Shown: positions 1 to 64,000 of the stretch, in pieces | Position numbering within the stretch: the first letter of the stretch is position 1 | How the letters are laid out: every line of letters begins with the position of its first letter | Assembly: GCA_019448385.1 (NCBI GenBank) | Contig: JAGTXO010000026.1 | Location: 64,501-128,500 of the forward strand | DNA length: 64,000 nucleotides | Reading direction: 5' to 3' | Source of the DNA: Diacronema lutheri | Lineage: Eukaryota; Haptophyta; Pavlovophyceae; Pavlovales; Pavlovaceae | Program-made: the position numbers and the translations under genes | The notes under the pieces: model-generated | Databases searched by the model: none | What the model was told of the DNA's origin: nothing | The model's input: the letters and a program-made list of their open reading frames with translations, nothing else

Positions 1-2002
1 GGCGGCGGCGGCAGGGGGCGGGCGGCCGGCGCGCCAGTCGAAGACAGGTGCAACCGTGGCGGCAGGCGCCGAGTGCCGCGCGTCGGTCACAGAGCGCGTG
101 GTGCGCGCGGCGACCGTGGCACGCCTGGCGGGCGGGCGGTGAGCAGCGCCCGCCGGCGCGCCGGCGGGCGCGGCCGCCTCGAGCCCGGCGGAGGCGCCGC
201 GCTTGCGCTTGCGCGTGCCGCCGCGCGTGCGCCTGCGCGCGCGCCCGCCGCGCGCCCGTTCGGCCTGCGCGTCGCCAGCCGCGTCGCCGGCCGCGTCGCC
301 GCGCCGCACGTAGACGACCGCGAACGCCTCCTCGCCGGTCCCGTCGACGCCGCCGCGCGCGCGGCGCAGGACCGACCGCCACTGCAGCCGCCGCGCGCGG
401 CCGGGCTCGCACGCAAACCAGCGCCCACCGCGCCTGACGACGGCCACAAAGTCGTCGTCGCGCCGCCCGCGCCGGCGCGTGCGCAGCAGCACGCACTGCA
501 CGTCGAGCCAGCCCTCGTGCCAGTCGGCCGTGCTGGGGGCGACGCGAATCGACTGCGGGAGCTCGACGCCAAAGCCGGCGAGGCGCACGATGTGCGCGAC
601 GATGACGCTCGAAATGGCGGGGGCGCTCGACGGGTCGCCCGCTGCAGCGAGCACCGCCCCGCCCCAGTGCTCACGCGTGACGCAATCCGCGTCCTCGACG
701 TGCACGTGCGCCACGCTCGCGCCGAGCTGGTGCAGCAACGCGCAGATGTCGGCGTCGACCGTCCTCTCCTCCTCGGCCGCCTCGGCCGTGCCGCGGGCGG
801 CGGCGTCGCCTGTCGGCTGCCCGAGGTACGCGATCGCCCGCTCGACGGCCGCGCGCTCCGCACGCGCTGCGCTGTCGATCGCCGCATTGCCGACGGGCGC
901 GCGCAGCGCCGCGATCGCGTCTTGCAACGCCGTCGCGTCGCCCGTCGCCGCCGCCGCCGTCACCGCCGCCGCGCTCGCGGTGCCGTGCGCGACGGCGTGC
1001 AGCGCGGCGGCGCGCGCGGCGGGGATGCGCCCGTCCAGCGCGAGCACGAGCGGCGGCCCGGCCGGCGTCTGCTGCCGCCGGTGCCGCCGGCTCGCAGCCG
1101 GGTGGTCGGCGCGCGCGCGCTCGAGCCGCGCGCGCCGCTCGACGACGCGCGCCCAGAAGGCCTGCACCCTCGGCTGCGCGAATGCAAGCCAGCCGGCGCC
1201 GCGCGTCACGACGTGCACGACGATCCGGTCCTCGTGCCTGAGGTACTGCACGTAGAGCGCTTTGCTCACGCCGAGGACGTGCATGCCGAGCTGCAGCTGA
1301 TCGCGGTGCGGCTGCGGCGGCCCGTCCTCGTGCGCCGTGGCGCCCGCCTTGGTGAGCGTCTTCACCTCGACGAGGACCTGCTCGTTGTTTTCGGGGAGGA
1401 TGGCGAGCCCGTCCGGCGAGAAGGCGAACGGCGCGCTCTTGTCGTGCGGGTCCGCACGCACCATCGGCAGGTTGCACACGACGGTGATGCCGTACGCGGC
1501 CGCCAGCTTGCGCAGCGCGACGGCCTCGCCGAGGATGCCCGCGGTCGTCGCCTTGGTCCGCACCTCGCGCCGCCGCCGGTGCACGTACTCGTCGGTGAGC
1601 GTCTCGTGCGCGACGCCGGCGTTGTCGTTCACGACGTCGCCAACCTTGCTGCCCGTGACCTCCTCCCATCGCTCGTCGTGCCAGCGCGGGCTGCGCTGCG
1701 CGGGCGCGCCCGCGCCGACGGCGTCGAGCACGCGGCGCAGCGCTGTGCCGTCGGGCGCAGCAGGCACGCGCGCGCGGTCCTGGGCCTCGCGAGCGTCGAG
1801 GACGCGGCCCGTAGTGGAATCTTGGGGTAGGTCGAGCTTGCTCGCCTCGCCGTAGCGGCTCTCCAGCTGGCGCGGTGCGTCGGCAGGGCCGCCGTCCGTG
1901 CGCGCACCCGACGCGCCCGCCAGTGCACGCGGCGCAGCGTCCGAGGCGCCCGCCGCGCCCGCGCCGCCGCCAATCGCGCCAGCGCACGCGCGCGCCGCGA
2001 CC
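1..2002 (-). CDS. YqaJ-type exonuclease module of a large mobile element (left copy, partial)
   Basis: This minus-strand frame is open from about 2440 to the window edge and has no stop. It matches, almost residue for residue, the YqaJ segment of the long frame at 54403-56416. Visible nuclease features, in coding order, are a SPRWHDERW-like N-terminal motif (about 1690-1665), a GILGEAVALRKL helix, an SPDG aspartate and an EVKTLT segment that supplies the D...ExK metal-binding core of the PD-(D/E)xK fold (about 1440-1350). YqaJ/lambda-exonuclease enzymes resect double-stranded DNA and are carried by phages, viruses and some eukaryotic DNA transposons. Small changes, such as N for D beside the ExK loop, do not break the frame. 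Upstream the frame continues without a stop into a PIF1-like helicase tail, a different partner from the one in the right copy. The C-terminus lies outside the window. The nuclease fold is well supported; activity is inferred. Confidence 0.7.
13..2002 (-). repeat. Dispersed repeat, left copy of the 54403-56416 segment
   Basis: The sequence from about 13 to 2002 is nearly identical to 54403-56416, in the same orientation. The offset is 54,390 bp at the left end and 54,414 bp at the right end because the left copy lacks a 24-bp GC-rich unit near position 170. Only scattered substitutions were seen. Identity stops abruptly after the shared GCGCGCCGCGACC at 2002/56416. Beyond that point the left copy has helicase sequence and the right copy has another element-encoded region, so this is a recombination or module boundary. 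Confidence 0.9.
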
Positions 2003-3635
2003 AGCTGCACGGGATCGAGCGGGAATGCGCCGGGCATGGCCCCGGCCGCCGGCACCGCCGCGGGAACGGCGCCGTCGCCGGGGCTGCGCAGCAGCTCCGC
2101 CCACTCGCCCGCGCCGAGCGCGTCGCCCGTGTCGCGCGCCGCGCTCGAGGCGCGAACGTTCTCGACCAAGGCGTGCTGCCGATCGTGCTGCCACGGCGCC
2201 GAGTACTTGAGGCAGGAGCGCACGATCTGCGCGCGCGAGCCGCGCCGCACCACCGGCAAGCACTGGCGAAAGTCGCCGGCGAGCAGCAGCGTCTCGCCGC
2301 CGAAGCGCTCGTCGACGCCCGTCACGTCGCGCAAACACCGATCAGGCGAGTCGAGGTGGCACCGCGTCTGCATCGGCGCCTCGTCCCACACGACCAGCCG
2401 CCGCGGCGGCCAGGGAGCGCCCGCGCTCGGAGCGCGGCACGCCATTGAACGGCTTGCCCGTCGGAGTCGGCACCGCCGGGCACCTTGAAGGTCAAGTGGA
2501 AGGTGCGGCCGTCGGGCAGCAGCGTGGCGGCGACGCCCGAGGACGCGCCCACGACGACCGCGTGCCCATCCGCGCGCACGGCGGCGATAATGGCGCGCTC
2601 GACGAACGTCTTGCCCGTTCCGCCCGGCGCGTCGCAAAGATGCAGCCGGTTGCCCACGCCGCGCAGCGCCGATTTGACGACCGCGCCGTGGAGCGCGCAC
2701 TGCTGGCCGCCCTCGGCCATCGCCGCGCGCGCCGCCGCCGCGCTCGCAGCCCGCTCGGCGCGATGGTAGCCCTGCGCGCGCGCGAGCTCGCGCCCGCCCG
2801 GCCCGGCCGGCGCGCGCGCCGTGCGCAGACCGGCCACCGCCGCGAGCGCCGCCGCGCGCTCGCGCTCGTCGGGCACGTACAGCCCCGTGGAGTCGAACGT
2901 GTCGGCCCAGGCGGGCACGCCGTACGAGGCGAAGGCGTCCGAGCCGGGCTGCGGCCGCTGCTCGGCGCGCTTCAGGAGCATGACCCCGCACACGTTCCAC
3001 TTGGTGCCAAACATCGAGCCCGTGAGCCCCGTGTAGACGCGGTCGAGCTGCGTGGCGATGGCGCAGACGTCCTCGTGCCGGATCTCGTCGACCGGTTCGC
3101 GCCGCGCGTCGACGAGCGGCACGACGCGCTCGGAGCCCGCCCACGTGAACGTGCGCGTCGACATGTTCAGCCGCGTGTGCGCGAGCGTGTCGTCCTCGTA
3201 CTTGGGCTTGACGGCGGGCGAGAGCTTGCCGCGCACCTCCTCCTTCGAGAGGCCGCGCGTGTTGAGCAGCTCCTTCTGGCGCGCGTGCACCGTCTCGACG
3301 CGCTGATCGTCGATGGCGCGCAGGGCGCCAAAGTAGGCGTCCATCTGCGCGAGCGGCGCGCCTTCAATCGGCAGCTCCTTGTCGGTCACGCCGGCCGTGT
3401 ACGCCGCCTTGTCGACGTCCGTCGGCCCGTACATGGTGCCAAAGTTGCCGTCGCCCGTGAGCTCGGGCCAGTCGACGACGCAGGGCGGCGAGACGAAGGC
3501 GAGCGCGCGGCGCGACGGCCCGTAGCTCAGCTTGTCGACCGTGCGCGCCTGCTCGCTCGGCTTGACCGGCCGCGTGCTCACGATCTCGCAGTTGACGAGC
3601 GCCGCGTCGAAGGCGCGCAGGTCGATGGCGGCCAT
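2003..3635 (-). pseudogene. PIF1-like helicase with an N-terminal extension, frameshifted and truncated
   Basis: The frame begins at an ATG at 3635. About 300 residues of N-terminal region end in a C-G-V-M-L-L strand that faintly recalls virus-type ssDNA-binding proteins (low confidence). A Walker A motif APGGTGKTF follows, then a PIF1 motif Ia block (SSGVAATLLPDGRT, TFKVP). The frame is lost around 2400-2450. The next helicase motifs are in another frame: VVWDEAPMQTR (Walker B) at about 2371-2400, FGGETLLLAGDFRQCLPVV, GSRAQIV and a LVENVRA motif. The similarity stops at about 2003 (DPVQLV), where the sequence joins the YqaJ module in frame. Motifs V and VI of the helicase are missing. PIF1 helicases unwind DNA and are common in Helitrons, viruses and other large eukaryotic elements. 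I call it a pseudogene because of the frameshift and the missing C-terminal motifs; a sequencing error or an unusual intron could explain only the frameshift. Confidence 0.7.
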
Positions 3636-3846
3636 GGTCGTTGTGCGCGGGAGATCACGCTGCAGGCGGCTCCACAGTAGGTTCGAGAAAAAAAAAAGCT
3701 GGGCCAACGGTCAGTCGAGCGCCACAAGCAATCCTCGGGAGCCGGTGGCCCAACCCAACCCAACGATCTTCGTCGCCACCCTTCGCGCGTTTTCCGTTCG
3801 CGCCCAAGCAGACAATGAGACCACAATCTCGGTGCTGCTCGGCGCG

Positions 3847-4110
3847 ATGATGGGCCTCAGCGGCTCGGTGGCGATCGTGCTCTACGTGCGCGCGCGACGT
3901 CGCGAGGTGCAGCACGGGCGCGTGGCGACGCCGCGCATCATCCAGCGCCAGCTCGAGCTGCAGCTGCCGTGGGGCCGGCCGGACGAGGCATCCGTCGCCT
4001 CGCGTGCCGAAACGCCGGGCGTCGAGGCCGCGTCGCGCTCGGTGCGCGACGCGGCGCCCGAGCCGGACCCGGACGAGGGCTACGTGCGCGTGGCGAGCGC
4101 GGCGTTCTGA
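3847..4110 (+). CDS. Small single-pass membrane protein, hypothetical
   Basis: This 87-residue frame starts MMGLSGSVAIVLYVRARRR, a short hydrophobic helix followed by a basic stop-transfer segment. An amphipathic stretch (RIIQRQLELQLPWGRPDE) and an acidic tail end the protein. The frame stays open upstream (Q-A-D-N-E-T-T-I-S-V-L-L-G-A), and a CAG just before ACAATG at about 3809 could be a splice acceptor, so the true start may lie further upstream. I do not recognise the family. It lies between the left element copy and the palindrome, and it may be the 3' exon of a larger gene or a chance frame. Confidence 0.35.
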   Translation: MMGLSGSVAIVLYVRARRREVQHGRVATPRIIQRQLELQLPWGRPDEASVASRAETPGVEAASRSVRDAAPEPDPDEGYVRVASAAF

Positions 4111-4192
4111 GGCGCGCACGACGTCGCCCAGCCAGAGCAGCCCGGGGCGGGGCGAGTCCGGCTGCGCGGAGGTCCGGCTCGAGCGGGCGGGC

Positions 4193-4540
4193 GCCATGCT
4201 CTGAGGCGCCGCCGCTTTCTAAAAGGGTGTAGGGTGTAGGGTGTAGGATGCAAAACAAGCCCTCCCCACATTTGGGCCCGACGTCATTCCTTCTTCGAAG
4301 CCGTGACGTTACTCACATACGAGTACTTTTACTTAGTGTAGGATGTATCTATTCTCTAAGTATTTGCATAGTGTAGGGTGTAGGATAAGTACGGTTACGA
4401 AAGTCCTACAGGGAGTGAAGGAATGACGCTGTGACGAAAGAAGGAATGACGTCGGGCCCAGATGTGGGGAGGGCTTGTTTTGCATCCTACACCCTACACC
4501 CTACACCCTTTTGAAAAGCGGCGGCGCCTCAGAGCATGGC
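4193..4540. mobile_element. MITE-like unit 1 with about 104-bp terminal inverted repeats
   Basis: The left end (4193 to about 4296) begins GCCATGCTCTGAGGCGCCGC, then three GTGTAGG heptamers, then GCCCTCCCCACAT. The right end (about 4437-4540) is its reverse complement with about one mismatch and one shifted base. The interior is AT-richer than the flanks and carries further TGTAGG words. There is no coding capacity. Its length and structure suit a non-autonomous DNA transposon, but I could not define a target-site duplication. Confidence 0.7.
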
Positions 4541-4743
4541 GGCTCGACAGCATGGCGCCTATACAGCATGGCGTCGTCCAGCGTCACGCCGCGTCGTGGT
4601 CCTGCCGCTCCTCCGTGGCGCACGGATGGCGCTCCTCCGTGACGCAGCCGAACGACGTCGCGGCGTCACGGCCCGGGCGCAGTCGCCATCCTGGACGCCA
4701 CGCTGGACGACGCCATGCTGTCGAGGCGCCATGCTGTCGAGCC

Positions 4744-5076
4744 GCCATGCTCCGAGGCGCCGCCGCTTTCTAAAAGGGTGTAGGGTGTAGGGTGTAGGAT
4801 GCAAAACAAGCCCTCCCCACATCTGGGCCCGACGTCATTCCTTCTTTCGTCACAGCGTCATTCCTTCACTCCCTGTAGGACTTTCGTAACCGTACTTATC
4901 CTACACCCTACACTATGCAAATACCTAGAGAATAGATACATCCTACACTAAGTAAAGGTACTCGTATGTGAGTAACGTCACGGCTTCGAAGAAGGAATGA
5001 CGTCGGGCCCAAATGTGGGGAGGGCTTGTTTTGCATCCTACACCCTACACCCTACACCCTTTTAGAAAGCGGCGCC
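4744..5076. mobile_element. MITE-like unit 2, inverted relative to unit 1
   Basis: This is a second copy of the 4193-4540 unit in opposite orientation, nearly identical through the interior (for example CTCACATACGAGTAC in unit 1 against GTACTCGTATGTGAG here). Its left end, GCCATGCTCCGAGGCGCC, is complete; its right end stops at GAAAGCGGCGCC, about 15 bp short of the full terminal repeat. Confidence 0.7.
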
Positions 5077-5492
5077 GAAGGTGGGAGGATGCCACCCGTA
5101 TGCGCGCGTTTGAACGTGCGCGGACGGCCGTTGGCTTCGCGCCCTTTCGCCCACGGTTTGCGCGCCAACGGACCAGTCCTCCGCGGGCGCCGCGCATCGT
5201 CTCAGGGGCGGTCGGTGTGGTACGCCGCGCGCATCGTCAGCGCCGCGGCGTCGAGCTCGGCGAGCGAGGGCGCGTACGTGACGCCGCTCAGCACCTCGTC
5301 CGCGCCCGCCCTCGTCGCGCTCGCCGCCTCCGCAGTGCGCGCAGGCGGCTTCGTGACGGCACGCGAGGCCACGCCGCGCGCCGCAGGTGCCTTCGCGCGC
5401 TGCATCGTCTGTCTGCCGGTCCGACGCGCTCTGCTCTGAACGAACGGACGGCACGCCCGACGAGATCTCGTCGCGTGCACGCTCGCACAGCA

Positions 5493-6324
5493 TGTACCCC
5501 CAGAACGTCTCCGAGCTGCTGCCCGACGAGATCTTCGGCGACGAGCTGCTCGTCGACCGGCACTACCGCGTGCGCATCCTTCAGCGCGTCGCCCGCCGCC
5601 GCGATGCGGCCGAGGCCAACTTTTGGCTCGACGGCGGGCCCGCCGACTCGGTCGTCGGCGCGTGCATGTGCGGCCGAATCTACGCGCTCAAGTGCATGGG
5701 CCGGCTCGTCCGCGGCGCCCGGATCCTCGCGCTGCTGCGCAAAAATGTGGCGCTCGCCACGTGCCGCGCACACCTCATGGGCCACATGCTCCAGCGCATC
5801 GTCGGCGACAGCGGCGTCGCGCGGCTGCTGCAGCTGGTTGCAGCTCGTTCGCGAGGATCACGACACGCTCAACGCCGAGCACCAGGCCTTGGAAGCACAG
5901 CATGACACCGGCCAAGTCATGCGACGGCATGTGCGCGCGCGCCGACGCGCTCTCCAAGGACCTCGCACGGGCGCACGAGCACGCTCACAAGCTCGATGGC
6001 TATCTGGTGTGGTGCAGCGAGCGCCTCGGTGAGAGTGACTCTTTCAACGGAGCGCTCGAGAACCTGAACACGCGGTGCAGCATGAGATGTGCTGGCTCCA
6101 CGCCGAGATGTCGTCGCTCGTTGCGAGTTCGCCCGAGGCTTACGCGAACGACAGCGAGGCCACCGACTTCAAGGACCACGGCGTGTGCGTCGAGTTCGAT
6201 GTCTTCAACCGCGACGGGGTCGAGGGCGCGCCCGTGCCCGCGACCGCGCCCACGAAGGCAGAGCCGGGCATCGAGTCCGAGTGCATCGCGCCCGCACAGG
6301 CAGAGCCGGGCAGCGAGTCCGAAG

Positions 6325-6363
<39 letters not shown>

Positions 6364-6390
6364 GGCAGAGCCGCGCACCGAGCCCAAGTG
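5493..6390 (+). pseudogene. Decayed gene of unknown family
   Basis: A protein-like run starts MYPQNVSELLPDEIFGDELL at 5493 and continues for about 115 residues (MCGRIYALKCMGRLVRG..., ILALLRKNVALATCRAHLMG). The same kind of sequence then moves through other frames: LVREDHDTLNAEHQALEAQH, a helix-rich MCARADALSKDLARAHEHAHKL, and an acidic-proline tail (DHGVCVEFDVFNRDG, then KAEPGIESE repeats). The hopping frames suggest a broken gene with coiled-coil character, although unrecognised introns could contribute. No function can be assigned. Confidence 0.45.
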
Positions 6391-7083
6391 AGCCAACGTG
6401 CCGCCGAACTCGCCCAAGCTCTCGTCGGTCGACAGTCAGGCCACCGAGTACAAGACCTCCTACGCGAACTCACGTGCTCGCCACCTGCAACGCCTCGAGT
6501 TTACGCACGCGTTCGAGTCTGTGCAGGCCGAGGTCGCTTAGCCAAAGCGCGCCAAGGTTCCGGCCACCGGCGCATCCAGCCGCTGGCTGCGCAACACGGC
6601 GGTGCGCAACACCCGCAGCTCGGCCAACGGCAAGTAGCGCGCCGGCGCAGCGCACGGTATGCCGCGGCGAGCTCAGTCGCGAAGAGTGTCCGACTGGCCG
6701 CGCCCTCCACGGGGTGCACGCGCACTCGGCGCGGTCCGGTCAGTCAGGGGGCCTCAGCTTGCGCGATGCCAGTTGCGAGCCCCCCCGGAATCCGCCATTC
6801 TATTCTACTAGGCGTAAATCACCCAAGCCCTTCCGGTCGCCCGCATTCCGGGGTCGGACCCTCCGTCGGCCCGGCTCGGGCCCTCCGTCCGCCGCGCCCG
6901 CTCGACCCCGAATTCTACTCCAAATCGGCCGGTCAGGAGGGTGTCTCGGTCCTAGGCTCGTCATAAGCCTCGCCCCGACCCCTCGAGCGCTCATTGGCTG
7001 GCTTTTAACCCTTGATTGTACGACCCGGGTCGTACTCTCAGCCTTACACTGGCCGGACCAGCCCGGACCGCGCCGTATATAGG
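6391..7083. other. Gene-poor spacer with an 18-bp perfect palindrome
   Basis: No protein family was recognised in this stretch. It is less GC-rich than its surroundings and contains the perfect palindrome GTACGACCCGGGTCGTAC at 7018-7035. A TATATA word lies at about 7075-7080, just before the small frame at 7084. The palindrome could be a dimeric-factor site, but this is speculative. Confidence 0.4.
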
Positions 7084-7347
7084 ATGGCATACTTGGCCTG
7101 GACCGCGCCTGAAGAAAATGCATGGGCTGGGCGTCTCGGGCTCGGCCTCTCGACGTTTGTCGCGGGCGGGGCGATTGAGCTGACCGGCTCGATCGCGGCG
7201 GGTTGGCGGCTCAATGCGCTCGTCTCGCTCGCCTGCCTGGTGCTCCTCCTCTTCGCGCGCGTGGCCCTCGGGCTGCAGACGCCCGTGCGCGCGGTGGCGC
7301 GCGCTATGTGCGAACGGATGCGCGCACACGTGTTCAAGGAGGCGTGA
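7084..7347 (+). CDS. Small two-helix membrane protein, hypothetical
   Basis: This 87-residue frame starts MAYLAWTAPEENAWAGRLG. It has two hydrophobic segments (LSTFVAGGAIELTGSIAAG and LNALVSLACLVLLLFARVAL) and a basic C-terminus. It is tail-to-tail with the GH2 gene, with 172 bp between the ends. I recognise no family. A TATA-like word sits only a few bases upstream, too close for a normal promoter, so the true start or an upstream exon is unresolved. Confidence 0.35.
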   Translation: MAYLAWTAPEENAWAGRLGLGLSTFVAGGAIELTGSIAAGWRLNALVSLACLVLLLFARVALGLQTPVRAVARAMCERMRAHVFKEA

Positions 7348-7519
7348 CGCCACCCTCGCTCGGCTCTGCCGCTCGGCGCGCTCTCGCGCGGTCCGGAGCC
7401 TCGTCGTGCCGCCGCGCTTTGGCTGCGCGCGCCTGGCCCTTGTGACTGCGCGCACTGCCGTCACGTCGATCATCGACTCACAGGCGCGGCACTCAGCGAT
7501 GGCGGCGCGTGTCATCACA

Positions 7520-11948
<4,429 letters not shown>

Positions 11949-12077
11949 TCACTTCACTTGCGCCGAGAAGTTCGCGTCCGGCACTGCACCTCAATTGCCG
12001 TTACTCGCTCGCGGCAGTTGTATCGAGGAGGTGGCCGGCATCCACACGCTCGTGGACACGCAAGCGAGGTCGAAGGC

Positions 12078-12671
12078 ATGGGCTGCGGAGCGAGCAAAGA
12101 CGCGCCGCAGCAAACAACTCGTGGCGCAGCGCCCGTGCCGGTGGTGACGGCCGCGACCAAGCCCGGGCTGGAGGCATCCAAGCCAACGCCATTCGCGGCC
12201 GCGCCGCCCGCTGCGCCCATGGCGCGCGAGGAGCAGCCACCGGCAGAGGAGCCAAGGCAGGCAGCGGCCGCGGCAAACCTGGCGTTGAAGGTGGACACCA
12301 AGCCGCGCGCCGCGCCCGAGCCGACGCCTGTGCCGGCCGCGCCTGCCGAGCAGCACGACGTGGCGGAGCCCGAGGAGCCGGCACCTGCGCCGGTTGCGCC
12401 TACCAAGCAGCACGACGTGGCGGAGCCCGCCGAGCCCACAACTGCGATCGAGGCAACAGCCGCGACCAAACCAACGGCCGCAACCGAACCACCGGCCGCG
12501 GCCGAGCCGCCGGCTGCGACCGAACCGGCAAGGCAGAAGCCGGGCGTCGCGCCATTGGCAACGCTTGCCAGCGCGATGGCGGGCGCGCTTGCGACGGACA
12601 CATCGGAACGAGGGGCGTCGGCGCCGGCCGACGACGGCGAAGTCGACGCGGGTGCGCCGCACGGCGAGTGA
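12078..12671 (+). CDS. MGCGASK N-acylated low-complexity protein
   Basis: The protein has 197 residues and begins MGCGASKDAPQQ. Glycine 2 followed by cysteine 3 and serine 6 is a classic dual-acylation signal (N-myristoylation plus palmitoylation), which would anchor it to plasma or flagellar membrane. The rest is disordered, rich in Ala, Pro, Glu and Thr, with near-repeats such as EQHDVAEPEEP and KQHDVAEPAEP. No catalytic domain is visible. It diverges from the GH2 gene, with starts 235 bp apart. MGCGxS proteins recur in flagellated protists; a membrane scaffold role is inference. Confidence 0.75.
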   Translation: MGCGASKDAPQQTTRGAAPVPVVTAATKPGLEASKPTPFAAAPPAAPMAREEQPPAEEPRQAAAAANLALKVDTKPRAAPEPTPVPAAPAEQHDVAEPEEPAPAPVAPTKQHDVAEPAEPTTAIEATAATKPTAATEPPAAAEPPAATEPARQKPGVAPLATLASAMAGALATDTSERGASAPADDGEVDAGAPHGE

Positions 12672-12948
12672 GCGCATGCGCGCGCGCCCAGCCACGCCGC
12701 GTGCGCAGGCTGCGTGCGCTCTCTCAGCCGCCGCGGCTTGAACGCGTCACACCGCGGCGTGCGGGAGCAGCTGCGCCCTTCCAGTCAGCCCCCCCCTCCG
12801 CCCTTTTAATGATTATTTGCAGTCTTGTGGCCGATGCGTCGGTGGAGGGGTCCGTATGGACACAACAAGACGTGTGATGTGTCCGGGGTTCCCCTCTTCC
12901 TCCCCTCGCGCACCACCGCCGGCGCACGCGGCGCCTCGCGGGCTCAAA

Positions 12949-14695
12949 TCACTCGGCGTCCGCCTCTTCCGCCTCTGCCTCCTCAACCATCCTCTTTTCC
13001 TCCAGCTCTTTGAGCACCGCGTTCTCCGCATCGAGCGGCGTGTCCTCCTCCTCGCCAACATCGTCGGGCTCGCGTGCAATCTCGGGCATCGGCTTTGGCG
13101 TGAACGTCTTGCCTGCGCGCGCCGGGCGCGCGAGGCGCGGGTGAGGTGCGTTGCACCCGTCAGCGCGAACGGTCGGACCGACCCGGGGCGAGGCGGCGCG
13201 CGCGGCCAAAGCGCCGCGCTGGCGGCGTTGCGCACCCGTGTTCTCGAGGCCGTAACCAATGTAGACGTTTGCAAACTTGACCGACGGCTTGGTCGAGCAG
13301 AAGGCGATCGCTCCGGGCCACGCCGTAGAGAGCGCGTAGGCCACCGCGTACGCGCCGTGCCCCGCCGTGCGCACGCTCCACGCGGGCACGGGCGTGTCGT
13401 CCGACTCGAAGATGGGCGGGTCTGCGCTCAGGTCGTTGAGGAGGTGGTCGGCCTCCTCCTCCTCCTCCTCCTCCTCCTCGCCGCCCTCCTCGCCATCCTC
13501 CTCCTCCGCCTTTGGTGGCTTGGTCGTGCGCCCCACCTTGCGGATGGTCGAGTAGTGGTGCACCCACGCGCTCAGCTCGCCCATCTCCTCGGGCAGCGGC
13601 GCCTCCCACTCCTCCGTGGGCACGATCGGCTTGGGTTCGTCCTCCGAGTCCTCCTCGAAGGAGAACATCCCGCCGGGCGCCACGTACGTGCTGTGCAGGA
13701 TGCGTGCGACCTGCGCGCGTAGGTAGTCCGCCTCGCTGCCCGGGAAGGGCGGGTGCACGACGATCGGCGTCGACAGCCGGCCGGTGAAGTGCTTCTTGAT
13801 TGAGCGCGCGGCGACGATGGCGGCGGGCTTGGCGGGCGGCAGCTCGACCCATTCCTCGCCCAGCTCGTTGCACACCCAGTACCGGAACTTGTTGGTGCCC
13901 GTGCCGTTGCCCTCGAGCGGGACGAGCTTCGCGTCGGCAGCTGCCGCGCCGCCCTCGTCCTCCGCCGCCTCGGGCTCCTCGGCGTACGCGCCCTCGACGA
14001 TCCAGTAATCGGCCTCGGTGCCGAGGACCTTGCCGAAGAATCGGACCGTCCTGAGGCCCTTTGCCGCCACCAGCTTGGCCATCGCCGCGCGCAGCAAAAA
14101 GGCCTCGTCGCGCAGCAGCGCGTGGCCCGCGCCCTCGAAGAATGAGTTCTCCTCGGGCACGTTTGGGAACTCGACCTCCTCTGGCAACTCGGGCTTGGCC
14201 TGCGCACCGGGCGCGCGCAGAGCGCGAGCGTGCACAGCGCCTCAGATTCAGTGCCGCGCGGCACGCCAGGCGTGCGACTACCGCGGCGCGGCGCACGCGC
14301 GCGCACGCGCGCACCCGCAGCACGTCGCGCTTGGCCACGAGCGCAGCCGGCGCGGGCTCGGGCACGGCCTGTTCAGTGGACGCGGGCGGGCGAGCGAGCA
14401 AGAGGCGCGACCCAAAATGGTGCCGCAAAGTGAGAGGCGCGAAGGTCGGTGCGCCGCGCTAGCCACGCGCGGCGCGCGGCCGCGCGGCGCGGCGCCGTGC
14501 CTGCAGGTACTCCTTGCGCGGCACGACGTGCTGCTGCTTGACGGCGAGCGAGATCTGCTCGAACATGGCAAGCGCATTGTCCGAATCCTCTACGATGATC
14601 TTGTCGAGCACCGACGACAGGTGGTCGTGCAGGCTCACGCCGCTCGAATCGGCCTTGAGCAACTTGGCCTTGGCAGCCACCAGCGCGCTCTCCAT
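12949..14695 (-). CDS. Radial spoke head protein 4/6 (three exons)
   Basis: Predicted exons are 14695-14501, 14199-13236 and 13112-12949; the product is 440 residues. Exon 1 gives the N-terminal dimer-like helix (SLHDHLSSVLDKIIVEDSDN). Exon 2 carries the RSP4/6 core: NSFFEGAGHALLRDEA, FFGKVLGTEADYWIVEG, KFRYWVCNELGEEWVELPP and RKVGRTTKPP, with an acidic loop. The last join gives VYIGYGLENTGKTFTPKPMPEI. Intron 2 is GT-AG; intron 1 is best explained with a GC donor (CTGCAG/GCACGG). RSP4/6 sits in the radial spoke head of 9+2 axonemes and controls dynein activity, so the organism makes motile flagella at some stage. The family call is strong, while the exact first exon end is less sure. Confidence 0.88.
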
Positions 14696-14768
14696 GTCAC
14701 CCGGCGCCGTGTAACCGCCACTCGAATTCCCCTTCTTGAGAAAGCCCTGCTGGCCACTCGCGCGAAAA

Positions 14769-15674
14769 ATGGCAAAGCGCAAACCCGATGATGAGGGGGA
14801 GGGTGGCGGCAAGAGGGGAAAGGCGGGGGCCGACGGCGGTGGCGGCAAGAAGGGGAAAGCGGAGGCAGCGGTGCCGCCGCCCAAGCACGGGGAGCCCGGG
14901 CCGTCGGCGGAGACTAGACCCCCCACGGGCAAGGGCGCGCTCGCCGCGTCGCTCGCACCCACGCCAAAGGCGGTGCTGCCATCCTCGCAGCGCGAGTACC
15001 GCGAGCGGCTCGTCAAGCAGAAGAAGGAGATCTACAAGGACCCGCCCGCGCTCCCGCCGCTTGAGGTGCGCGTGCTGCCCGGCAGCAAGCCCGAGCCAAA
15101 GCGCAACGCCGACGGCGAGCTCGTCTTCGCCGACCAGGCCAAGTTTCGGCCCAACCTGACGCCCAAGCAGGTGATGCAGCTCGGCTCGTTTGGCGGCACA
15201 TACTTTCGACCGATCGTCTCGGCGGTCACGGGCGAATCGTACCGCAACATCCACCGCGAGTTCCCCGCCGACTGGTTCGCCGGCCTTGACGAGGTGCGGC
15301 AGGTCGTGTCCGCGAGCTACGACCCGTCGGTCAACCGGTACGGTGTCAAGTGCGGCGGTTCGCTCGGCATGTGGGAGTCGAGCGGCTGGATCTCGCCAAT
15401 CGACCCGTACGGCTGGTTTCATTGGTACTGCCGCTTCTACCTCGGCAGGCGATCGACGGACGACGAGCGGCAGATCGACCGCTGGCTCAAGGGGCAGGGG
15501 CCCACCGGCCGATGGCGCACGCAGCTGTGCAACAAGGTGCTGCAGACCAAGGCCAAGCGGTGGGACGACCCGAAGGTGAGCCCCGTCATACGTATGACGT
15601 GCCAGCACTGGGCCTACGAGCTGACCGAGGGGGACATGAAAAAGCACGCGGCGAAGCAGGGCATGAAGCTGTAG
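14769..15674 (+). CDS. Conserved eukaryotic protein of unknown function
   Basis: The product has 301 residues from an ATG at 14769. A lysine-rich N-terminus (MAKRKPDDEGEGGGKRGK) looks like a nuclear-localisation region. The globular part contains PNLTPKQVMQLGSFGGTYFR, KCGGSLGMWESSGWISPIDP, YGWFHWYCRFYLGRR and DDERQIDRW. The density of Trp, Gly and Tyr and the absence of low complexity indicate a well-conserved domain. I associate this pattern with uncharacterised proteins of fungi and algae, but cannot name a domain. It is divergent from the radial-spoke gene with 73 bp between starts, which suggests a shared promoter. No function is proposed. Confidence 0.85.
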   Translation: MAKRKPDDEGEGGGKRGKAGADGGGGKKGKAEAAVPPPKHGEPGPSAETRPPTGKGALAASLAPTPKAVLPSSQREYRERLVKQKKEIYKDPPALPPLEVRVLPGSKPEPKRNADGELVFADQAKFRPNLTPKQVMQLGSFGGTYFRPIVSAVTGESYRNIHREFPADWFAGLDEVRQVVSASYDPSVNRYGVKCGGSLGMWESSGWISPIDPYGWFHWYCRFYLGRRSTDDERQIDRWLKGQGPTGRWRTQLCNKVLQTKAKRWDDPKVSPVIRMTCQHWAYELTEGDMKKHAAKQGMKL

Positions 15675-15695
15675 CGGGTGTGATGAACTGTGAAG

Positions 15696-16226
15696 TCACG
15701 CCCCACCAACCACGAGCGCACCGAGCGCGTCGCGCACCAGGTGCGGCAGTGGGATGGGCCGGCCGGACCCGTCAACATACACGTGCACAAACGTGCCACA
15801 CGCCGCCGCCTGCTGCTCGGCCGCGCGCTCGTCCAGCCCCGCGAAGATGCCGAGCGAGTAGCCGACGGACGTGTTGCCCAGCTTCACGACGCTCACGCCA
15901 ACGTCGACCGGCCGCGGATAGGACAGCGGCGAGAAGTAGGCGCACGACGAGTGCGCGACAAAGCGCGGGTACGCGGCGCCGATGCCGCACCGGATGAGCT
16001 GCGCATTCACCGCGTCGTCCATGAACGCGTAGTAGATCACGTTGTTGATGTGCCCGAACGCGTCGTTGTCGTTCCAGCGCGTGCCGAGCCGCTCAAAGTG
16101 GCGGAAGTCGGCGCGAGCGAGACGGCGGCTCGTGGCGCTGCCGCTCGCCTGATCGGACAGGCCCCGGAAGGCAGCCGCAGCCCGGATCGAGGAGGCCGTC
16201 CGTGCCGACGCCCACATCATGGCCAT
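15696..16226 (-). CDS. Hotdog-fold thioesterase, 4HBT type
   Basis: The 176-residue protein has an N-terminal extension (MAMMWASARTASSIRAAAAF) resembling a mitochondrial or plastid targeting peptide. The hotdog signature TRWNDNDAFGHINNVIYYAF follows, with the catalytic aspartate region typical of 4-hydroxybenzoyl-CoA/acyl-CoA thioesterases. Then come a long helix, FSPLSYPRPVDVGV and a C-terminal beta strand pair ending VHVYVDGSGRPIPLP. It would hydrolyse acyl thioesters; the substrate is unknown. It is convergent with the conserved gene ending at 15674, only 21 bp away. Confidence 0.85.
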   Translation of the reverse strand: MAMMWASARTASSIRAAAAFRGLSDQASGSATSRRLARADFRHFERLGTRWNDNDAFGHINNVIYYAFMDDAVNAQLIRCGIGAAYPRFVAHSSCAYFSPLSYPRPVDVGVSVVKLGNTSVGYSLGIFAGLDERAAEQQAAACGTFVHVYVDGSGRPIPLPHLVRDALGALVVGGA

Positions 16227-16354
16227 TTCGGTGCCGTTTCAAATAATGTCAGTCAGCGTTGTCAGTCACCGGCGCCGAGGCGCCCTCTCGCCTCTCGCCC
16301 AGGCCACGCCCAAGCCACCCGCTCCCCTCGTCTCAACGCCGCGCCGGCCGCGGC

Positions 16355-19300
16355 CTAGAAGCGGCACGACAGGGTGACGACGAGCGGCTGCGACGGCGCG
16401 TCGGCCAGCCTGGCGGAGGCGGACGGCCGGACCGCGCCCTGCCGCAGCTGCACCTCGCGCACCGCCGCGCGCACCGCCGGCAGATACGCGCGGATCGCCT
16501 CGTTGACGCGCGGCACGGTCGCGAGCTCAAAGGCGCGCACGAGCGAGCCCTCGATCGCGCGCTGCTCGTCGCTCGCCTTGGCGTGCATGATGGCGAAGGC
16601 ATCGACGGATGCGATGATCGCGTCCATCGTGCGCGGCTCGTCGCCGACGGGCAAAACGGTCACGTTGGCCAGCTGCCCACCGAGCGCGAGGAAGAGCACG
16701 AGCTCGAGCACGGCCGTCATCGAGTCGACGAGCGCCGGTCCCCACAGCACGAGCAGGCCGGCGGCGCGTGACATGCGCACGGGCGCGTGCGCGAGCTGCG
16801 ACGCGCCGCCATCGTGCGGCCGCGAGCAGAGCGCATCGATCCACGCGGTCGGCACGACGGGCTGCGCGTGGAGGTAGCCGCGCAGCGCCGCCCATTTGGC
16901 CTCCGCAGGATCGCGCCACGCGTGCACGACGTAAAGGTCGAAGGACGTGCGTGGCACGAACAGCGGCAACGCGAACGACGGCCCGCGCGTGCGCAGGCTG
17001 CCGGCCCGGCCGCCACGCGCACCCGCGCCACGCTCGGCGGGCGCGAGCTGCGCGCCGCGCGCGCCCTCGGCCGCCGGCGCGGCGAGTCGAGCGACCGCGT
17101 CGCGTTCGACGCCGCCGCCATCCTCGCCCGCCGCGTCAGCGCCGGACGGCGCCGCGCATTCGTCAATCTGCGCCGGCCGGCGCTGCGCCGGCGGCGGTGC
17201 GGCGGCGACGCGAAGCGCTTCACGCGACGCGCACGCGGCAGGCGCGCGCAGCCCACCGTCGTTGCAACTGCCCATCGCCTCGTCGCCCACACGCGCAACG
17301 CCCCACCGCGCGGCGAGCAGCGCGTTGAGCGCGACGGGTGGAGACGAGAGCGCCGCCTTGATGCTCGGGTACTCGCCGCTCGACCCACGCACGGCGCGCG
17401 GCGCAGGCGCCGTCCCGCTCGCCGACATGGCACCTAGCGCGCAGAGCGCCTGCTCGTCGAGGCGCACGACGACGAGGGCGCGGAGGCAGTCGTCAATGAT
17501 GCGCGGCACGTCGGGCAGTTGCCGGCCGCTCTCGTAGCCGAGCAGCGGCGCAAGCATTGCGATCGGTGCGGGCTCGCAGCCGCGTCGCAGCCGCGAGAGC
17601 GCGCCGAGCGCCGCCGCGCGCCCGCCCTCGCGGCCAAGCGCGAGCGCGAGCGCAAGCGCGACGACGGGCTCGAGCAGCGCGCCCAGCCGGCCGACCACGC
17701 CGACGCACGCGCGCGCGCACGCGGGCTGCGCGCCGAGCGCAGCCCACTCGAGCGCGAGCGCGGCGACGAGCGTGAGCAGCGCGTGCGCCTGCAGCGCCGC
17801 CGCCATCGTGCCGAGCACGATGGCGTGCACGCACACCGGCCGTGCGGCCCGCACCGGCGGCGGCGCGCCGCTGGCGGGCGGCGGCGCGGCGGGCGGCGCA
17901 GCGGCCGGCGCGGCCGGCGCCCTTGGCGCGCCTTTCGCGTCGAGTGGGCCATCGCGCGAGCGCAGCGCCGAGACGGACGCGGGTGCCGTGTCACGCAGCG
18001 AGGCGGGGGCAAACCAGCCCAAAGCCGCCGAAGCCACCGCTGCCGCCTCCGCGCCGTCGTCGGCGCCGCACGCCGGTGCGACAGCGGCAGCGACCTCGGG
18101 ACTACGGGCCTCGTCGCCGCTGGCCCCCGCCCGCCTCTGTCGGCGATCTCGCTCGCGCCGGCCGAGCGCGCGCGCGAGCGAGGCGAGGAGCGTGCACGCG
18201 ACGAGCACCTGCGCGGCCGCGCACGCCGCGTGGATCCGCCACTCGTGCACGCACGGCCGGCCAACACGCGCGGCCTGTCGGGGGAAGAGCGGCGGCGGCG
18301 TCTCGGGTTGCGCGTGCAGCGCGAGCAGCAGCGCGGCGCCCTCGTGCACAGCCCACGCGCCAAGCAGCGCGCGCAGGCAGCGCGCGGCAAGCAGCAGCTT
18401 GCGCTCCGCCTCGCTCGCGCACACGCTCAGCGCGAGCGCGGGCAACGCGATCAGCACGATCAGGCCGTGCGCGCACGAGCTGAGCGTGTCCGCCCACGCG
18501 TCGTCAGCGCCGTCCGCACGCGGCGCGCACGAGGTGGCCGCGCCCGCCGCCGCCGCCGCCGCCGCTGACGAGGCGGCCGCAGAGGACCCGGCGCGCATTG
18601 CGACGCGCGCGTGCCTCCACCACGCGCGCCACCACCACGCGCGCGCGCGCGACGCGCGCGCGGCGGCCGCGGCCGCCGCAGCCGCGCGCGCGGCCGCGGC
18701 CGCGGCGCGGCGCAGCCACGCGGCGGCGGCGATGCACGCAATGGCGCCGAGCAGCGCGGCGACGGCGGGGGCGAGCGCGAGCGCGCGCAGCTCGGCCCCC
18801 TCCGCGCCCGCCTCGTCGATCGCGCGGTGCAGCGTCTGCTCGAGCTCGTCGCGCTCGAGCGGCAGCGCGCACGCACAGCCACCGTCGAGCGTGCCGCCCT
18901 CCGCGCGCACCGCGCCGGACGGCTCGTCGCGCGGCTCGCGCTCCGGCGGCGCGTCCGCTCCGCCCTCCGCTCCGCCGTCCGTTTCGGCGATGCTCGCGCC
19001 GACGCTCGCGCACGATGGGCGCACGGCATCGCTGCAGCATTCGGCGCCGCCGCTGCTGCGGTCCGCATCGCCGCCGCTGCTCCGATCCAAGCCGCGCGTG
19101 CCGCACGCGCTGCGTTTGGCGTGCAGGTGCGCATGGCTGTCGGTTGGCGCATGGCTGTCGGTTGGCGCATGGCTGTCGGTTGGCGCATGGCGGTCGGTTG
19201 GCGCATGGCGGTCGGTTGGCGCATGGCTGTCGGTTGGCGCATGGCTGTCGGTTGGCGCATGGCTGTCGGTTGGCGTTTTGACCGGCGCGGACGCGCGCCT

Positions 19301-19462
19301 CGCGGGGCTGTGCGCGTGCGGCACGGGCAGCGGCGCGCCCTGCCCGTCGCTCGACTCGCGCCACAGCCGTGCGTCCGCGTTCCGCGCGCGCGCCTTGGCC
19401 GGCGCGCTCATCGTCGGCGAGATGCCACCAACCGTCCCGCTGTCCGCCCGCGCGACGAGCAT
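16355..19462 (-). CDS. Large membrane protein with a TIR-like C-terminal domain
   Basis: The frame is open well upstream, but the upstream part overlaps the nucleoside hydrolase gene; I take the ATG at 19462 (MLVARADSGTVGGISP), giving 1,035 residues. Order: a polar N-terminus with eight PTDSHA/PTDRHA repeats, a hydrophobic segment (LAPAVAALLGAIACIAAAAW), then several more hydrophobic stretches (SSCAHGLIVLIALPALALSV, AVHEGAALLLALHAQ, VLVACTLLASLARAL, IVLGTMAAALQAHALLTLV) spaced by disordered loops. A final cytosolic-looking domain contains FDLYVVHAWRDPAEAKWAAL, AWIDALCSRP and AAGLLVLWGP. That last pattern recalls TIR or TIR-like domains of protists. Whether it signals or cleaves NAD cannot be told from the sequence. 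The start and any introns are uncertain. Confidence 0.6.
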   Translation of the reverse strand: MLVARADSGTVGGISPTMSAPAKARARNADARLWRESSDGQGAPLPVPHAHSPARRASAPVKTPTDSHAPTDSHAPTDSHAPTDRHAPTDRHAPTDSHAPTDSHAPTDSHAHLHAKRSACGTRGLDRSSGGDADRSSGGAECCSDAVRPSCASVGASIAETDGGAEGGADAPPEREPRDEPSGAVRAEGGTLDGGCACALPLERDELEQTLHRAIDEAGAEGAELRALALAPAVAALLGAIACIAAAAWLRRAAAAAARAAAAAAAAARASRARAWWWRAWWRHARVAMRAGSSAAASSAAAAAAAGAATSCAPRADGADDAWADTLSSCAHGLIVLIALPALALSVCASEAERKLLLAARCLRALLGAWAVHEGAALLLALHAQPETPPPLFPRQAARVGRPCVHEWRIHAACAAAQVLVACTLLASLARALGRRERDRRQRRAGASGDEARSPEVAAAVAPACGADDGAEAAAVASAALGWFAPASLRDTAPASVSALRSRDGPLDAKGAPRAPAAPAAAPPAAPPPASGAPPPVRAARPVCVHAIVLGTMAAALQAHALLTLVAALALEWAALGAQPACARACVGVVGRLGALLEPVVALALALALGREGGRAAALGALSRLRRGCEPAPIAMLAPLLGYESGRQLPDVPRIIDDCLRALVVVRLDEQALCALGAMSASGTAPAPRAVRGSSGEYPSIKAALSSPPVALNALLAARWGVARVGDEAMGSCNDGGLRAPAACASREALRVAAAPPPAQRRPAQIDECAAPSGADAAGEDGGGVERDAVARLAAPAAEGARGAQLAPAERGAGARGGRAGSLRTRGPSFALPLFVPRTSFDLYVVHAWRDPAEAKWAALRGYLHAQPVVPTAWIDALCSRPHDGGASQLAHAPVRMSRAAGLLVLWGPALVDSMTAVLELVLFLALGGQLANVTVLPVGDEPRTMDAIIASVDAFAIMHAKASDEQRAIEGSLVRAFELATVPRVNEAIRAYLPAVRAAVREVQLRQGAVRPSASARLADAPSQPLVVTLSCRF
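19134..19277. repeat. 18-bp tandem repeat encoding PTDSHA, 8 copies
   Basis: The unit GGTTGGCGCATGGCTGTC repeats eight times in frame. Copies four and five carry a CGGTC variant that changes Ser to Arg (PTDRHA). The repeat is in the N-terminal tail of the membrane protein and may vary in length between strains. Confidence 0.9.
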
Positions 19463-19647
19463 CGGGATGGGCGCGCGCAGCTGCCGGCGCACGCTGCCCT
19501 CGCCCGCGCCTCGCAAATCGCGTGAGATGGCCACCTCGTGGTAGCTGGGCGGAGATTCCAGAACAGCGGTGCGGTGGCGCGATGAGGTGCGCGGCACGCG
19601 TGGGCGAGGGGTGCGGCACGGCGCGGCGCAGGCGGCGCGCGCTCTTC

Positions 19648-20328
19648 TCACGTGTCCCTCAGCAGCTGCAGCACCGCCTCGACGGGGACCGCCTCGCTTG
19701 CCAGCAGCCGCAGCAGATGAGGGCCGACCCACGTCGCCGGTGGGAAGCAGCAGCCCAGACCCGGCAATACGCCCATCAACGCAACCACTGCGGCGGGTGC
19801 GGCCATGCGCGCGGGGTGGCGGAGGGTGAGCACGTGGGCGGGGCGACGCGCCGGCCCCAGCCGCGCTGTGTACCGTCGTACGGCTTGACGAAGCCGTTGA
19901 GGTGGCGCGTGATGCGCGCGGAGAAACCGAGCGCGTTGAGGCCCCGCTTCTCAAACGCCTCTCGCTCGACGCCGCAGAAGGTCTCAAAGTACCACTGCGC
20001 GGATGCAAAGAGCGCCGCGGGACGGAGCGCACGTGAGGTGCTCGCTGCGCTGCGCGCCGGAGCGCGCGCGCGGCTTGTCGGGGCGCACGCCGCTGCCTGC
20101 GCGCCATGCCTGCTTGGTGCAGCGAGCTGGCAGCCCGCCGGAGCAGAGCCGCCGCCAGAGGCCCTGCAGGCCAAGGAACTGCGCGTCGGCCAAGTAGCGC
20201 ATCACCTGCGCACACGGCGCAAACGGAGGGTGTAAGCGACGCGGTGCATGCCATTTGCAGCCCGAAAAACATATGGCTCATGGGGAGGGGGGGCCGGGGG
20301 GGGGGGGGGGGGGGGGAGGGGAGGGGGT

Positions 20329-20374
<46 letters not shown>

Positions 20375-21143
20375 AAGTAGCGCAGCTGGCCACGCGCTTG
20401 CGCCGCGCGTCGCTCACCGGGCAATTTGTGCGCGTGGCAAAACTCTTGGCGAGCTGCATCGGAAGCATCGGCACGGCGTGCCGGCTCGTGACGACCATAG
20501 GCACGCCGTGCGCAAAGCAGAAGGCGAAGACGCGCTCGGCGGCGGGCATGTCGAAGCCGTTGTTCGTCGAGCTGTCCGGGCGCCAGCCCGATGGCGCGGA
20601 CGCGTCGGGTTCGAGGCCCGCCTGGATCGCGACTGCGCGCGTCTTGGCCTTGAACGCGTCCTCATCGTCATCGATCAGGTCGGCAAGGTCGCGCAGGCTG
20701 GAGATGCACACGAACGTGAGCGACGCGGGCTGCGCGTCCGCGACCACCTCGCGCAGCAGCGCGCCGCCGTCGCGGATTTGGCGCGGCGGCGCGCGCTCGA
20801 GCCCGGCGAGCGCGTACTCGTGCGGCTGCGGCGCGTACGGCGTGCCCTGCGCGCCCGCGCCAACAGGCACGTCATCGACGGACACGTGATCGAGCAGGCG
20901 GCACGCGAGCCGCGCGCGCTCGTGCGCCTGCGCGCCGCCGTTGGCGACCACCGCGCGCAGCCGCACAAGCTCGGGCCGCTGGCGGTGCGCGATCGCCGCG
21001 ACGAGCAGCGCCTTGGCGTCGTCCGGATCAGGACCCACATCGGTCACCAGAACCAACTCACACCGCCCGTGCACCCCCAGCTCCATTGCCGGCGTCAGCG
21101 ATCGGCCGAAGCGCGGGGGCGCTTCGATGATGCGCCCAGTCAT
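19648..21143 (-). CDS. Nucleoside hydrolase-like protein (four exons)
   Basis: Predicted exons are 21143-20418, 20205-20110, 19994-19874 and 19787-19648; the product is 360 residues. The N-terminal LVLVTDVGPDPDDAKALL contains the Asp cluster that binds calcium and ribose in inosine/uridine-preferring nucleoside hydrolases. NNGFDMPAAERVFAFC and GVPMVVTSRHAV follow. The exon joins restore LPARCTKQ-WYFETFCGVE and GFVKPYD-VVALMGVLPG, both sensible for the family. Intron 1 (GTGAGC donor) holds the long C run on the coding strand. Intron 2 appears to use a GC donor (CAG/GCATGG). The enzyme family splits the N-glycosidic bond of ribonucleosides in purine and pyrimidine salvage. The substrate is unknown. 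The family call is good; the second intron is inferred. Confidence 0.75.
20281..20372 (+). repeat. Long poly-G tracts inside an intron
   Basis: Runs of G, broken only by a few A, C or T, extend for about 90 bases, including one pure run of over 30. They lie in intron 1 of the nucleoside hydrolase gene and so are poly-C in the transcript. Such runs are G-quadruplex or i-motif prone, and their length in the assembly is unreliable. Confidence 0.85.
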
Positions 21144-21657
21144 CGCAAAGCGGAAATCACCTCCACCCTTCTCACCAGCAGTTTCATCACGCCAGCTCCA
21201 AACGCGCAAGCGTTGGGAAATGCGCGGTGCTCCCAGGGGCGCGCGGACACGGCCGCGCCAAGAATCATGCCGTCCGTCACGCCGCGCCGCTCACCGCAGC
21301 AAGGTTTCACCTTTCCCCGTCGCGACGGTCGCGCACACCTGGCGGCGCGGCCCACCGCCTACGCGGCTCCCTGGCCCCCCGCAGCGAGCCCGTTTCCCGT
21401 TTGTCGGCTTCACTTCAACAACGAGTTTAATCGTAAAGTGGTTTGTGCCGCTCCGGAAGGGAGAGGGAGGGCTTCGTCAGTTGTGGAGGCGAAATTTCAA
21501 GAAATTCCCCGCTACGCAAGGGGGCGGTCCCCGACTCACCGTACAGGTGGAACCGGGTGAGGGTGGGCCTCGGGGCTGGGCGGCTCGGACTGGTGGTTGG
21601 CCAGAGCTCGAGCTGTGCGGCGCTGAGTGGGGGCACGCGCGCGTCGAGGTCGGCACC

Positions 21658-24600
21658 ATGCTGCGCGTCGGGCTCGCCGACGCGACGCAGATCCTCAAGC
21701 TGACCGACGAAGCGGTCGTCGACAACCTGCGCGTGCGTTACGAGGCGGACGAGATCCACACCTTTGTTGGCTCGATGCTCCTAATCCTCAACCCGTATCG
21801 CCTCCTGCCCATCTATGACAGCCTCGAAAAGTACCGCGACGTCCGCCTCGCGCGCGCGCAGCCGCACGTCTTCGCCATGGCCGAGGAGGTGAGCGCAGCG
21901 CTGGCGCGCGCAACGCATTCCCCCACGCCGGTCCGCACGGCGCGCGCGCGCAGCTGAGCGCGGCGCGTCTCCCCCTTTTCTTCCTCCCATCATCCTTATC
22001 CGCGTCCCCGCCCGCCCCGCGCGCGGGCAGGCGTATCTGTGCCTGCGCCGCGACGGCGTGAGCCAGTCGCTCGTCATCTCGGGCGAGTCGGGCGCGGGCA
22101 AGACGGAGAGCACCAAGCTGCTCGTCCGGTACGTCGCGTTCCGCGCGCGCGCGGCGGCGGGCGCTCCGGCGTCCGCGCTCTCCGAATCGCTCGTTCGGTC
22201 CAACCCGTCGCTCGAGGCGTTTGGCAACGCGAGCACGACGCGCAACGCAAACTCGTCGCGCTTCGCAAAGTTCACGCGGCTGCACGTCGGCGCGGACGGC
22301 GGCCTACAGCGCGCCGTCGTCGTCACGTACCTGCTCGAGCGCAGCCGCGTGACGCTTCACGCGCACGGGGAGCGTAACTTCCACATCTTCTATCTGCTCC
22401 TGCACGCCGCCGCGCAACCCGGATCGCCATGGCCGGCCGCGCTCGAGCTGCCCGCCGCCGCCGCGCCGGCGGACTTTTTTTACCTCCGCCCCGCGCCGCT
22501 CGCCGGCGCGGGCAGCGGCAGGTCGCCACCGCCACCGGCCGTGGGCGCTGCCGGCCGATCGGCGGACGCCGGGCCCACCGACCTTGCGACGACGCTCGCG
22601 GTGCTGCACGCGGCGGGCGTGTCGGCCGCGGACGCGAGCGCCGTCATCGCCGTCGTCGCCGCCATCCTCCACCTCGGCCAGGCCGCGTTCGCGCCCGCGG
22701 CCGGCGGCTCGGACGGCGCGGCGCTGTGCGGCGGCGGCGCGACGGTCGACGCCGCTCGCAAGCTGCTCGGGCTGGCGGACCTGCGGCCATTGCTGCTCGA
22801 GCGGCGGCTGTCGGTGCCCGGAGCGGACGAGCTCGTCATCCAGCTCACGCCGCAGCAGTGCGCCGGCGCGCGCGACGCCCTGTCCCGCGCGCTCTACGAG
22901 CTGTGCTTTGCGTTCCTCGTGCGCGCGATCAACCGCGGGCTGGGCGGCCTCGTCGACGACGCGCCGTTCATCGGGCTGCTCGACGTCTTTGGCTTCGAAA
23001 ACTTTGGGACCAACTCCTTCGAGCAGCTGTGCATCAACTACGCAAACGAGCGGCTGCAGCAGCTGCTCGTCGAGCGCCTCTTCAAGGCGGAGCTCAAGCT
23101 GTACACCGTCGAGGGCGTGCCCGTGCCCGGCGGCGCGGCCGCTGCGTCGTTTGCGGACAACCTGGGCTGCGTCGAGATGTTCTCGGCCTCGCCTTCTGGC
23201 ATCTTCCGTCTCCTCGACTCGCAGTGCATCTCGCCGCAGGCCACGGACGCAAAGTTCATCTGCTCCGTCAACATGACGCACAGCACGTCGCCCTTCCTCC
23301 GGCCGCCGGGCGCGCGCGGCGTAGCATCTTCGGACACGTTCATCGTCAAACACTACGCGGGGGAGGTCACCTGTGCGCGCGGCGCGCGCGCACGGCGGTC
23401 GGGCGGGCGGAGCAGGCGGGTATGCGGGCGGCTGGTCGGCCAGCTGGCCGGGCGCGGCCGCGCCCCGTGCGCGCCGCGCCGCGCCGCGCCGTCCGCCCAC
23501 GCCCAGCCGTCCCCGCGTCGCGCGCTTCGGCGCAGACTCGGGCGCGGGCTTCGTGCTGAAGAATGCCGACTCGCTCGACTCGCACTGCGCGCTCGCGCTG
23601 GGCAACTCGTCCGTGCCCTTCGTCAAGGCGCTCATCGAGTTTGGGCAGCAGCTCGCCGCGGGCGCGGCGAAGGCGGGCAAGCACGGCGCGCGCAGGGCGG
23701 GCGGGCTTGGGCTGAGCGGCGGCTCGGCGTCGGCGAGCTCGCTCGGCAGGCGCTTTATCGGCGAGCTCGACACGCTGGTCAAGGCGCTGAGCGCGGGCGG
23801 CTGCCATTTTGTGCGCTGCGTCGCGCCGAGCGGCTCGGGCGGCATCGCCGGCGCGGCGTTGCGCTCCTTCGACGCCGGCGCGGTCGCACGCCAGCTACGC
23901 GCCGACGGCACCTTTGACGCGGTCCGGATGCTCAAGCACGGCTATCCGGTGCGCGTGCCCTTTGCGCAGCTGCACGCGCGCTTCTTGCCGTTGCTCGCCT
24001 CCGCCTCGCCGCAGGTCGAGCAGCTCGAGCCGTCGCAGTTTGGCGAGCTGCTCGCGGCCGTCGTCGGCGTGAAGCCTGCGGACTGCGCGCTTGGCTCGAC
24101 GCGCATCTTCTTGCGCGGCGCGGCGGCGATCGCCTTTGACGAATTGCGCGCCAAGGACACGGCGGAGGTGCTGCCCATCCTCACCGCGAAGATGGCCGAG
24201 TGGGAGGCCAAGAGGCGCGCGGCCAAGCAGCTCGCGCCGCGGCTCCTCGGCTGGCACGTGCGCGTGCTCTTTCAAAAGAAGCGGCGCAGCGCCGTCGCGC
24301 TGCAGGCGCGCGCGAGGGGCATGCACTCGCGCGTGCGCGCGATGGAGCTGCAGCGCGCGCGGCAGGCGGAGCGCCTCGCCGTGCGCCGCACGGAGAAGGC
24401 GCAGGCCGCCGCCGCCGCCGCGACGACTGCGCGCGCGCGCCGGCGCTCGACCGTCGATCCACAGCAGGAGCGAGTGGCGAGCGCGGCGCTTGGCGAGCTC
24501 GCCGAGTACGTGCGCGCGCAGCAGGGCGGCGCGATCGACTTCGATCGGATCACCGAGGCGGGCTCGCAGCCGTCCACGCGCACCGCCACGCCGCGCGCGC

Positions 24601-25494
24601 CCGACGGCCTCGCGTTTGGCCGCGCGCGCGAGGCGGCCGTGCGGCAGACGCTCGCGAACCGTGATTATGCGATGCTCGAGAACGAGATGCGCACGCTCGT
24701 CGCAAGGCAGCGCGCGGAGGACGCGGCGGCGCAGGCGGGGCTGACGCCGCGCAGCCACACGAACGCCTACCTCACCGCCGAGCAGCGCGCGCGCGCCGCA
24801 CTCTCCGAGCTCGACGACGATGACGACGCCCTCATCCAGCGGCACGCCCTCCTGCGACCACCCACGTCATGGATCGCGGCCAAGGCGGGCTCGCTCGAGC
24901 TCATCGTGCTCGAGGAGGGCTCGGCGCTGCCCGTGTACCGCCGAATGCTCAAGCGCGAGGAGATCTCGCGCCTCCGTTTCGTCTTCGACGAGTGGGACAT
25001 GGATCACGTGCGCGCGCTGCGCGCCGCACCGCGCCGCAACGTTGCGCTACGCTCACGCGCACGCCGCGCGCACCGTCCGCTGTCGCGCGCAGGACGGGAC
25101 GGTGTCGCTCTCCGAGTTCTTCGTCGTGATGCAGCTGCTCGCGGGCAAGGCGAGCAAGACGCGCACGATGCACGCGTCGTCCGTCGAGGACATGTTCAAC
25201 GTGGCGGACGTGAACGGCGACGGCTACCTCGACTTCTCAGAGTTTGTGCTCTTCTCGTTTGGAGAGCTCACGCGCTCGGCGGGCAGCAAGGCGTCGAGCC
25301 TCGTGCTGCACACCTCGGCCGCAGCGAGGCTGATCGGCGGCGGCGTCGGCAAGACGCAGCCCGGCGCCAAGCCCGTGCCAGCCGCCAAGGCTCTGACGCC
25401 AGCCAAGCACGCGCCGCCGAGCAAGCCAGCACCCGGCGTGGCGACCGCCAAGGTGCAGGTCGCCAGCGGCGGGGGCTTCCTCTCGAGAAAGTAG
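21658..25494 (+). CDS. Myosin heavy chain with C-terminal EF-hands (four exons)
   Basis: Predicted exons are 21658-21888, 22031-23372, 23536-25007 and 25093-25494, all GT-AG; the product is about 1,148 residues. The motor has the P-loop GESGAGKTES, switch I NANSSRFAKF, switch II DVFGFENFG and the converter side (CHFVRCVAPSG). The joins restore VKHYAGEVTYSGAGFVLKN and the EF-hand loop DEWDMDHDGTVSLSEF. After a basic neck with an IQ-like motif (AVALQARARGMHSRVR) and a polar linker, two EF-hands follow; the second is DVNGDGYLDFSEF. There is no long coiled coil, so it is probably a single-headed or short-tailed myosin. A fused calcium-binding pair would make motor regulation intrinsic. The N-terminal SH3-like region is absent or in an unseen upstream exon. 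Confidence 0.85.
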
Positions 25495-25758
25495 GCGGTG
25501 GGGTGGGAATCTCATCCCGCACCGCACCGCGCGCGGGCCGCCAGACGGCCAGGCGCCGCGGCCGTGTGCGCACGATGCGGGGCGCGGCGCGGACGGTAGG
25601 TACACAGGCCGCTCGTGGAGTGTGGCACGGCGTCGCTCGATGGCACGCGCTCTTTGCGAGCTTGCTCTCGGTGGACGTGCTGGGCCGCGGGGCGTAGAGG
25701 GGGGAAAAGAACCACTCTTTGATTTTTTTGTATTTTTCCCGCTCTTTCAACGGGGGCG

Positions 25759-26887
25759 ATGGCGCAGGCCGCGCGCCTGAACAAGGAGCTCGCCATGCTC
25801 GAGCGTGACCCGCCGCCGGGCGTGTCGGTGTGGCCCAAGGAGTCGAAACTTACAGAGCTTGAGGCAGGTGTGCAGCGCGCGCGCTGCCGCTTCCGACGAC
25901 GCGGCGCCGCACTCGCGCGCAGCCCGCGTGGGTGCGCGCTGCTGGCGCACACGCCGTCGCGCCCTCGCGCCGGTCGCCGCTCGCTGCCGCCGCGCCGCGC
26001 CCACGCAGTGCTTGCTGGCCCCGAGGGCTCGCCGTATGAATCTGGATTGTTTCGGCTCGACATCACGCTCTCCGCGCGCTATCCGTTTGAGCCGCCAAAG
26101 GTGGGCTACGCGCAGCTCCGCGGGTCATGACGGGCAGCGGACTGCCCACGCGCCGCGCTCCATCCTATGGGCGCGCGAGTGACGCACGCGGCCGTCATTT
26201 TGCGCCAATGCGGTTCAGGTGACATTCCGCACCGCCATCTACCACCCGAACATCGACACGGCCGGCCGCATCTGCCTCGACACGCTCAACATGCCTCCCA
26301 AGGGAGCGTGGAAGCCCTCGATCAACATTGGCACGCCGCGCGCCGGCGCTGCTGCACAGCGCGGCCCGCGGCGTCGCTCGCGCGCGTCACGGCGACGCGC
26401 GCGGCCATGCGCGCCGGCCTTCCCACCTCCGCCCGCAGGCACGGTGCTCACCTCCCTCCGGCTGCTCCTCGCCGAGCCGAACGCGGACGACCCGCTCATG
26501 GACGACGTGGCTGCGCAGCTGCGCACGGATCCGGCGGCATTTCGTCGCGCGGCCGCGGAACACACCCGTGTGCACGCGCGGCCCACGTCAGCCGGCGGCG
26601 CCTGCGCCGCGCCCGCGGCGGGCGCGGCTCGTCTGCCTTCCGCCGCGTGCTCAACCGCGCCCGCTGTCAGTGTGGATGCTGGCCCAGCCGGTGCGTGTGC
26701 GAGCCCAGACGGTGCGTGTGCAGCGCAAGCGCCGCACGACGCGACGGGCAGCGCCGAGCGTGAGCAGAAGCGGCCGCGCGGCGAGCCGTCGCCATCGGCA
26801 GCGGCGCTGACAGGGGCTCGCGATTCGCCAGCCGCCGCCGCGCCTGCCGTCGCCAAGCCCCAGGCGCACGTACACGTTGGTCGATAG
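25759..26887 (+). CDS. Ubiquitin-conjugating enzyme E2, UBE2T-like (four exons)
   Basis: Predicted exons are 25759-25867, 26009-26100, 26219-26330 and 26439-26887; the product is 253 residues. The E2 fold is clear: LNKELAMLERDPPPGVSVWP, AGPEGSPYESGLFRLDI, YPFEPPKV, then YHPNIDTAGRICLDTL with the HPN motif and the catalytic cysteine, and PPKGAWKPSINIG-TVLTSL. The PPKGAWKP loop is typical of UBE2T, the E2 of the Fanconi anaemia DNA-crosslink pathway. Intron 3 needs a GC donor (ATTG/GCACGC) to keep INIGTVLTS. Beyond the roughly 150-residue core is a disordered tail with an EQKRPRGEPSPS basic patch, possibly nuclear targeting. The E2 call is firm; the UBE2T subfamily is likely. Confidence 0.85.
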
Positions 26888-26963
26888 AGGCAAGAGCATG
26901 ACAACAGCTGCGGTGGCGTTTCGGCTCGACTGACCGGACGGCCCGGACCGCCCCCCACATACC

Positions 26964-29273
26964 TTACGCAGCGAGCGGCCCGAGAGGCCCGGCAGATGCG
27001 CCAGCACCGTGCGCATGTGTGCCCGCGCTCGCGCTCGCCGGGCGGGAGCGCGCGTACTCGGCGGCCGCCCACCCCGGCACGCTCGACCGCGCGCCGGCCG
27101 CGCCGCCGTGCGGGCCGCGCGGCGACGTCGGGCGAAGGGCGAGCGGGCGCTGCTCGGCGGCGAGAAGGTGGGGCGCAGTCGGCACGAGCCGATCCCAGAG
27201 CGCGATGCCGCCGCCCGCGGCGTCGGCCGCGCCCGCCGCACTGCCGATGCCGCCATCGCGCCGCGCGCCGCTCGGCGCGCCGCCCTGCGTGGCGGGCGTT
27301 CCCGCGCCACCGGCCGCCACGCTGCTCGCGCGCGGCGTGGGCAAGCCGCGCTCGACGCGTGCAGCCCCAGCGCGCAGGCGCTGCATGTGCTCGTTGTACC
27401 GATGCGACGAGCCGACGCCGAGCCGCACGTGCGCGAGCTGCTCGAGCGACGCGTCGCTCACCGCTACACCCGCGCCGTCGCGCGGGCTCGCAGCGCGGCG
27501 CGGCGCGGCGCGCGGCGCGTCATCGTGCCGCGGCAGCTGCGGCAGGTAAAGGGCGGCGGCCGTGTCGCGCGCGCCCTGCTCGCGCGCGCTCTTCGCTCGC
27601 CGGTTCGGCGCGCGCGCGCGCGCGCCCGGCGCGGTCGGGCGGGGACCGCCAGGCGGGCCTGAGCGGTACGCGGCCTTGACGCCGTCGCCAGACGAGTAGG
27701 ACGCGCGCGCCGCGCCCTCGTCAAGCGCCTGCGCATCCGGCAGCTCCCACTGCCGCAGCCATTGCCGCTGCAGCGCGCCGGCTGTAGCACCCGCCACCCA
27801 GAGCGCAGCCTCCGCGCCATGCCGGGCGCGTGGCCCGCGGTCGGTGAGCGCCAGGCCCGCGCTCTGGGCGGCGCGCGCGCGCGCGCGGTGCGGGCGCGGG
27901 ACGGACGCGACCAGCTGCGCGCGCGGCGGCGCGGGCACGTGGCGGACGTGGCGGGACGGCGACGCGGGCACGCCCGCGGGCGAGCCGCGCTCGGCCGTGC
28001 CCGCCCCGAGCGCGTCGCCACGCTCGACGCTGGTGGAATCGGCCTTGGCAACGTGCGCCTCCGCCTGCACCGGCCCATCCTCCTCGTATCTGTCGTCCTC
28101 GTCCCCGTCCTTCGCCTCCGCCTCCGCCTCCGCCTCTGCCGCGCGGTGCGCGTGCGCGTGCGCGCCGGCCGGTGCGGCGCGCCGGCCGGTGGCCTGCCCA
28201 CCTACGCGCTGCACGCCACCCTGCTCGCCAGCGGTGCCCAGTATGGCGGCGAGCTGCCCGATCTCGTTTGCCGTCTGCCGCTCGAGCGCAACGTGCGTCG
28301 CCCTGCGGTAGAGCGGCGCGTACGCTGCTGTGCGCTGCCAGCCGAGGTGCGCGATCTGGGCGCACAGGTTGTGTGCAGCGGCCGCGCGCATCTCAGCGCG
28401 CTGCGCCGGCCCCTCCGTCTCGTCGGCGTCACAGCCCTGGCCGCTGAAGCGCGCGCGCGCGCCGCGCGCCGCACTGCCCGCCACGCGCGCGGCGTGCGCG
28501 CGGCTCGGCGGCGAGGGCACCGAATGGTGCGGCAGCCGCTCAAGAAGCGCCAGCGCGACGCGCGCGTGCGAGAGCGCCGAGCGGTGCGCGCCCATGTTGG
28601 AGAGCGCGGCGCACAGGTTGACGTGCAGGTGCGCGACGCTGAGCTCGCGGCCCACCGGCGTCGCCGCCACCACATTCGCCACGTCCGCCGCGCCCGCCGC
28701 GCGGCCGAGCTCGGCATCCGCGCCGGCGCTCGCCGAGCCGTCGCCGTCGGCTGCAGACGACGCTCTTGCGTGCGGCGCGTGCGGCAGCGGCGCGGGCGCT
28801 GGAAGCGGCGCGCCGTTGCTCTCGATGTGCAGCGCACTCTGCAGGTGCTTCTTCGCCACCGCCGGCCGCTGAATCCGCGTGTAGTAGATGGCGAGGTTCG
28901 AGAGCGTCGATGCGCGCACGGCAGCGAGCCGGCGCAAAAGGTCGCCCTCAGCGCCCGTCAGGCGGAGTGCCTCCGCAAGGAAAGCGCGCGCACCGTCGTA
29001 ATCGGGCGCGTCGGGCGACATGCACTGCAGCGCGCGCACGTTGAGGAATTTTGCGAGCGTCTCGCGCCCCGCGGCCGCGATCGGCGAGGCCGCGCCGTAC
29101 GCGCTCGAGCGCAGCGCAAGCGAGCGCGAGAGGCACGCGAGCGCACTCTCCGCTGCGTCAACGTCCAAGCCTCCCGACGTGACGGACGCGCGCATGTGCG
29201 CCTGCGCCGCCGCATCGAGCGCGCCGATCTGCGCCGCCGCGCTCGTCTCTGCATCGTCGCCGCCATACGCCAT
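26964..29273 (-). CDS. TPR-like helical repeat protein
   Basis: The single open frame encodes 769 residues from an ATG at 29273. The first half is regular helix-turn-helix: MAYGGDDAETSAAAQIGALD, ALACLSRSLALRSSAYG, ARAFLAEALRLTGAEGD, STLSNLAIYYTRIQRPAVAKK (a good TPR) and HVNLCAALSNMGAHRSALSH. The second half is disordered and rich in Ala, Arg, Pro and Gly, with an acidic patch (KDGDEDDRYEEDG). TPR arrays bind partner proteins; no partner can be named. The gene is convergent with UBE2T, with 76 bp between stops. An unrecognised intron in the C-terminal half is possible. Confidence 0.65.
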   Translation of the reverse strand: MAYGGDDAETSAAAQIGALDAAAQAHMRASVTSGGLDVDAAESALACLSRSLALRSSAYGAASPIAAAGRETLAKFLNVRALQCMSPDAPDYDGARAFLAEALRLTGAEGDLLRRLAAVRASTLSNLAIYYTRIQRPAVAKKHLQSALHIESNGAPLPAPAPLPHAPHARASSAADGDGSASAGADAELGRAAGAADVANVVAATPVGRELSVAHLHVNLCAALSNMGAHRSALSHARVALALLERLPHHSVPSPPSRAHAARVAGSAARGARARFSGQGCDADETEGPAQRAEMRAAAAHNLCAQIAHLGWQRTAAYAPLYRRATHVALERQTANEIGQLAAILGTAGEQGGVQRVGGQATGRRAAPAGAHAHAHRAAEAEAEAEAKDGDEDDRYEEDGPVQAEAHVAKADSTSVERGDALGAGTAERGSPAGVPASPSRHVRHVPAPPRAQLVASVPRPHRARARAAQSAGLALTDRGPRARHGAEAALWVAGATAGALQRQWLRQWELPDAQALDEGAARASYSSGDGVKAAYRSGPPGGPRPTAPGARARAPNRRAKSAREQGARDTAAALYLPQLPRHDDAPRAAPRRAASPRDGAGVAVSDASLEQLAHVRLGVGSSHRYNEHMQRLRAGAARVERGLPTPRASSVAAGGAGTPATQGGAPSGARRDGGIGSAAGAADAAGGGIALWDRLVPTAPHLLAAEQRPLALRPTSPRGPHGGAAGARSSVPGWAAAEYARSRPASASAGTHAHGAGASAGPLGPLAA

Positions 29274-29601
29274 CCTGAACGGCGAAACCGTTCGGACTTC
29301 GGATGCCTAGGACAACCGTATGGGTACAAGTCTAGGCCGTGCGGCGGTGCGCGCCGCCCGTGCCCTTCAGGCCTTGACTCATGAGGCTCACGTGAGCACA
29401 CGCGCGACGACGAGCACGCGTGCACTCTCCTGCCGATGGCGGGCATCGGGCGGGCTGCGGCGGCAGTGGTCCTGCGGCCACGGCCGTTTCTGACGGCGGC
29501 TTTCCCGTCGGCGCCCCTGAGCAGCTTCCGCAACGCCGAGGTCCAGGCCGACCGGTGCTCGGGCGGTGATACGGGCCGGCAGATCCAGAAACAATGGGCA
29601 A

Positions 29602-29966
29602 TCACCCCATGAGCAACTTGACGAGGATCGTGAGCACGTTGAGCCCGAGGAGCGGCACTGCGGACCGGCGTGATGGACGCGCGCCAGCCGTGCGCGCGCG
29701 GCGCGCATCCCGCGGTTGAGCACGGGCCGAGCGCGCCGCGCGCGCGCGCAGGGGCGGCGTCCGGCCGCGCCGCGCCGCGCACCTCTGAGGAGGACGCGCA
29801 CTGCGTAGAGGAGGTTGATCACCTGCTTCTTGAAGGACGGCGGCTCCTGCAGGTTCTCCTCGTAGCCCCAACCGATGCGCCTGAGGAAGCGCTCCTCGTT
29901 AAGAATGGCGAGGCCGTTGAGCACGAGGATTGTCGCGAGGAACAGGCTGCCCAAGCCGAGCCCCAT
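29602..29966 (-). CDS. Yos1/IER3IP1-like ER-Golgi transport protein (two exons)
   Basis: Exons 29966-29783 and 29657-29602 are joined by a GT-AG intron of 125 bp and give 79 residues, the usual family length. The N-terminus GLGSLFLATILVLNGLAIL is a transmembrane helix, followed by NEERFLRRIGWGYE and FKKQVINLLYAVRVLLR. The second exon supplies VPLLGLNVLTILVKLLMG, the second helix and C-terminus. This matches Yos1 (yeast) and IER3IP1 (animals), which act in COPII-vesicle ER-to-Golgi transport. The start is 107 bp from that of the divergent eIF3d gene, suggesting a shared promoter. Confidence 0.9.
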
Positions 29967-30072
29967 CCCGAGCTCCGCGCGGCGCGCGGGCCTCGCCGCT
30001 CCGCCCGCACGATGGCGGCTGCCGGCGCGAGTCCCGGACCCGCTCGTCCAGCCGGACCGGGATCGCGTGGCA

Positions 30073-31791
30073 ATGCCCGACGCGGAGGAAGCGAAGGGCG
30101 CGCGGCGCGCGTTTCGAGTGCCGCGCGTTGTGGACAACCCGGCGGGGTGGGGTCCGTGCGAGCTGCCCGAGAAGTTCACCGACCAGCCGTACGCGCCATT
30201 CAACAAGGGCGACAAGCTCGGCAAGGTGGCCGACTGGTCGGGCCCGTCCACGTTTCCCGGCCGGCAGCAGATGCGGCAGGCGCGGCAGGGCCCGCAGTTT
30301 GCCAACGAGAACTTTGCGTACCAGCACGACCCTTCGGACGAATCGTTCCACCTCGTCGACACCGCCACCGCCAAGCCGGCCAACAGCTGGGGCGGTGGGC
30401 GCGGGCGCGGGCGCGGCGGGCGTGGCGGCGGCCGGTGGGGCGCGCGCGGCGGCGGCCGGTGGGGCGAGCAGGACAAGGTGCCCGAGAAGATTGGCGGGAA
30501 CAACCGCAACTTGCAGAAGGCGCGGCAGCAGGGCCTGCGCGGCAAGTGGAACAAGACGCGCCAGGCCGCGCAGCAGGGCATGCGCTGGTCCGACCGGCCT
30601 CCGACGCGCATCCGTGAGTCGTCGATCGACGTGCGGCCCGGCTGGCAGGTCCTCGAGCAGGTCAACTTCTCCGACCTGCAGAAGGTGACGTGGGTTGTGC
30701 CCGAGGCGCAGGACGTGACCGCCTACGGCGTTGTCGAGGCCTTCGAGCGCACCTACGACCGGATCACGCCCAAGAGCGAGAAGGCGCTGCAGGCCGCAGA
30801 GCTCAAGCCTGTCTGGGCGGCGACCGCGTCCGACGACCCCGTGCTGCACAAGCTCGCGAACGCGCCGGGCGCGACGTACAATGTGTTCGCGACGGACGCG
30901 ATCATGGCGGCCATCATGGCCGCGCCGCGCTCCTCCTACTCGTGGGACATTGTCGTCACGCGCGCGGGCGAGCGCCTCTACCTCGACAAGCGCGGCGACT
31001 CGCCCTTCGATTACCTCACGTGCAACGAGACGGCGCACGAGCAGGGCGAGGAGGACAAGGACTCGATCAACTCGGCGTTCAACCTCTCGCAGGAGGCCAC
31101 GCGCATCAACTTCGCCTTCGCGCAGCAGGTCCTCACGCCCGACGGCGCCGTCAAGTTCGAGCACGCCGCGCACCCGCTCTCCGTCGTCGGCGAGGCGCCG
31201 ACGCTCTCGTCGGCGGGCTACCGGTACCGCTCGTGGCAGATGGGCGACAACGTCAAGCTGCTCGCGCGCACGCAGGTGGAGGCGGTGACCAAGGGCAAGC
31301 AGGACGAGGACATCTTCCTCTCCGTGCACGCGCTCAACGAGACGGACCCAAAGGTCTTCTCGACCCTCGACTGGCGGCAGAAGCTCGAGGCGCAGCGCGG
31401 CGCCGTGCTCGCGACCGAGCTCAAGAACAATTCGTACAAGCTGGCCAAGTGGACGCTCCAGTCGCTGCTCGCCGGCGCCGACCTGCTCAAGCTCGGCTAC
31501 ATCTCGCGCGTCCATCCGCGCAACCGCGAGCGGCACGTCATCCTCGGCACGCAGACGTACAAGCCGAAGGAGTTTGCGACGCAGGTCAACCTGAACGTGC
31601 CCAACGCGTGGGCCATCCTCAAGGCCGTGATCGACATGTGCCTCAAGCTGCCCGACGGCAAGTACCTGCTGCTCAAGGACCCGAACAAGCCCCTCTTCCG
31701 GCTCTACGACGTGTCCGAAGGGGGCATCGACGACGACGATGACGATGACGACGACGAGCTTGGCGAGCAGAACGAGGAGGACGACGATTAG
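30073..31791 (+). CDS. Eukaryotic translation initiation factor 3 subunit D
   Basis: The product has 572 residues from an ATG at 30073 and is intronless here. Family blocks include DNPAGWGPCELPEKFTDQPY, PFNKGDKLGKVADWSG, an RGG-like Gly/Arg segment, SSIDVRPGWQVLEQ, YDRITPKSEKAL, ATDAIMAAIMAAPRSSYSWD and SPFDYLTCNETAHE. It ends in an Asp/Glu-rich tail. eIF3d is the cap-binding, mRNA-contacting subunit of eIF3 in the cytoplasm. The length is normal for the family. The Gly/Arg stretch at about residues 105-135 is slightly expanded. Confidence 0.95.
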   Translation: MPDAEEAKGARRAFRVPRVVDNPAGWGPCELPEKFTDQPYAPFNKGDKLGKVADWSGPSTFPGRQQMRQARQGPQFANENFAYQHDPSDESFHLVDTATAKPANSWGGGRGRGRGGRGGGRWGARGGGRWGEQDKVPEKIGGNNRNLQKARQQGLRGKWNKTRQAAQQGMRWSDRPPTRIRESSIDVRPGWQVLEQVNFSDLQKVTWVVPEAQDVTAYGVVEAFERTYDRITPKSEKALQAAELKPVWAATASDDPVLHKLANAPGATYNVFATDAIMAAIMAAPRSSYSWDIVVTRAGERLYLDKRGDSPFDYLTCNETAHEQGEEDKDSINSAFNLSQEATRINFAFAQQVLTPDGAVKFEHAAHPLSVVGEAPTLSSAGYRYRSWQMGDNVKLLARTQVEAVTKGKQDEDIFLSVHALNETDPKVFSTLDWRQKLEAQRGAVLATELKNNSYKLAKWTLQSLLAGADLLKLGYISRVHPRNRERHVILGTQTYKPKEFATQVNLNVPNAWAILKAVIDMCLKLPDGKYLLLKDPNKPLFRLYDVSEGGIDDDDDDDDDELGEQNEEDDD

Positions 31792-32147
31792 CGCACGGAC
31801 AGAGCTCGGCGCGTGCGCGCGCGTGCTCGCCCGCTCGCTCGCCGCGCAGGGCAGGCCGCGGTGTTGCACACAGCGGGCGCATCTGCGTGGGCGCTCCCCT
31901 TTGCCGATCGGCGACTATGGATCGCTGCGCAGGACGCCGTCGTGACCAGAGTTTGGAAATTGCCCCCCTTCCATGCGCGTAGCACGGATATACAGCTCAG
32001 CGGAGTACACAGCCAAAGTTTCAAGAACAAACGGGCAGCGCCGCCGCCGATCGGCGACACCGCGACGGCGATGCCCGAGTGTGGCACGCACTTCCCACTC
32101 GGAGCGCGAGCTATTGAGCGGGAAGAAGGCCGACGCCGCCATGCGCG
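31792..32147. other. Intergenic spacer without a recognised gene
   Basis: This spacer lies between the convergent ends of eIF3d and the glycosyltransferase-like gene. It is somewhat less GC-rich than its surroundings. Overlapping short frames on both strands show no family resemblance or membrane/signal features. I see nothing else in it. Confidence 0.5.
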
Positions 32148-32637
32148 TCATTGCGCGTCGAGCTCGCGGTCGATGTCATGCACCTGCCCCGTGCCGCGTA
32201 TCCTCTGGAAGCGGAAGCGCTTCATCTTGCGCACCGTCACGTGCGCCTGCGCGAGGTGGTGCTTGAGGAAGGTCTCCGTGTGGAACATGCGGCGCAGCTT
32301 GCTGCAGTACTCGACGCATGCCGGCACGCGGCATGCGTACGTGCGCATCGCGTGCCGGCAGCCGATGGCGAAGCGATCATTCATGCCGCCCGTCGGGTAG
32401 ATCAGGTTGTCACCCCTGAGCTCCCACTCGTGGAAGGAGGGAACCCAGACGCTCCCCGGCTGCTGCTCGCGCAACGCGTGCACACACTCGTCCGGCTGCG
32501 CACACCCGCGAGGGGCACATGCGGCGGGGCGGGCGCACGGCGCGTGCGGTCGGCTGCTCGAGCGCAGCGCGCGCAGCTCGCGGCAGCGACGCGGTGGAGG
32601 CGGTGCCGCGTGCCTGGCCGAGCATTGCTCACGGCAT

Positions 32638-32675
<38 letters not shown>

Positions 32676-33613
32676 CGCATGATAGGCTGTGTGTGTGTTG
32701 GGGGGGGGGGGGGGGGGGGGGGGGCAGCGCATGATAGGCTGTGTGTGTGTTGGGGGGGGGGGGGGGGGGGCGCTTACGAGGTCATCGAGGTAGAGCACGT
32801 CCATTCTCGAGCAGCAGACGAGCGTGTACTCCATACGCCGCTTCTGCTGCTCCTCCTCCATAAGCGCGTACCCCTGGGCGATGGCGGCACGCGCCCAAAA
32901 GGCGGGGAAGGCGAGGGGTCGCCTGGTCGCGCACGGCCGTGCTCGCGCGGAGCGCCGCGCCGCCAGCGCCTGGGCCGCCGCCGCAAGAGCGCTAGCCAGC
33001 GCCAGCGCCTGGGCCAGCGCGAGCGCCGCGAGCGCATCGCGCCTTGCGTCCGGCGCGCGCGCACCCGCTGGATCGAATTGTACTGCCGGAGGACGTTCCT
33101 GAGCGAGACGAAATGGTTGAACCACGCATCGCCGTGCCGCTTCATCTCGCTGAAGAGCGGAGTGTGCTCGCGGTCGACGACGTCCTGCGATTGCATCTCG
33201 ACGCGCACCGGTTTCGCCGCGCGCACTTCGTCCGGGTCGAGCTTGCACGCGAGCTCGCCGTTGCGCGAGTTGGTCGTGTGCGTGAGGTCGTACGTGTGCA
33301 CAAACACGTCGACCGGCATCGGGATGCGGCTGACCACGCGGTGGAGCAGCGTCGGCAGCGAGCGATCGCGAAAGAATTTGGGCAGACCGTACAAGATCAG
33401 CGCGCACCGTTGCTTGCTTCCCGGGCTCGAGCTCAACGACCAGCGCACGCCCTCGAGCGCCTCCGGCGCGTTGGTGCTGTCGCCCTTGCCGCTGGGCGCG
33501 CCCGCCTTCTCGGCGCTGCCTTTCTCGCGCCAGCGGCCAAGCAGGCCGGTGGTACTGATTGCCCTCCTCGGCGCCGACTTTCCCGCGCTCGGCACGCCCG
33601 CGCTCGGGCCCAT
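32148..33613 (-). CDS. Glycosyltransferase-like protein (three exons)
   Basis: Predicted exons are 33613-33065, 32873-32778 and 32462-32148. Exon 1 has CALILYGLPKFFRDRSLP, VDVFVHTYDLTHT and WFNHFVSLRNVLRQYNSIQR. Exon 2 reads GYALMEEEQQKRRMEYTLVC then SRMDVLYLDDL. Exon 3 reads WVPSFHEWELRGDNLIYP, GGMNDRFAIGCRHAMRTYA and a C-terminal MKRFRFQRIRGTG. The RxDVLYLDD acid cluster and NDRFAIG motif suit a nucleotide-sugar transferase fold of the poorly described plant/algal DUF7796-like kind. Introns are GT-AG; intron 2 (GTAAGC donor) contains poly-C tracts. No signal anchor was found, so the 5' end may be incomplete. The activity is inferred. Confidence 0.65.
32638..32770 (+). repeat. Poly-G tracts with a 52-bp tandem unit in an intron
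   Basis: Three G runs of about 33, 24 and 19 bases are separated by a repeated segment CAGCGCATGATAGGCTGTG followed by TGTGTGTT. The unit (G run plus segment) is repeated in tandem. It lies inside intron 2 of the glycosyltransferase-like gene, as poly-C in the transcript. Confidence 0.85.
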
Positions 33614-33663
33614 GCGCGACGCGAGCGCCCAGGTCGACGATTCCGACGCACAAGGCGTGCACG

Positions 33664-34332
33664 ATGGAGTCAAGGGGGTGGTGTTCGTGGCTGTTGTCCC
33701 TGTGGCTCATTCGGACGGACGGGCTCTTCCTGGGCGCGTCGCCGGCGTCGCGCGCCTCGGCTGAGCTGCAGCGCCGCCTCATCGACGGGTACGCGCGTTC
33801 GGGGGTGCAGCGCGAGAAGCCGGAGATCGACCGCCTCGTCGCACAGCTCGCATCCGCTAGCGTCCGATTCGACCGGCGAGCGCTGGACGGCGAGTTGTGG
33901 TGCGTCGCGTGGATGTCTGGGCCGCGGCCGCGGTGGAGCGTCGGGCGCGCGCAGCAGGTGGCGGGACAGCGGTACGATCTCACGCGCGGAGCCGCGACAA
34001 ACTACGCCGAGTTGTTTGGCCGCGCGCTGAGCATCGTGGCAGATGCGGATCTTTGCGAGGCCGACGCGCGCGTGCTTCGCTGCCCCAAGGATTTTGAGCT
34101 GCAGGTCTCATCTGCACGGATTCTTCTCGGCCCATCGATCAGCCTTGGCGTGCCCATCCGCGGACGCGGCGTCGCGCGGCTGTTGTACGCTGACGCGCGC
34201 GTGCGTCTGTTCGTGTCGCCTTCGGAATCGCAGAGCCAATGGGAGGCGAACGGACTGATCATCGCGCAGGTGCCCGCCCGAGCGCTATTCGGCGAAGGCT
34301 GGGAGCAGCCCGCGGCGTTGCGGCGACCGTGA
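33664..34332 (+). CDS. PAP/fibrillin-like plastid lipid-associated protein
   Basis: The 222-residue protein starts MESRGWCSWLLSLWLIRTDG, a hydrophobic signal-like N-terminus as expected for a secondary plastid. Next come a fibrillin-like helix (SAELQRRLIDGYARSGVQRE, EIDRLVAQLASA) and FDRRALDGELWCVAWMSGPR, which corresponds to the conserved LxGxWxLxYT region. The end, GVARLLYADARVRLFVSP, matches the family's final YLDxDLRxxR strand. PAP/fibrillins bind lipids in plastids and plastoglobules. The similarity is moderate. The gene is divergent from the glycosyltransferase-like gene (51 bp) and in tandem with the CS-domain gene. Confidence 0.6.
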   Translation: MESRGWCSWLLSLWLIRTDGLFLGASPASRASAELQRRLIDGYARSGVQREKPEIDRLVAQLASASVRFDRRALDGELWCVAWMSGPRPRWSVGRAQQVAGQRYDLTRGAATNYAELFGRALSIVADADLCEADARVLRCPKDFELQVSSARILLGPSISLGVPIRGRGVARLLYADARVRLFVSPSESQSQWEANGLIIAQVPARALFGEGWEQPAALRRP

Positions 34333-34415
34333 CAGTCTCATGGTGCTGGCCGCTGGCGACTCCAAGAGCCGAGAGTGACGAGGCCGTGACGGTGACACAC
34401 GCAGTTTCAAAAGCG

Positions 34416-35009
34416 ATGGCGGGGGGGATCAAGTTCGCGCGGAACAGGCCACTCTCGCTCCTTCTCCTCCTCAGCACGCGCGTCTGCGCCGCGGAGCTGC
34501 TGTCGCCTGCGCGTGTGACATTTGTGCGCCGAGCACTGTGGCGGCTCCCGCACACTGCCCAGCGCAGCGGCTCCGTGGACGTCTCCGACCTGGGGCTGAC
34601 GCTATCTGATCTCGACACGCCGATCCCCGCCGGGCCCGACGGCCCATCCGTCGTCCTCACGAGAGGCGTGGAGAGCTCGAGTGGGCTTGCCGACAAGCAG
34701 GACGAGGGCATCAGCTGGCAAGAGTCGCGCGACACCGTCGAGGCGACGCTGATCATTCCCGGCCTGCGCGGGCAGCCCGCAGCCGCGATGCTGATGGAGC
34801 TGACCGAGACGACGGCGACCGTGACCGTGTTTGGTCGCACAATCTGGTCGTGCATTCTGCGTGGCCAGATTGACCCGCGCGCGTCGACGAGCGCAATCCG
34901 CCTCGACGGCCTGCAACCAGTGATCGAGGTGGCGCTCGCAAAGGCGCGGCGCGATCCGCGCTGGAACGGCTTCGTCGCGTCCATCGGTGTTGACAGTGTG
35001 CTGCAGTGA
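34416..35009 (+). CDS. CS-domain (p23/NudC-like) protein with a signal peptide
   Basis: The protein has 197 residues from an ATG at 34416. The N-terminus (KFARNRPLSLLLLLSTRVCA) looks like a signal peptide. The C-terminal half has the CS beta-sandwich pattern: ISWQESRDTVEATLIIPGLR, ATVTVFGRTIWSCILRGQID, a proline-free loop, then VIEVALAKARRDPRWNGFVA. CS domains serve as HSP90 co-chaperones or adaptors. A signal peptide is unusual and suggests an ER or plastid-routed form. It lies 83 bp downstream of the PAP-like gene in the same direction. Confidence 0.7.
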   Translation: MAGGIKFARNRPLSLLLLLSTRVCAAELLSPARVTFVRRALWRLPHTAQRSGSVDVSDLGLTLSDLDTPIPAGPDGPSVVLTRGVESSSGLADKQDEGISWQESRDTVEATLIIPGLRGQPAAAMLMELTETTATVTVFGRTIWSCILRGQIDPRASTSAIRLDGLQPVIEVALAKARRDPRWNGFVASIGVDSVLQ

Positions 35010-35158
35010 CGCCCTTGCACCCGCAGCCGAGGCCCGTGCGCGGGTGCCGGGCGAGCGACTTCCAGTGGAGTCTGCCGACTGTCCCTGAGACCCTGACTCG
35101 CCCGGGTCACCTCTGGAGCATCATCAGAGTGCAGAACGTCTTCAGGCCCGCCACAATA

Positions 35159-36403
35159 ATGCCGGGCTTGCTCTCGTGGGGGCACTGGCGCCTCCTCCGC
35201 GCGCGGACGGGCGAGCGCACGCTTGCGCACCTCGCCGCCAACTCAGCCACCGCGCTGCGCGAGCGGCTGGCGATGCGCCCGGCGCAATGGGCGCTGCTCG
35301 CACAGCGCCTCCCGCGGATCGCGGACGAGCACGCAATCGGCGAGGACGCCCGCGCAAACGCGGCGGTTGTGGTCGACTACCTCTTCGAGCAGGTGGGGAT
35401 GGACGCGCCGCGCGCGCGCGCGCTCGTGCTTGGCGCGCCGAGGATCCTTACATTTGCGCGCGCAAAGCTCGAGCACAGGCTGGGCTACTGGCAGGCGCGG
35501 TTGGAGCTGTCGGACGCGGACGTACGCAGGCTGCTCGCAGCCTACCCGCAAGCGCTGCTGCTACGCTCGCGCACCAACGTGGGCCCCACACTCGACGCTC
35601 TCGCCGAGCGTTTTGAGCTCGACCTCGCCGCTCTGCGCGTGCTCGTGCTCCGCTGGCCGCCCGTCGTCGGCATGTCGCTGCCCGAGGGCCTCCACCCACG
35701 CCTCGAGTACGTCCGCGAGCGGCTCGAGCTCGACGAGGCGCAGCTCCGCCGGCTCTTCCTGATGCGGCCGCGCCTCTTCGGCTCCGCCATCCACGAGAAC
35801 ATTGAGCCGAAGCTCGCGCTGCTCGAGCGCGAGCTGTGCGTGAGCGGCGCCGAGCTGCGTAAGATCGCGACGCGCGCTCCAACCCTCCTCGGCCTCTCGA
35901 CCGACACGCTGCTCGCGCGCCTGCGCTCGATACGCGAGGCGCTCGGCCTCGAGCCGGAGCAGCTGCGCAAGATGGTCTTGCTCTTCCCCTCGGTCGCGTG
36001 CTACAGCCCCGAGGCCAAGCTCGCGCCCACCGTGCGCTTCCTGCGCGAGCGGCTGAGCCTGAACAGCGACGAGATGGCAGCGATGCTGCGCGTCAAGCCG
36101 CAGCTCGTCTCGTACGCGCTCGCCAACCTGCAGGCCAAGCTCGCCTTCTTTGAGGAGGAGGTGGGCGCGTCGCCCGAGCAGGTGCGCACCGCCGTCCTCG
36201 CCGCGCCCGCCATCCTCGGCCTCTCCATCGCCAACCGGTTGCGACCGAGGCTGCAGCTCCTCCAGGCGCAGCTCGCACAAGCGGCGGCAGAGGGCAAAGC
36301 AGCGCCGCCCGACGTGATGCTCCGCTTCCGGCTGGCGGCCGTACGGCCGCCGAGCGGTGGGCGGGCAAAGCACGTGCCCGGTGAGGTAGCTGTGAGCGTT
36401 TGA
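35159..36403 (+). CDS. mTERF-domain protein
   Basis: From the ATG at 35159 the product has 414 residues. The frame is open further upstream, but that overlaps the CS-domain gene. It consists of about eight mTERF helix-turn-helix-3/10 repeats, for example LGAPRILTFARAKLEHRLGY, RLLAAYPQALLLRSRTNV, LVLRWPPVVGMSLPEGLHPR, IATRAPTLLGLSTDTLLARL and LLFPSVACYSPEAKLAPTV, each with the LxxxP pattern. mTERFs bind nucleic acid in mitochondria or plastids and act in transcription termination or ribosome biogenesis. The N-terminus is basic and suits organelle import, but the target organelle cannot be decided. Confidence 0.9.
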   Translation: MPGLLSWGHWRLLRARTGERTLAHLAANSATALRERLAMRPAQWALLAQRLPRIADEHAIGEDARANAAVVVDYLFEQVGMDAPRARALVLGAPRILTFARAKLEHRLGYWQARLELSDADVRRLLAAYPQALLLRSRTNVGPTLDALAERFELDLAALRVLVLRWPPVVGMSLPEGLHPRLEYVRERLELDEAQLRRLFLMRPRLFGSAIHENIEPKLALLERELCVSGAELRKIATRAPTLLGLSTDTLLARLRSIREALGLEPEQLRKMVLLFPSVACYSPEAKLAPTVRFLRERLSLNSDEMAAMLRVKPQLVSYALANLQAKLAFFEEEVGASPEQVRTAVLAAPAILGLSIANRLRPRLQLLQAQLAQAAAEGKAAPPDVMLRFRLAAVRPPSGGRAKHVPGEVAVSV

Positions 36404-36441
36404 CACTTGACACTGAGAACTGAGGTGCTCTCAAGCCTCAA

Positions 36442-36496
<55 letters not shown>

Positions 36497-36512
36497 CCCC
36501 CCCATGCCCGGA
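36442..36512 (+). repeat. Poly-C tract of about 60 bases
   Basis: A nearly pure C run lies between the convergent ends of the mTERF and VKOR genes. It accounts for the proline and glycine runs in nearby frames, which are not genes. Its exact length is unreliable in any assembly. Confidence 0.9.
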
Positions 36513-36533
36513 AGTCATTCAAGTGCGCGGCGC

Positions 36534-37010
36534 TCACGCCGCTTTGGGCTTTTCAGGCATCGCAAAGCGATCGCGCAGGACGAGCACGAGCAGGCTCGTG
36601 TTCACCACGTACGTCGAGATGCACACGACGCACACGTCGCCGAGGATGAATGCGAGCGCATACGCGAGGATGGCCGTCGTCGCGATCGAAGCGAACGTGC
36701 CGATCAGCAGCAGCGCGCGGCCGAAGGGCACGAACGGGTAGAACATGACGAGCACGTAGTACATGGCGCCGTACGCCGCGTTGGGTAGGTCGAGCGCGCC
36801 GCCCGTGCGCACCAGGCCGAGCTTGCTCATCAGCTTGCCCCACTCTGACGTGAAGACGGCGGTGCACGACGCGCCAATTGAACTGATGTCGCAGAGCGCC
36901 TTGTATTCCAGCCCGATCTCGCTCATCCGCACCGCCTCGTGCTCGACGTGCAGCGCGTACAGCGCGGCGCACATGCCCACTGCGCCGAGCAGGCGGATCG
37001 CGACCGACAT
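36534..37010 (-). CDS. Vitamin K epoxide reductase (VKOR) family protein
   Basis: The product has 158 residues from the ATG at 37010, about the size of animal VKORC1. It has four hydrophobic helices and both redox pairs of the family: a loop cysteine pair in KALCDISSIGASCTAVFTSE with the following WGKLMSKLG, and the membrane CVVC in FILGDVCVVCISTYVVN. The internal YGAMYYVLVMFYPF helix is typical. VKORs reduce quinones and drive disulfide formation in ER or thylakoid membranes. No thioredoxin fusion is present, unlike plant plastid VKOR, so an ER form is more likely. It diverges from the gene at 37092, 81 bp away. Confidence 0.92.
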   Translation of the reverse strand: MSVAIRLLGAVGMCAALYALHVEHEAVRMSEIGLEYKALCDISSIGASCTAVFTSEWGKLMSKLGLVRTGGALDLPNAAYGAMYYVLVMFYPFVPFGRALLLIGTFASIATTAILAYALAFILGDVCVVCISTYVVNTSLLVLVLRDRFAMPEKPKAA

Positions 37011-37091
37011 GCTGGTTTCCGATCCGATTGCAGGCTTTTTCAGGATCTCCACGTGGCGGGCGCTGCACGACGGCGTGGAGGGCGCGGCAGG

Positions 37092-37877
37092 ATGCTCAAG
37101 TCGGTTTTCGGCGAGTATGCGAGCCTTGCGATGATCGGCGTGGCCATCATCGCGATCCTGGCGAACAGCTCAACCATCGACCCAGAGGATTCGATCCCGT
37201 GGGAGGTGACGCTCGCGGGCACGTGCGCGCTCTCGGTCAGCGCAGTGGCGATGGTCGCTAAGAAGCCGGAGGTCGCCTACTTTGTGATGGGCACGCTCGC
37301 GTTCCTCGCGCCGACGTACTACGTGTACCATCGCAACGTTGACATCCACAACTGGAGCTTCGGCACGCGCCTGTCGCTCAAGGCGAGCGCCGCCGACGTG
37401 GTCGCCGATTACTGGCAGTCGACTCCAAACGTGACCAACTTTGACCACCTGCTGCCCGGCCCGCTCACGCTGGTGCAGCTCTCGCTCGCCAACCCGAACG
37501 TGCGCCTTTTCGCCAACGCCACGGAAATATTGCACTCGGGCATCGAGCTGCGCGGCGCGGGCGGCGCGAAGACGCACGACTACCTCCTCGTTCAGTCGCC
37601 GCGCCGCGTCAAGCGCGAGGTCGCGGCGATCATGACGCTCCTCAAGGTGCCCGTCGAGCTGGATGTGTGGCCCGACGGCGCGGACATGTCGATGGACCTG
37701 CAGATCGCGTCAGGCATCGTGATGCCCCACCTCTTCTCCGCGCGGCTGCTGCCGCTCGAGAAGGGGGCGGCCGTCGCAAAGCTGCACGAGAAGCACAAGC
37801 TGCGCCCTTTCCTCCTCGACTGTTTTGCCGTCGAGTTCAGGCCCAACCTCTACGATCTGTACGACGAGTCGAGGTGA
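37092..37877 (+). CDS. Membrane protein of unknown function
   Basis: The 261-residue product starts MLKSVFGEYASLAMIGVAII. Three hydrophobic segments fill the first 80 residues (MIGVAIIAILANS, VTLAGTCALSVSAVAMVA, AYFVMGTLAFLAPTYYVYH). A soluble C-terminal domain of about 180 residues follows (WSFGTRLSLKASAADVVADY, LTLVQLSLANPNVRLFANAT, LRPFLLDCFAVEFRPNLYD). I do not recognise the family. The lack of low complexity indicates a genuine conserved gene. The head-to-head position with VKOR may mean co-expression, but that is inference only. Confidence 0.75.
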   Translation: MLKSVFGEYASLAMIGVAIIAILANSSTIDPEDSIPWEVTLAGTCALSVSAVAMVAKKPEVAYFVMGTLAFLAPTYYVYHRNVDIHNWSFGTRLSLKASAADVVADYWQSTPNVTNFDHLLPGPLTLVQLSLANPNVRLFANATEILHSGIELRGAGGAKTHDYLLVQSPRRVKREVAAIMTLLKVPVELDVWPDGADMSMDLQIASGIVMPHLFSARLLPLEKGAAVAKLHEKHKLRPFLLDCFAVEFRPNLYDLYDESR

Positions 37878-37935
37878 TGCGCGACTCTCAGAAGTCAGAA
37901 GTCAGAAGTGAATCCCACCACAGATCGCCGATCGT

Positions 37936-39489
37936 TCAGACGATGCCATGGCGCTGCGCATCGCCAAACACGCTCGCGAGCACCGCCTGTGCGTGCGCGC
38001 CATTCTGCGACGCCGAGCCGGCTACGCCCGCAAACCAGCCGACGGACGTGAGCGCGCCCGTGCCGCGCGCGTGCTCCTCGCTGCCCTCGAAGGCGGGCGC
38101 GGCCACGCACCGCTGCGCGCCGCTCGCACTCGGCCTGCGCGGCCGTCTCTGTGCAAGCGCGAGCATGCCGGCGGCGAGCTGCTCGGGCATGAGCGCGCGC
38201 AGCTGCTCCGCGCCGTCGCCCGCGCCGTCGCCCGCGCCTCCGCCGCGCAGGAGCGGAAGCGCCACCATCGTGCGCGTCGCGCTGCTCAGCGCACCGCCCA
38301 CCGCGTCCGCACGCGGGCGCGCGCGGCGCGCGAGCGGCCCATCGCTCGAGCCGCCGGAGAATGAAGCCGACGCCGACGCTGCGACCGAAGGGAGCGGCGC
38401 GGCGGAGAGGGCGGCCAGAGGGGCAGCACTATCGATGCTGTTGCGCGCGCCGACGGTGCGCGGCGCGACACGCGCCGGCGACGGCTGCGCGGCGGCCGCG
38501 GCTGCAGGGGCGTTGAATGCAGAGGCGCGCGATCGCCGCGGTGTGCGCCGCCGGCCCGGCTCGCCCGCTGCGGCCACGACGGCAGGCTGCACCGACATTG
38601 CGGCCGCGCGCGCGGCGGCGCCGGACCTGCGCAGCGGCGGTGGGCGGCGTGCAGCCCCCATCTCGGGCAGCACGGGCGCAGATCGGTCGGGCGGCGATGC
38701 GTGGCGCACGCCCTCCACGCCGTTCGCCTCCTCCGCGCCTGCGAGCCTCGCGTACAGCTGCGCGCGCGCGTGCCGCTCATGGGAGAGCGCGCTCTGCGCG
38801 GCCGCGAGCCGCGCGGCGGTATCCGCACGGCGGCGCTCGAAGGCGTTTGCGCGGCGCTCGAGATTCAACCGCACGCCCTCGAGCGATGCGAAGCGCCGCT
38901 CCTGCGCGACGAGCGCGTCGTCGCGCGCCGCCAGCTGCACGCGCGCCGCCGCGAGCGCAGCGTCGCGCAGCGCGAGCTCGGCCTCGGCCGCGGCGCGCGC
39001 GGTGCATTCGGCCGCGTGCGCCGCGCGCTCGTCACCGAGCTCGCGCTTGCAGCGCAGCTCGAGCCGCCGAGCGAGCGCGAGCCGGATCGGGATCGCGCGG
39101 TTCCGCTCGGACATGAGCATGATGCTCGCTTTGCCGCGCTTGCGCGCGCAGAGGAAGAGGCGCACGGCGTACAGCAGCCCGGCGGCGCGCGCGCCGACCG
39201 CAAGCTCGCGCATGCGCGCGCGCACCTCGGCGATCTCGCGCTCGGCGCTCGCTAGCTCGTCGGCGTGCGCCCGAGCGCTCGCGTCGTGCGCGCGCTGGAC
39301 CTCGGCCAACTGCGCGCCAAGCAACTCCGCCTCCTTGCGCGCGAGGAAGAGCTGACGGTCGCACCGCTCCGCCTCGAGGAGCGCAGACCGCTCGAGCTTG
39401 TGCACGCTGGCGGTGAGCGTGTGCACCTGATTCTGCAGCCCTTGCGCACGAAACGCCGCGTCGTCGTCGTCACGCACGACGACCTCCAT
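37936..39489 (-). CDS. Coiled-coil protein, hypothetical
   Basis: From the ATG at 39489 the product has 517 residues; the frame is open further upstream but would overlap the divergent protease. The first roughly 270 residues are nearly continuous heptad-like helix (FRAQGLQNQVHTLTASVHKL, RKEAELLGAQLAEVQRAHD, SAEREIAEVRARMREL, RLALARRLELRCKRELGDER, ARDDALVAQERRFASLEGV). A disordered Ala/Ser/Pro-rich tail follows. Coiled-coil proteins of this kind are common cytoskeletal or flagellar components, but no specific homologue is recognised. Confidence 0.65.
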   Translation of the reverse strand: MEVVVRDDDDAAFRAQGLQNQVHTLTASVHKLERSALLEAERCDRQLFLARKEAELLGAQLAEVQRAHDASARAHADELASAEREIAEVRARMRELAVGARAAGLLYAVRLFLCARKRGKASIMLMSERNRAIPIRLALARRLELRCKRELGDERAAHAAECTARAAAEAELALRDAALAAARVQLAARDDALVAQERRFASLEGVRLNLERRANAFERRRADTAARLAAAQSALSHERHARAQLYARLAGAEEANGVEGVRHASPPDRSAPVLPEMGAARRPPPLRRSGAAARAAAMSVQPAVVAAAGEPGRRRTPRRSRASAFNAPAAAAAAQPSPARVAPRTVGARNSIDSAAPLAALSAAPLPSVAASASASFSGGSSDGPLARRARPRADAVGGALSSATRTMVALPLLRGGGAGDGAGDGAEQLRALMPEQLAAGMLALAQRRPRRPSASGAQRCVAAPAFEGSEEHARGTGALTSVGWFAGVAGSASQNGAHAQAVLASVFGDAQRHGIV

Positions 39490-39547
39490 GCTGGGCTTGA
39501 TCTGTGCAACGGCACGAATTGCAGCGGCGTGCGTGCGAGTGGTGGGC

Positions 39548-42500
39548 ATGCGAGCAGCGGTGCTCATCGTCGCGGCCGTCGGGCTGCTCGGCGCGGGCAT
39601 GTCGCGCGCGCAGGTGCGGCACGCGTGGTCGGTCGCACCCAGCCTGCGCCTCGGGCTCGCGCCACCTCGTGCCCGCCACACCGTCGCGCTGGACGCCCAC
39701 GGCGCGCGCCGGCGGTTGGACGCCGCGTCGCAGCGGCGCGCGGAGGCGCGCGGGCGCTCGTTTGGCGAGGCGCTGCCGCTGACAAACGTTTCGATCGCGG
39801 AAGCGGGCGAGTGGGAGACGCTGCACGACGGCTCGCGGCTCTGGCGCCTCGTGCTCAGCTGCCCCGGCGCCTCGTCCGTCCACTTCTTCTCGGACGCGTT
39901 TGAGCTTCTGCCGGGCGATCGACTCTACGTGCACGGCGGCGGGCGCGTGGGCACGCGCGGCGCGTACAGCGAGGCGAACAACGCGCCGCACCGCACGTTC
40001 GCCTCGCCCCCCATGCCCGGTGCGTGCCCCTCCGCCCCTCGCGCCCGCGCCCCTCGACGCACGGGCATCCTGGCCCGCGCGAGTGTCCGACGCGCCTATC
40101 GGACAATCGGCCATTCGATCCGGCGCGTGCCTTTCGCGCAACGTTGGGCGCGCGCACCGCGTCGCGCGCAGGCGACGAGCTGCACCTCGAGCTGCACGAG
40201 ACGGCCCGCGCGGACGGCGCGCGCACCGCGGCCAATGGCGTGGACGACGCGGGCGTGGACGGCGCGGGCGTGGACGGCGCGTCGCCGTCGACGGACGGTG
40301 CGGACGCGGGCACGCATGGCGGCCGGAGGCTGCTCGAGCTTACGCTGGTGAGCGCGCTTTACGCTGTGCGCTTTTGGCCGCGCAGTCGCCGCGTCCGCTC
40401 GCCAAGCCCTGACGTCGCCCGCGTGCTGACGAGCTCCCTCCCCCCCCCCCCTCCCTCCTGCACCCCGCACGCCATGCCGTCCGCTCCGCGCGCGCGCGCA
40501 GCTCGTCGCCGGAACGACGCCGCTCTTCAGCTCGAACGCGTGGCAGCGAGCGACGGGCCGCTCGTCGCGCGCATCGCGCGGCCAACCGCCGCCGTTTGAA
40601 AAGCGGACGCGCAGAGCGCACGCACGCGACGAGCGCGCGCGCGGCACGGTGGCGCGCGAGAAGGGTGAGTCGTCCGCGTCGGCGGTGCGGCTCGCGTCGT
40701 GGGTGAGCGGCAGCGGCGCGTGCATGGTGAACGAGCGGTGCGAGGTTGGTCGTCGGTGGGAGGCGCAGGCGGCGGGCGTCGCGGCGATCGTCGAGCACCA
40801 CACTGCCTCCATCTGCACGGGCACGCTCATCAACTCGCTCGGCTCGGGCAAGCCGCGTCAGCTCTTCATCACCGCGTACCACTGCGTGCGCTCGCGCGTG
40901 GAGGAGGCGGGCTTCGACCCGCGCGACAACTTTTTGCCGTGGAGCTTCCTTTTTAATTGGCAGTCGGACGCGTGCGCGACCAATGATGTGCCCGGCGGGC
41001 GCGGCTCGCACGTGGGCGGGATCGACACGGTCTACGGCGCGTCCATCCGCGCGTACGGCAACGACACGGACTTTGCGCTGCTCGAGGTGCACGAGCAGAT
41101 CCCACCCGAGTTCAACGTGCACTACGCCGGGTGGGACGCGACATCGGCCCGGCCAAACATGTCGCTCATCATCCACCACCCCACGTCGGACCTCAAGAAG
41201 ATCTCCATCGATTACGACCCGCCGAAGACATGGTCGTTTGGCGGCGACGACTATTACCAGATCATCTTTGGCGAGCGGCGCGTGTGGGCGTCGCCTCACT
41301 GGTTCATCGAGCGGTACGAGGTGGGCAGCACCGAAGGCGGCTCGTCGGGAGGGCCGCTTTTTAATTGGGACGGCCGGCTGGTTGGCGTGCTGCACGGCGG
41401 CTATGCCGATTGCCACCTGCCAAAGCAGGATTGGTACGGCAAGCTCGTCAACCAATGGGACGAGCAGCGCAAGTGGTTCCAGCAGGGCCCGCACGGCTCG
41501 CTCTCGCGCTGGCTCGATCCGGAGGGGACGGGCGTTCGCCTCACCGACGGAGCGTGGCACGCGCCGCACGCCCACACGCTCCGCGCGAACGCGGCGGTCG
41601 AGTTGGGCGCGTCGGTGCGCGCGCCGTGCACACGCGCGGCACGCGCGGCACGCGCGGCACGCGCGGCACGCGCGGCACGCGCGGCACGCGCGCCGCGTCA
41701 TGCGCCGTCTCCGCGGCGCGCGGCGCGCCCAACCACCCCCTTACCTTCCCGCCCCCCCCCCCCCCCCCCCCTTTTGCCCTGCGCGCCGCCCGCGCGGCCG
41801 CCCTCCCGCGGCTGCAGGCGCTCACGTTCGCGCGCGCGAGCGGCCAGCAGCGGCGCGTGGCGCGCGCGCTCTCCGTCTCGCTGCTCGCGCCGCCGACCGC
41901 CAGCGTGCTCGTGAGCGTGCGCATCGTGGACGGCGACGGGGCATCGGGCGGGTGCGGCTGTTTTGTCGCAGAGCCCTCACAGCTGCTCTTCGAAGCGGCC
42001 GAGTGGGAGGACGTGCAATGGCTCGCGCTCTACTGGCAGCCATCGTGCGCGGACGGGTCTGATGCCGCAGCCGGCCGCAGCGCGTGCGCGGACGCCACCG
42101 CGCGCGCGCGCTTCAGCGTCGAGTCCGCCGACGAGGCGTACGCGCAGGGCGGCGCAACGCCACCCGACGTCGCGCTCGTCGGGCCGGAGGCTGCCGGCGC
42201 GCGGCCGAGCGCCGGCGCGCTCGATGGCGCACAGGGCTGGGCGGGCGCGCCGTCGCCTGACTTCCCCTTTGCGCTTGTCGGCTGTTTCGCATCGCTGCCG
42301 AGCGAGCACCGGCGTGTCGCGCAGAGCGGTGCGGCGGGCGGCGCGGACGTGTGCCACAGGCTGTGCGTGTCGGAGGGTTACGACCTCTTCCTGCTCGGCT
42401 CGGGCGCCTGCTACTGCGTGGGCGCCGCCGTCGTCGACCGCGAGATCCCCGCCGACGACCTGCCCACCCGCGCGTGCCACGGCGCGGGAGTGCGAACCTA

Positions 42501-42747
42501 CTCTCTCTTCAGGTCACTCGCCCTCGGCCGCACGCTCGGCGACGCGCCCGCGAGCGTGCGCGCGGCGGGCGAGGCAGCGGCCTTGGCGTCGCGCGGCCAA
42601 TACCAGCCGCTCGCGCCCGCCCGCGAGTGGGCGCCCGCGGGCGCGCTGCTCGTCGCCATCGGCGCCACGCTCGCCGCGCTCGTGCGCGGCCAGCGTAGGC
42701 GGCGCGGCGCGCGAAGATCCGCGTCGTCTCGCGGAGAGTTGCTCTAG
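39548..42747 (+). CDS. Secreted or membrane-anchored trypsin-like serine protease (four exons)
   Basis: Predicted exons are 39548-40019, 40172-40347, about 40547-41614 and 41818-42747; the product is about 881 residues. The N-terminus MRAAVLIVAAVGLLGAGMSR is a signal peptide. The catalytic triad is visible as LFITAYHCVRS (His), YGNDTDFALLEV (Asp) and TEGGSSGGPLFNWDGR (Ser), in the pattern of lysyl-endopeptidase-like bacterial and algal proteases. A cysteine-rich module follows (GGADVCHRLCVSEGYDLFLL, SGACYCVGAAVV), reminiscent of WSC domains that bind carbohydrate, then a C-terminal membrane helix (GALLVAIGATLAALVRG) and a basic end. The start of exon 3 is the least certain boundary. It would act at the cell surface or in the secretory pathway. 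Confidence 0.78.
41634..41694. repeat. 10-bp tandem repeat (GCACGCGCGG) in an intron, beside a poly-C run
   Basis: About six copies of GCACGCGCGG lie in intron 3 of the protease gene, followed by a C run of about 17 at 41752-41771. In other frames they give meaningless ARA or RHA repeats. Confidence 0.85.
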
Positions 42748-42749
42748 GG

Positions 42750-43230
42750 CTTGTTTTTGTAGCAAACGAGAAGCGCGGGCATGACTGCCCTGCACGGGCT
42801 TGCTCACGCCACGCGCCAGTCGGGCCGCTCGCGGAGCGCTGAGCCACGGGAGCCGCTTGCCAAAGCAGAAGAGCAGCGCGGTGCTCTCGGGCTCGGCGAT
42901 TTGATAAACCGCGGAGCTCGTGCGGAGACGCATGACCTCGCCGCTCGCCGTGTACACGCGAAATGACTCATAGAGCGCGCGATTGGAGGCAAAAATGTCC
43001 ACGTCCACGCATGTGACGGCGAAGCCCTCCATCTCGAGCAGGCCCTCGACGAAGCCCTCGCCGCAGCCAATCGACGTGACGCGCCGCAGGCCAAGGCGTC
43101 GCAGGCAGAGTACGAGCGGCAAGAGCAGTTCGCGCTCAGGGAAGACACACACGCTGCGCAGCACCGGCGGTACGACAAAGCCCGGGTGCGCTCTGCACGC
43201 GTGCACGTGGCAATCCGCCGCCGCCGCCAT
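42750..43230 (-). pseudogene. SAM-dependent methyltransferase-like gene, truncated at the 3' end
   Basis: From the ATG at 43230 the frame reads a class I methyltransferase N-terminal half: ERELLLPLVLCLRRLGLRRV, the SAM-binding loop SIGCGEGFVEGLLE, the acidic strand end VTCVDVDIFASNRALYESF, and STALLFCFGKRLPW. Recognisable sequence stops at about 42840. The remaining frame is low-complexity and runs antisense into the protease's last exon, so the C-terminal half of the fold is missing. It is probably a truncated gene, though an unseen distant exon is possible. Its start is about 45 bp from the left edge of the duplicated light-harvesting block, so the second copy lacks it. Confidence 0.55.
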
Positions 43231-43274
43231 CGGCGCGGCGGTAAGGAGTCCGTATGGGAACTCTCCACGCGCGG

Positions 43275-44319
43275 TGTCGGAAAAGGGCGGCAAAGCATTC
43301 CCAAATTAAGCAGACGAACCCGCCCAACCCCAGCCGCTGTCCGCCATGTTCGCGCAGATCGCCGTCGCCGCCCTCGCCTTCTCGGCCCCGGCGCTCCGCT
43401 CGCGCACGCCGACGCGCTCGCAGGCGGTGATGACGTTTGAGGAGGAGATTGGCGTCGTCGCGCCGCTCGGCTTCTACGACCCGCTCGGCCTGCTTGACAG
43501 CGCGGACCAGGAGCGCTTTGAGCGCCTGCGCTACGTCGAGCTCAAGCACGGCCGCATCTGCATGCTCGCGGTGCTCGGGCACGTCGTGACGGCGGCAGGC
43601 ATCCGGCTGCCCGGCGAGATCTCGTTCGGCCTCCCCTTCGCCGACGTGCCCGCCGGCCTTAAGGCGCTCGAGGTCGTGCCGGCGGCCGGCCTTGCGCAGA
43701 TCGTCGCGTTCGTCGGCTTCCTCGAGCTCTTCGTGATGAAGGATGTGACGGGCGAGGGCGAGTTCCCGGGCGACTTCCGCAACGGCTACATTGACTTTGG
43801 CTGGGACACGTTCGACGACGAGACCAAGGAGCGCAAGCGCAACATTGAGCTCAACCAGGGCCGTGCCGCGCAGATGGGCATCCTCGCGCTCATGGTGCAC
43901 GAGAAGCTCGACAACAACCCGTACGTGATCAACTCGCTCCTCGGCTCGCCCGTGCCGTTCAACTAGAGCGTCCGCGCTTGAGCGCGCCCAGCTCGGCAGG
44001 TGCACGCCTCGTCCTCGAGCGGCGTGTGCGTGCACGTGCCTGCCTGCGCGCGAGCCACTGACTCTGTCCCGACCTTCCCGACCTCGTCGGCCGTTGGCGG
44101 CTCGTACTTGGAGCTCGGCGGCCCTTGTGCCGAGCTTGCCGATCGCCCGCGGAGAGCATGTATGGCATTGCCAGCTTCCGCACGCGCTTGAATTGCTAGT
44201 TCGGACAGTGCGGGCCTTCCCTTCTGCGCGAAGCACGACACGCTCGCGCCTCCGAGGAGGAAAGCGACAGCGATCCGCGATGCTTCGCGCAGCTCACGCC
44301 TGCACCGTGCGTGCAGCGA
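43275..44319. repeat. Direct repeat with a complete light-harvesting gene, copy 1
   Basis: 43275-44319 repeats at 47825-48825 with only a few substitutions and one indel of about 46 bp: copy 1 has extra sequence near 44228-44273. The offset is 4,550 bp through the gene. The left boundary has the short shared word TGTCGG. Confidence 0.9.
43346..43966 (+). CDS. Fucoxanthin chlorophyll a/c-binding light-harvesting protein, copy 1
   Basis: The product has 206 residues and no intron. A short N-terminal hydrophobic presequence (MFAQIAVAALAFSAPALRSR) fits plastid targeting. LHC helix 1 is RLRYVELKHGRICMLAVLGH, with the chlorophyll-binding ExxHGR. The middle helix is LAQIVAFVGFLELFVMKD, and helix 3 is IELNQGRAAQMGILALMVHE with the ExNxGR partner motif. 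The loop GEFPGDFRNGYIDFGWDTFD and the overall size are typical of FCP/Lhcf antennae of chlorophyll-c algae. It harvests light in thylakoids. The start context CCGCCATG and about 70 bp upstream are shared with copy 2. Confidence 0.95.
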   Translation: MFAQIAVAALAFSAPALRSRTPTRSQAVMTFEEEIGVVAPLGFYDPLGLLDSADQERFERLRYVELKHGRICMLAVLGHVVTAAGIRLPGEISFGLPFADVPAGLKALEVVPAAGLAQIVAFVGFLELFVMKDVTGEGEFPGDFRNGYIDFGWDTFDDETKERKRNIELNQGRAAQMGILALMVHEKLDNNPYVINSLLGSPVPFN

Positions 44320-44459
44320 GAGCATGTTGGCGTGCGCGAGTCCACGGACGAGCGTTGCGGCTCAACTGCGCGCCCAATGAGCGCGTCTGAGGGCGAGGCA
44401 GACTGACATGGATGAGTCGCGCCAGTGAAGCGCAGGGCTGTTAGTGCTGATGGAATTGC

Positions 44460-44730
44460 ATTTATGGGCGGCTTGGCGACGTGGCAGGCGGCGGCTCGGG
44501 GGTGGCGGTCGTCGTCGACGATCTTCGGGCCTCGGCGTGCGCGTGCGGGTCGGCCGGTGGTGTGGTTGACGGCGGCCACCGGTGCGGCGGCGCGCGGGCG
44601 GCGGCGCGCGGTGGCTAGGCGCGTGTGGGCCTTTGGGCCTGCTTCGCCTGGCGCCTCGCTGCGCACTTCCTGACCCCGCACTTCCTGACCCGTCGGAAGC
44701 GTCGTTAGTATAGTATTTATCTTGATCGGC
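44460..44730 (+). mobile_element. 5'-truncated retroelement 3' end
   Basis: Non-coding GC-rich sequence ends in the tail GTCGTTAGTATAGTATTTAT then CTTGATC at 44701-44727. The 130 bp before the tail (GGTGGCTAGGCGCGTGTGGG and CACTTCCTGACCCCGCACTT) recur almost unchanged at 47211-47340. The repeated end and variable 5' limits are typical of truncated non-LTR insertions. Confidence 0.65.
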
Positions 44731-46648
44731 CAAGTCGGCGTGCTGGATCGATCCGCGCAGCGCTGATGCGCTCGAGGGCTGCCGGGGGGCCGTTCCCCTC
44801 GGCTCGGTGGCGGACCCGGCCACTGGCGCTCTTCACTACGGCCTCAACATCTACGGCGTGCCGGTGGGCTCACCTGGCTACGTGGGCAGGACACTCGCGA
44901 CCAAGACCGACGAGATCGCTGGCATCTCGAACAAGCTGATCACAACGCTCGGCTCGTCGGCCAAACAGTCGCTGTGGGTCCTCACCCGCCGCTCCACCAT
45001 CTTCCGCTTCTCCTACTTGATCTCCGACTCGTACCTGTCGGACTCCCTGCAGGCCGCGGCTGCCTTCGACGACATCCTCGCCCGGCAGGCTACCGTCGCT
45101 CTCGGCGTCTCCGTCTCGACGGATGCCATCGCGAGCCGCCGGCTGCCGCTCCCGATTGCGATGCATGGCACCGGCCTGCGCAAGCAGGTCGACCTCGCTC
45201 CCGCCCTGATCTGGAGCGCCGCCAGCCTCGCCCTGCCGCACCTGCTCGACACGCGCGCCGCGGACGGCTCGGTCCTGGAGGCGGGCGTCCTCGACCGGCC
45301 TGCCATCGCGGCGCGCGTCGGGCACGACGCCTTCGCCGACATGGACGCGCACGGGTGGCGCTCGTTCCTCGCCTCGGGCTCGCGCCTGGGGCGCGATCTC
45401 GCCTCCGCCTGGCACGCCATGCAGGCCGAGCTCGGCGGCGGCCAGGGCGACACGGAAGTGCGCGTCCTCCGCCTGCCGCCCGGCTCCGTCGCGCCCGCCG
45501 CTCCCGCCGCCGGACGCCGGCCTAGCCTCTTGGCCGACATCACTGGCGACCGCGAGCGCTGCCGCTTCGACATGCTCAACGCTGAGCACGCCGCCATGCC
45601 GCCGGGCTCGCGCCCACGCGGCCTCTGGTTTGGCCTCGGCAAAGAGAGCGGCCTCTTCCTCGAGGCACTGCCGCGAGCTTATGCCGCTTTCTCGCCGGCG
45701 GAGTGGGCCGAGGCGGTTGCGCGCTACTTGGGTCTGCCGAGCCCCGTGTGCGCGCAGCTCGCGGCGGCGGGCGCGCGCCTCGCGCGCAGCGGCAGCCAGC
45801 GCCCGATCCCGGTCGATGCGTTCGGCGACGCGCTCGCGGCGGCACCGGGCGTCGCCCACGACCACGTCGCGAAGCTTCGCCACGACCCCGCTCTCAACCT
45901 GCTCGCCTCGCTGGCTCGCGGATACGCCGGGACCTACGCGCGGCGCGAGGACGCGGACATCTTTGGCTCCGTGCTCGCCGGCGTGCCGCCGGCCGGGCGC
46001 GCGGCCCTGCGGCGTCGGCGCGTGCCCACCGTCGATCTCGTCGTCGTGCTCAACGGTGCGGGCTCGGCCCCTCAGCTCGTGCAGACACTGTGCGAGCTCA
46101 AGTCGATCTCGTACTGCCCCACGCGCTACGGCCAGTCGGACACGCGCCGCTGCCAGGCCGCTGAGCGGCGGGCGGCGGCCGTCGGCGGCGAGCGGCGGCG
46201 TGCGTGCGCTCAACTCGACGAGGAGCTCTTCGGCATGCAGCCGGGCCAGGTGGGCCCGATGCAGGCGCGCCTCAACTCGTTCCCGCCGATCCGCGCGCTG
46301 GTCATCGGCTCGTTCGGCGAGTGGTCGGCCGGCCTCGCCGACCTGCTCGCCACCTTCTCGCACATGGGCGCGGACGCGTGGATGGCGCGCATGGGCGCGC
46401 CCTCGCGCGACGTCGCCCGCGCGGCCCTCGAGCGCCACATGCGCCTCCAGCTCGCCGCGTGCGTCGTGCGTGGGCACGCGCAGCTCCTGCTCGCGCGCGC
46501 GCAGATGGCGCGCGGACAGGCGCCGCCGCACCGCCACGCGGCTCACGGCGTCCAGGCGGATGTGGACGCCTGCGGCGGTGTGGACGGCCTCTGCTTCCGG
46601 CGCGGCGACGGCGGCGGCGGCCGGCGGGGGCCGGCGAGGGGTGGCTAG
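44731..46648 (+). mobile_element. Non-LTR retrotransposon fragment, C-terminal region of a reverse-transcriptase protein
   Basis: The frame is open from the junction at 44731 (AKSACWIDPRSADALEGCRG) through VPLGSVADPATGALHYGLNI and YGVPVGSPGYV to the stop at 46648. Further blocks are LWVLTRRSTIFRFSYLISDS, CRFDMLNAEHAAMPPGSRPR, DLVVVLNGAGSAPQLVQTLC, ELKSISYCPTRYGQSDTRR and FPPIRALVIGSFGEWSAGLA. I recognise this as the region downstream of the RT domain in abundant algal and protist retroelements. The catalytic YxDD core is absent, so the copy is 5'-truncated and dead. The frame is followed by a 3' untranslated region ending in GTCGTTAGTATTTATCTTGATC. Confidence 0.65.
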
Positions 46649-47824
46649 GCGTGTGTGGGTGTCCGCCCATGACGCGTCCTGCCACGTCCTTGCCGTCCCG
46701 GCCGTTCCCGCTGCCGGCGTGCACAGGGTCGACGCCCTGATTTCGGCCTGATGTTGCGTGCGCCCTTTCGCTCGCTCCGTTTGTCCAGCCTGCCTGTAAG
46801 CGTCGTTAGTATTTATCTTGATCGCAGCTGGTGCTGACCCCGCTGTCCTGACGTAAGCGCCGTTAGTGTTGACCCGTCGGAAAGCGTCGTTAGTATATTT
46901 ATCTTGATCATGCGGTGGTTTGGACGGCGTGTATCGCCTGCACGCGGGCGGCGGCACGCGACCGGCAGCGCGCGGCGGTTAGGCACGTGCGGGCCCGTTG
47001 GGCCCGTCGGGCCTCGCTGCCCGCTCGCTGGTGACCGGGATGCGCGGGAATCGACGACATTGGTGGCTACTCGATTCCCCCGCAGCTGGTGCTGACCCCG
47101 CTGTCCTGACGTAAGCGCCGTTAGTATTTATCTTGATCGACGTTAGTATGCTGTCCTGACGTAAGCGCCGTTAATTGCTGACCCGCCTGTAAGCGTCGTT
47201 AGTATTTGCGGCGGCGCGCGGGCGGCGGCGCGCGGTGGCTAGGCGCGTATGGGCCTTTGGGCCTGCTCCGCCTGGCGCCTCGCTGCGCACTTCCTGACCC
47301 CGCACTTCCTGACCCGTCGGAAGCGTCGTTAGTATTTATCTTGTGGGGGGCGGCCGCGATGCGCATTGCTCCGCACGCGCCGCACGTGCCGCGGTGCCCA
47401 TCGGTGGGTGGGCGCCGCGCTCCGCCCCTGTGGTCGGGCACGCTCGTTGGCGCGGCGCCCGGCGGCGCCGGGCCGGGCGGGGGCGGCGGGCCGCGCGCTG
47501 GCGTGGCGGGCTGCGCCATGCTGGCTAAGGGCGGCGGCGCACCCGACGGCGACGACTGGCTGCTGGGCGGCGTCCGGCGTCCGTCGCTTCGCGACCTCGA
47601 CGCGCGCCTTCTGGCGTGGGGTGGATAGGCGCGGCAGGGGTTGGCACGCACCCGCCGCGTCCTTGCCGTCCTCGCCGTCTCCGCTGCCGGCGTGCACAGG
47701 GTCGACGCTCTCACTTCGGCCCGACGTTGCGCGCGCGCTCTCTTTCGCTCGCTCCGTTTGTCCAGCCTCGGCCCCGTGCACGCCCCCCTGCTGACCCGCC
47801 TGTAAGCGTCGTTAGTATTTATCT
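46649..47824 (+). mobile_element. Nested retroelement 3' ends with a shared tail motif
   Basis: This stretch has no gene. The tail word GTCGTTAGTATTTATCTTG, or a close variant, ends segments at about 46823, 46912, 47140, 47213, 47344 and 47825. Parts of 46640-46820 and 47610-47825 are diverged copies of one another (CGTGCACAGGGTCGACGC and CTCGCTCCGTTTGTCCAGCC). Repeated truncation at the 5' side and a fixed 3' end indicate several insertions of the same family, some nested. Confidence 0.65.
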
Positions 47825-48825
47825 TGTCGGAAAAGGGCGGCAAAGCATTCCCAAATTAAGCAGACGAACCCGCCCGACCCCAGCCGCTGTCCGCCATGTT
47901 CGCGCAGATCGCCGTCGCCGCCCTCGCCTTCTCGGCCCCGGCGCTCCGCTCGCGCACGCCGACGCGCTCGCAGGCGGTGATGACGTTTGAGGAGGAGATT
48001 GGCGTCGTCGCGCCGCTCGGCTTCTACGACCCGCTCGGCCTGCTCGACAGCGCGGACCAGGAGCGCTTTGAGCGCCTGCGCTACGTCGAGCTCAAGCACG
48101 GCCGCATCTGCATGCTCGCGGTGCTCGGGCACGTCGTGACGGCGGCGGGCATCCGGCTGCCCGGCGAGATCTCGTTCGGCCTCCCCTTCGCCGACGTGCC
48201 CGCCGGCCTTAAGGCGCTCGAGGTCGTGCCGGCGGCCGGCCTTGCGCAGATCGTCGCGTTCGTCGGCTTCCTCGAGCTCTTCGTGATGAAGGATGTGACG
48301 GGCGAGGGCGAGTTCCCGGGCGACTTCCGCAACGGCTACATTGACTTTGGCTGGGACACGTTCGACGACGAGACCAAGGAGCGCAAGCGCAACATTGAGC
48401 TCAACCAGGGCCGTGCCGCGCAGATGGGCATCCTCGCGCTCATGGTGCACGAGAAGCTCGACAACAACCCGTACGTGATCAACTCGCTCCTCGGCTCGCC
48501 CGTGCCGTTCAACTAGAGCGTCCGCGCTTGAGCGCGCCCAGCTCGGCAGGTGCACGCCTCGTCCTCGAGCGGCGTGTGCGTGCACGTGCCTGCCTGCGCG
48601 CGAGCCACTGACTCTGTCCCGACCTTCCCGACCTCGTCGGCCGTTGGCGGCTCGTACTTGGAGCTCGGCGGCCCTTGTGCCGAGCTTGCCGATCGCCCGC
48701 GGAGAGCATGTATGGCATTGCCAGCTTCCGCACGCGCTTGAATTGCTAGTTCGGACAGTGCGGGCCTTCCCTTCTGCGATCCGCGATGCCTCGCGCAGCT
48801 CGCGCCTGCACCGTGCGCGCAGCGA
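47825..48825. repeat. Direct repeat with a complete light-harvesting gene, copy 2
   Basis: This is the second copy of 43275-44319. Its left edge abuts the last retroelement tail exactly (TATCTTG then TCGGAAAAGGG). Its right edge runs into the spacer next to the Fanzor element. Confidence 0.9.
47896..48516 (+). CDS. Fucoxanthin chlorophyll a/c-binding light-harvesting protein, copy 2
   Basis: The 206-residue protein is the same as that of 43346-43966; the substitutions I saw in the coding region are synonymous. All LHC features (ExxHGR in helix 1, ELNQGR in helix 3, short presequence) are intact, so the copy is probably functional. The promoter-proximal 70 bp and the 3' flank are also duplicated, so expression is likely similar. 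The lack of amino-acid change indicates either a recent duplication or gene conversion. Confidence 0.95.
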   Translation: MFAQIAVAALAFSAPALRSRTPTRSQAVMTFEEEIGVVAPLGFYDPLGLLDSADQERFERLRYVELKHGRICMLAVLGHVVTAAGIRLPGEISFGLPFADVPAGLKALEVVPAAGLAQIVAFVGFLELFVMKDVTGEGEFPGDFRNGYIDFGWDTFDDETKERKRNIELNQGRAAQMGILALMVHEKLDNNPYVINSLLGSPVPFN

Positions 48826-49261
48826 CTTGTTCCTGTACACGCGTTCATTTTTCTGTATAGATGGTCAAGCCAAATCCGATCAGGGGCACGATCGAGCGCC
48901 CCGAGTGCAGCGCGGGCCATTCGGAAGGACGTCCTTGTGAGGGAGCTCTTCGCGTTTGGCGAGCGGGGGAGCACGACGCGCAGCGTTGCTGCGGCGGCGT
49001 GCGGGCGGCGAGCAGCGGTCGGGCTGCTCGCGACGAGGCCGGAGCAGACGGCGCCGTGGCCGCCGGCGCAGGTGACGCGCGCCGACGAGCCGTAGCGAGC
49101 GTCCGTGATCCGCACGGCGGTTGGAGCGGGCCGGCTGGTGCGGCGCGCTCGGCCACGGGTGGCGGCGTGCACGGGCGTGCCGAATGCGGTACGCGTCGCC
49201 AGCCGCGCGCGACCTGGGCAGAGCCCGCAAAGCGTCGACCGCTGCGCGGCTCGGCCGTGCG
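48826..49261. other. Spacer between the LHC repeat and the Fanzor stop; expected site of guide RNA and element end
   Basis: No gene was recognised on either strand. In TnpB and Fanzor loci the guide RNA lies at or just past the 3' end of the nuclease frame and runs up to the transposon end. For the minus-strand Fanzor that means this interval. It starts just right of a short AT-richer patch (about 48827-48862), which may mark the element boundary. The placement is inference from family knowledge, not a seen structure. Confidence 0.35.
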
Positions 49262-51990
49262 TCAACGCCGGCCGCGCTTCGGCCCGCGCGCGCTGCCGCC
49301 GCCGGCACTGGCGCTGGCAGCTCCGCGGGCGGGGGTGCGGGCGCGAGCGCCGCCGCCGCCACCGCCGCCGCGCCCGCCGCCGTCGTCGCCACCGCCGTCG
49401 CCGCCGCCGCCTCCCCCGCCGTCATCGTCGTCGTCGCCGCCGCCGCCTCCGTCGCCGTCGCCGTCGCCGTCGCCCTCGCCGCCGCCGCCGTCGCCGCTGG
49501 CGTCGTCGTCGTCGTCGTCGTCGCCCTCGTCGTCGCCCTCGTCGCCGCCGTCGCCCTCGTCGTCGCAGTCGTCGCCCTCGCCGTGCACCATGCGCTCCTC
49601 ACGCTCCCACACCTCGCCGCGCGCCCACCAGGCGAGCACGAGGGCAAAGCGCTCAGGCGTCGACGTGGTGTCGCGCCCGGCCGCGCGCGCCGCAATGTCG
49701 TGCACGTCGTAGAAGATGTTGCGCGCGGCGTTGTAGTCGCGGTGCACGGGCTTCTTGCCGCCGTTGCACGCCGGGCAGATGACGAGCGCGTGCACCGTGC
49801 GCGTGCCGCCCTTTGCCACGGGCAGGCGCGGGTTCTGCGCGAGCTCCGCGCCGCAGCGCTGCAGCCTGCCGCCCTTGGCGAGCCGCGGCATCGAGCAGTG
49901 CATCGACGTGTACGGCTCGGGTACGAAGACGGCCGCGACGCCGCGCCGCCGCAGCTCGCGCAGCAGCCCCACCTGGAAGGCGGGCGGCGCGCCCTTGGGC
50001 TGCGCGCCCTTGTGGTCGTGCAGCCACTTGCCCACGCACACGAGCAGCCGGTCGCGCGTCACGCCGTCGACGCAGTGCGCCGCGATGAGCGCCTCGGCGA
50101 CGCGCGCCGCGTTGGACCGCCCGCCGCTGTCGCGCCGCCAGCGCTCCTTGCGGCGCGCCGGCGCGTCGTACACGTGCTCGGCGGCGCGCTCGCGCACCCG
50201 CGCGCTCTCGCGGTGGAAGGCGATGTATTTGCCCGCGTCGAGCACCTTGGCGCTGTGCGCCTCGCCAAGCCGCGCCTCGTCCGCCTCCACGCTGAACTCC
50301 TCGCCGCGCCCGTCGGTGCGCACGCGCCGCCGCGCCGCGTTGGTCTTGGCCGTCTCGCGCGCAAAGCCCGCGGCGCGCGCGCGCGCGCGCTGCGTGAACT
50401 GCCGCCAGACGGCCGCCCGCCCGACGTGCGCAGAGTAGGTGGTGATGTTGCCCATGTTCGGGTCGGCCGCGACGACGACCGCCTCCTCGATGTCGATCGC
50501 CCGCCGCAGCTCGGAGCCGAGCGCGACGGCGATGCGCCCGTCCGGCCGGCGCCAGCGGTGCAGGACGCTCGAGCTGCCGGCCGGCGCCTGCGCCTTCGGC
50601 ACGAGGACGGTCGCGACGGCGTGCACGGCGACGCCATCCGTCACCACCGACGTGACGGGCTGCCGGCCCGGGAGCGGCACGCGCGGCAGCGGCGCGAGGC
50701 CCACCCACGAGCGCCGCGCGTGCCACGGCAGATCGGCCGGCGGCCGCTCGCGCCCGGCGTAGTCGAAGACGCGGTTGGAGATGTCGAAGCGCGTCGCGAA
50801 GACCGCGTACCTGACGCGCACGTCGGACATTGGCGGGACAAACGAGCCGCCTTGAGCGGTCCACTTGATCGGCTCGCCATCGTGGTCGCGCAGGTCCAGC
50901 GCCTTGAGCCGCGCGCGCAGCTCCTTGCGCTCGTCGTCCGGGAGCGTCTCCCAGATGGCGTTCGCGGTGAGGCGCACGTTGCGCGGCACCTGCGCGCAGC
51001 GCGCGGCGCGCGAGCGCGCGGGCGCGTGACCAACCTGGCCGCGGGGCGGCGCGCACGGCGGCGGCGCGCGCGCTTGGGCGCTCGGCGGCGGTAGCGGCAG
51101 CCGCGCCTCGCGCGCACATTGTGCGTGCGCAGCGGCGCCACATTATACCGCGGCGGCCGGTCGGTGAGCTGCGTGTACAGGCGCGCGAGCCGGCAGAGCA
51201 GCGCCTGCCCCTTGGCCACGTGCTGCAGGTTGCGGATCTGCACGAGGAAGTAGCGCGTCGTGTGCCGGTCGTAGTTCCACCTTTTCGTGGGCGCGCACTC
51301 GTAGTTGATCTTGTGGAGGACCATGTCGGGCAGGTGGCGGTCGAGCGCGGCGGGGCAGCCGACGCGCGCGCCCTCCACGTCGCCGCGCAGCAGCCGCTCG
51401 CACAGCTCGCGCACGCGCGCGTTTCGCTGCATCTCGGGCAGCGCGACGAGCGCCTCGTCGCGCTCGACTGCCGCGCGGACGACGTCGCGGAGCAGCCCGT
51501 TCACGACGCGCGATGGGTGCATCAGGCACGCGGTGGACACCTGCGTCGCCTCCTCCGCGAGGATCTTATCGAGGCCCACCGCGCAGACGGGCTGGACGCC
51601 GTCGGCCATCTCGCCGACGGCGCGCGCCGTCGCCGCCTTGGTCTGCGCGGCGGCTTGCTCGGCGGGCTTGCCTCGGGCCGCTGCACCGTACGTGCTCACG
51701 TCCTTGTGCCAGCCGATCGCCGAGAAGATCGCACGGACGGTTCCCTTGTCCATCGTGGTCGACGTGTGCACGCTTGTCGACGGGCCGCCCGACGCCGCGC
51801 CGACGGCCTGCGCGCTCGCCACCGCAGCCTCGTCGCGCACCACCTTGTTGATGACGCGGTACGCCTGTGTCGTGAGCCTGTGCACGGCCGCCGCGATGCG
51901 CCGCAGCTCCTTCCGCGCACCGGGCTGCGCCGTCACCGCCTGCGGCCCCGCGTTGAGCGTCGAGCGCTTGACCACGAAGCCCGGGAGCAC
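49262..51990 (-). CDS. Fanzor: eukaryotic TnpB-like RuvC nuclease (two exons, fused downstream of a chromodomain)
   Basis: Exon 1 ends at 51118 and exon 2 runs 50989-49262, around a GT-AG phase-0 intron (51117-50990, 128 bp) that joins RPPRYNVAPLRTHN to VPRNVRLTANAIWETLP. The N-terminal part, from about PGFVVKR (51990), is helical and basic. Exon 2 carries the split RuvC core: aspartate in EEAVVVAADPNMGN (about 50464), glutamate in VAAVFVPEPYTSMHCS (about 49918) and aspartate in VHRDYNAARNIFYD (about 49738). Four zinc-ribbon cysteines (TSMHC, LQRC, ICPAC) lie between the last two. This is the signature of TnpB/Fanzor, RNA-guided DNA endonucleases of the IS605-like OMEGA family. The tail is a roughly 110-residue Asp/Gly-rich stretch ending PKRGRR, a possible nuclear signal. 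Exon 1 is continuous with the long upstream frame, so its own start is not defined. All catalytic residues are present. Confidence 0.85.
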
Positions 51991-54900
51991 GCTGCCGCGC
52001 GTGCGCGCCGTCGCGCCGCCGGCGGCGCGCGCGCTCGGCGCAGCGGGCTCGTCCACGCGCGCGCGCTCGACGCCGCGCGCGCGGGGAACGCTCGGCGCGC
52101 GCGCGCCCGCGGCGTCGCGCGCGCTCGCGGCAGCACCCGCCGCGGCGCGCTTGCCCGCGGCGCCCGACACGCCGTGCGCGCGAAGCGGCGCCGACGCCAA
52201 TGCCGACGCCGCGCCCGCGCCGCCGCTGCCGCTGCCCGATCCGCCCGCGCGCCGCTTCTGCTCGTCGCGCGTCTTGCGGAACTGGGCGACGAGGTCGCTG
52301 CTCACGTTGGCCTCAGGCTCCCACGTGTCGGCGCTCTCGTCGTAGCCCCGCCACCTGATCCGGAACTCGAACGTCAACTTCTTGCCCGCCTTGCGGCGCT
52401 CGTCGACGACCGCCTCGACCTCGTACGTGCGCGCCTCCTCGTCGACGCTCGCGCCCGCCGCGCTCGCGCCCGTGTCCGGCCACCCAGCGACCGTGCCGCC
52501 CAGCCTCTCGGCGGCCGCGCGCAGCTGCCGCTCGCGCTGGGCGGCCGCGGCGCCTCGCGCGACCAGCGCGGGCAGCATGCCCGCGCCGCCCGCGAGGCCG
52601 TGCGCGCCGACGCTGGCGGTCATCAGCGCGTCGAGGCACGCGAACGTTGCGAGCGCACGCGCGCCATCGTCGCCGCCGCGCGGCTGCGAGCGCACGACGG
52701 GCGATGGCTGCGGCTCCCCCTCGGCCGCGAGCAGCGGCCAGATCGCACTGGCCAGCGCGACGGCATGCGCGCCGACCGCGGCGGCCACGTCCGCGTCGAG
52801 CGGCGCAAAGTCGTAGCGCACGAGCGCGGCCGGGCGCGAGTCGTCCGTCGGCCGGTCGGCGACGAGCAGCCCGACCGGGCGCGGCGGCTCGCCGGACGGC
52901 GCGGCGACGGGCACGCAGAGGAGCACGACGAGCAGGCGCGGCGTGCCGCCGAGCAGCGCGCGCGCGGCATCCGCCCCGTCGGCTCCGCAGCGCGCGGCCG
53001 CGGCGAGCAGCTCGGCCGCGCGCGTCGGGCCCAGCGCCGTGCGCGCGTCCTTGCGCGCGCGTGCGCGCGCCGTGTACGCGGCGCAGGCGTCGTCGAGCGC
53101 CGCCGCGCTGGGCGCGGTGCCAGTCGTCGCCCACGCGCGCAGCGCGTCGCGCACCCGCGTGACGATCGCCTGGTCGACTGCCGCCTCGCCGGCAGCGTGC
53201 GCCGGCGCGCACGCCGGCGGTGCGGCGGCAGGCGCGAGCGCGGGCGCGCCGTCGGCGCCGTCAACGCCGACGGCGCCGTCGGCGCGCCGCCACGCGAGCT
53301 TCGCCTCGATCTGCTGCCGGACGGCGTGGCAGTGCCGGTCGATGCCGCGCGCGTCGTCGAGCGCGGCCAGCGCGTCCTCAGCGGCGGGACGGTCGCTCGC
53401 GTCCGCGACGGCCTGCAGGCAGAGCAGCGCGGCCGCACGCGCGTTGCACGCGCTCTGCGGCTCGGGCGCGAGCGCGAGCTCGAGCTCGAGCGGCGACGCG
53501 CCTCGCGCCGCGGCGATCGCGTCCATCAGCACGTCCAACCGCTGCACCAGCGCCCTGTGCGCGTCGCGCGGCGCGCCCGTCGACGGCGCGCGCGAGCGCG
53601 TCGCCACGAGCCCGAGCGCGCGCGCCGGCGCGCCCGCCGGCGTGTGCAGCACGAGCAGCGCCGCGCCCGCCAAGCTCGCGTTGCGCGTGACGAGCGCGAA
53701 GATGCGCGACGCCTCGTGCGCGCCCACCGACGCCCAGATCGCAGCGCGATCGGCGTCCGTCTGCGCGTCGCACAGGTCGCGCACGTCGTCCGGCGCAAGC
53801 AGCGCGCCGCCGCCGGCGGAGCGCGCGACGATCGCCCGCGCCTCCGCCACGAAGACGGCCTGCGGCAGGTCGGCGTGGCGCGCGTCGACGATGGCGCGCG
53901 TCGCGTGCACGCCGAGCTCCACGCCGCGGTAGAAGGCGCGCGCGTTGGCCGCGCGCGCGTGCGCCGGCCGTCCGTCCGCGTTGCGCCTCGCGCGCGCCTG
54001 CTTGCTCGTGCGCGCGAGGCCGTCGCGTGGCGGTGGCGGCAGCGTAGCGAGGAAGCGCGCGGTGGGCGGCGGCGCGCGCACGCCGCGCTGCCGCCGTGCG
54101 ATGGCCGCGAGCCGCCGGCCCGCCGCGCTGCCGCCCGCGCCGACGTGCTGCCAGCGGTTGAGCGCCGCCGGTGGCGGCGGCGGCGGCGGCGCGGCGGCGG
54201 GCGGCGGCGCGACGGCGGGCGGCGGCGCGGCGGCGGGCGGCGGCGCGGCGGTGGGCGGCGGCGCGGCGGCGGGCGGCAGCGGCGGCGGCGCGCCGGCGAC
54301 GGCAGCACCAGTCGGCTTGTCCGCCCACGCACCCGAGACGCTGTCCCAGGCCTTGCCCGGTGGCGCGCGCCCACGCGGCCGCGGGTGGCGGGCTCGAGCG
54401 GCGGGGGGCGGGCGGCCGGCGCGCCAGTCGAAGACAGGTGCAACCGTGGCGGCAGGCGCCGAGTGCCGCGCGTCGGTCACAGAGCGCGTGGTGCGCGCGG
54501 CGACCGTCGCGCGCATGGCGGGCGGGCGGTGAGCAGCGCCCGCCGGCGCGCCGGCGGGCGCGGCAGCCGGCGCGCCGGCGGGCGCGGCCGCCTCGAGCCC
54601 GGCGGAGGCGCCGCGCTTGCGCTTGCGCGTGCCGCCGCGCGTGCGCCTGCGCGCGCGCCCGCCGCGCGCCCGTTCGGCCTGCGCGTCGCCAGCCGCGTCG
54701 CCGGCCGCGTCGCCGCGCCGCACGTAGACGACCGCGAACGCCTCCTCGCCGGTCCCGTCGACGCCGCCGCGCGCGCGGCGCAGGACCGACCGCCACTGCA
54801 GCCGCCGCGCGCGGCCGGGCTCGCACGCAAACCAGCGCCCACCGCGCCTGACGACGGCCACAAAGTCGTCGTCGCGCCGCCCGCGCCGGCGCGTGCGCAG

Positions 54901-57900
54901 CAGCACGCACTGCACGTCGAGCCAGCCCTCGTGCCAGTCGGCCGTGCTGGGGGCGACGCGAATCGACTGCGGGAGCTCGACGCCAAAGCCGGCGAGCCGC
55001 ACGATGTGCGCGACGATGACGCTCGAAATGGCGGGGGCGCTCGACGGGTCGCCCGCTGCAGCGAGCACCGCCCCGCCCCAGTGCTCACGCGTGACGCAAT
55101 CCGCGTCCTCGACGTGCACGTGCGCCACGCTCGCGCCGAGCTGGTGCAGCAACGCGCAGATGTCGGCGTCGACCGTCCTCTCCTCCTCGGCCGCCTCGGC
55201 CGTGCCGCGGGCGGCGGCGTCGCCTGCCGGCTGCCCGAGGTACGCGATCGCCCGCTCGACGGCCGCGCGCTCCGCACGCGCTGCGCTGTCGATCGCCGCA
55301 TTGCCGACGGGCGCGCGCAGCGCCGCGATCGCGTCTTGCAACGCCGTCGCGTCGCCCGTCGCCGCCGTCGCCGCCACCGCCGCCGCGCTCGCGGTGCCGT
55401 GCGCGACGGCGTGCAGCGCGGCGGCGCGCGCGGCGGGGATGCGCCCGTCCAGCGCGAGCACGAGCGGCGGCCCGGCCGGCGTCTGCTGCCGCCGGTGCCG
55501 CCGGCTCGCAGCCGGGTGGTCGGCGCGCGCGCGCTCGAGCCGCGCGCGCCGCTCGACGACGCGCGCCCAGAAGGCCTGCACCCTCGGCTGCGCGAATGCA
55601 AGCCAGCCGGCGCCGCGCGTCACGACGTGCACGACGATCCGGTCCTCGTGCCTGAGGTACTGCACGTAGAGCGCTTTGCGCACGCCGAGGACGTGCATGC
55701 CGAGCTGCAGCTGATCGCGGTGCGGCTGCGGCGGCCCGTCCTCGTGCGCCTTGGCGTCCGCCTTGGTGAGCGTCTTCACCTCGACGAGGACCTGCTCGTT
55801 GTCTTCGGGGAGGATGGCGAGCCCGTCCGGCGAGAAGGCGAACGGCGCGCTCTTGTCGTGCGGGTCCGCACGCACCATCGGCAGGTTGCACACGACGGTG
55901 ATGCCGTACGCGGCCGCCAGCTTGCGCAGCGCGACGGCCTCGCCGAGGATGCCCGCGGTCGTCGCCTTGGTCCGCACCTCGCGCCGCCGCCGGTGCACGT
56001 ACTCGTCGGTGAGCGTCTCGTGCGCGACGCCGGCGTTGTCGTTCACGACGTCGCCAACCTTGCTGCCCGTGACCTCCTCCCATCGCTCGTCGTGCCAGCG
56101 CGGGCTGCGCTGCGCGGGCGCGCCCGCGCCGACGGCGTCGAGCACGCGGCGCAGCGCTGTGCCGTCGGGCGCAGCAGGCACGCGCGCGCAGTCCTGGGCC
56201 TCGCGAGCGTCGAGGACGCAGCCCGTAGTGGAATCTTGGGGTAGGTCGAGCTTGCTCGCCTCGCCGTAGCGGCTCTCCAGCTGGCGCGGTGCGTCGGCAG
56301 GGCCGCCGTCCGTGCGCGCACCCGACGCGCCCGCCAGTGCACGGGGCGCAGCGTCCGAGGCGCCCGCCGCGCCCGCGCCGCCGCCAATCGCGCCAGCGCA
56401 CGCGCGCGCCGCGACCTGCGGACGGCCAGCCGCAGGGACCTCGTCCGCTCGGCCGGCCGCTGCGTCGGCCGTCCGCTTGGCCACCTCGCGCACGTCTCCG
56501 AGCGCGAGCGTGGCTGGCGCCGTCGAGCTCCCGTGGCGTTTGTTCCAAAACTCGAGCAGCCCGCCAAGGAAGGGCGTGCCCGTCGGGCGGTCCTCGGGCA
56601 CCTCCGCCAGGATCGCGTCGACGCGCAGCGCGGCCGCCACATCGCAAAACGCGCGCGCGGCGCGCGCCATCCGCTCGGCGCGCGCGCCGCCGTCGTCCGC
56701 CGCGCGGCGGATGGCGTGGCTCACGTGCGCGACGCGGAGCGAGACGACGGCGTGCGCCGGCGCGTCGGCGCCCGTGCCGAGCGTGTGCCGCCGGATGGCC
56801 AGCTGCCCATCGCCCATGCGCGGCGGGAGCGACGCGCACGCCGCGACGGTCGTCTTGCCGGCCGCGCTGTCGCACAGCCAGCTCGCCTCGCCGCCGCCCG
56901 CAAACTCAAAGGTCGCGAAGCCCTCGCGGCCGAAAAGCGCGACGAAGTGGTCGAGCACCGCCTTGTTGATCGCGCGCGCCGCCGGCCGCGTCGATGCGCC
57001 GCGGGCAGCGCCACCCGCCGCGCCGCGCGCATCGCTGCACGTCGCAGGGCAGGTGCAGCCGGACGCGCGCACGCCGTCCGACCGCGTCCGCGGCAGCTCG
57101 AGCTCGCGCACCTTGGGGCAGAACCAGAGCGGGTTGGACGCCTCGAGGCACAGCACGACGAGCCGCCCGTCCGTGCCGGCCAGCGCGCGCGCGTCGCGCA
57201 GCAGCTCGACGGCGAGCTCGGACGTCGCCGCGTGCACCGCCGGCTCGCCCGTCGCGCGGTCGGGCGGGAAGAGGCCGCCGCCGACGAGCGGGCTGGGGCA
57301 GCGGCCGAGCATCACGAGCAGCGGCGGCGGCGGCGTCTGCGGCGCCTGCTGCCCGACCGCAGCCGCCGTCAGCCCGGCCAGGTCGGAGCTCGTGCGGAGG
57401 GCCTTGAGCGCGACGCGCGAGCCGGTGCCCGCCTGCTCGGAAAACGTGGCGAGCATGGCGCACGTGCTCGCCCTCGCGCCGCACTGCCAGCTGACGCGCG
57501 CGAGGAGGCCTTCCAGCGTGTCGTTTTCGCGCGGCCGCGTGACCGCGTCGAGCGCCGCCGAGTCGAGCTGGAGGCTGCCGGGCGTGACGCACAGCACCGC
57601 CTCGTGGTAGGCGCGCAGCAGCTCCCTCGGCAGCTGCTCGGCGGGCGTCGCCGCCTGCCCGCCCACCCACCGTGCACCGTGGCCGCCGTCGCCCGCGCCC
57701 GCGAGCCGCACCGCCGGCCCGCCCGTGATCGCCGAGGTCGGTGGCGTGCCGAGCGCGTCGACGAGCGCGCGCACGGGCGCGACACGCCTGCGCGCAGCGT
57801 CCGCGCCGACGGCGAGCGCGGCGATCCGAGCGCCCTCCCATGCGCGCTCCCTCGCGTCGTCCCGCGCGGCCGCCGGCGCGGCGCCCGGCCGCGCGCCGGG

Positions 57901-59806
57901 CGGCACCGCGCACGCCGCCGCGACGACCTCCGCGCGCGCGCCGGCGGCGTCGGGCGCGTGCAGCTGCGCGAGCGCGCCAGAGAGCGCGGCGGCCGAGCGG
58001 TAGCGGCCGTGCGCCGCGACGAGCGCGTAGAGCACGCGCAGCGCGGCCACGCCCGCCTGGTCGGGCGCGTCGTCAGCGATGCGCTCGACCTCCCACGTGC
58101 GCGTGGGCGGCGGGCTGCCGTCGGCCGGGTCCGGACGCAGCGCCCACGCGCGCTCGACGATCGCGTTGAACACGCCGTGCGCGGCGCCCTCGTCAAACTC
58201 GGCGGCGCCCGCCGCGTGCGCGCACCACCCGTGCACGCGCGACGTGGGCGCGTCCACGGCGCGCTGCACGACGAGCACCGCCGGCCGGTCGACGCAGCCG
58301 AGGCTCACCGCCGCGTGCTTGCCCTCGAGCAGCGCCGCCGCCGCAGCCTCGACCAAGGCGTCACCAGGCGCGTCGCCGACGACGACGGCACAGCCGTCGC
58401 CGTACTCGGCCTGCATCGCGGCGACGCACGACGCGACAAAGTCGCCGCCCGCGGCCGCCGCGTGTCGCGCCGCCAGCATCCGGCGCGCGATGGCAAGCCA
58501 GACGTACTCGGCCGGCGCGCGCGCGGCGCGCGCGCGAGGCGCGCCGGCCGCGCCGCGTGCGCCAGCGCGTGCGCCTCCAGCGGCCGCAACGGCCGAGGCG
58601 GCTGGAGCGGCGGTGAGCGTGCGCCGCGCGCGCTTCGCCGGCCGCGTGATGGGCGATGCACCCGCCGTCGCCCCGCCCGCAGCAGCCGGTGCGGCCGCCA
58701 CAGCGCCCGCCGCAACGCCACTCGTCACGACGCCCGTGGCGGGCGGCGCGGCGGCGGACGCGGCCGCCTCGACGGGCGTCGCGCAACTACCGCCAGCGGT
58801 CGCGGACGCGCCCGGCGACGCGTCGGCGAGGAGGTGGCGCAGCACGCCGCGCGCGAGCGCGACTCGCACGGCGAGCGTCAGCGCGCGCAGGCGGTCGGAA
58901 GGCGAGGCGTCGCGCTCGGCGTCGGCGGACGTGGCGGCAGCAGGCGAGGCGGCGGGCGGCGCGGCGGCGGGCTGGGCGGCCGCCGGCGCAACCTCGTCGG
59001 CCTTGGCCAGCCAGACGAGCCCGGCGACTGCGAGCACGACGCTGTACGCGCCGACATCGTCACCCGCAACGCGCGCCAGCCGGGCGTGGGCGTCGGCCTC
59101 GGACACGGCGACGTGGAAGAGCACGTCGTCGCGGGCAGCTTGCTCGGCAAACTGACGCAGCTGCTTGGCCATCGTCACGCCGGCGACGCACGCCTCGCCC
59201 GCCTCTGCCTCGACCTGCTCGTCCTGGCCGATGGCGGACGCGCCGGCCTCGGCGCCAGCGTCGAGTGTCCGGCGGCGCTCGAGGGCGAAGCCACGCACAC
59301 AGACGCTCTGGAGGCCGCCGAGCGCGCCCGCCTTCTCGTGCAGCGCGCACGACAGCTCGACCACCGAGTCCACGCGCCTCGCGGCGGCGCCCCCCCGCTC
59401 GCCGCGCGTGGCCGCGCGCACGACGAACACCGTGAATTGCGCGCGCTTCGCCGCGCGCGCCGACGCGCACGCGTGCTTCAGGAGCCGGCAAAGCGCGGGC
59501 CTTTGCGCCGCTGCGCCCCGCGTGCACAGCAGCAGTTGGCCGCGCTCGTCGCCCAGCTCCTGCTCGATGGCGGCCTCGAGCGCGTCGTCCGTCAAATCGC
59601 CGTGCTCCGTCGAGGCGAGCGCGCGCGCAGCCGCGAGCGCCAGCTCGCCTGCGCCCGCGCGCCGCCGGCGGCGCGCACCGGCGGGCGCGTGCGGCGCCGA
59701 CGCGTGTGACGACGCCGCCGCGTCCGCGCGCGCACACGCGGCGCGCAACGCCTCACGCGCCGAGGCGGCCGCGCGCGCCCTGGGCGCGAGCTTCAAGAAC
59801 GTGCGC

Positions 59807-59899
<93 letters not shown>

Positions 59900-62800
59900 T
59901 CGCCCTCGTCGCCGGCCGGCGGCGGCGGTGGCGGCGGTGGCGGCGCGGCCACGGCGGCGGCAGCAGCGGCGGCGGCGGCGGTGGCGGCGGCGGCGGCGCC
60001 CAGCGCGGGCGGCGGCGGCGTGGCGGCGGCGGTGGCGGCGGCGGTGACGCCAGCGGCGGCCTTGGCGCCGCGCGTCTGCGGCGGCGTTTCGGCGCGATCG
60101 GGGCTGCCCCCGCCACGCACCGCGCTCGTGACCGCGCAGACGCCGCCCGGCGCACGATCGCTGGCCGCGCCGGTCAGCGCGACGCGGAGGCGCTCGCCGA
60201 CAGCGTACATGTCCGCCACGCTGAACGTGCGCGGCGCGGACGAGCAGCCCGCCGCGGCGAGCGCGTCGTTGAGCGCGCCCACTATCGCGAGGCCGCACGT
60301 CGCGCCACGCTGCGCCGCCTCGTTGAGCAGCAGCGCGCGGCGCACGCGCGAAATGTCGAGACCCGCCGCGTGCAGCGTGGCAGTTATCGCCTTGGCGAGC
60401 ATGAGCGCCTGCCTGCAGGGCGACGCGAGCGTGTCGACGAGCACCGCGTCGTAGCGATGCTCGCCCGCGCGCGCGACGCGCACAAGGCGCAACGCGGTGA
60501 AATGGCCGGAGGCGAGCTGCGCGCCGTCGTCACCGCCCGCGCCGCCGCGCTCGTCCGACGGGCTCCACACGCCGATGACAGCCTGCGTTGTCGCCTCGCT
60601 GCGCAGGCGGTGCAGCAGCGCGGCGCGCTCGGCGCCGTCCTGGAACACCGCGGGTTGCGCGGCGAGCGGCACGTGGCAGACATGCCCGCCGCCGGCCTGC
60701 CCGTGCACGCGCAGCACGACCTCGCAGCACGCGTCGACGGTTGAGGCGAGCATGTCGCCGCTGGCGATGCGCTCCACCTCTGCCTGCGGGAGGCCGGCGC
60801 TCGCGGCGGCGGAGGCCAGCCGGCGCGCAGCCGCGTCGCCCGCCCACGCCAGCAGCGCCGAGTTGGCGGGTTGGAGGGGAAGCTCAAGGGCGGCTGGTTC
60901 GGTGGCGGTAGCCTCGTTGGCAACGGGCACGTTGGCGGTGCGCACGTTGGCGGCGGGCGCGGCGGCGATGGCTGGTGGGGCGGAAGACACGCCCGCGGCG
61001 GCAGGCGCGGACGCGACAGCGGCAGCGACTAGTGGGGCGGGGAAAACGCCGTCGGTGGCTGGCGCGGAGGCGAGTGCAGGAGCAACTAGTGGGGCGGGAA
61101 AATCGGCGGCAGGCGCGAAGGCGGATGCAGCAGCGGCTAGTGCGGCGGGGAAAACACCGTCGGCGGCAGGCGCGAAGGCGGATGCAGGAGCGCCCAGCGG
61201 GGCGCAGAAAACACCGTCGGCGGCAGGCGCGAAGGCGACAGCAGCAGTGGCCAGTGGAGCGGAGGCGCAGGGCCACGCGCGCGCCAGCCGTGCAAGCCCA
61301 AGCCGCGCGCGAGCGACGCACGCGCCGATGGCCGAGGCGGCGGCGCAGGCCACGACGTGGCCTGGCACCGGTGTGGCCAGCCGCTCGCGGGTGTGCACGT
61401 CGAGCCGCGCCCCACGCCAAGAGCGGCGGCGCGCTGAACGGAGGCGCGCGACCCCGATCGATCCGCCCGCGCACGCGCGCGCCGGCTCAGTGTGGCCAAC
61501 GCGCGCCGCTATGCAAGGCGCGCGCGCGATAACGGCGGCTGTCGGCCGTGGCGTGCGCGTGGCGGCGCCGCGGCGACGGGCGCGGCACACGAGCCGCTCG
61601 GGCGCGCCGCCGCCGCGCGGCACGATGTCGAGCAGCACGGTCACGCCGCGCGCGCGCGCGACCGCCGTGCACGCGAGCCGCACGGGCAGCGGCGGCCCGT
61701 CCGGGCGCGCGAGCGCCGCCACCTCGGCGTCGGTGAGGCTGTGCAGCTCGCGGCGCGCGCGCGCGAACGCGGCGATGTCCGCGCGCAGCTCCGCGTCCGT
61801 GCCGAGCGCGGCACGCGCGTGCACGGGGAGCGACGCGCGCAGCGCGTGGAGCACGCCGCCGCGCGCGCCGCGCGGCGCCGGCGCGCGATCGCGCTCAGCG
61901 CGCGCGGCGCGCGTGAGCTCGCGCACCGCGCGCGCGAGATTGCGCCGCGCGGCCGCGACGGGAGGGCTAGGTGCGCGCGCGCGCCGGTTGTAGCGCGGCC
62001 GCGCCGAGTCGAGGGGCGGCGGACGCGGTGCGTACGCCGCGGCGCGGCCCGCGCGCCAAAAGGCCGGCGGCGGGCGCAGCTCCGTCGCGTCGACCGCGGC
62101 CGCGAGCGCGCCGAGCGCGGCGTCGCTGTCGCCCGCCGCGTCGGCCGCGTCGACGAGCACGAAGAGCGCGCCGAGCGCGCGCGACGCGGCCGCCTGCGCG
62201 GCGGTGGGGCGGGCGCAGGCAGCGACGCATGCGGCCGCCATGCCGCGCGCCGCGGCGAACGCCGGTGACGTGACGGCCGCGCCGATGGCAACGGCGGCGG
62301 CGGCGACGGTCGAGGCGGCAGCGCCGGCGATGGAGGTGGCAGCGGCGGCGGCGCTTGCCATCGCGCGGCGCGCGAGACGCGAGGCGCCACCGACCGCCGC
62401 CGCCGCAGCGCGCGCTGCGCGCGCGCCGGTGGCGCGCATCGTCGCCGCGCCAGGCGCCGCCGCGCCGACGCCGCCGGCGCCCGCGCCGTCGCCGCTCTCG
62501 GCCGTGCAGGGCTCCGATGGCGAACCCGGCGTGCGCTGGCGCGTGATGCGCGCGCCGAGGCGCGCGCTCCGCGCCGCGCGGCCGGCGACGTCGAGGAAGC
62601 GCCGTGCGCGCGCCGCGCGTAGGCCACGCGCGCGCGGCGGCGCACCGACAGGCGCCGAGCGCCGCGGCGCGCACGCCGGCGCGTCGCTGTCGGGTTGCGC
62701 AGCGCGCGCGCGGGAACTCGGCGCGGCGTGTGCGGGCGGCGGGCGCGCGCCCGCGCGGCGCAGAGGCGCGAGGCGCCGGCCGCAGACGAGGCGTGTGCGC

Positions 62801-64000
62801 AACCAGGACGGCGAGGGCCGCAGGGCGCCGTCGACGTCGCGCATCGGCGGGCCGCGAGCCCGCCGCGCAGCCGTGCGGCGCGCGCGAGGCGCTCGGCGGC
62901 GCGCGCGCCGCACGGCGCGCGCGGCGGCGCGCACGCCAGCGACGGCTGCGGCCACGCCGCGCGCCAACACGGCCGCGGCGTGCGCCATCGCACCGAGCAC
63001 GGCGCGTGGCGCGCCGAGCAAGCGCAGCAAGCGCGACGCCGTCGCGCGCGCCGGCGCACCGTGTGCAGGGGCCTCGCCAGCGCCAGCACCGACGCCGCCA
63101 TCGCCGCAGCCGCAGGTGGCGTCGCCGCCGCCGCAGGCGTCGCGACGGACGCCGCCGCCGCCGAAACAATCGCCGCACACGTCGCCGCCGACGTTGCCAC
63201 CCCAGCCGCCGTTGCGTGCGCAGGTGGCTGCGGCGCGTGCGTGCGGGAGGCGTGCCGTGCGGCGCGCATCACACGGGCTGCGCGACGCGAGCGACGCCGC
63301 CGGGGTCCCCGCTGCGCCAGGCGCGCCGTGCGCGCCAGCCTCGCCGGCCTCGCCGGCGCGCGGTCGCGCGCTCGCCTCGACGTGGCCGCCTCCGCCGCCA
63401 TCGCCGCCGTCGAACCGGGCGGCGGAGAGCTGCCGCTCGAACCGCTCGTCGGCGTCGGCCGCCACCGCCGCCTCGCGCTCCGCCGCCGCGGCGGCCGCCG
63501 TACGCGCGTGGCGGAGCGCGCGGCCGCCGTCCGCTGCGCGGCGTGGCGGCGCGGGCGCCGCCTTCGGCGCGCGCGGCCCCTCGGCGCGCTCGCGGAGCAC
63601 GGCGAGCGGCGTGCCCGTGGCGACGCTCGTGCAGACGCGCCGCAAGGCGGCGCGTACGCACGCGTGGACGACGCGCGCCGTCCGCTTGTCGGCGGCGCGC
63701 GCGGCGCGGCGCGCGGCCTTGGCGGCGGCCTTTTTGGCGCGCCTCTGCTCCGCCTGCTCCGACAGCGCGCGCGCCTGGCGCTCGGCTGCGAGCGCGTCCT
63801 CGGGCGAAACGGTCGGCCTCGGCGGCCGCGCGCGCGCGCTGCGACGCTGCGCGCTGCGGCGGTCGGACGGCGGCTGCCGCGGCGGCGAGGACGGCGAGCG
63901 CGAGCTCGGCGTGGGCGACCAATCGCCGCTGACGGTTGCGAGCGGCGCAAACGGGTTGTCGTCCCCGCGCCCCGCGGCGTGCGACAGTGCACGCGGCGTC
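51118..64000 (-). CDS. Very long open frame of a mobile element: Ulp1-like protease, YqaJ nuclease, chromodomain, Fanzor N-part (5' partial)
   Basis: The minus frame is open from the right edge (DDNPFAPLATVSGDWSPTPS) to the Fanzor intron, over 4,200 codons. The order is a basic disordered region; a conserved block near 61600-62000 (LHSLTDAEVAALARPDGPPL); about 20-residue Ala-rich repeats (60960-61270); a Ulp1/C48-like protease (60180-60870); poly-Ala (59806-59900); globular unknowns (57900-59750; 56530-57660, with LVVLCLEASNPLWFCPKV and FLGGLLEFWNKRHGSS); a YqaJ nuclease (55610-56110); another unknown (54720-55230, DDDFVAVVRRGGRWFACEP); the chromodomain; and the Fanzor N-part. GC content keeps stops rare, so several genes or exons may share this frame. 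Real domains in one frame throughout favour a polyprotein or one giant gene. It probably encodes the core of a large DNA element. Confidence 0.6.
52262..52445 (-). CDS. Chromodomain encoded in frame upstream of the Fanzor
   Basis: In the same minus frame as Fanzor exon 1, about 90 Ala/Arg-rich residues upstream of it, lies a chromodomain: TYEVEAVVDERRKAGKKLTF, then FEFRIRWRGYDESADTWEPE and ANVSSDLVAQFRK. The Y-x-V-E start, the WRGY and the DTWEPE acidic motif are diagnostic. Two aromatic cage residues (Tyr and Trp) are kept. Chromodomains bind methylated histone tails and steer many transposon integrases to chromatin. Whether it is on the same polypeptide as the Fanzor depends on the absence of an unseen start or splice site between them. 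Confidence 0.85.
54403..56416 (-). repeat. Dispersed repeat, right copy of 13-2002
   Basis: This direct-orientation copy is nearly identical to the left edge of the window; it has an extra 24-bp GC-rich unit near 54560. The frame is preserved in both copies, so the coding sequence seems to have been kept under constraint or duplicated recently. Confidence 0.9.
55610..56110 (-). CDS. YqaJ-type exonuclease domain of the element protein (right copy)
   Basis: In the long minus frame this segment has SPRWHDERWEEVTGSKVGDV, TKATTAGILGEAVALRKLAA, the SPDGLAIL aspartate and EQVLVEVKTLT (ExK). These are the motifs of the YqaJ/lambda-exonuclease PD-(D/E)xK fold, ending with ALYVQYLRHEDRIVVHVV. It is nearly identical to the module at about 1196-1696. 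In viruses this nuclease pairs with a recombinase for strand annealing; in eukaryotic elements its role is not settled. Confidence 0.75.
59806..59900 (-). repeat. (GCG)n run encoding poly-alanine
   Basis: About 95 bases of almost pure GCG repeats encode a 30-residue alanine run in the long minus frame, followed by further Ala- and Pro-rich stretches to about 60050. The run separates the protease-like domain from the next globular segment. It is expected to be unstable in length. Confidence 0.9.
60180..60870 (-). CDS. Ulp1/C48-like cysteine protease domain of the element protein
   Basis: Within the long minus frame, LASGHFTALRLVRV supplies a His, YDAVLVDTLASP an Asp, and LLNEAAQRGATCGLAIVGAL an oxyanion-side polar residue and the Cys-Gly pair. 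That is the H-D-(N/Q)-C order of Ulp1/SENP-type proteases. The preceding LLAWAGDAAARRLASAAASA belongs to the same domain. Such proteases are frequent passengers in eukaryotic DNA transposons and could process a polyprotein or remove SUMO/ubiquitin. The sequence is divergent, so the specificity is unknown. Confidence 0.6.
60960..61270 (-). repeat. About five tandem units of roughly 60 bp encoding Ala/Phe/Pro repeats
   Basis: Units read like FAPAADGVFPAPLVAPALAS with small changes (DGVFCAPLGAP, DGVFPAALAAA, ATDGVFPAPLV). They link the conserved region near 61600-62000 to the Ulp1-like domain in the same frame. The period is a multiple of three, so the frame is kept. Confidence 0.75.

Follow-up and report, generated by a model that had tools for sequence, protein, structure and literature searches.

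A probable Helitron-like giant transposon of Diacronema lutheri predicted to join a chromodomain to a Fanzor nuclease

TnpB favours the retention or copying of IS elements. A targeting role has been proposed for the chromodomains of Ty3/gypsy chromovirus integrases, and the adintovirus integrase is described as carrying a chromodomain. Among the described systems closest to the locus reported here are CRe-1, CRe-2 and CRe-3, Fanzor1-bearing Helitron2 elements of Chlamydomonas reinhardtii (Bao and Jurka 2013, PMC3627910). They were classed as non-autonomous members of Helitron2 whose Fanzor1 has 5–10 exons, mostly without target duplication and with some variable ones, and the parts of the paper that describe them do not mention a chromodomain fusion (PMC3627910). 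A second is SpuFz1, the Fanzor1 of Spizellomyces punctatus (Saito et al. 2023, PMC10432273), for which the passages on the protein mention no chromodomain. The D. lutheri genome paper mentions LTR and LINE repeats, and the terms 'Helitron' and 'transpos' have 0 occurrences in its main text, and no name was found for the element described below.

The window analysed here is a 64,000-nucleotide stretch of the genome of D. lutheri, a haptophyte alga. A chromodomain is encoded on its minus strand at 52425–52273 (PF00385, E = 5.2e-12 when the whole 4,452-aa in-window frame was scanned and 4.8e-13 with a 485-aa piece), as the original prediction had claimed. Its closest solved relatives are the chromodomains of CDYL, HP1 and MPP8. 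Tyr (52425), Trp (52353) and Tyr (52344) align with HP1/CDYL at the residues which we take to form the aromatic cage of HP1, and all three are kept in the window copy, so both the chromo profile and the three cage residues are present. From the intact cage we infer that the domain would bind a methylated histone tail of the H3K9me type. Regular expressions for the chromodomain and the Fanzor, both written after the sequence had been seen, matched the 52–49 kb stretch and nowhere else in the window, and matched 0 of 60 order-5 Markov copies of the window.

The C-terminal half of the Fanzor (predicted exon 2, 49262–50989, minus strand) contains the RuvC D/E/D residues, four zinc-ribbon Cys, HRD and an acidic/Gly-rich tail. 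PF07282 (Cas12f1-like_TNB) matched it with E = 2.2e-6 (28.2 bits against a cut-off of 26.3; trimmed exon 2, E = 2e-6), which places it with the zinc ribbons of the Cas12f/TnpB superfamily; NCBIfam guided_TnpB gave only E = 0.016, far under its cut-off. The RuvC acids are D at 50464–50462 (in DPN), E at 49918–49916 and D at 49738–49736 (in HRD), with 182 residues from D to E and 60 from E to D. The Cys are located at 49897, 49855, 49777 and 49768, the first pair being C-x13-C rather than CxxC. In Fanzors the rearranged glutamate stands six residues before the zinc finger, as the rule is worded in PMC10711439, and the glutamate here lies six residues ahead of the first Cys (E-PYTSMH-C), in agreement with it. 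The Fanzor motif given in PMC3627910, D ... [TS][TS]xx – C4 zinc finger – RD, is likewise matched by D, YTSMHC, the four Cys and HRD. DPG at RuvC-I, stated in PMC10711439 to be near exclusive in Fanzors, is not present, and DPN takes its place. SpuFz1, a proven Fanzor, also has N two residues after D (D383, N385; PMC10432273), so DPN departs from the majority pattern and not from all proven Fanzors. The active-site pattern D-x-N, E, late D is common to both proteins (D383, N385, E541 and D606 in SpuFz1); RNA-guided cleavage was shown for SpuFz1 (PMC10432273); for the Diacronema Fanzor it is a prediction. The three RuvC acids and four zinc-ribbon cysteines of the Fanzor that had been proposed for this strand are borne out by the profile match and these motif coordinates.

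Protein searches for relatives found only P0003, an unnamed public record of a 570-aa Fanzor C-terminal half that is 94% identical and, like the window copy, retains the RuvC acids and cysteines. One of these searches limited scoring to the 7,995 candidates that shared most words, drawn from Ala-rich sequence, and would therefore overlook diverged Fanzors. A viral origin was considered and set aside: a scan of viral_contigs with the C-terminal half found nothing. With phmmer, exon 2 matched an unrelated PDB chain at 0.19 and Cas12f1 at 0.32, and no Fanzor chain was found. Two AlphaFold models had pLDDT values of 37.8 (made with three sequences) and 40.4, both unusable for judging the RuvC fold, and a fold search with them gave no match at E ≤ 0.001.

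Upstream of exon 2 lies the N-terminal half of the Fanzor (exon 1, 51118–52002, minus strand), assigned by position and frame to the place of the REC/WED part; it has no match of its own in Pfam, NCBIfam or PHROGs. A low-complexity Gly/Ser/Ala/Arg linker of about 90 residues (52003–52272, minus strand) connects it to the chromodomain. The linker is without indel in all 13 rows aligned to the window, and the older copy L084 has a 6-bp deletion in it. The original prediction had placed the chromodomain and the Fanzor in the same frame. This held for the chromodomain, linker and Fanzor N-terminal half, which share a frame open over 50641–63999, but not for the RuvC/zinc-ribbon half, whose ORF (49262–51142) is read in another. 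The two are bridged by a predicted GT-AG intron of 128 bp (50990–51117, minus strand), which joins ...PLRTHN to VPRNVRLT..., thus rejoining the frame between THN and VPRNV. Its donor and acceptor are identical in 14/14 aligned rows, which represent 13 distinct places, window included, since L007 and L013 coincide. The predicted intron and an upstream part of about 4,600 codons do not fit a simple protein of two domains read in a single frame. The wider claim that both domains belong to one predicted polypeptide stood: no stop separates them in the shared frame, the predicted intron bridges to exon 2, and the two cores are paired in most places counted below.

Of the 4,611 codons of the long frame, 4,452 lie in the window (50641–63999, minus strand), and the chromodomain and Fanzor exon 1 sit near its C-terminal end. 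Chance occurrence of such a frame in GC-rich DNA was ruled out because profile-supported domains lie inside it and because at least 4,000 codons are open in 102/146 same-scoring copies. One of the domains is a YqaJ/lambda/RecE-type exonuclease (55690–56097, minus strand; phrog_434, RecE-like, E = 5.2e-16), for which TIGR03033 (6.7e-6) and PF09588 (0.017 and 0.0029) matched below their cut-offs. Beyond the window, the same element copy encodes a USP/UCH-like domain (PF00443; UCH 3.2e-5 in L032) and a PIF1-family helicase (6.5e-19 in L036). A region in that copy looks Ulp1-like by eye, and no profile matched it. A second helicase ORF, in the left part of the window (2325–3710), matched PIF1 PF05970 with E = 3.7e-14. 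The best PDB match of the element helicase was Helraiser, its closest solved relative, at 5.3e-32 against 1.9e-8 for PIF1 entries. Helraiser is a bat Helitron. Regular expressions for HUH, reverse transcriptase and recombinase motifs gave no convincing match in seven frames.

The chromodomain-Fanzor frame lies inside a dispersed, high-copy element of 29–31 kb. The window holds part of a 29.2-kb copy (48855–64000, minus strand; C28:113355-142525), which continues beyond the window with the Ulp1-like, USP/UCH-like and PIF1 helicase regions, and part of a second, internally deleted copy (1–7081, minus strand; C28:58928-71581) with its 5′ end at 7081 and the left helicase ORF. The left copy looked truncated in the manner of a LINE, but it is internally deleted and its 5′ end is kept. 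Between the Fanzor stop and the 3′ terminus is a non-coding end (48855–49261, minus strand), delimited by copy comparison and reading ...GGCTTGACCATCTATAC on the coding strand. Homology among 11 internal copies (L021–L031) stops at 48852–48855, where the flanks differ by eye, and the terminal 17-mer has 197 exact genome matches. Folded as RNA, the non-coding end was not clearly more structured than its shuffles (z −1.25; 13/100 as good). The minimum-energy folds contain a subterminal hairpin with a 7-bp stem, 28 nt from the terminus (48883–48902, minus strand), a candidate Helitron-like 3′ hairpin; a 2-bp difference between subfamilies is placed at 48896, the edge of its loop.

In the 43.5-Mb genome there are 235 chromodomain cores and 229 Fanzor cores (≤3 mismatches), 236 element 5′ ends (≤2 mismatches) and 197 exact 3′ ends, and the reversed-pattern controls gave 0 for each of the four. 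If all 197–236 ends belonged to full-length copies, the element would make up 5.7–7.3 Mb, which is an upper bound. Pairing was counted for the 89 chromodomain places on contigs C1–C39 among the first 100 listed of the 235: in 83/89 a Fanzor core is found 1,857–1,887 bp downstream on the same strand. Conversely, 17 of 100 listed Fanzor places seemed to be without a chromodomain; five of these were read, four having a diverged or broken chromodomain and one a deletion. Copies compared are 97.5–100% identical over the main match. On five contigs, the spacing of 34 copies is more regular than expected at random, in a test that ignored the exclusion due to 30-kb size and the assembly breaks between close repeats, so the conclusion is limited to 'not clustered'. 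Six of the nine contig starts read lie within 3 bp of the 3′ terminus, as a telomere-targeting element might produce, yet many copies are internal and no telomere repeat was found in the first 120 bases of the nine starts; assembly breaks at the boundary of a long repeat explain these starts better.

The element ends are not inverted repeats. They read TATATA(C/G)GG... and ...CATCTATAC, not the TC/CTRR of Helitron1. A short match resembling the asymmetric repeat (ATIR) of Helitron2 was seen at the ends by eye only. CTATATA is conserved at the 5′ junction, and TATA or TATAC occurs near both junctions in 12/12 copies with both flanks read. Beyond TATA(C), 11 of the 12 have no target duplication and one has a duplication of 13 bp. 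A 4–5 bp duplication of a fixed target (TATA or TATAC) was considered and set aside: TATATAC and TATAC lie inside the 13-bp duplication and are thus taken as element sequence, on the strength of this one copy. The pre-insertion site was not recovered, the paralogue of the 3′ flank diverging before the insertion point; the 5′ flank of the left copy is unique. The absence of terminal inverted repeats, the general lack of target duplication, the 3′ subterminal hairpin and the Helitron-type PIF1 helicase are Helitron features. Unlike in Helraiser, no Rep/HUH domain was found in the element: Helitron_like_N (PF14214) is absent from it and has a single genome match at C63:35738, a locus sharing only low-complexity DNA with the element pieces compared. 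With the CRe elements, as far as they are described in PMC3627910, it has in common the algal host, the Fanzor, asymmetric ends, a 3′ hairpin, the general lack of target duplication and the relationship to Helitrons; it differs from them in its 29–31 kb length, its own Helitron-type helicase and its giant fused frame. Most likely it is a Helitron-like giant transposon whose chromodomain would tether the predicted Fanzor nuclease.

Evidence of selection is weak and mixed. Between groups of copies, pN/pS is mostly 1.2–1.9 for the Fanzor N-terminal half and 0.54–0.84 for exon 2. Chromodomains compared with that of the window show 0 synonymous to 1–8 nonsynonymous differences; pN/pS is 1.11 for window–L084 and 0.46–0.50 for L084 against L085 and L013. 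The stretch running from the chromodomain to the splice site measures 1,323 bp in 14/14 aligned rows (13 distinct places), and 13/14 have 0 stops in it; the three stops of L014 follow compensating single-base indels near a contig end. The exon 2 frame is intact in 6/10 aligned rows; the rest carry single-base indels, perhaps errors at contig ends. Among the broken copies are L082, with a stop in its chromodomain, L085, which has lost the second cage Tyr, and L084, with frameshifts.

These ratios, close to 1 or higher in most comparisons of the Fanzor N-terminal half and in those of the chromodomain with the window, together with the three broken copies, are what would be expected if both domains were decaying passengers, a once-useful cassette amplified with the element and now inactive. 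We consider this improbable, as the long frame is still open in most same-scoring copies and neither the window copy nor P0003 has lost any of the catalytic acids or cysteines; moreover, the near identity of the copies indicates that amplification was recent and that selection had little time to show. Nor does it seem likely that the locus consists of two genes, with a plain Fanzor made from a promoter or start codon 3′ of the chromodomain, which would end the upstream protein. The N-terminal half might be where an ordinary Fanzor begins, and a start inside the linker is compatible with the sequence, but the shared frame has no stop codon between the domains, the constant 1,323-bp interval is stop-free in all rows but L014, and the frame upstream is open for thousands of codons.

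It is also possible, though doubtful, that a giant polyprotein is cut after translation, the chromodomain staying with the upstream part and the Fanzor being freed as a separate nuclease. The frame runs for about 4,600 codons ahead of the Fanzor C-terminal half, the element encodes the USP/UCH-like domain and the Ulp1-like region noted by eye, and the low-complexity linker lies between the two domains. On the other side, no cleavage site is known and the linker is free of indels in all 13 rows set against the window; the domains also adjoin in the 83/89 listed places, though neighbouring genes would do so too.

The reading that we prefer, and hold about as readily as we doubt it, is that a spliced gene of this high-copy transposon of about 30 kb gives a very large protein ending in the chromodomain, a flexible linker and the Fanzor, and that the chromodomain holds an RNA-guided Fanzor on chromatin. 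By binding a methylated histone tail, the chromodomain would keep the Fanzor there, perhaps together with the entire transposition complex. RNA from the element 3′ end, reading into flanking DNA, may guide the Fanzor, which would cut the matching unoccupied target beside a TATA-containing motif like the CTATATA of the 5′ junction; such guided cutting could help the element to be retained or copied. A role in replication and strand exchange might fall to the Helitron-type helicase and the RecE-like exonuclease. The suggestion that the chromodomain steers insertion fits with membership in a mobile element. Counting against the preferred reading are the unclustered insertions, the weak structure of the 3′ non-coding end, the missing Rep domain, the weak and mixed signs of selection, the broken copies, and the lack of a fold match or a Fanzor chain among the PDB matches. 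As in the chromovirus and adintovirus integrases, a chromodomain is attached to a mobile-element enzyme; in those the enzyme is an rve/DDE integrase with a C-terminal chromodomain, whereas the chromodomain of the Diacronema element precedes its partner, a RuvC nuclease, in the predicted protein.

A further, tentative idea, which we think rather unlikely to hold, is a chromatin-gated RNA-guided nuclease, in which Fanzor cutting, and hence copying of the element, would be confined to nucleosomes bearing a given histone methyl mark. If true, addressing by guide-RNA sequence and epigenetic addressing would be combined in one protein. If the fusion works as proposed, it would represent a novel means by which a mobile element ties guided cutting to chromatin, and it would offer a model from nature for chromatin-restricted genome editors. 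With a histone reader and a Fanzor in more than 200 whole or partial, mostly recent copies, the small sequenced genome of this alga provides a direct test system for chromatin-coupled cutting.

The chromodomain, a linker and the N-terminal half of the Fanzor lie on the minus strand in one shared frame (50641-63999). The original prediction had placed both domains in a single frame. That holds for these three parts, but not for the RuvC and zinc ribbon, which are encoded in a different frame (49262-51142) beyond a predicted 128-bp GT-AG intron (51117-50990). Removal of this intron would join both frames as YNVAPLRTHN|VPRNVRLTANAIW, a junction which we take to resemble the conserved Fanzor segment at the same position. 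Donor and acceptor were identical in all 14 aligned rows, representing 13 distinct places with the window counted. Exon 1 from the chromodomain onward was 1,323 bp in every row, with no stops in 13 rows and three in L014, one of the aligned copies. The exon 2 frame was kept in six of the ten rows covering it; the other four carried single-base indels, possibly contig-end errors.

Within the window the chromodomain frame has 4,452 open codons and runs off the end; the genome search gave 4,611 codons in full for this copy. A RecE/lambda-type exonuclease was detected inside this giant frame (phrog_434, E = 5.2e-16), with two further profiles below cut-off (TIGR03033, 6.7e-6; PF09588, 0.0029). The best 150 chromodomain places in the genome were scored for frame length and four unlike ones left out; an open frame of at least 4,000 codons was found in 102 of the remaining 146, and of at least 2,400 codons in 125. 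A 1,421-codon frame at C69:981566-982417 matched the chromodomain twice, and both matches differ from the element family's.

Both domains as originally claimed were borne out. A profile scan of the whole 4,452-aa in-window frame matched PF00385 at E = 5.2e-12, and the chromodomains of CDYL, HP1 and MPP8 were among the best solved relatives. The aromatic cage residues aligned (Y 52425, W 52353 and Y 52344), assigned from what we take to be the cage-forming residues of HP1. With its cage intact, the chromodomain would be expected to bind methyl-histone.

The C-terminal half matched PF07282 (Cas12f1-like_TNB) at E = 2.2e-6, over the curated cut-off, and at 2e-6 with exon 2 trimmed. The acids D, E and D, the four cysteines and HRD are all present, so that, judged by its sequence, the Fanzor is real. 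The glutamate is located six residues ahead of the first zinc-finger cysteine, where the available text of PMC10711439 places it in Fanzors and in their bacterial ancestors. The RuvC-I motif is DPN here; the same text gives DPG as near-exclusive at this motif. Metal coordination in SpuFz1 is attributed to D383, N385, E541 and D606 in the accessible part of PMC10432273, and N385 of that list, like the N of DPN, stands two residues after the aspartate. Other comparisons were weaker: the NCBIfam guided_TnpB profile scored 0.016, and a phmmer search of exon 2 against PDB ranked an unrelated chain at the top (0.19), with Cas12f1 next (0.32). Two AlphaFold models were both of low confidence (pLDDT 38-40). 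Regular expressions for the chromodomain and Fanzor motifs, both composed after the sequence had been seen, matched here, and 60 Markov-model versions of the window yielded no match.

The pair recurs across the genome (103 contigs, 43.49 Mb searched). The published account of the NIVA-4/92 Canu assembly gives 103 contigs, 43,502,671 bp and 73.25% GC (PMC8379373). Allowing three mismatches, 235 chromodomain cores and 229 Fanzor cores were found; the element's 5′ end had 236 matches (up to two mismatches) and its terminal 3′ 17-mer 197 exact matches. Reversed-pattern controls gave none for each. Among the 100 chromodomain matches listed of the 235, 89 were on C1-C39, and 83 of these had a Fanzor core 1,857-1,887 bp downstream. 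Conversely, of the 229 Fanzor places 100 were listed, and 17 of these had no such chromodomain (up to three mismatches). Five of these were read: L081 had an altered chromodomain with the frame still open, L082 a stop within it, L083 a deletion upstream of 50808, L084 frameshifts, and L085 had lost the second cage tyrosine.

Homology of the 11 internal copies compared initially (L021-L031) ends at 48852-48855, and by eye their flanks differ from one another. At C28:113355-142525 the window copy measures 29.2 kb; contigs C1, C5 and C83 start at the element's 3′ terminus and reach its 5′ end after about 31.0 kb. The total would be 5.7-7.3 Mb if every counted end were a full-length copy, which is an upper bound. 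Six of nine contig starts read (C1, C5, C6, C10, C12 and C83) fall no more than 3 bp from the element's 3′ terminus and are probably assembler breaks at a long repeat. A second, internally deleted copy lies partly in the window (1-7081); plus-strand open frames near its 5′ end (5357-7079) had no Pfam match in the two tested. Two 954-bp duplicates (43275-44228 and 47825-48778; 99.7% identical) probably carry, as judged by eye, a gene for a light-harvesting protein, and the element's 3′ end is 77 bp past the latter. Elsewhere in the window, an 18-bp unit is repeated in tandem at 19129-19275 (8.2 copies, 98% match), and a G-rich run of 91 bp occupies 20282-20372.

Past the giant frame the element encodes a domain resembling USP/UCH (PF00443; E = 3.2e-5 for the window copy and 4.3e-8 for the one on C82), together with a helicase of the PIF1 family (PF05970; 6.5e-19 and 1.1e-24, respectively). 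The closest solved relative of the helicase is the Helitron transposase Helraiser (5.3e-32, versus 1.9e-8 for PIF1 entries). The element's 5′ and 3′ ends do not form an inverted-repeat pair, and a hairpin lies 28 nt from the 3′ end. Both flanks were read for 12 copies: 11 had no target duplication beyond the common TATA/TATAC and one had 13 bp, while the 5′ junction was (C/G)TATATA(C/G)GG in 11 of the 12. The 13-bp duplication flanks the copy at C9:2907740-2938910, whose site, CTATATACGG, is similar to the 5′ end of the element itself. The helicase relationship, the non-inverted ends, the hairpin and the scarcity of target duplications are Helitron-like. Target duplications that are either lacking or variable are also described for Chlamydomonas Helitron2 elements with Fanzor1 genes in the available text of PMC3627910. 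Because the defining Rep domain (PF14214) was not found in the element, we call it Helitron-like and do not assign it to Helitron. The only Rep match of the genome search lies at a separate locus (C63:35738-36019), with frames seemingly interrupted.

The majority of the aligned copies belong to one of two groups that differ by about 2%; L084 is an older copy, 7% diverged. Against the window copy, exon 2 pN/pS was 0.54-0.64 in the other main group, 0.63 in L085 and 0.84 in L084; L085 versus L013, a further copy, gave 1.81 on 12 changes. For the Fanzor N-half the values were about 1.2, 1.26 and 1.89, with 0.66 in L012, and no constraint on this half was found by pN/pS among the aligned copies. 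Synonymous and nonsynonymous chromodomain changes numbered 0 and 1-2 in the main groups, 0 and 8 in L085, and 3 and 12 in L084 (ratio 1.11); chromodomain pN/pS was 0.46 for L084 versus L085 and 0.50 for L084 versus L013. Such evidence, weak and mixed because of little divergence and strong GC bias, would point to mild constraint on exon 2. L012 (C6:1-5000) looks mosaic, with exon 2 nearly identical to the window copy and the upstream part carrying the other subfamily's differences, which suggests recombination or conversion among copies.

No description of a chromodomain-Fanzor fusion was found among the passages and listed papers covered on Fanzor or TnpB with chromodomains, Fanzor with transposase and chromatin fusions or with haptophytes, and Helitrons with chromodomains; since most subscription papers lie outside that scope, this is no proof of novelty. 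The accessible passages of papers that mention both Fanzor and chromodomain dealt with unrelated subjects. The 3′ non-coding stretch was only slightly more stable than shuffled versions (z = -1.25), with 13 of the 100 as stable. By family membership the Fanzor may be RNA-guided, and the 5′ junction would suggest a TATA-type adjacent motif. TnpB has a role in retention or copying, and by analogy the role in this element would be one of retention or copying.
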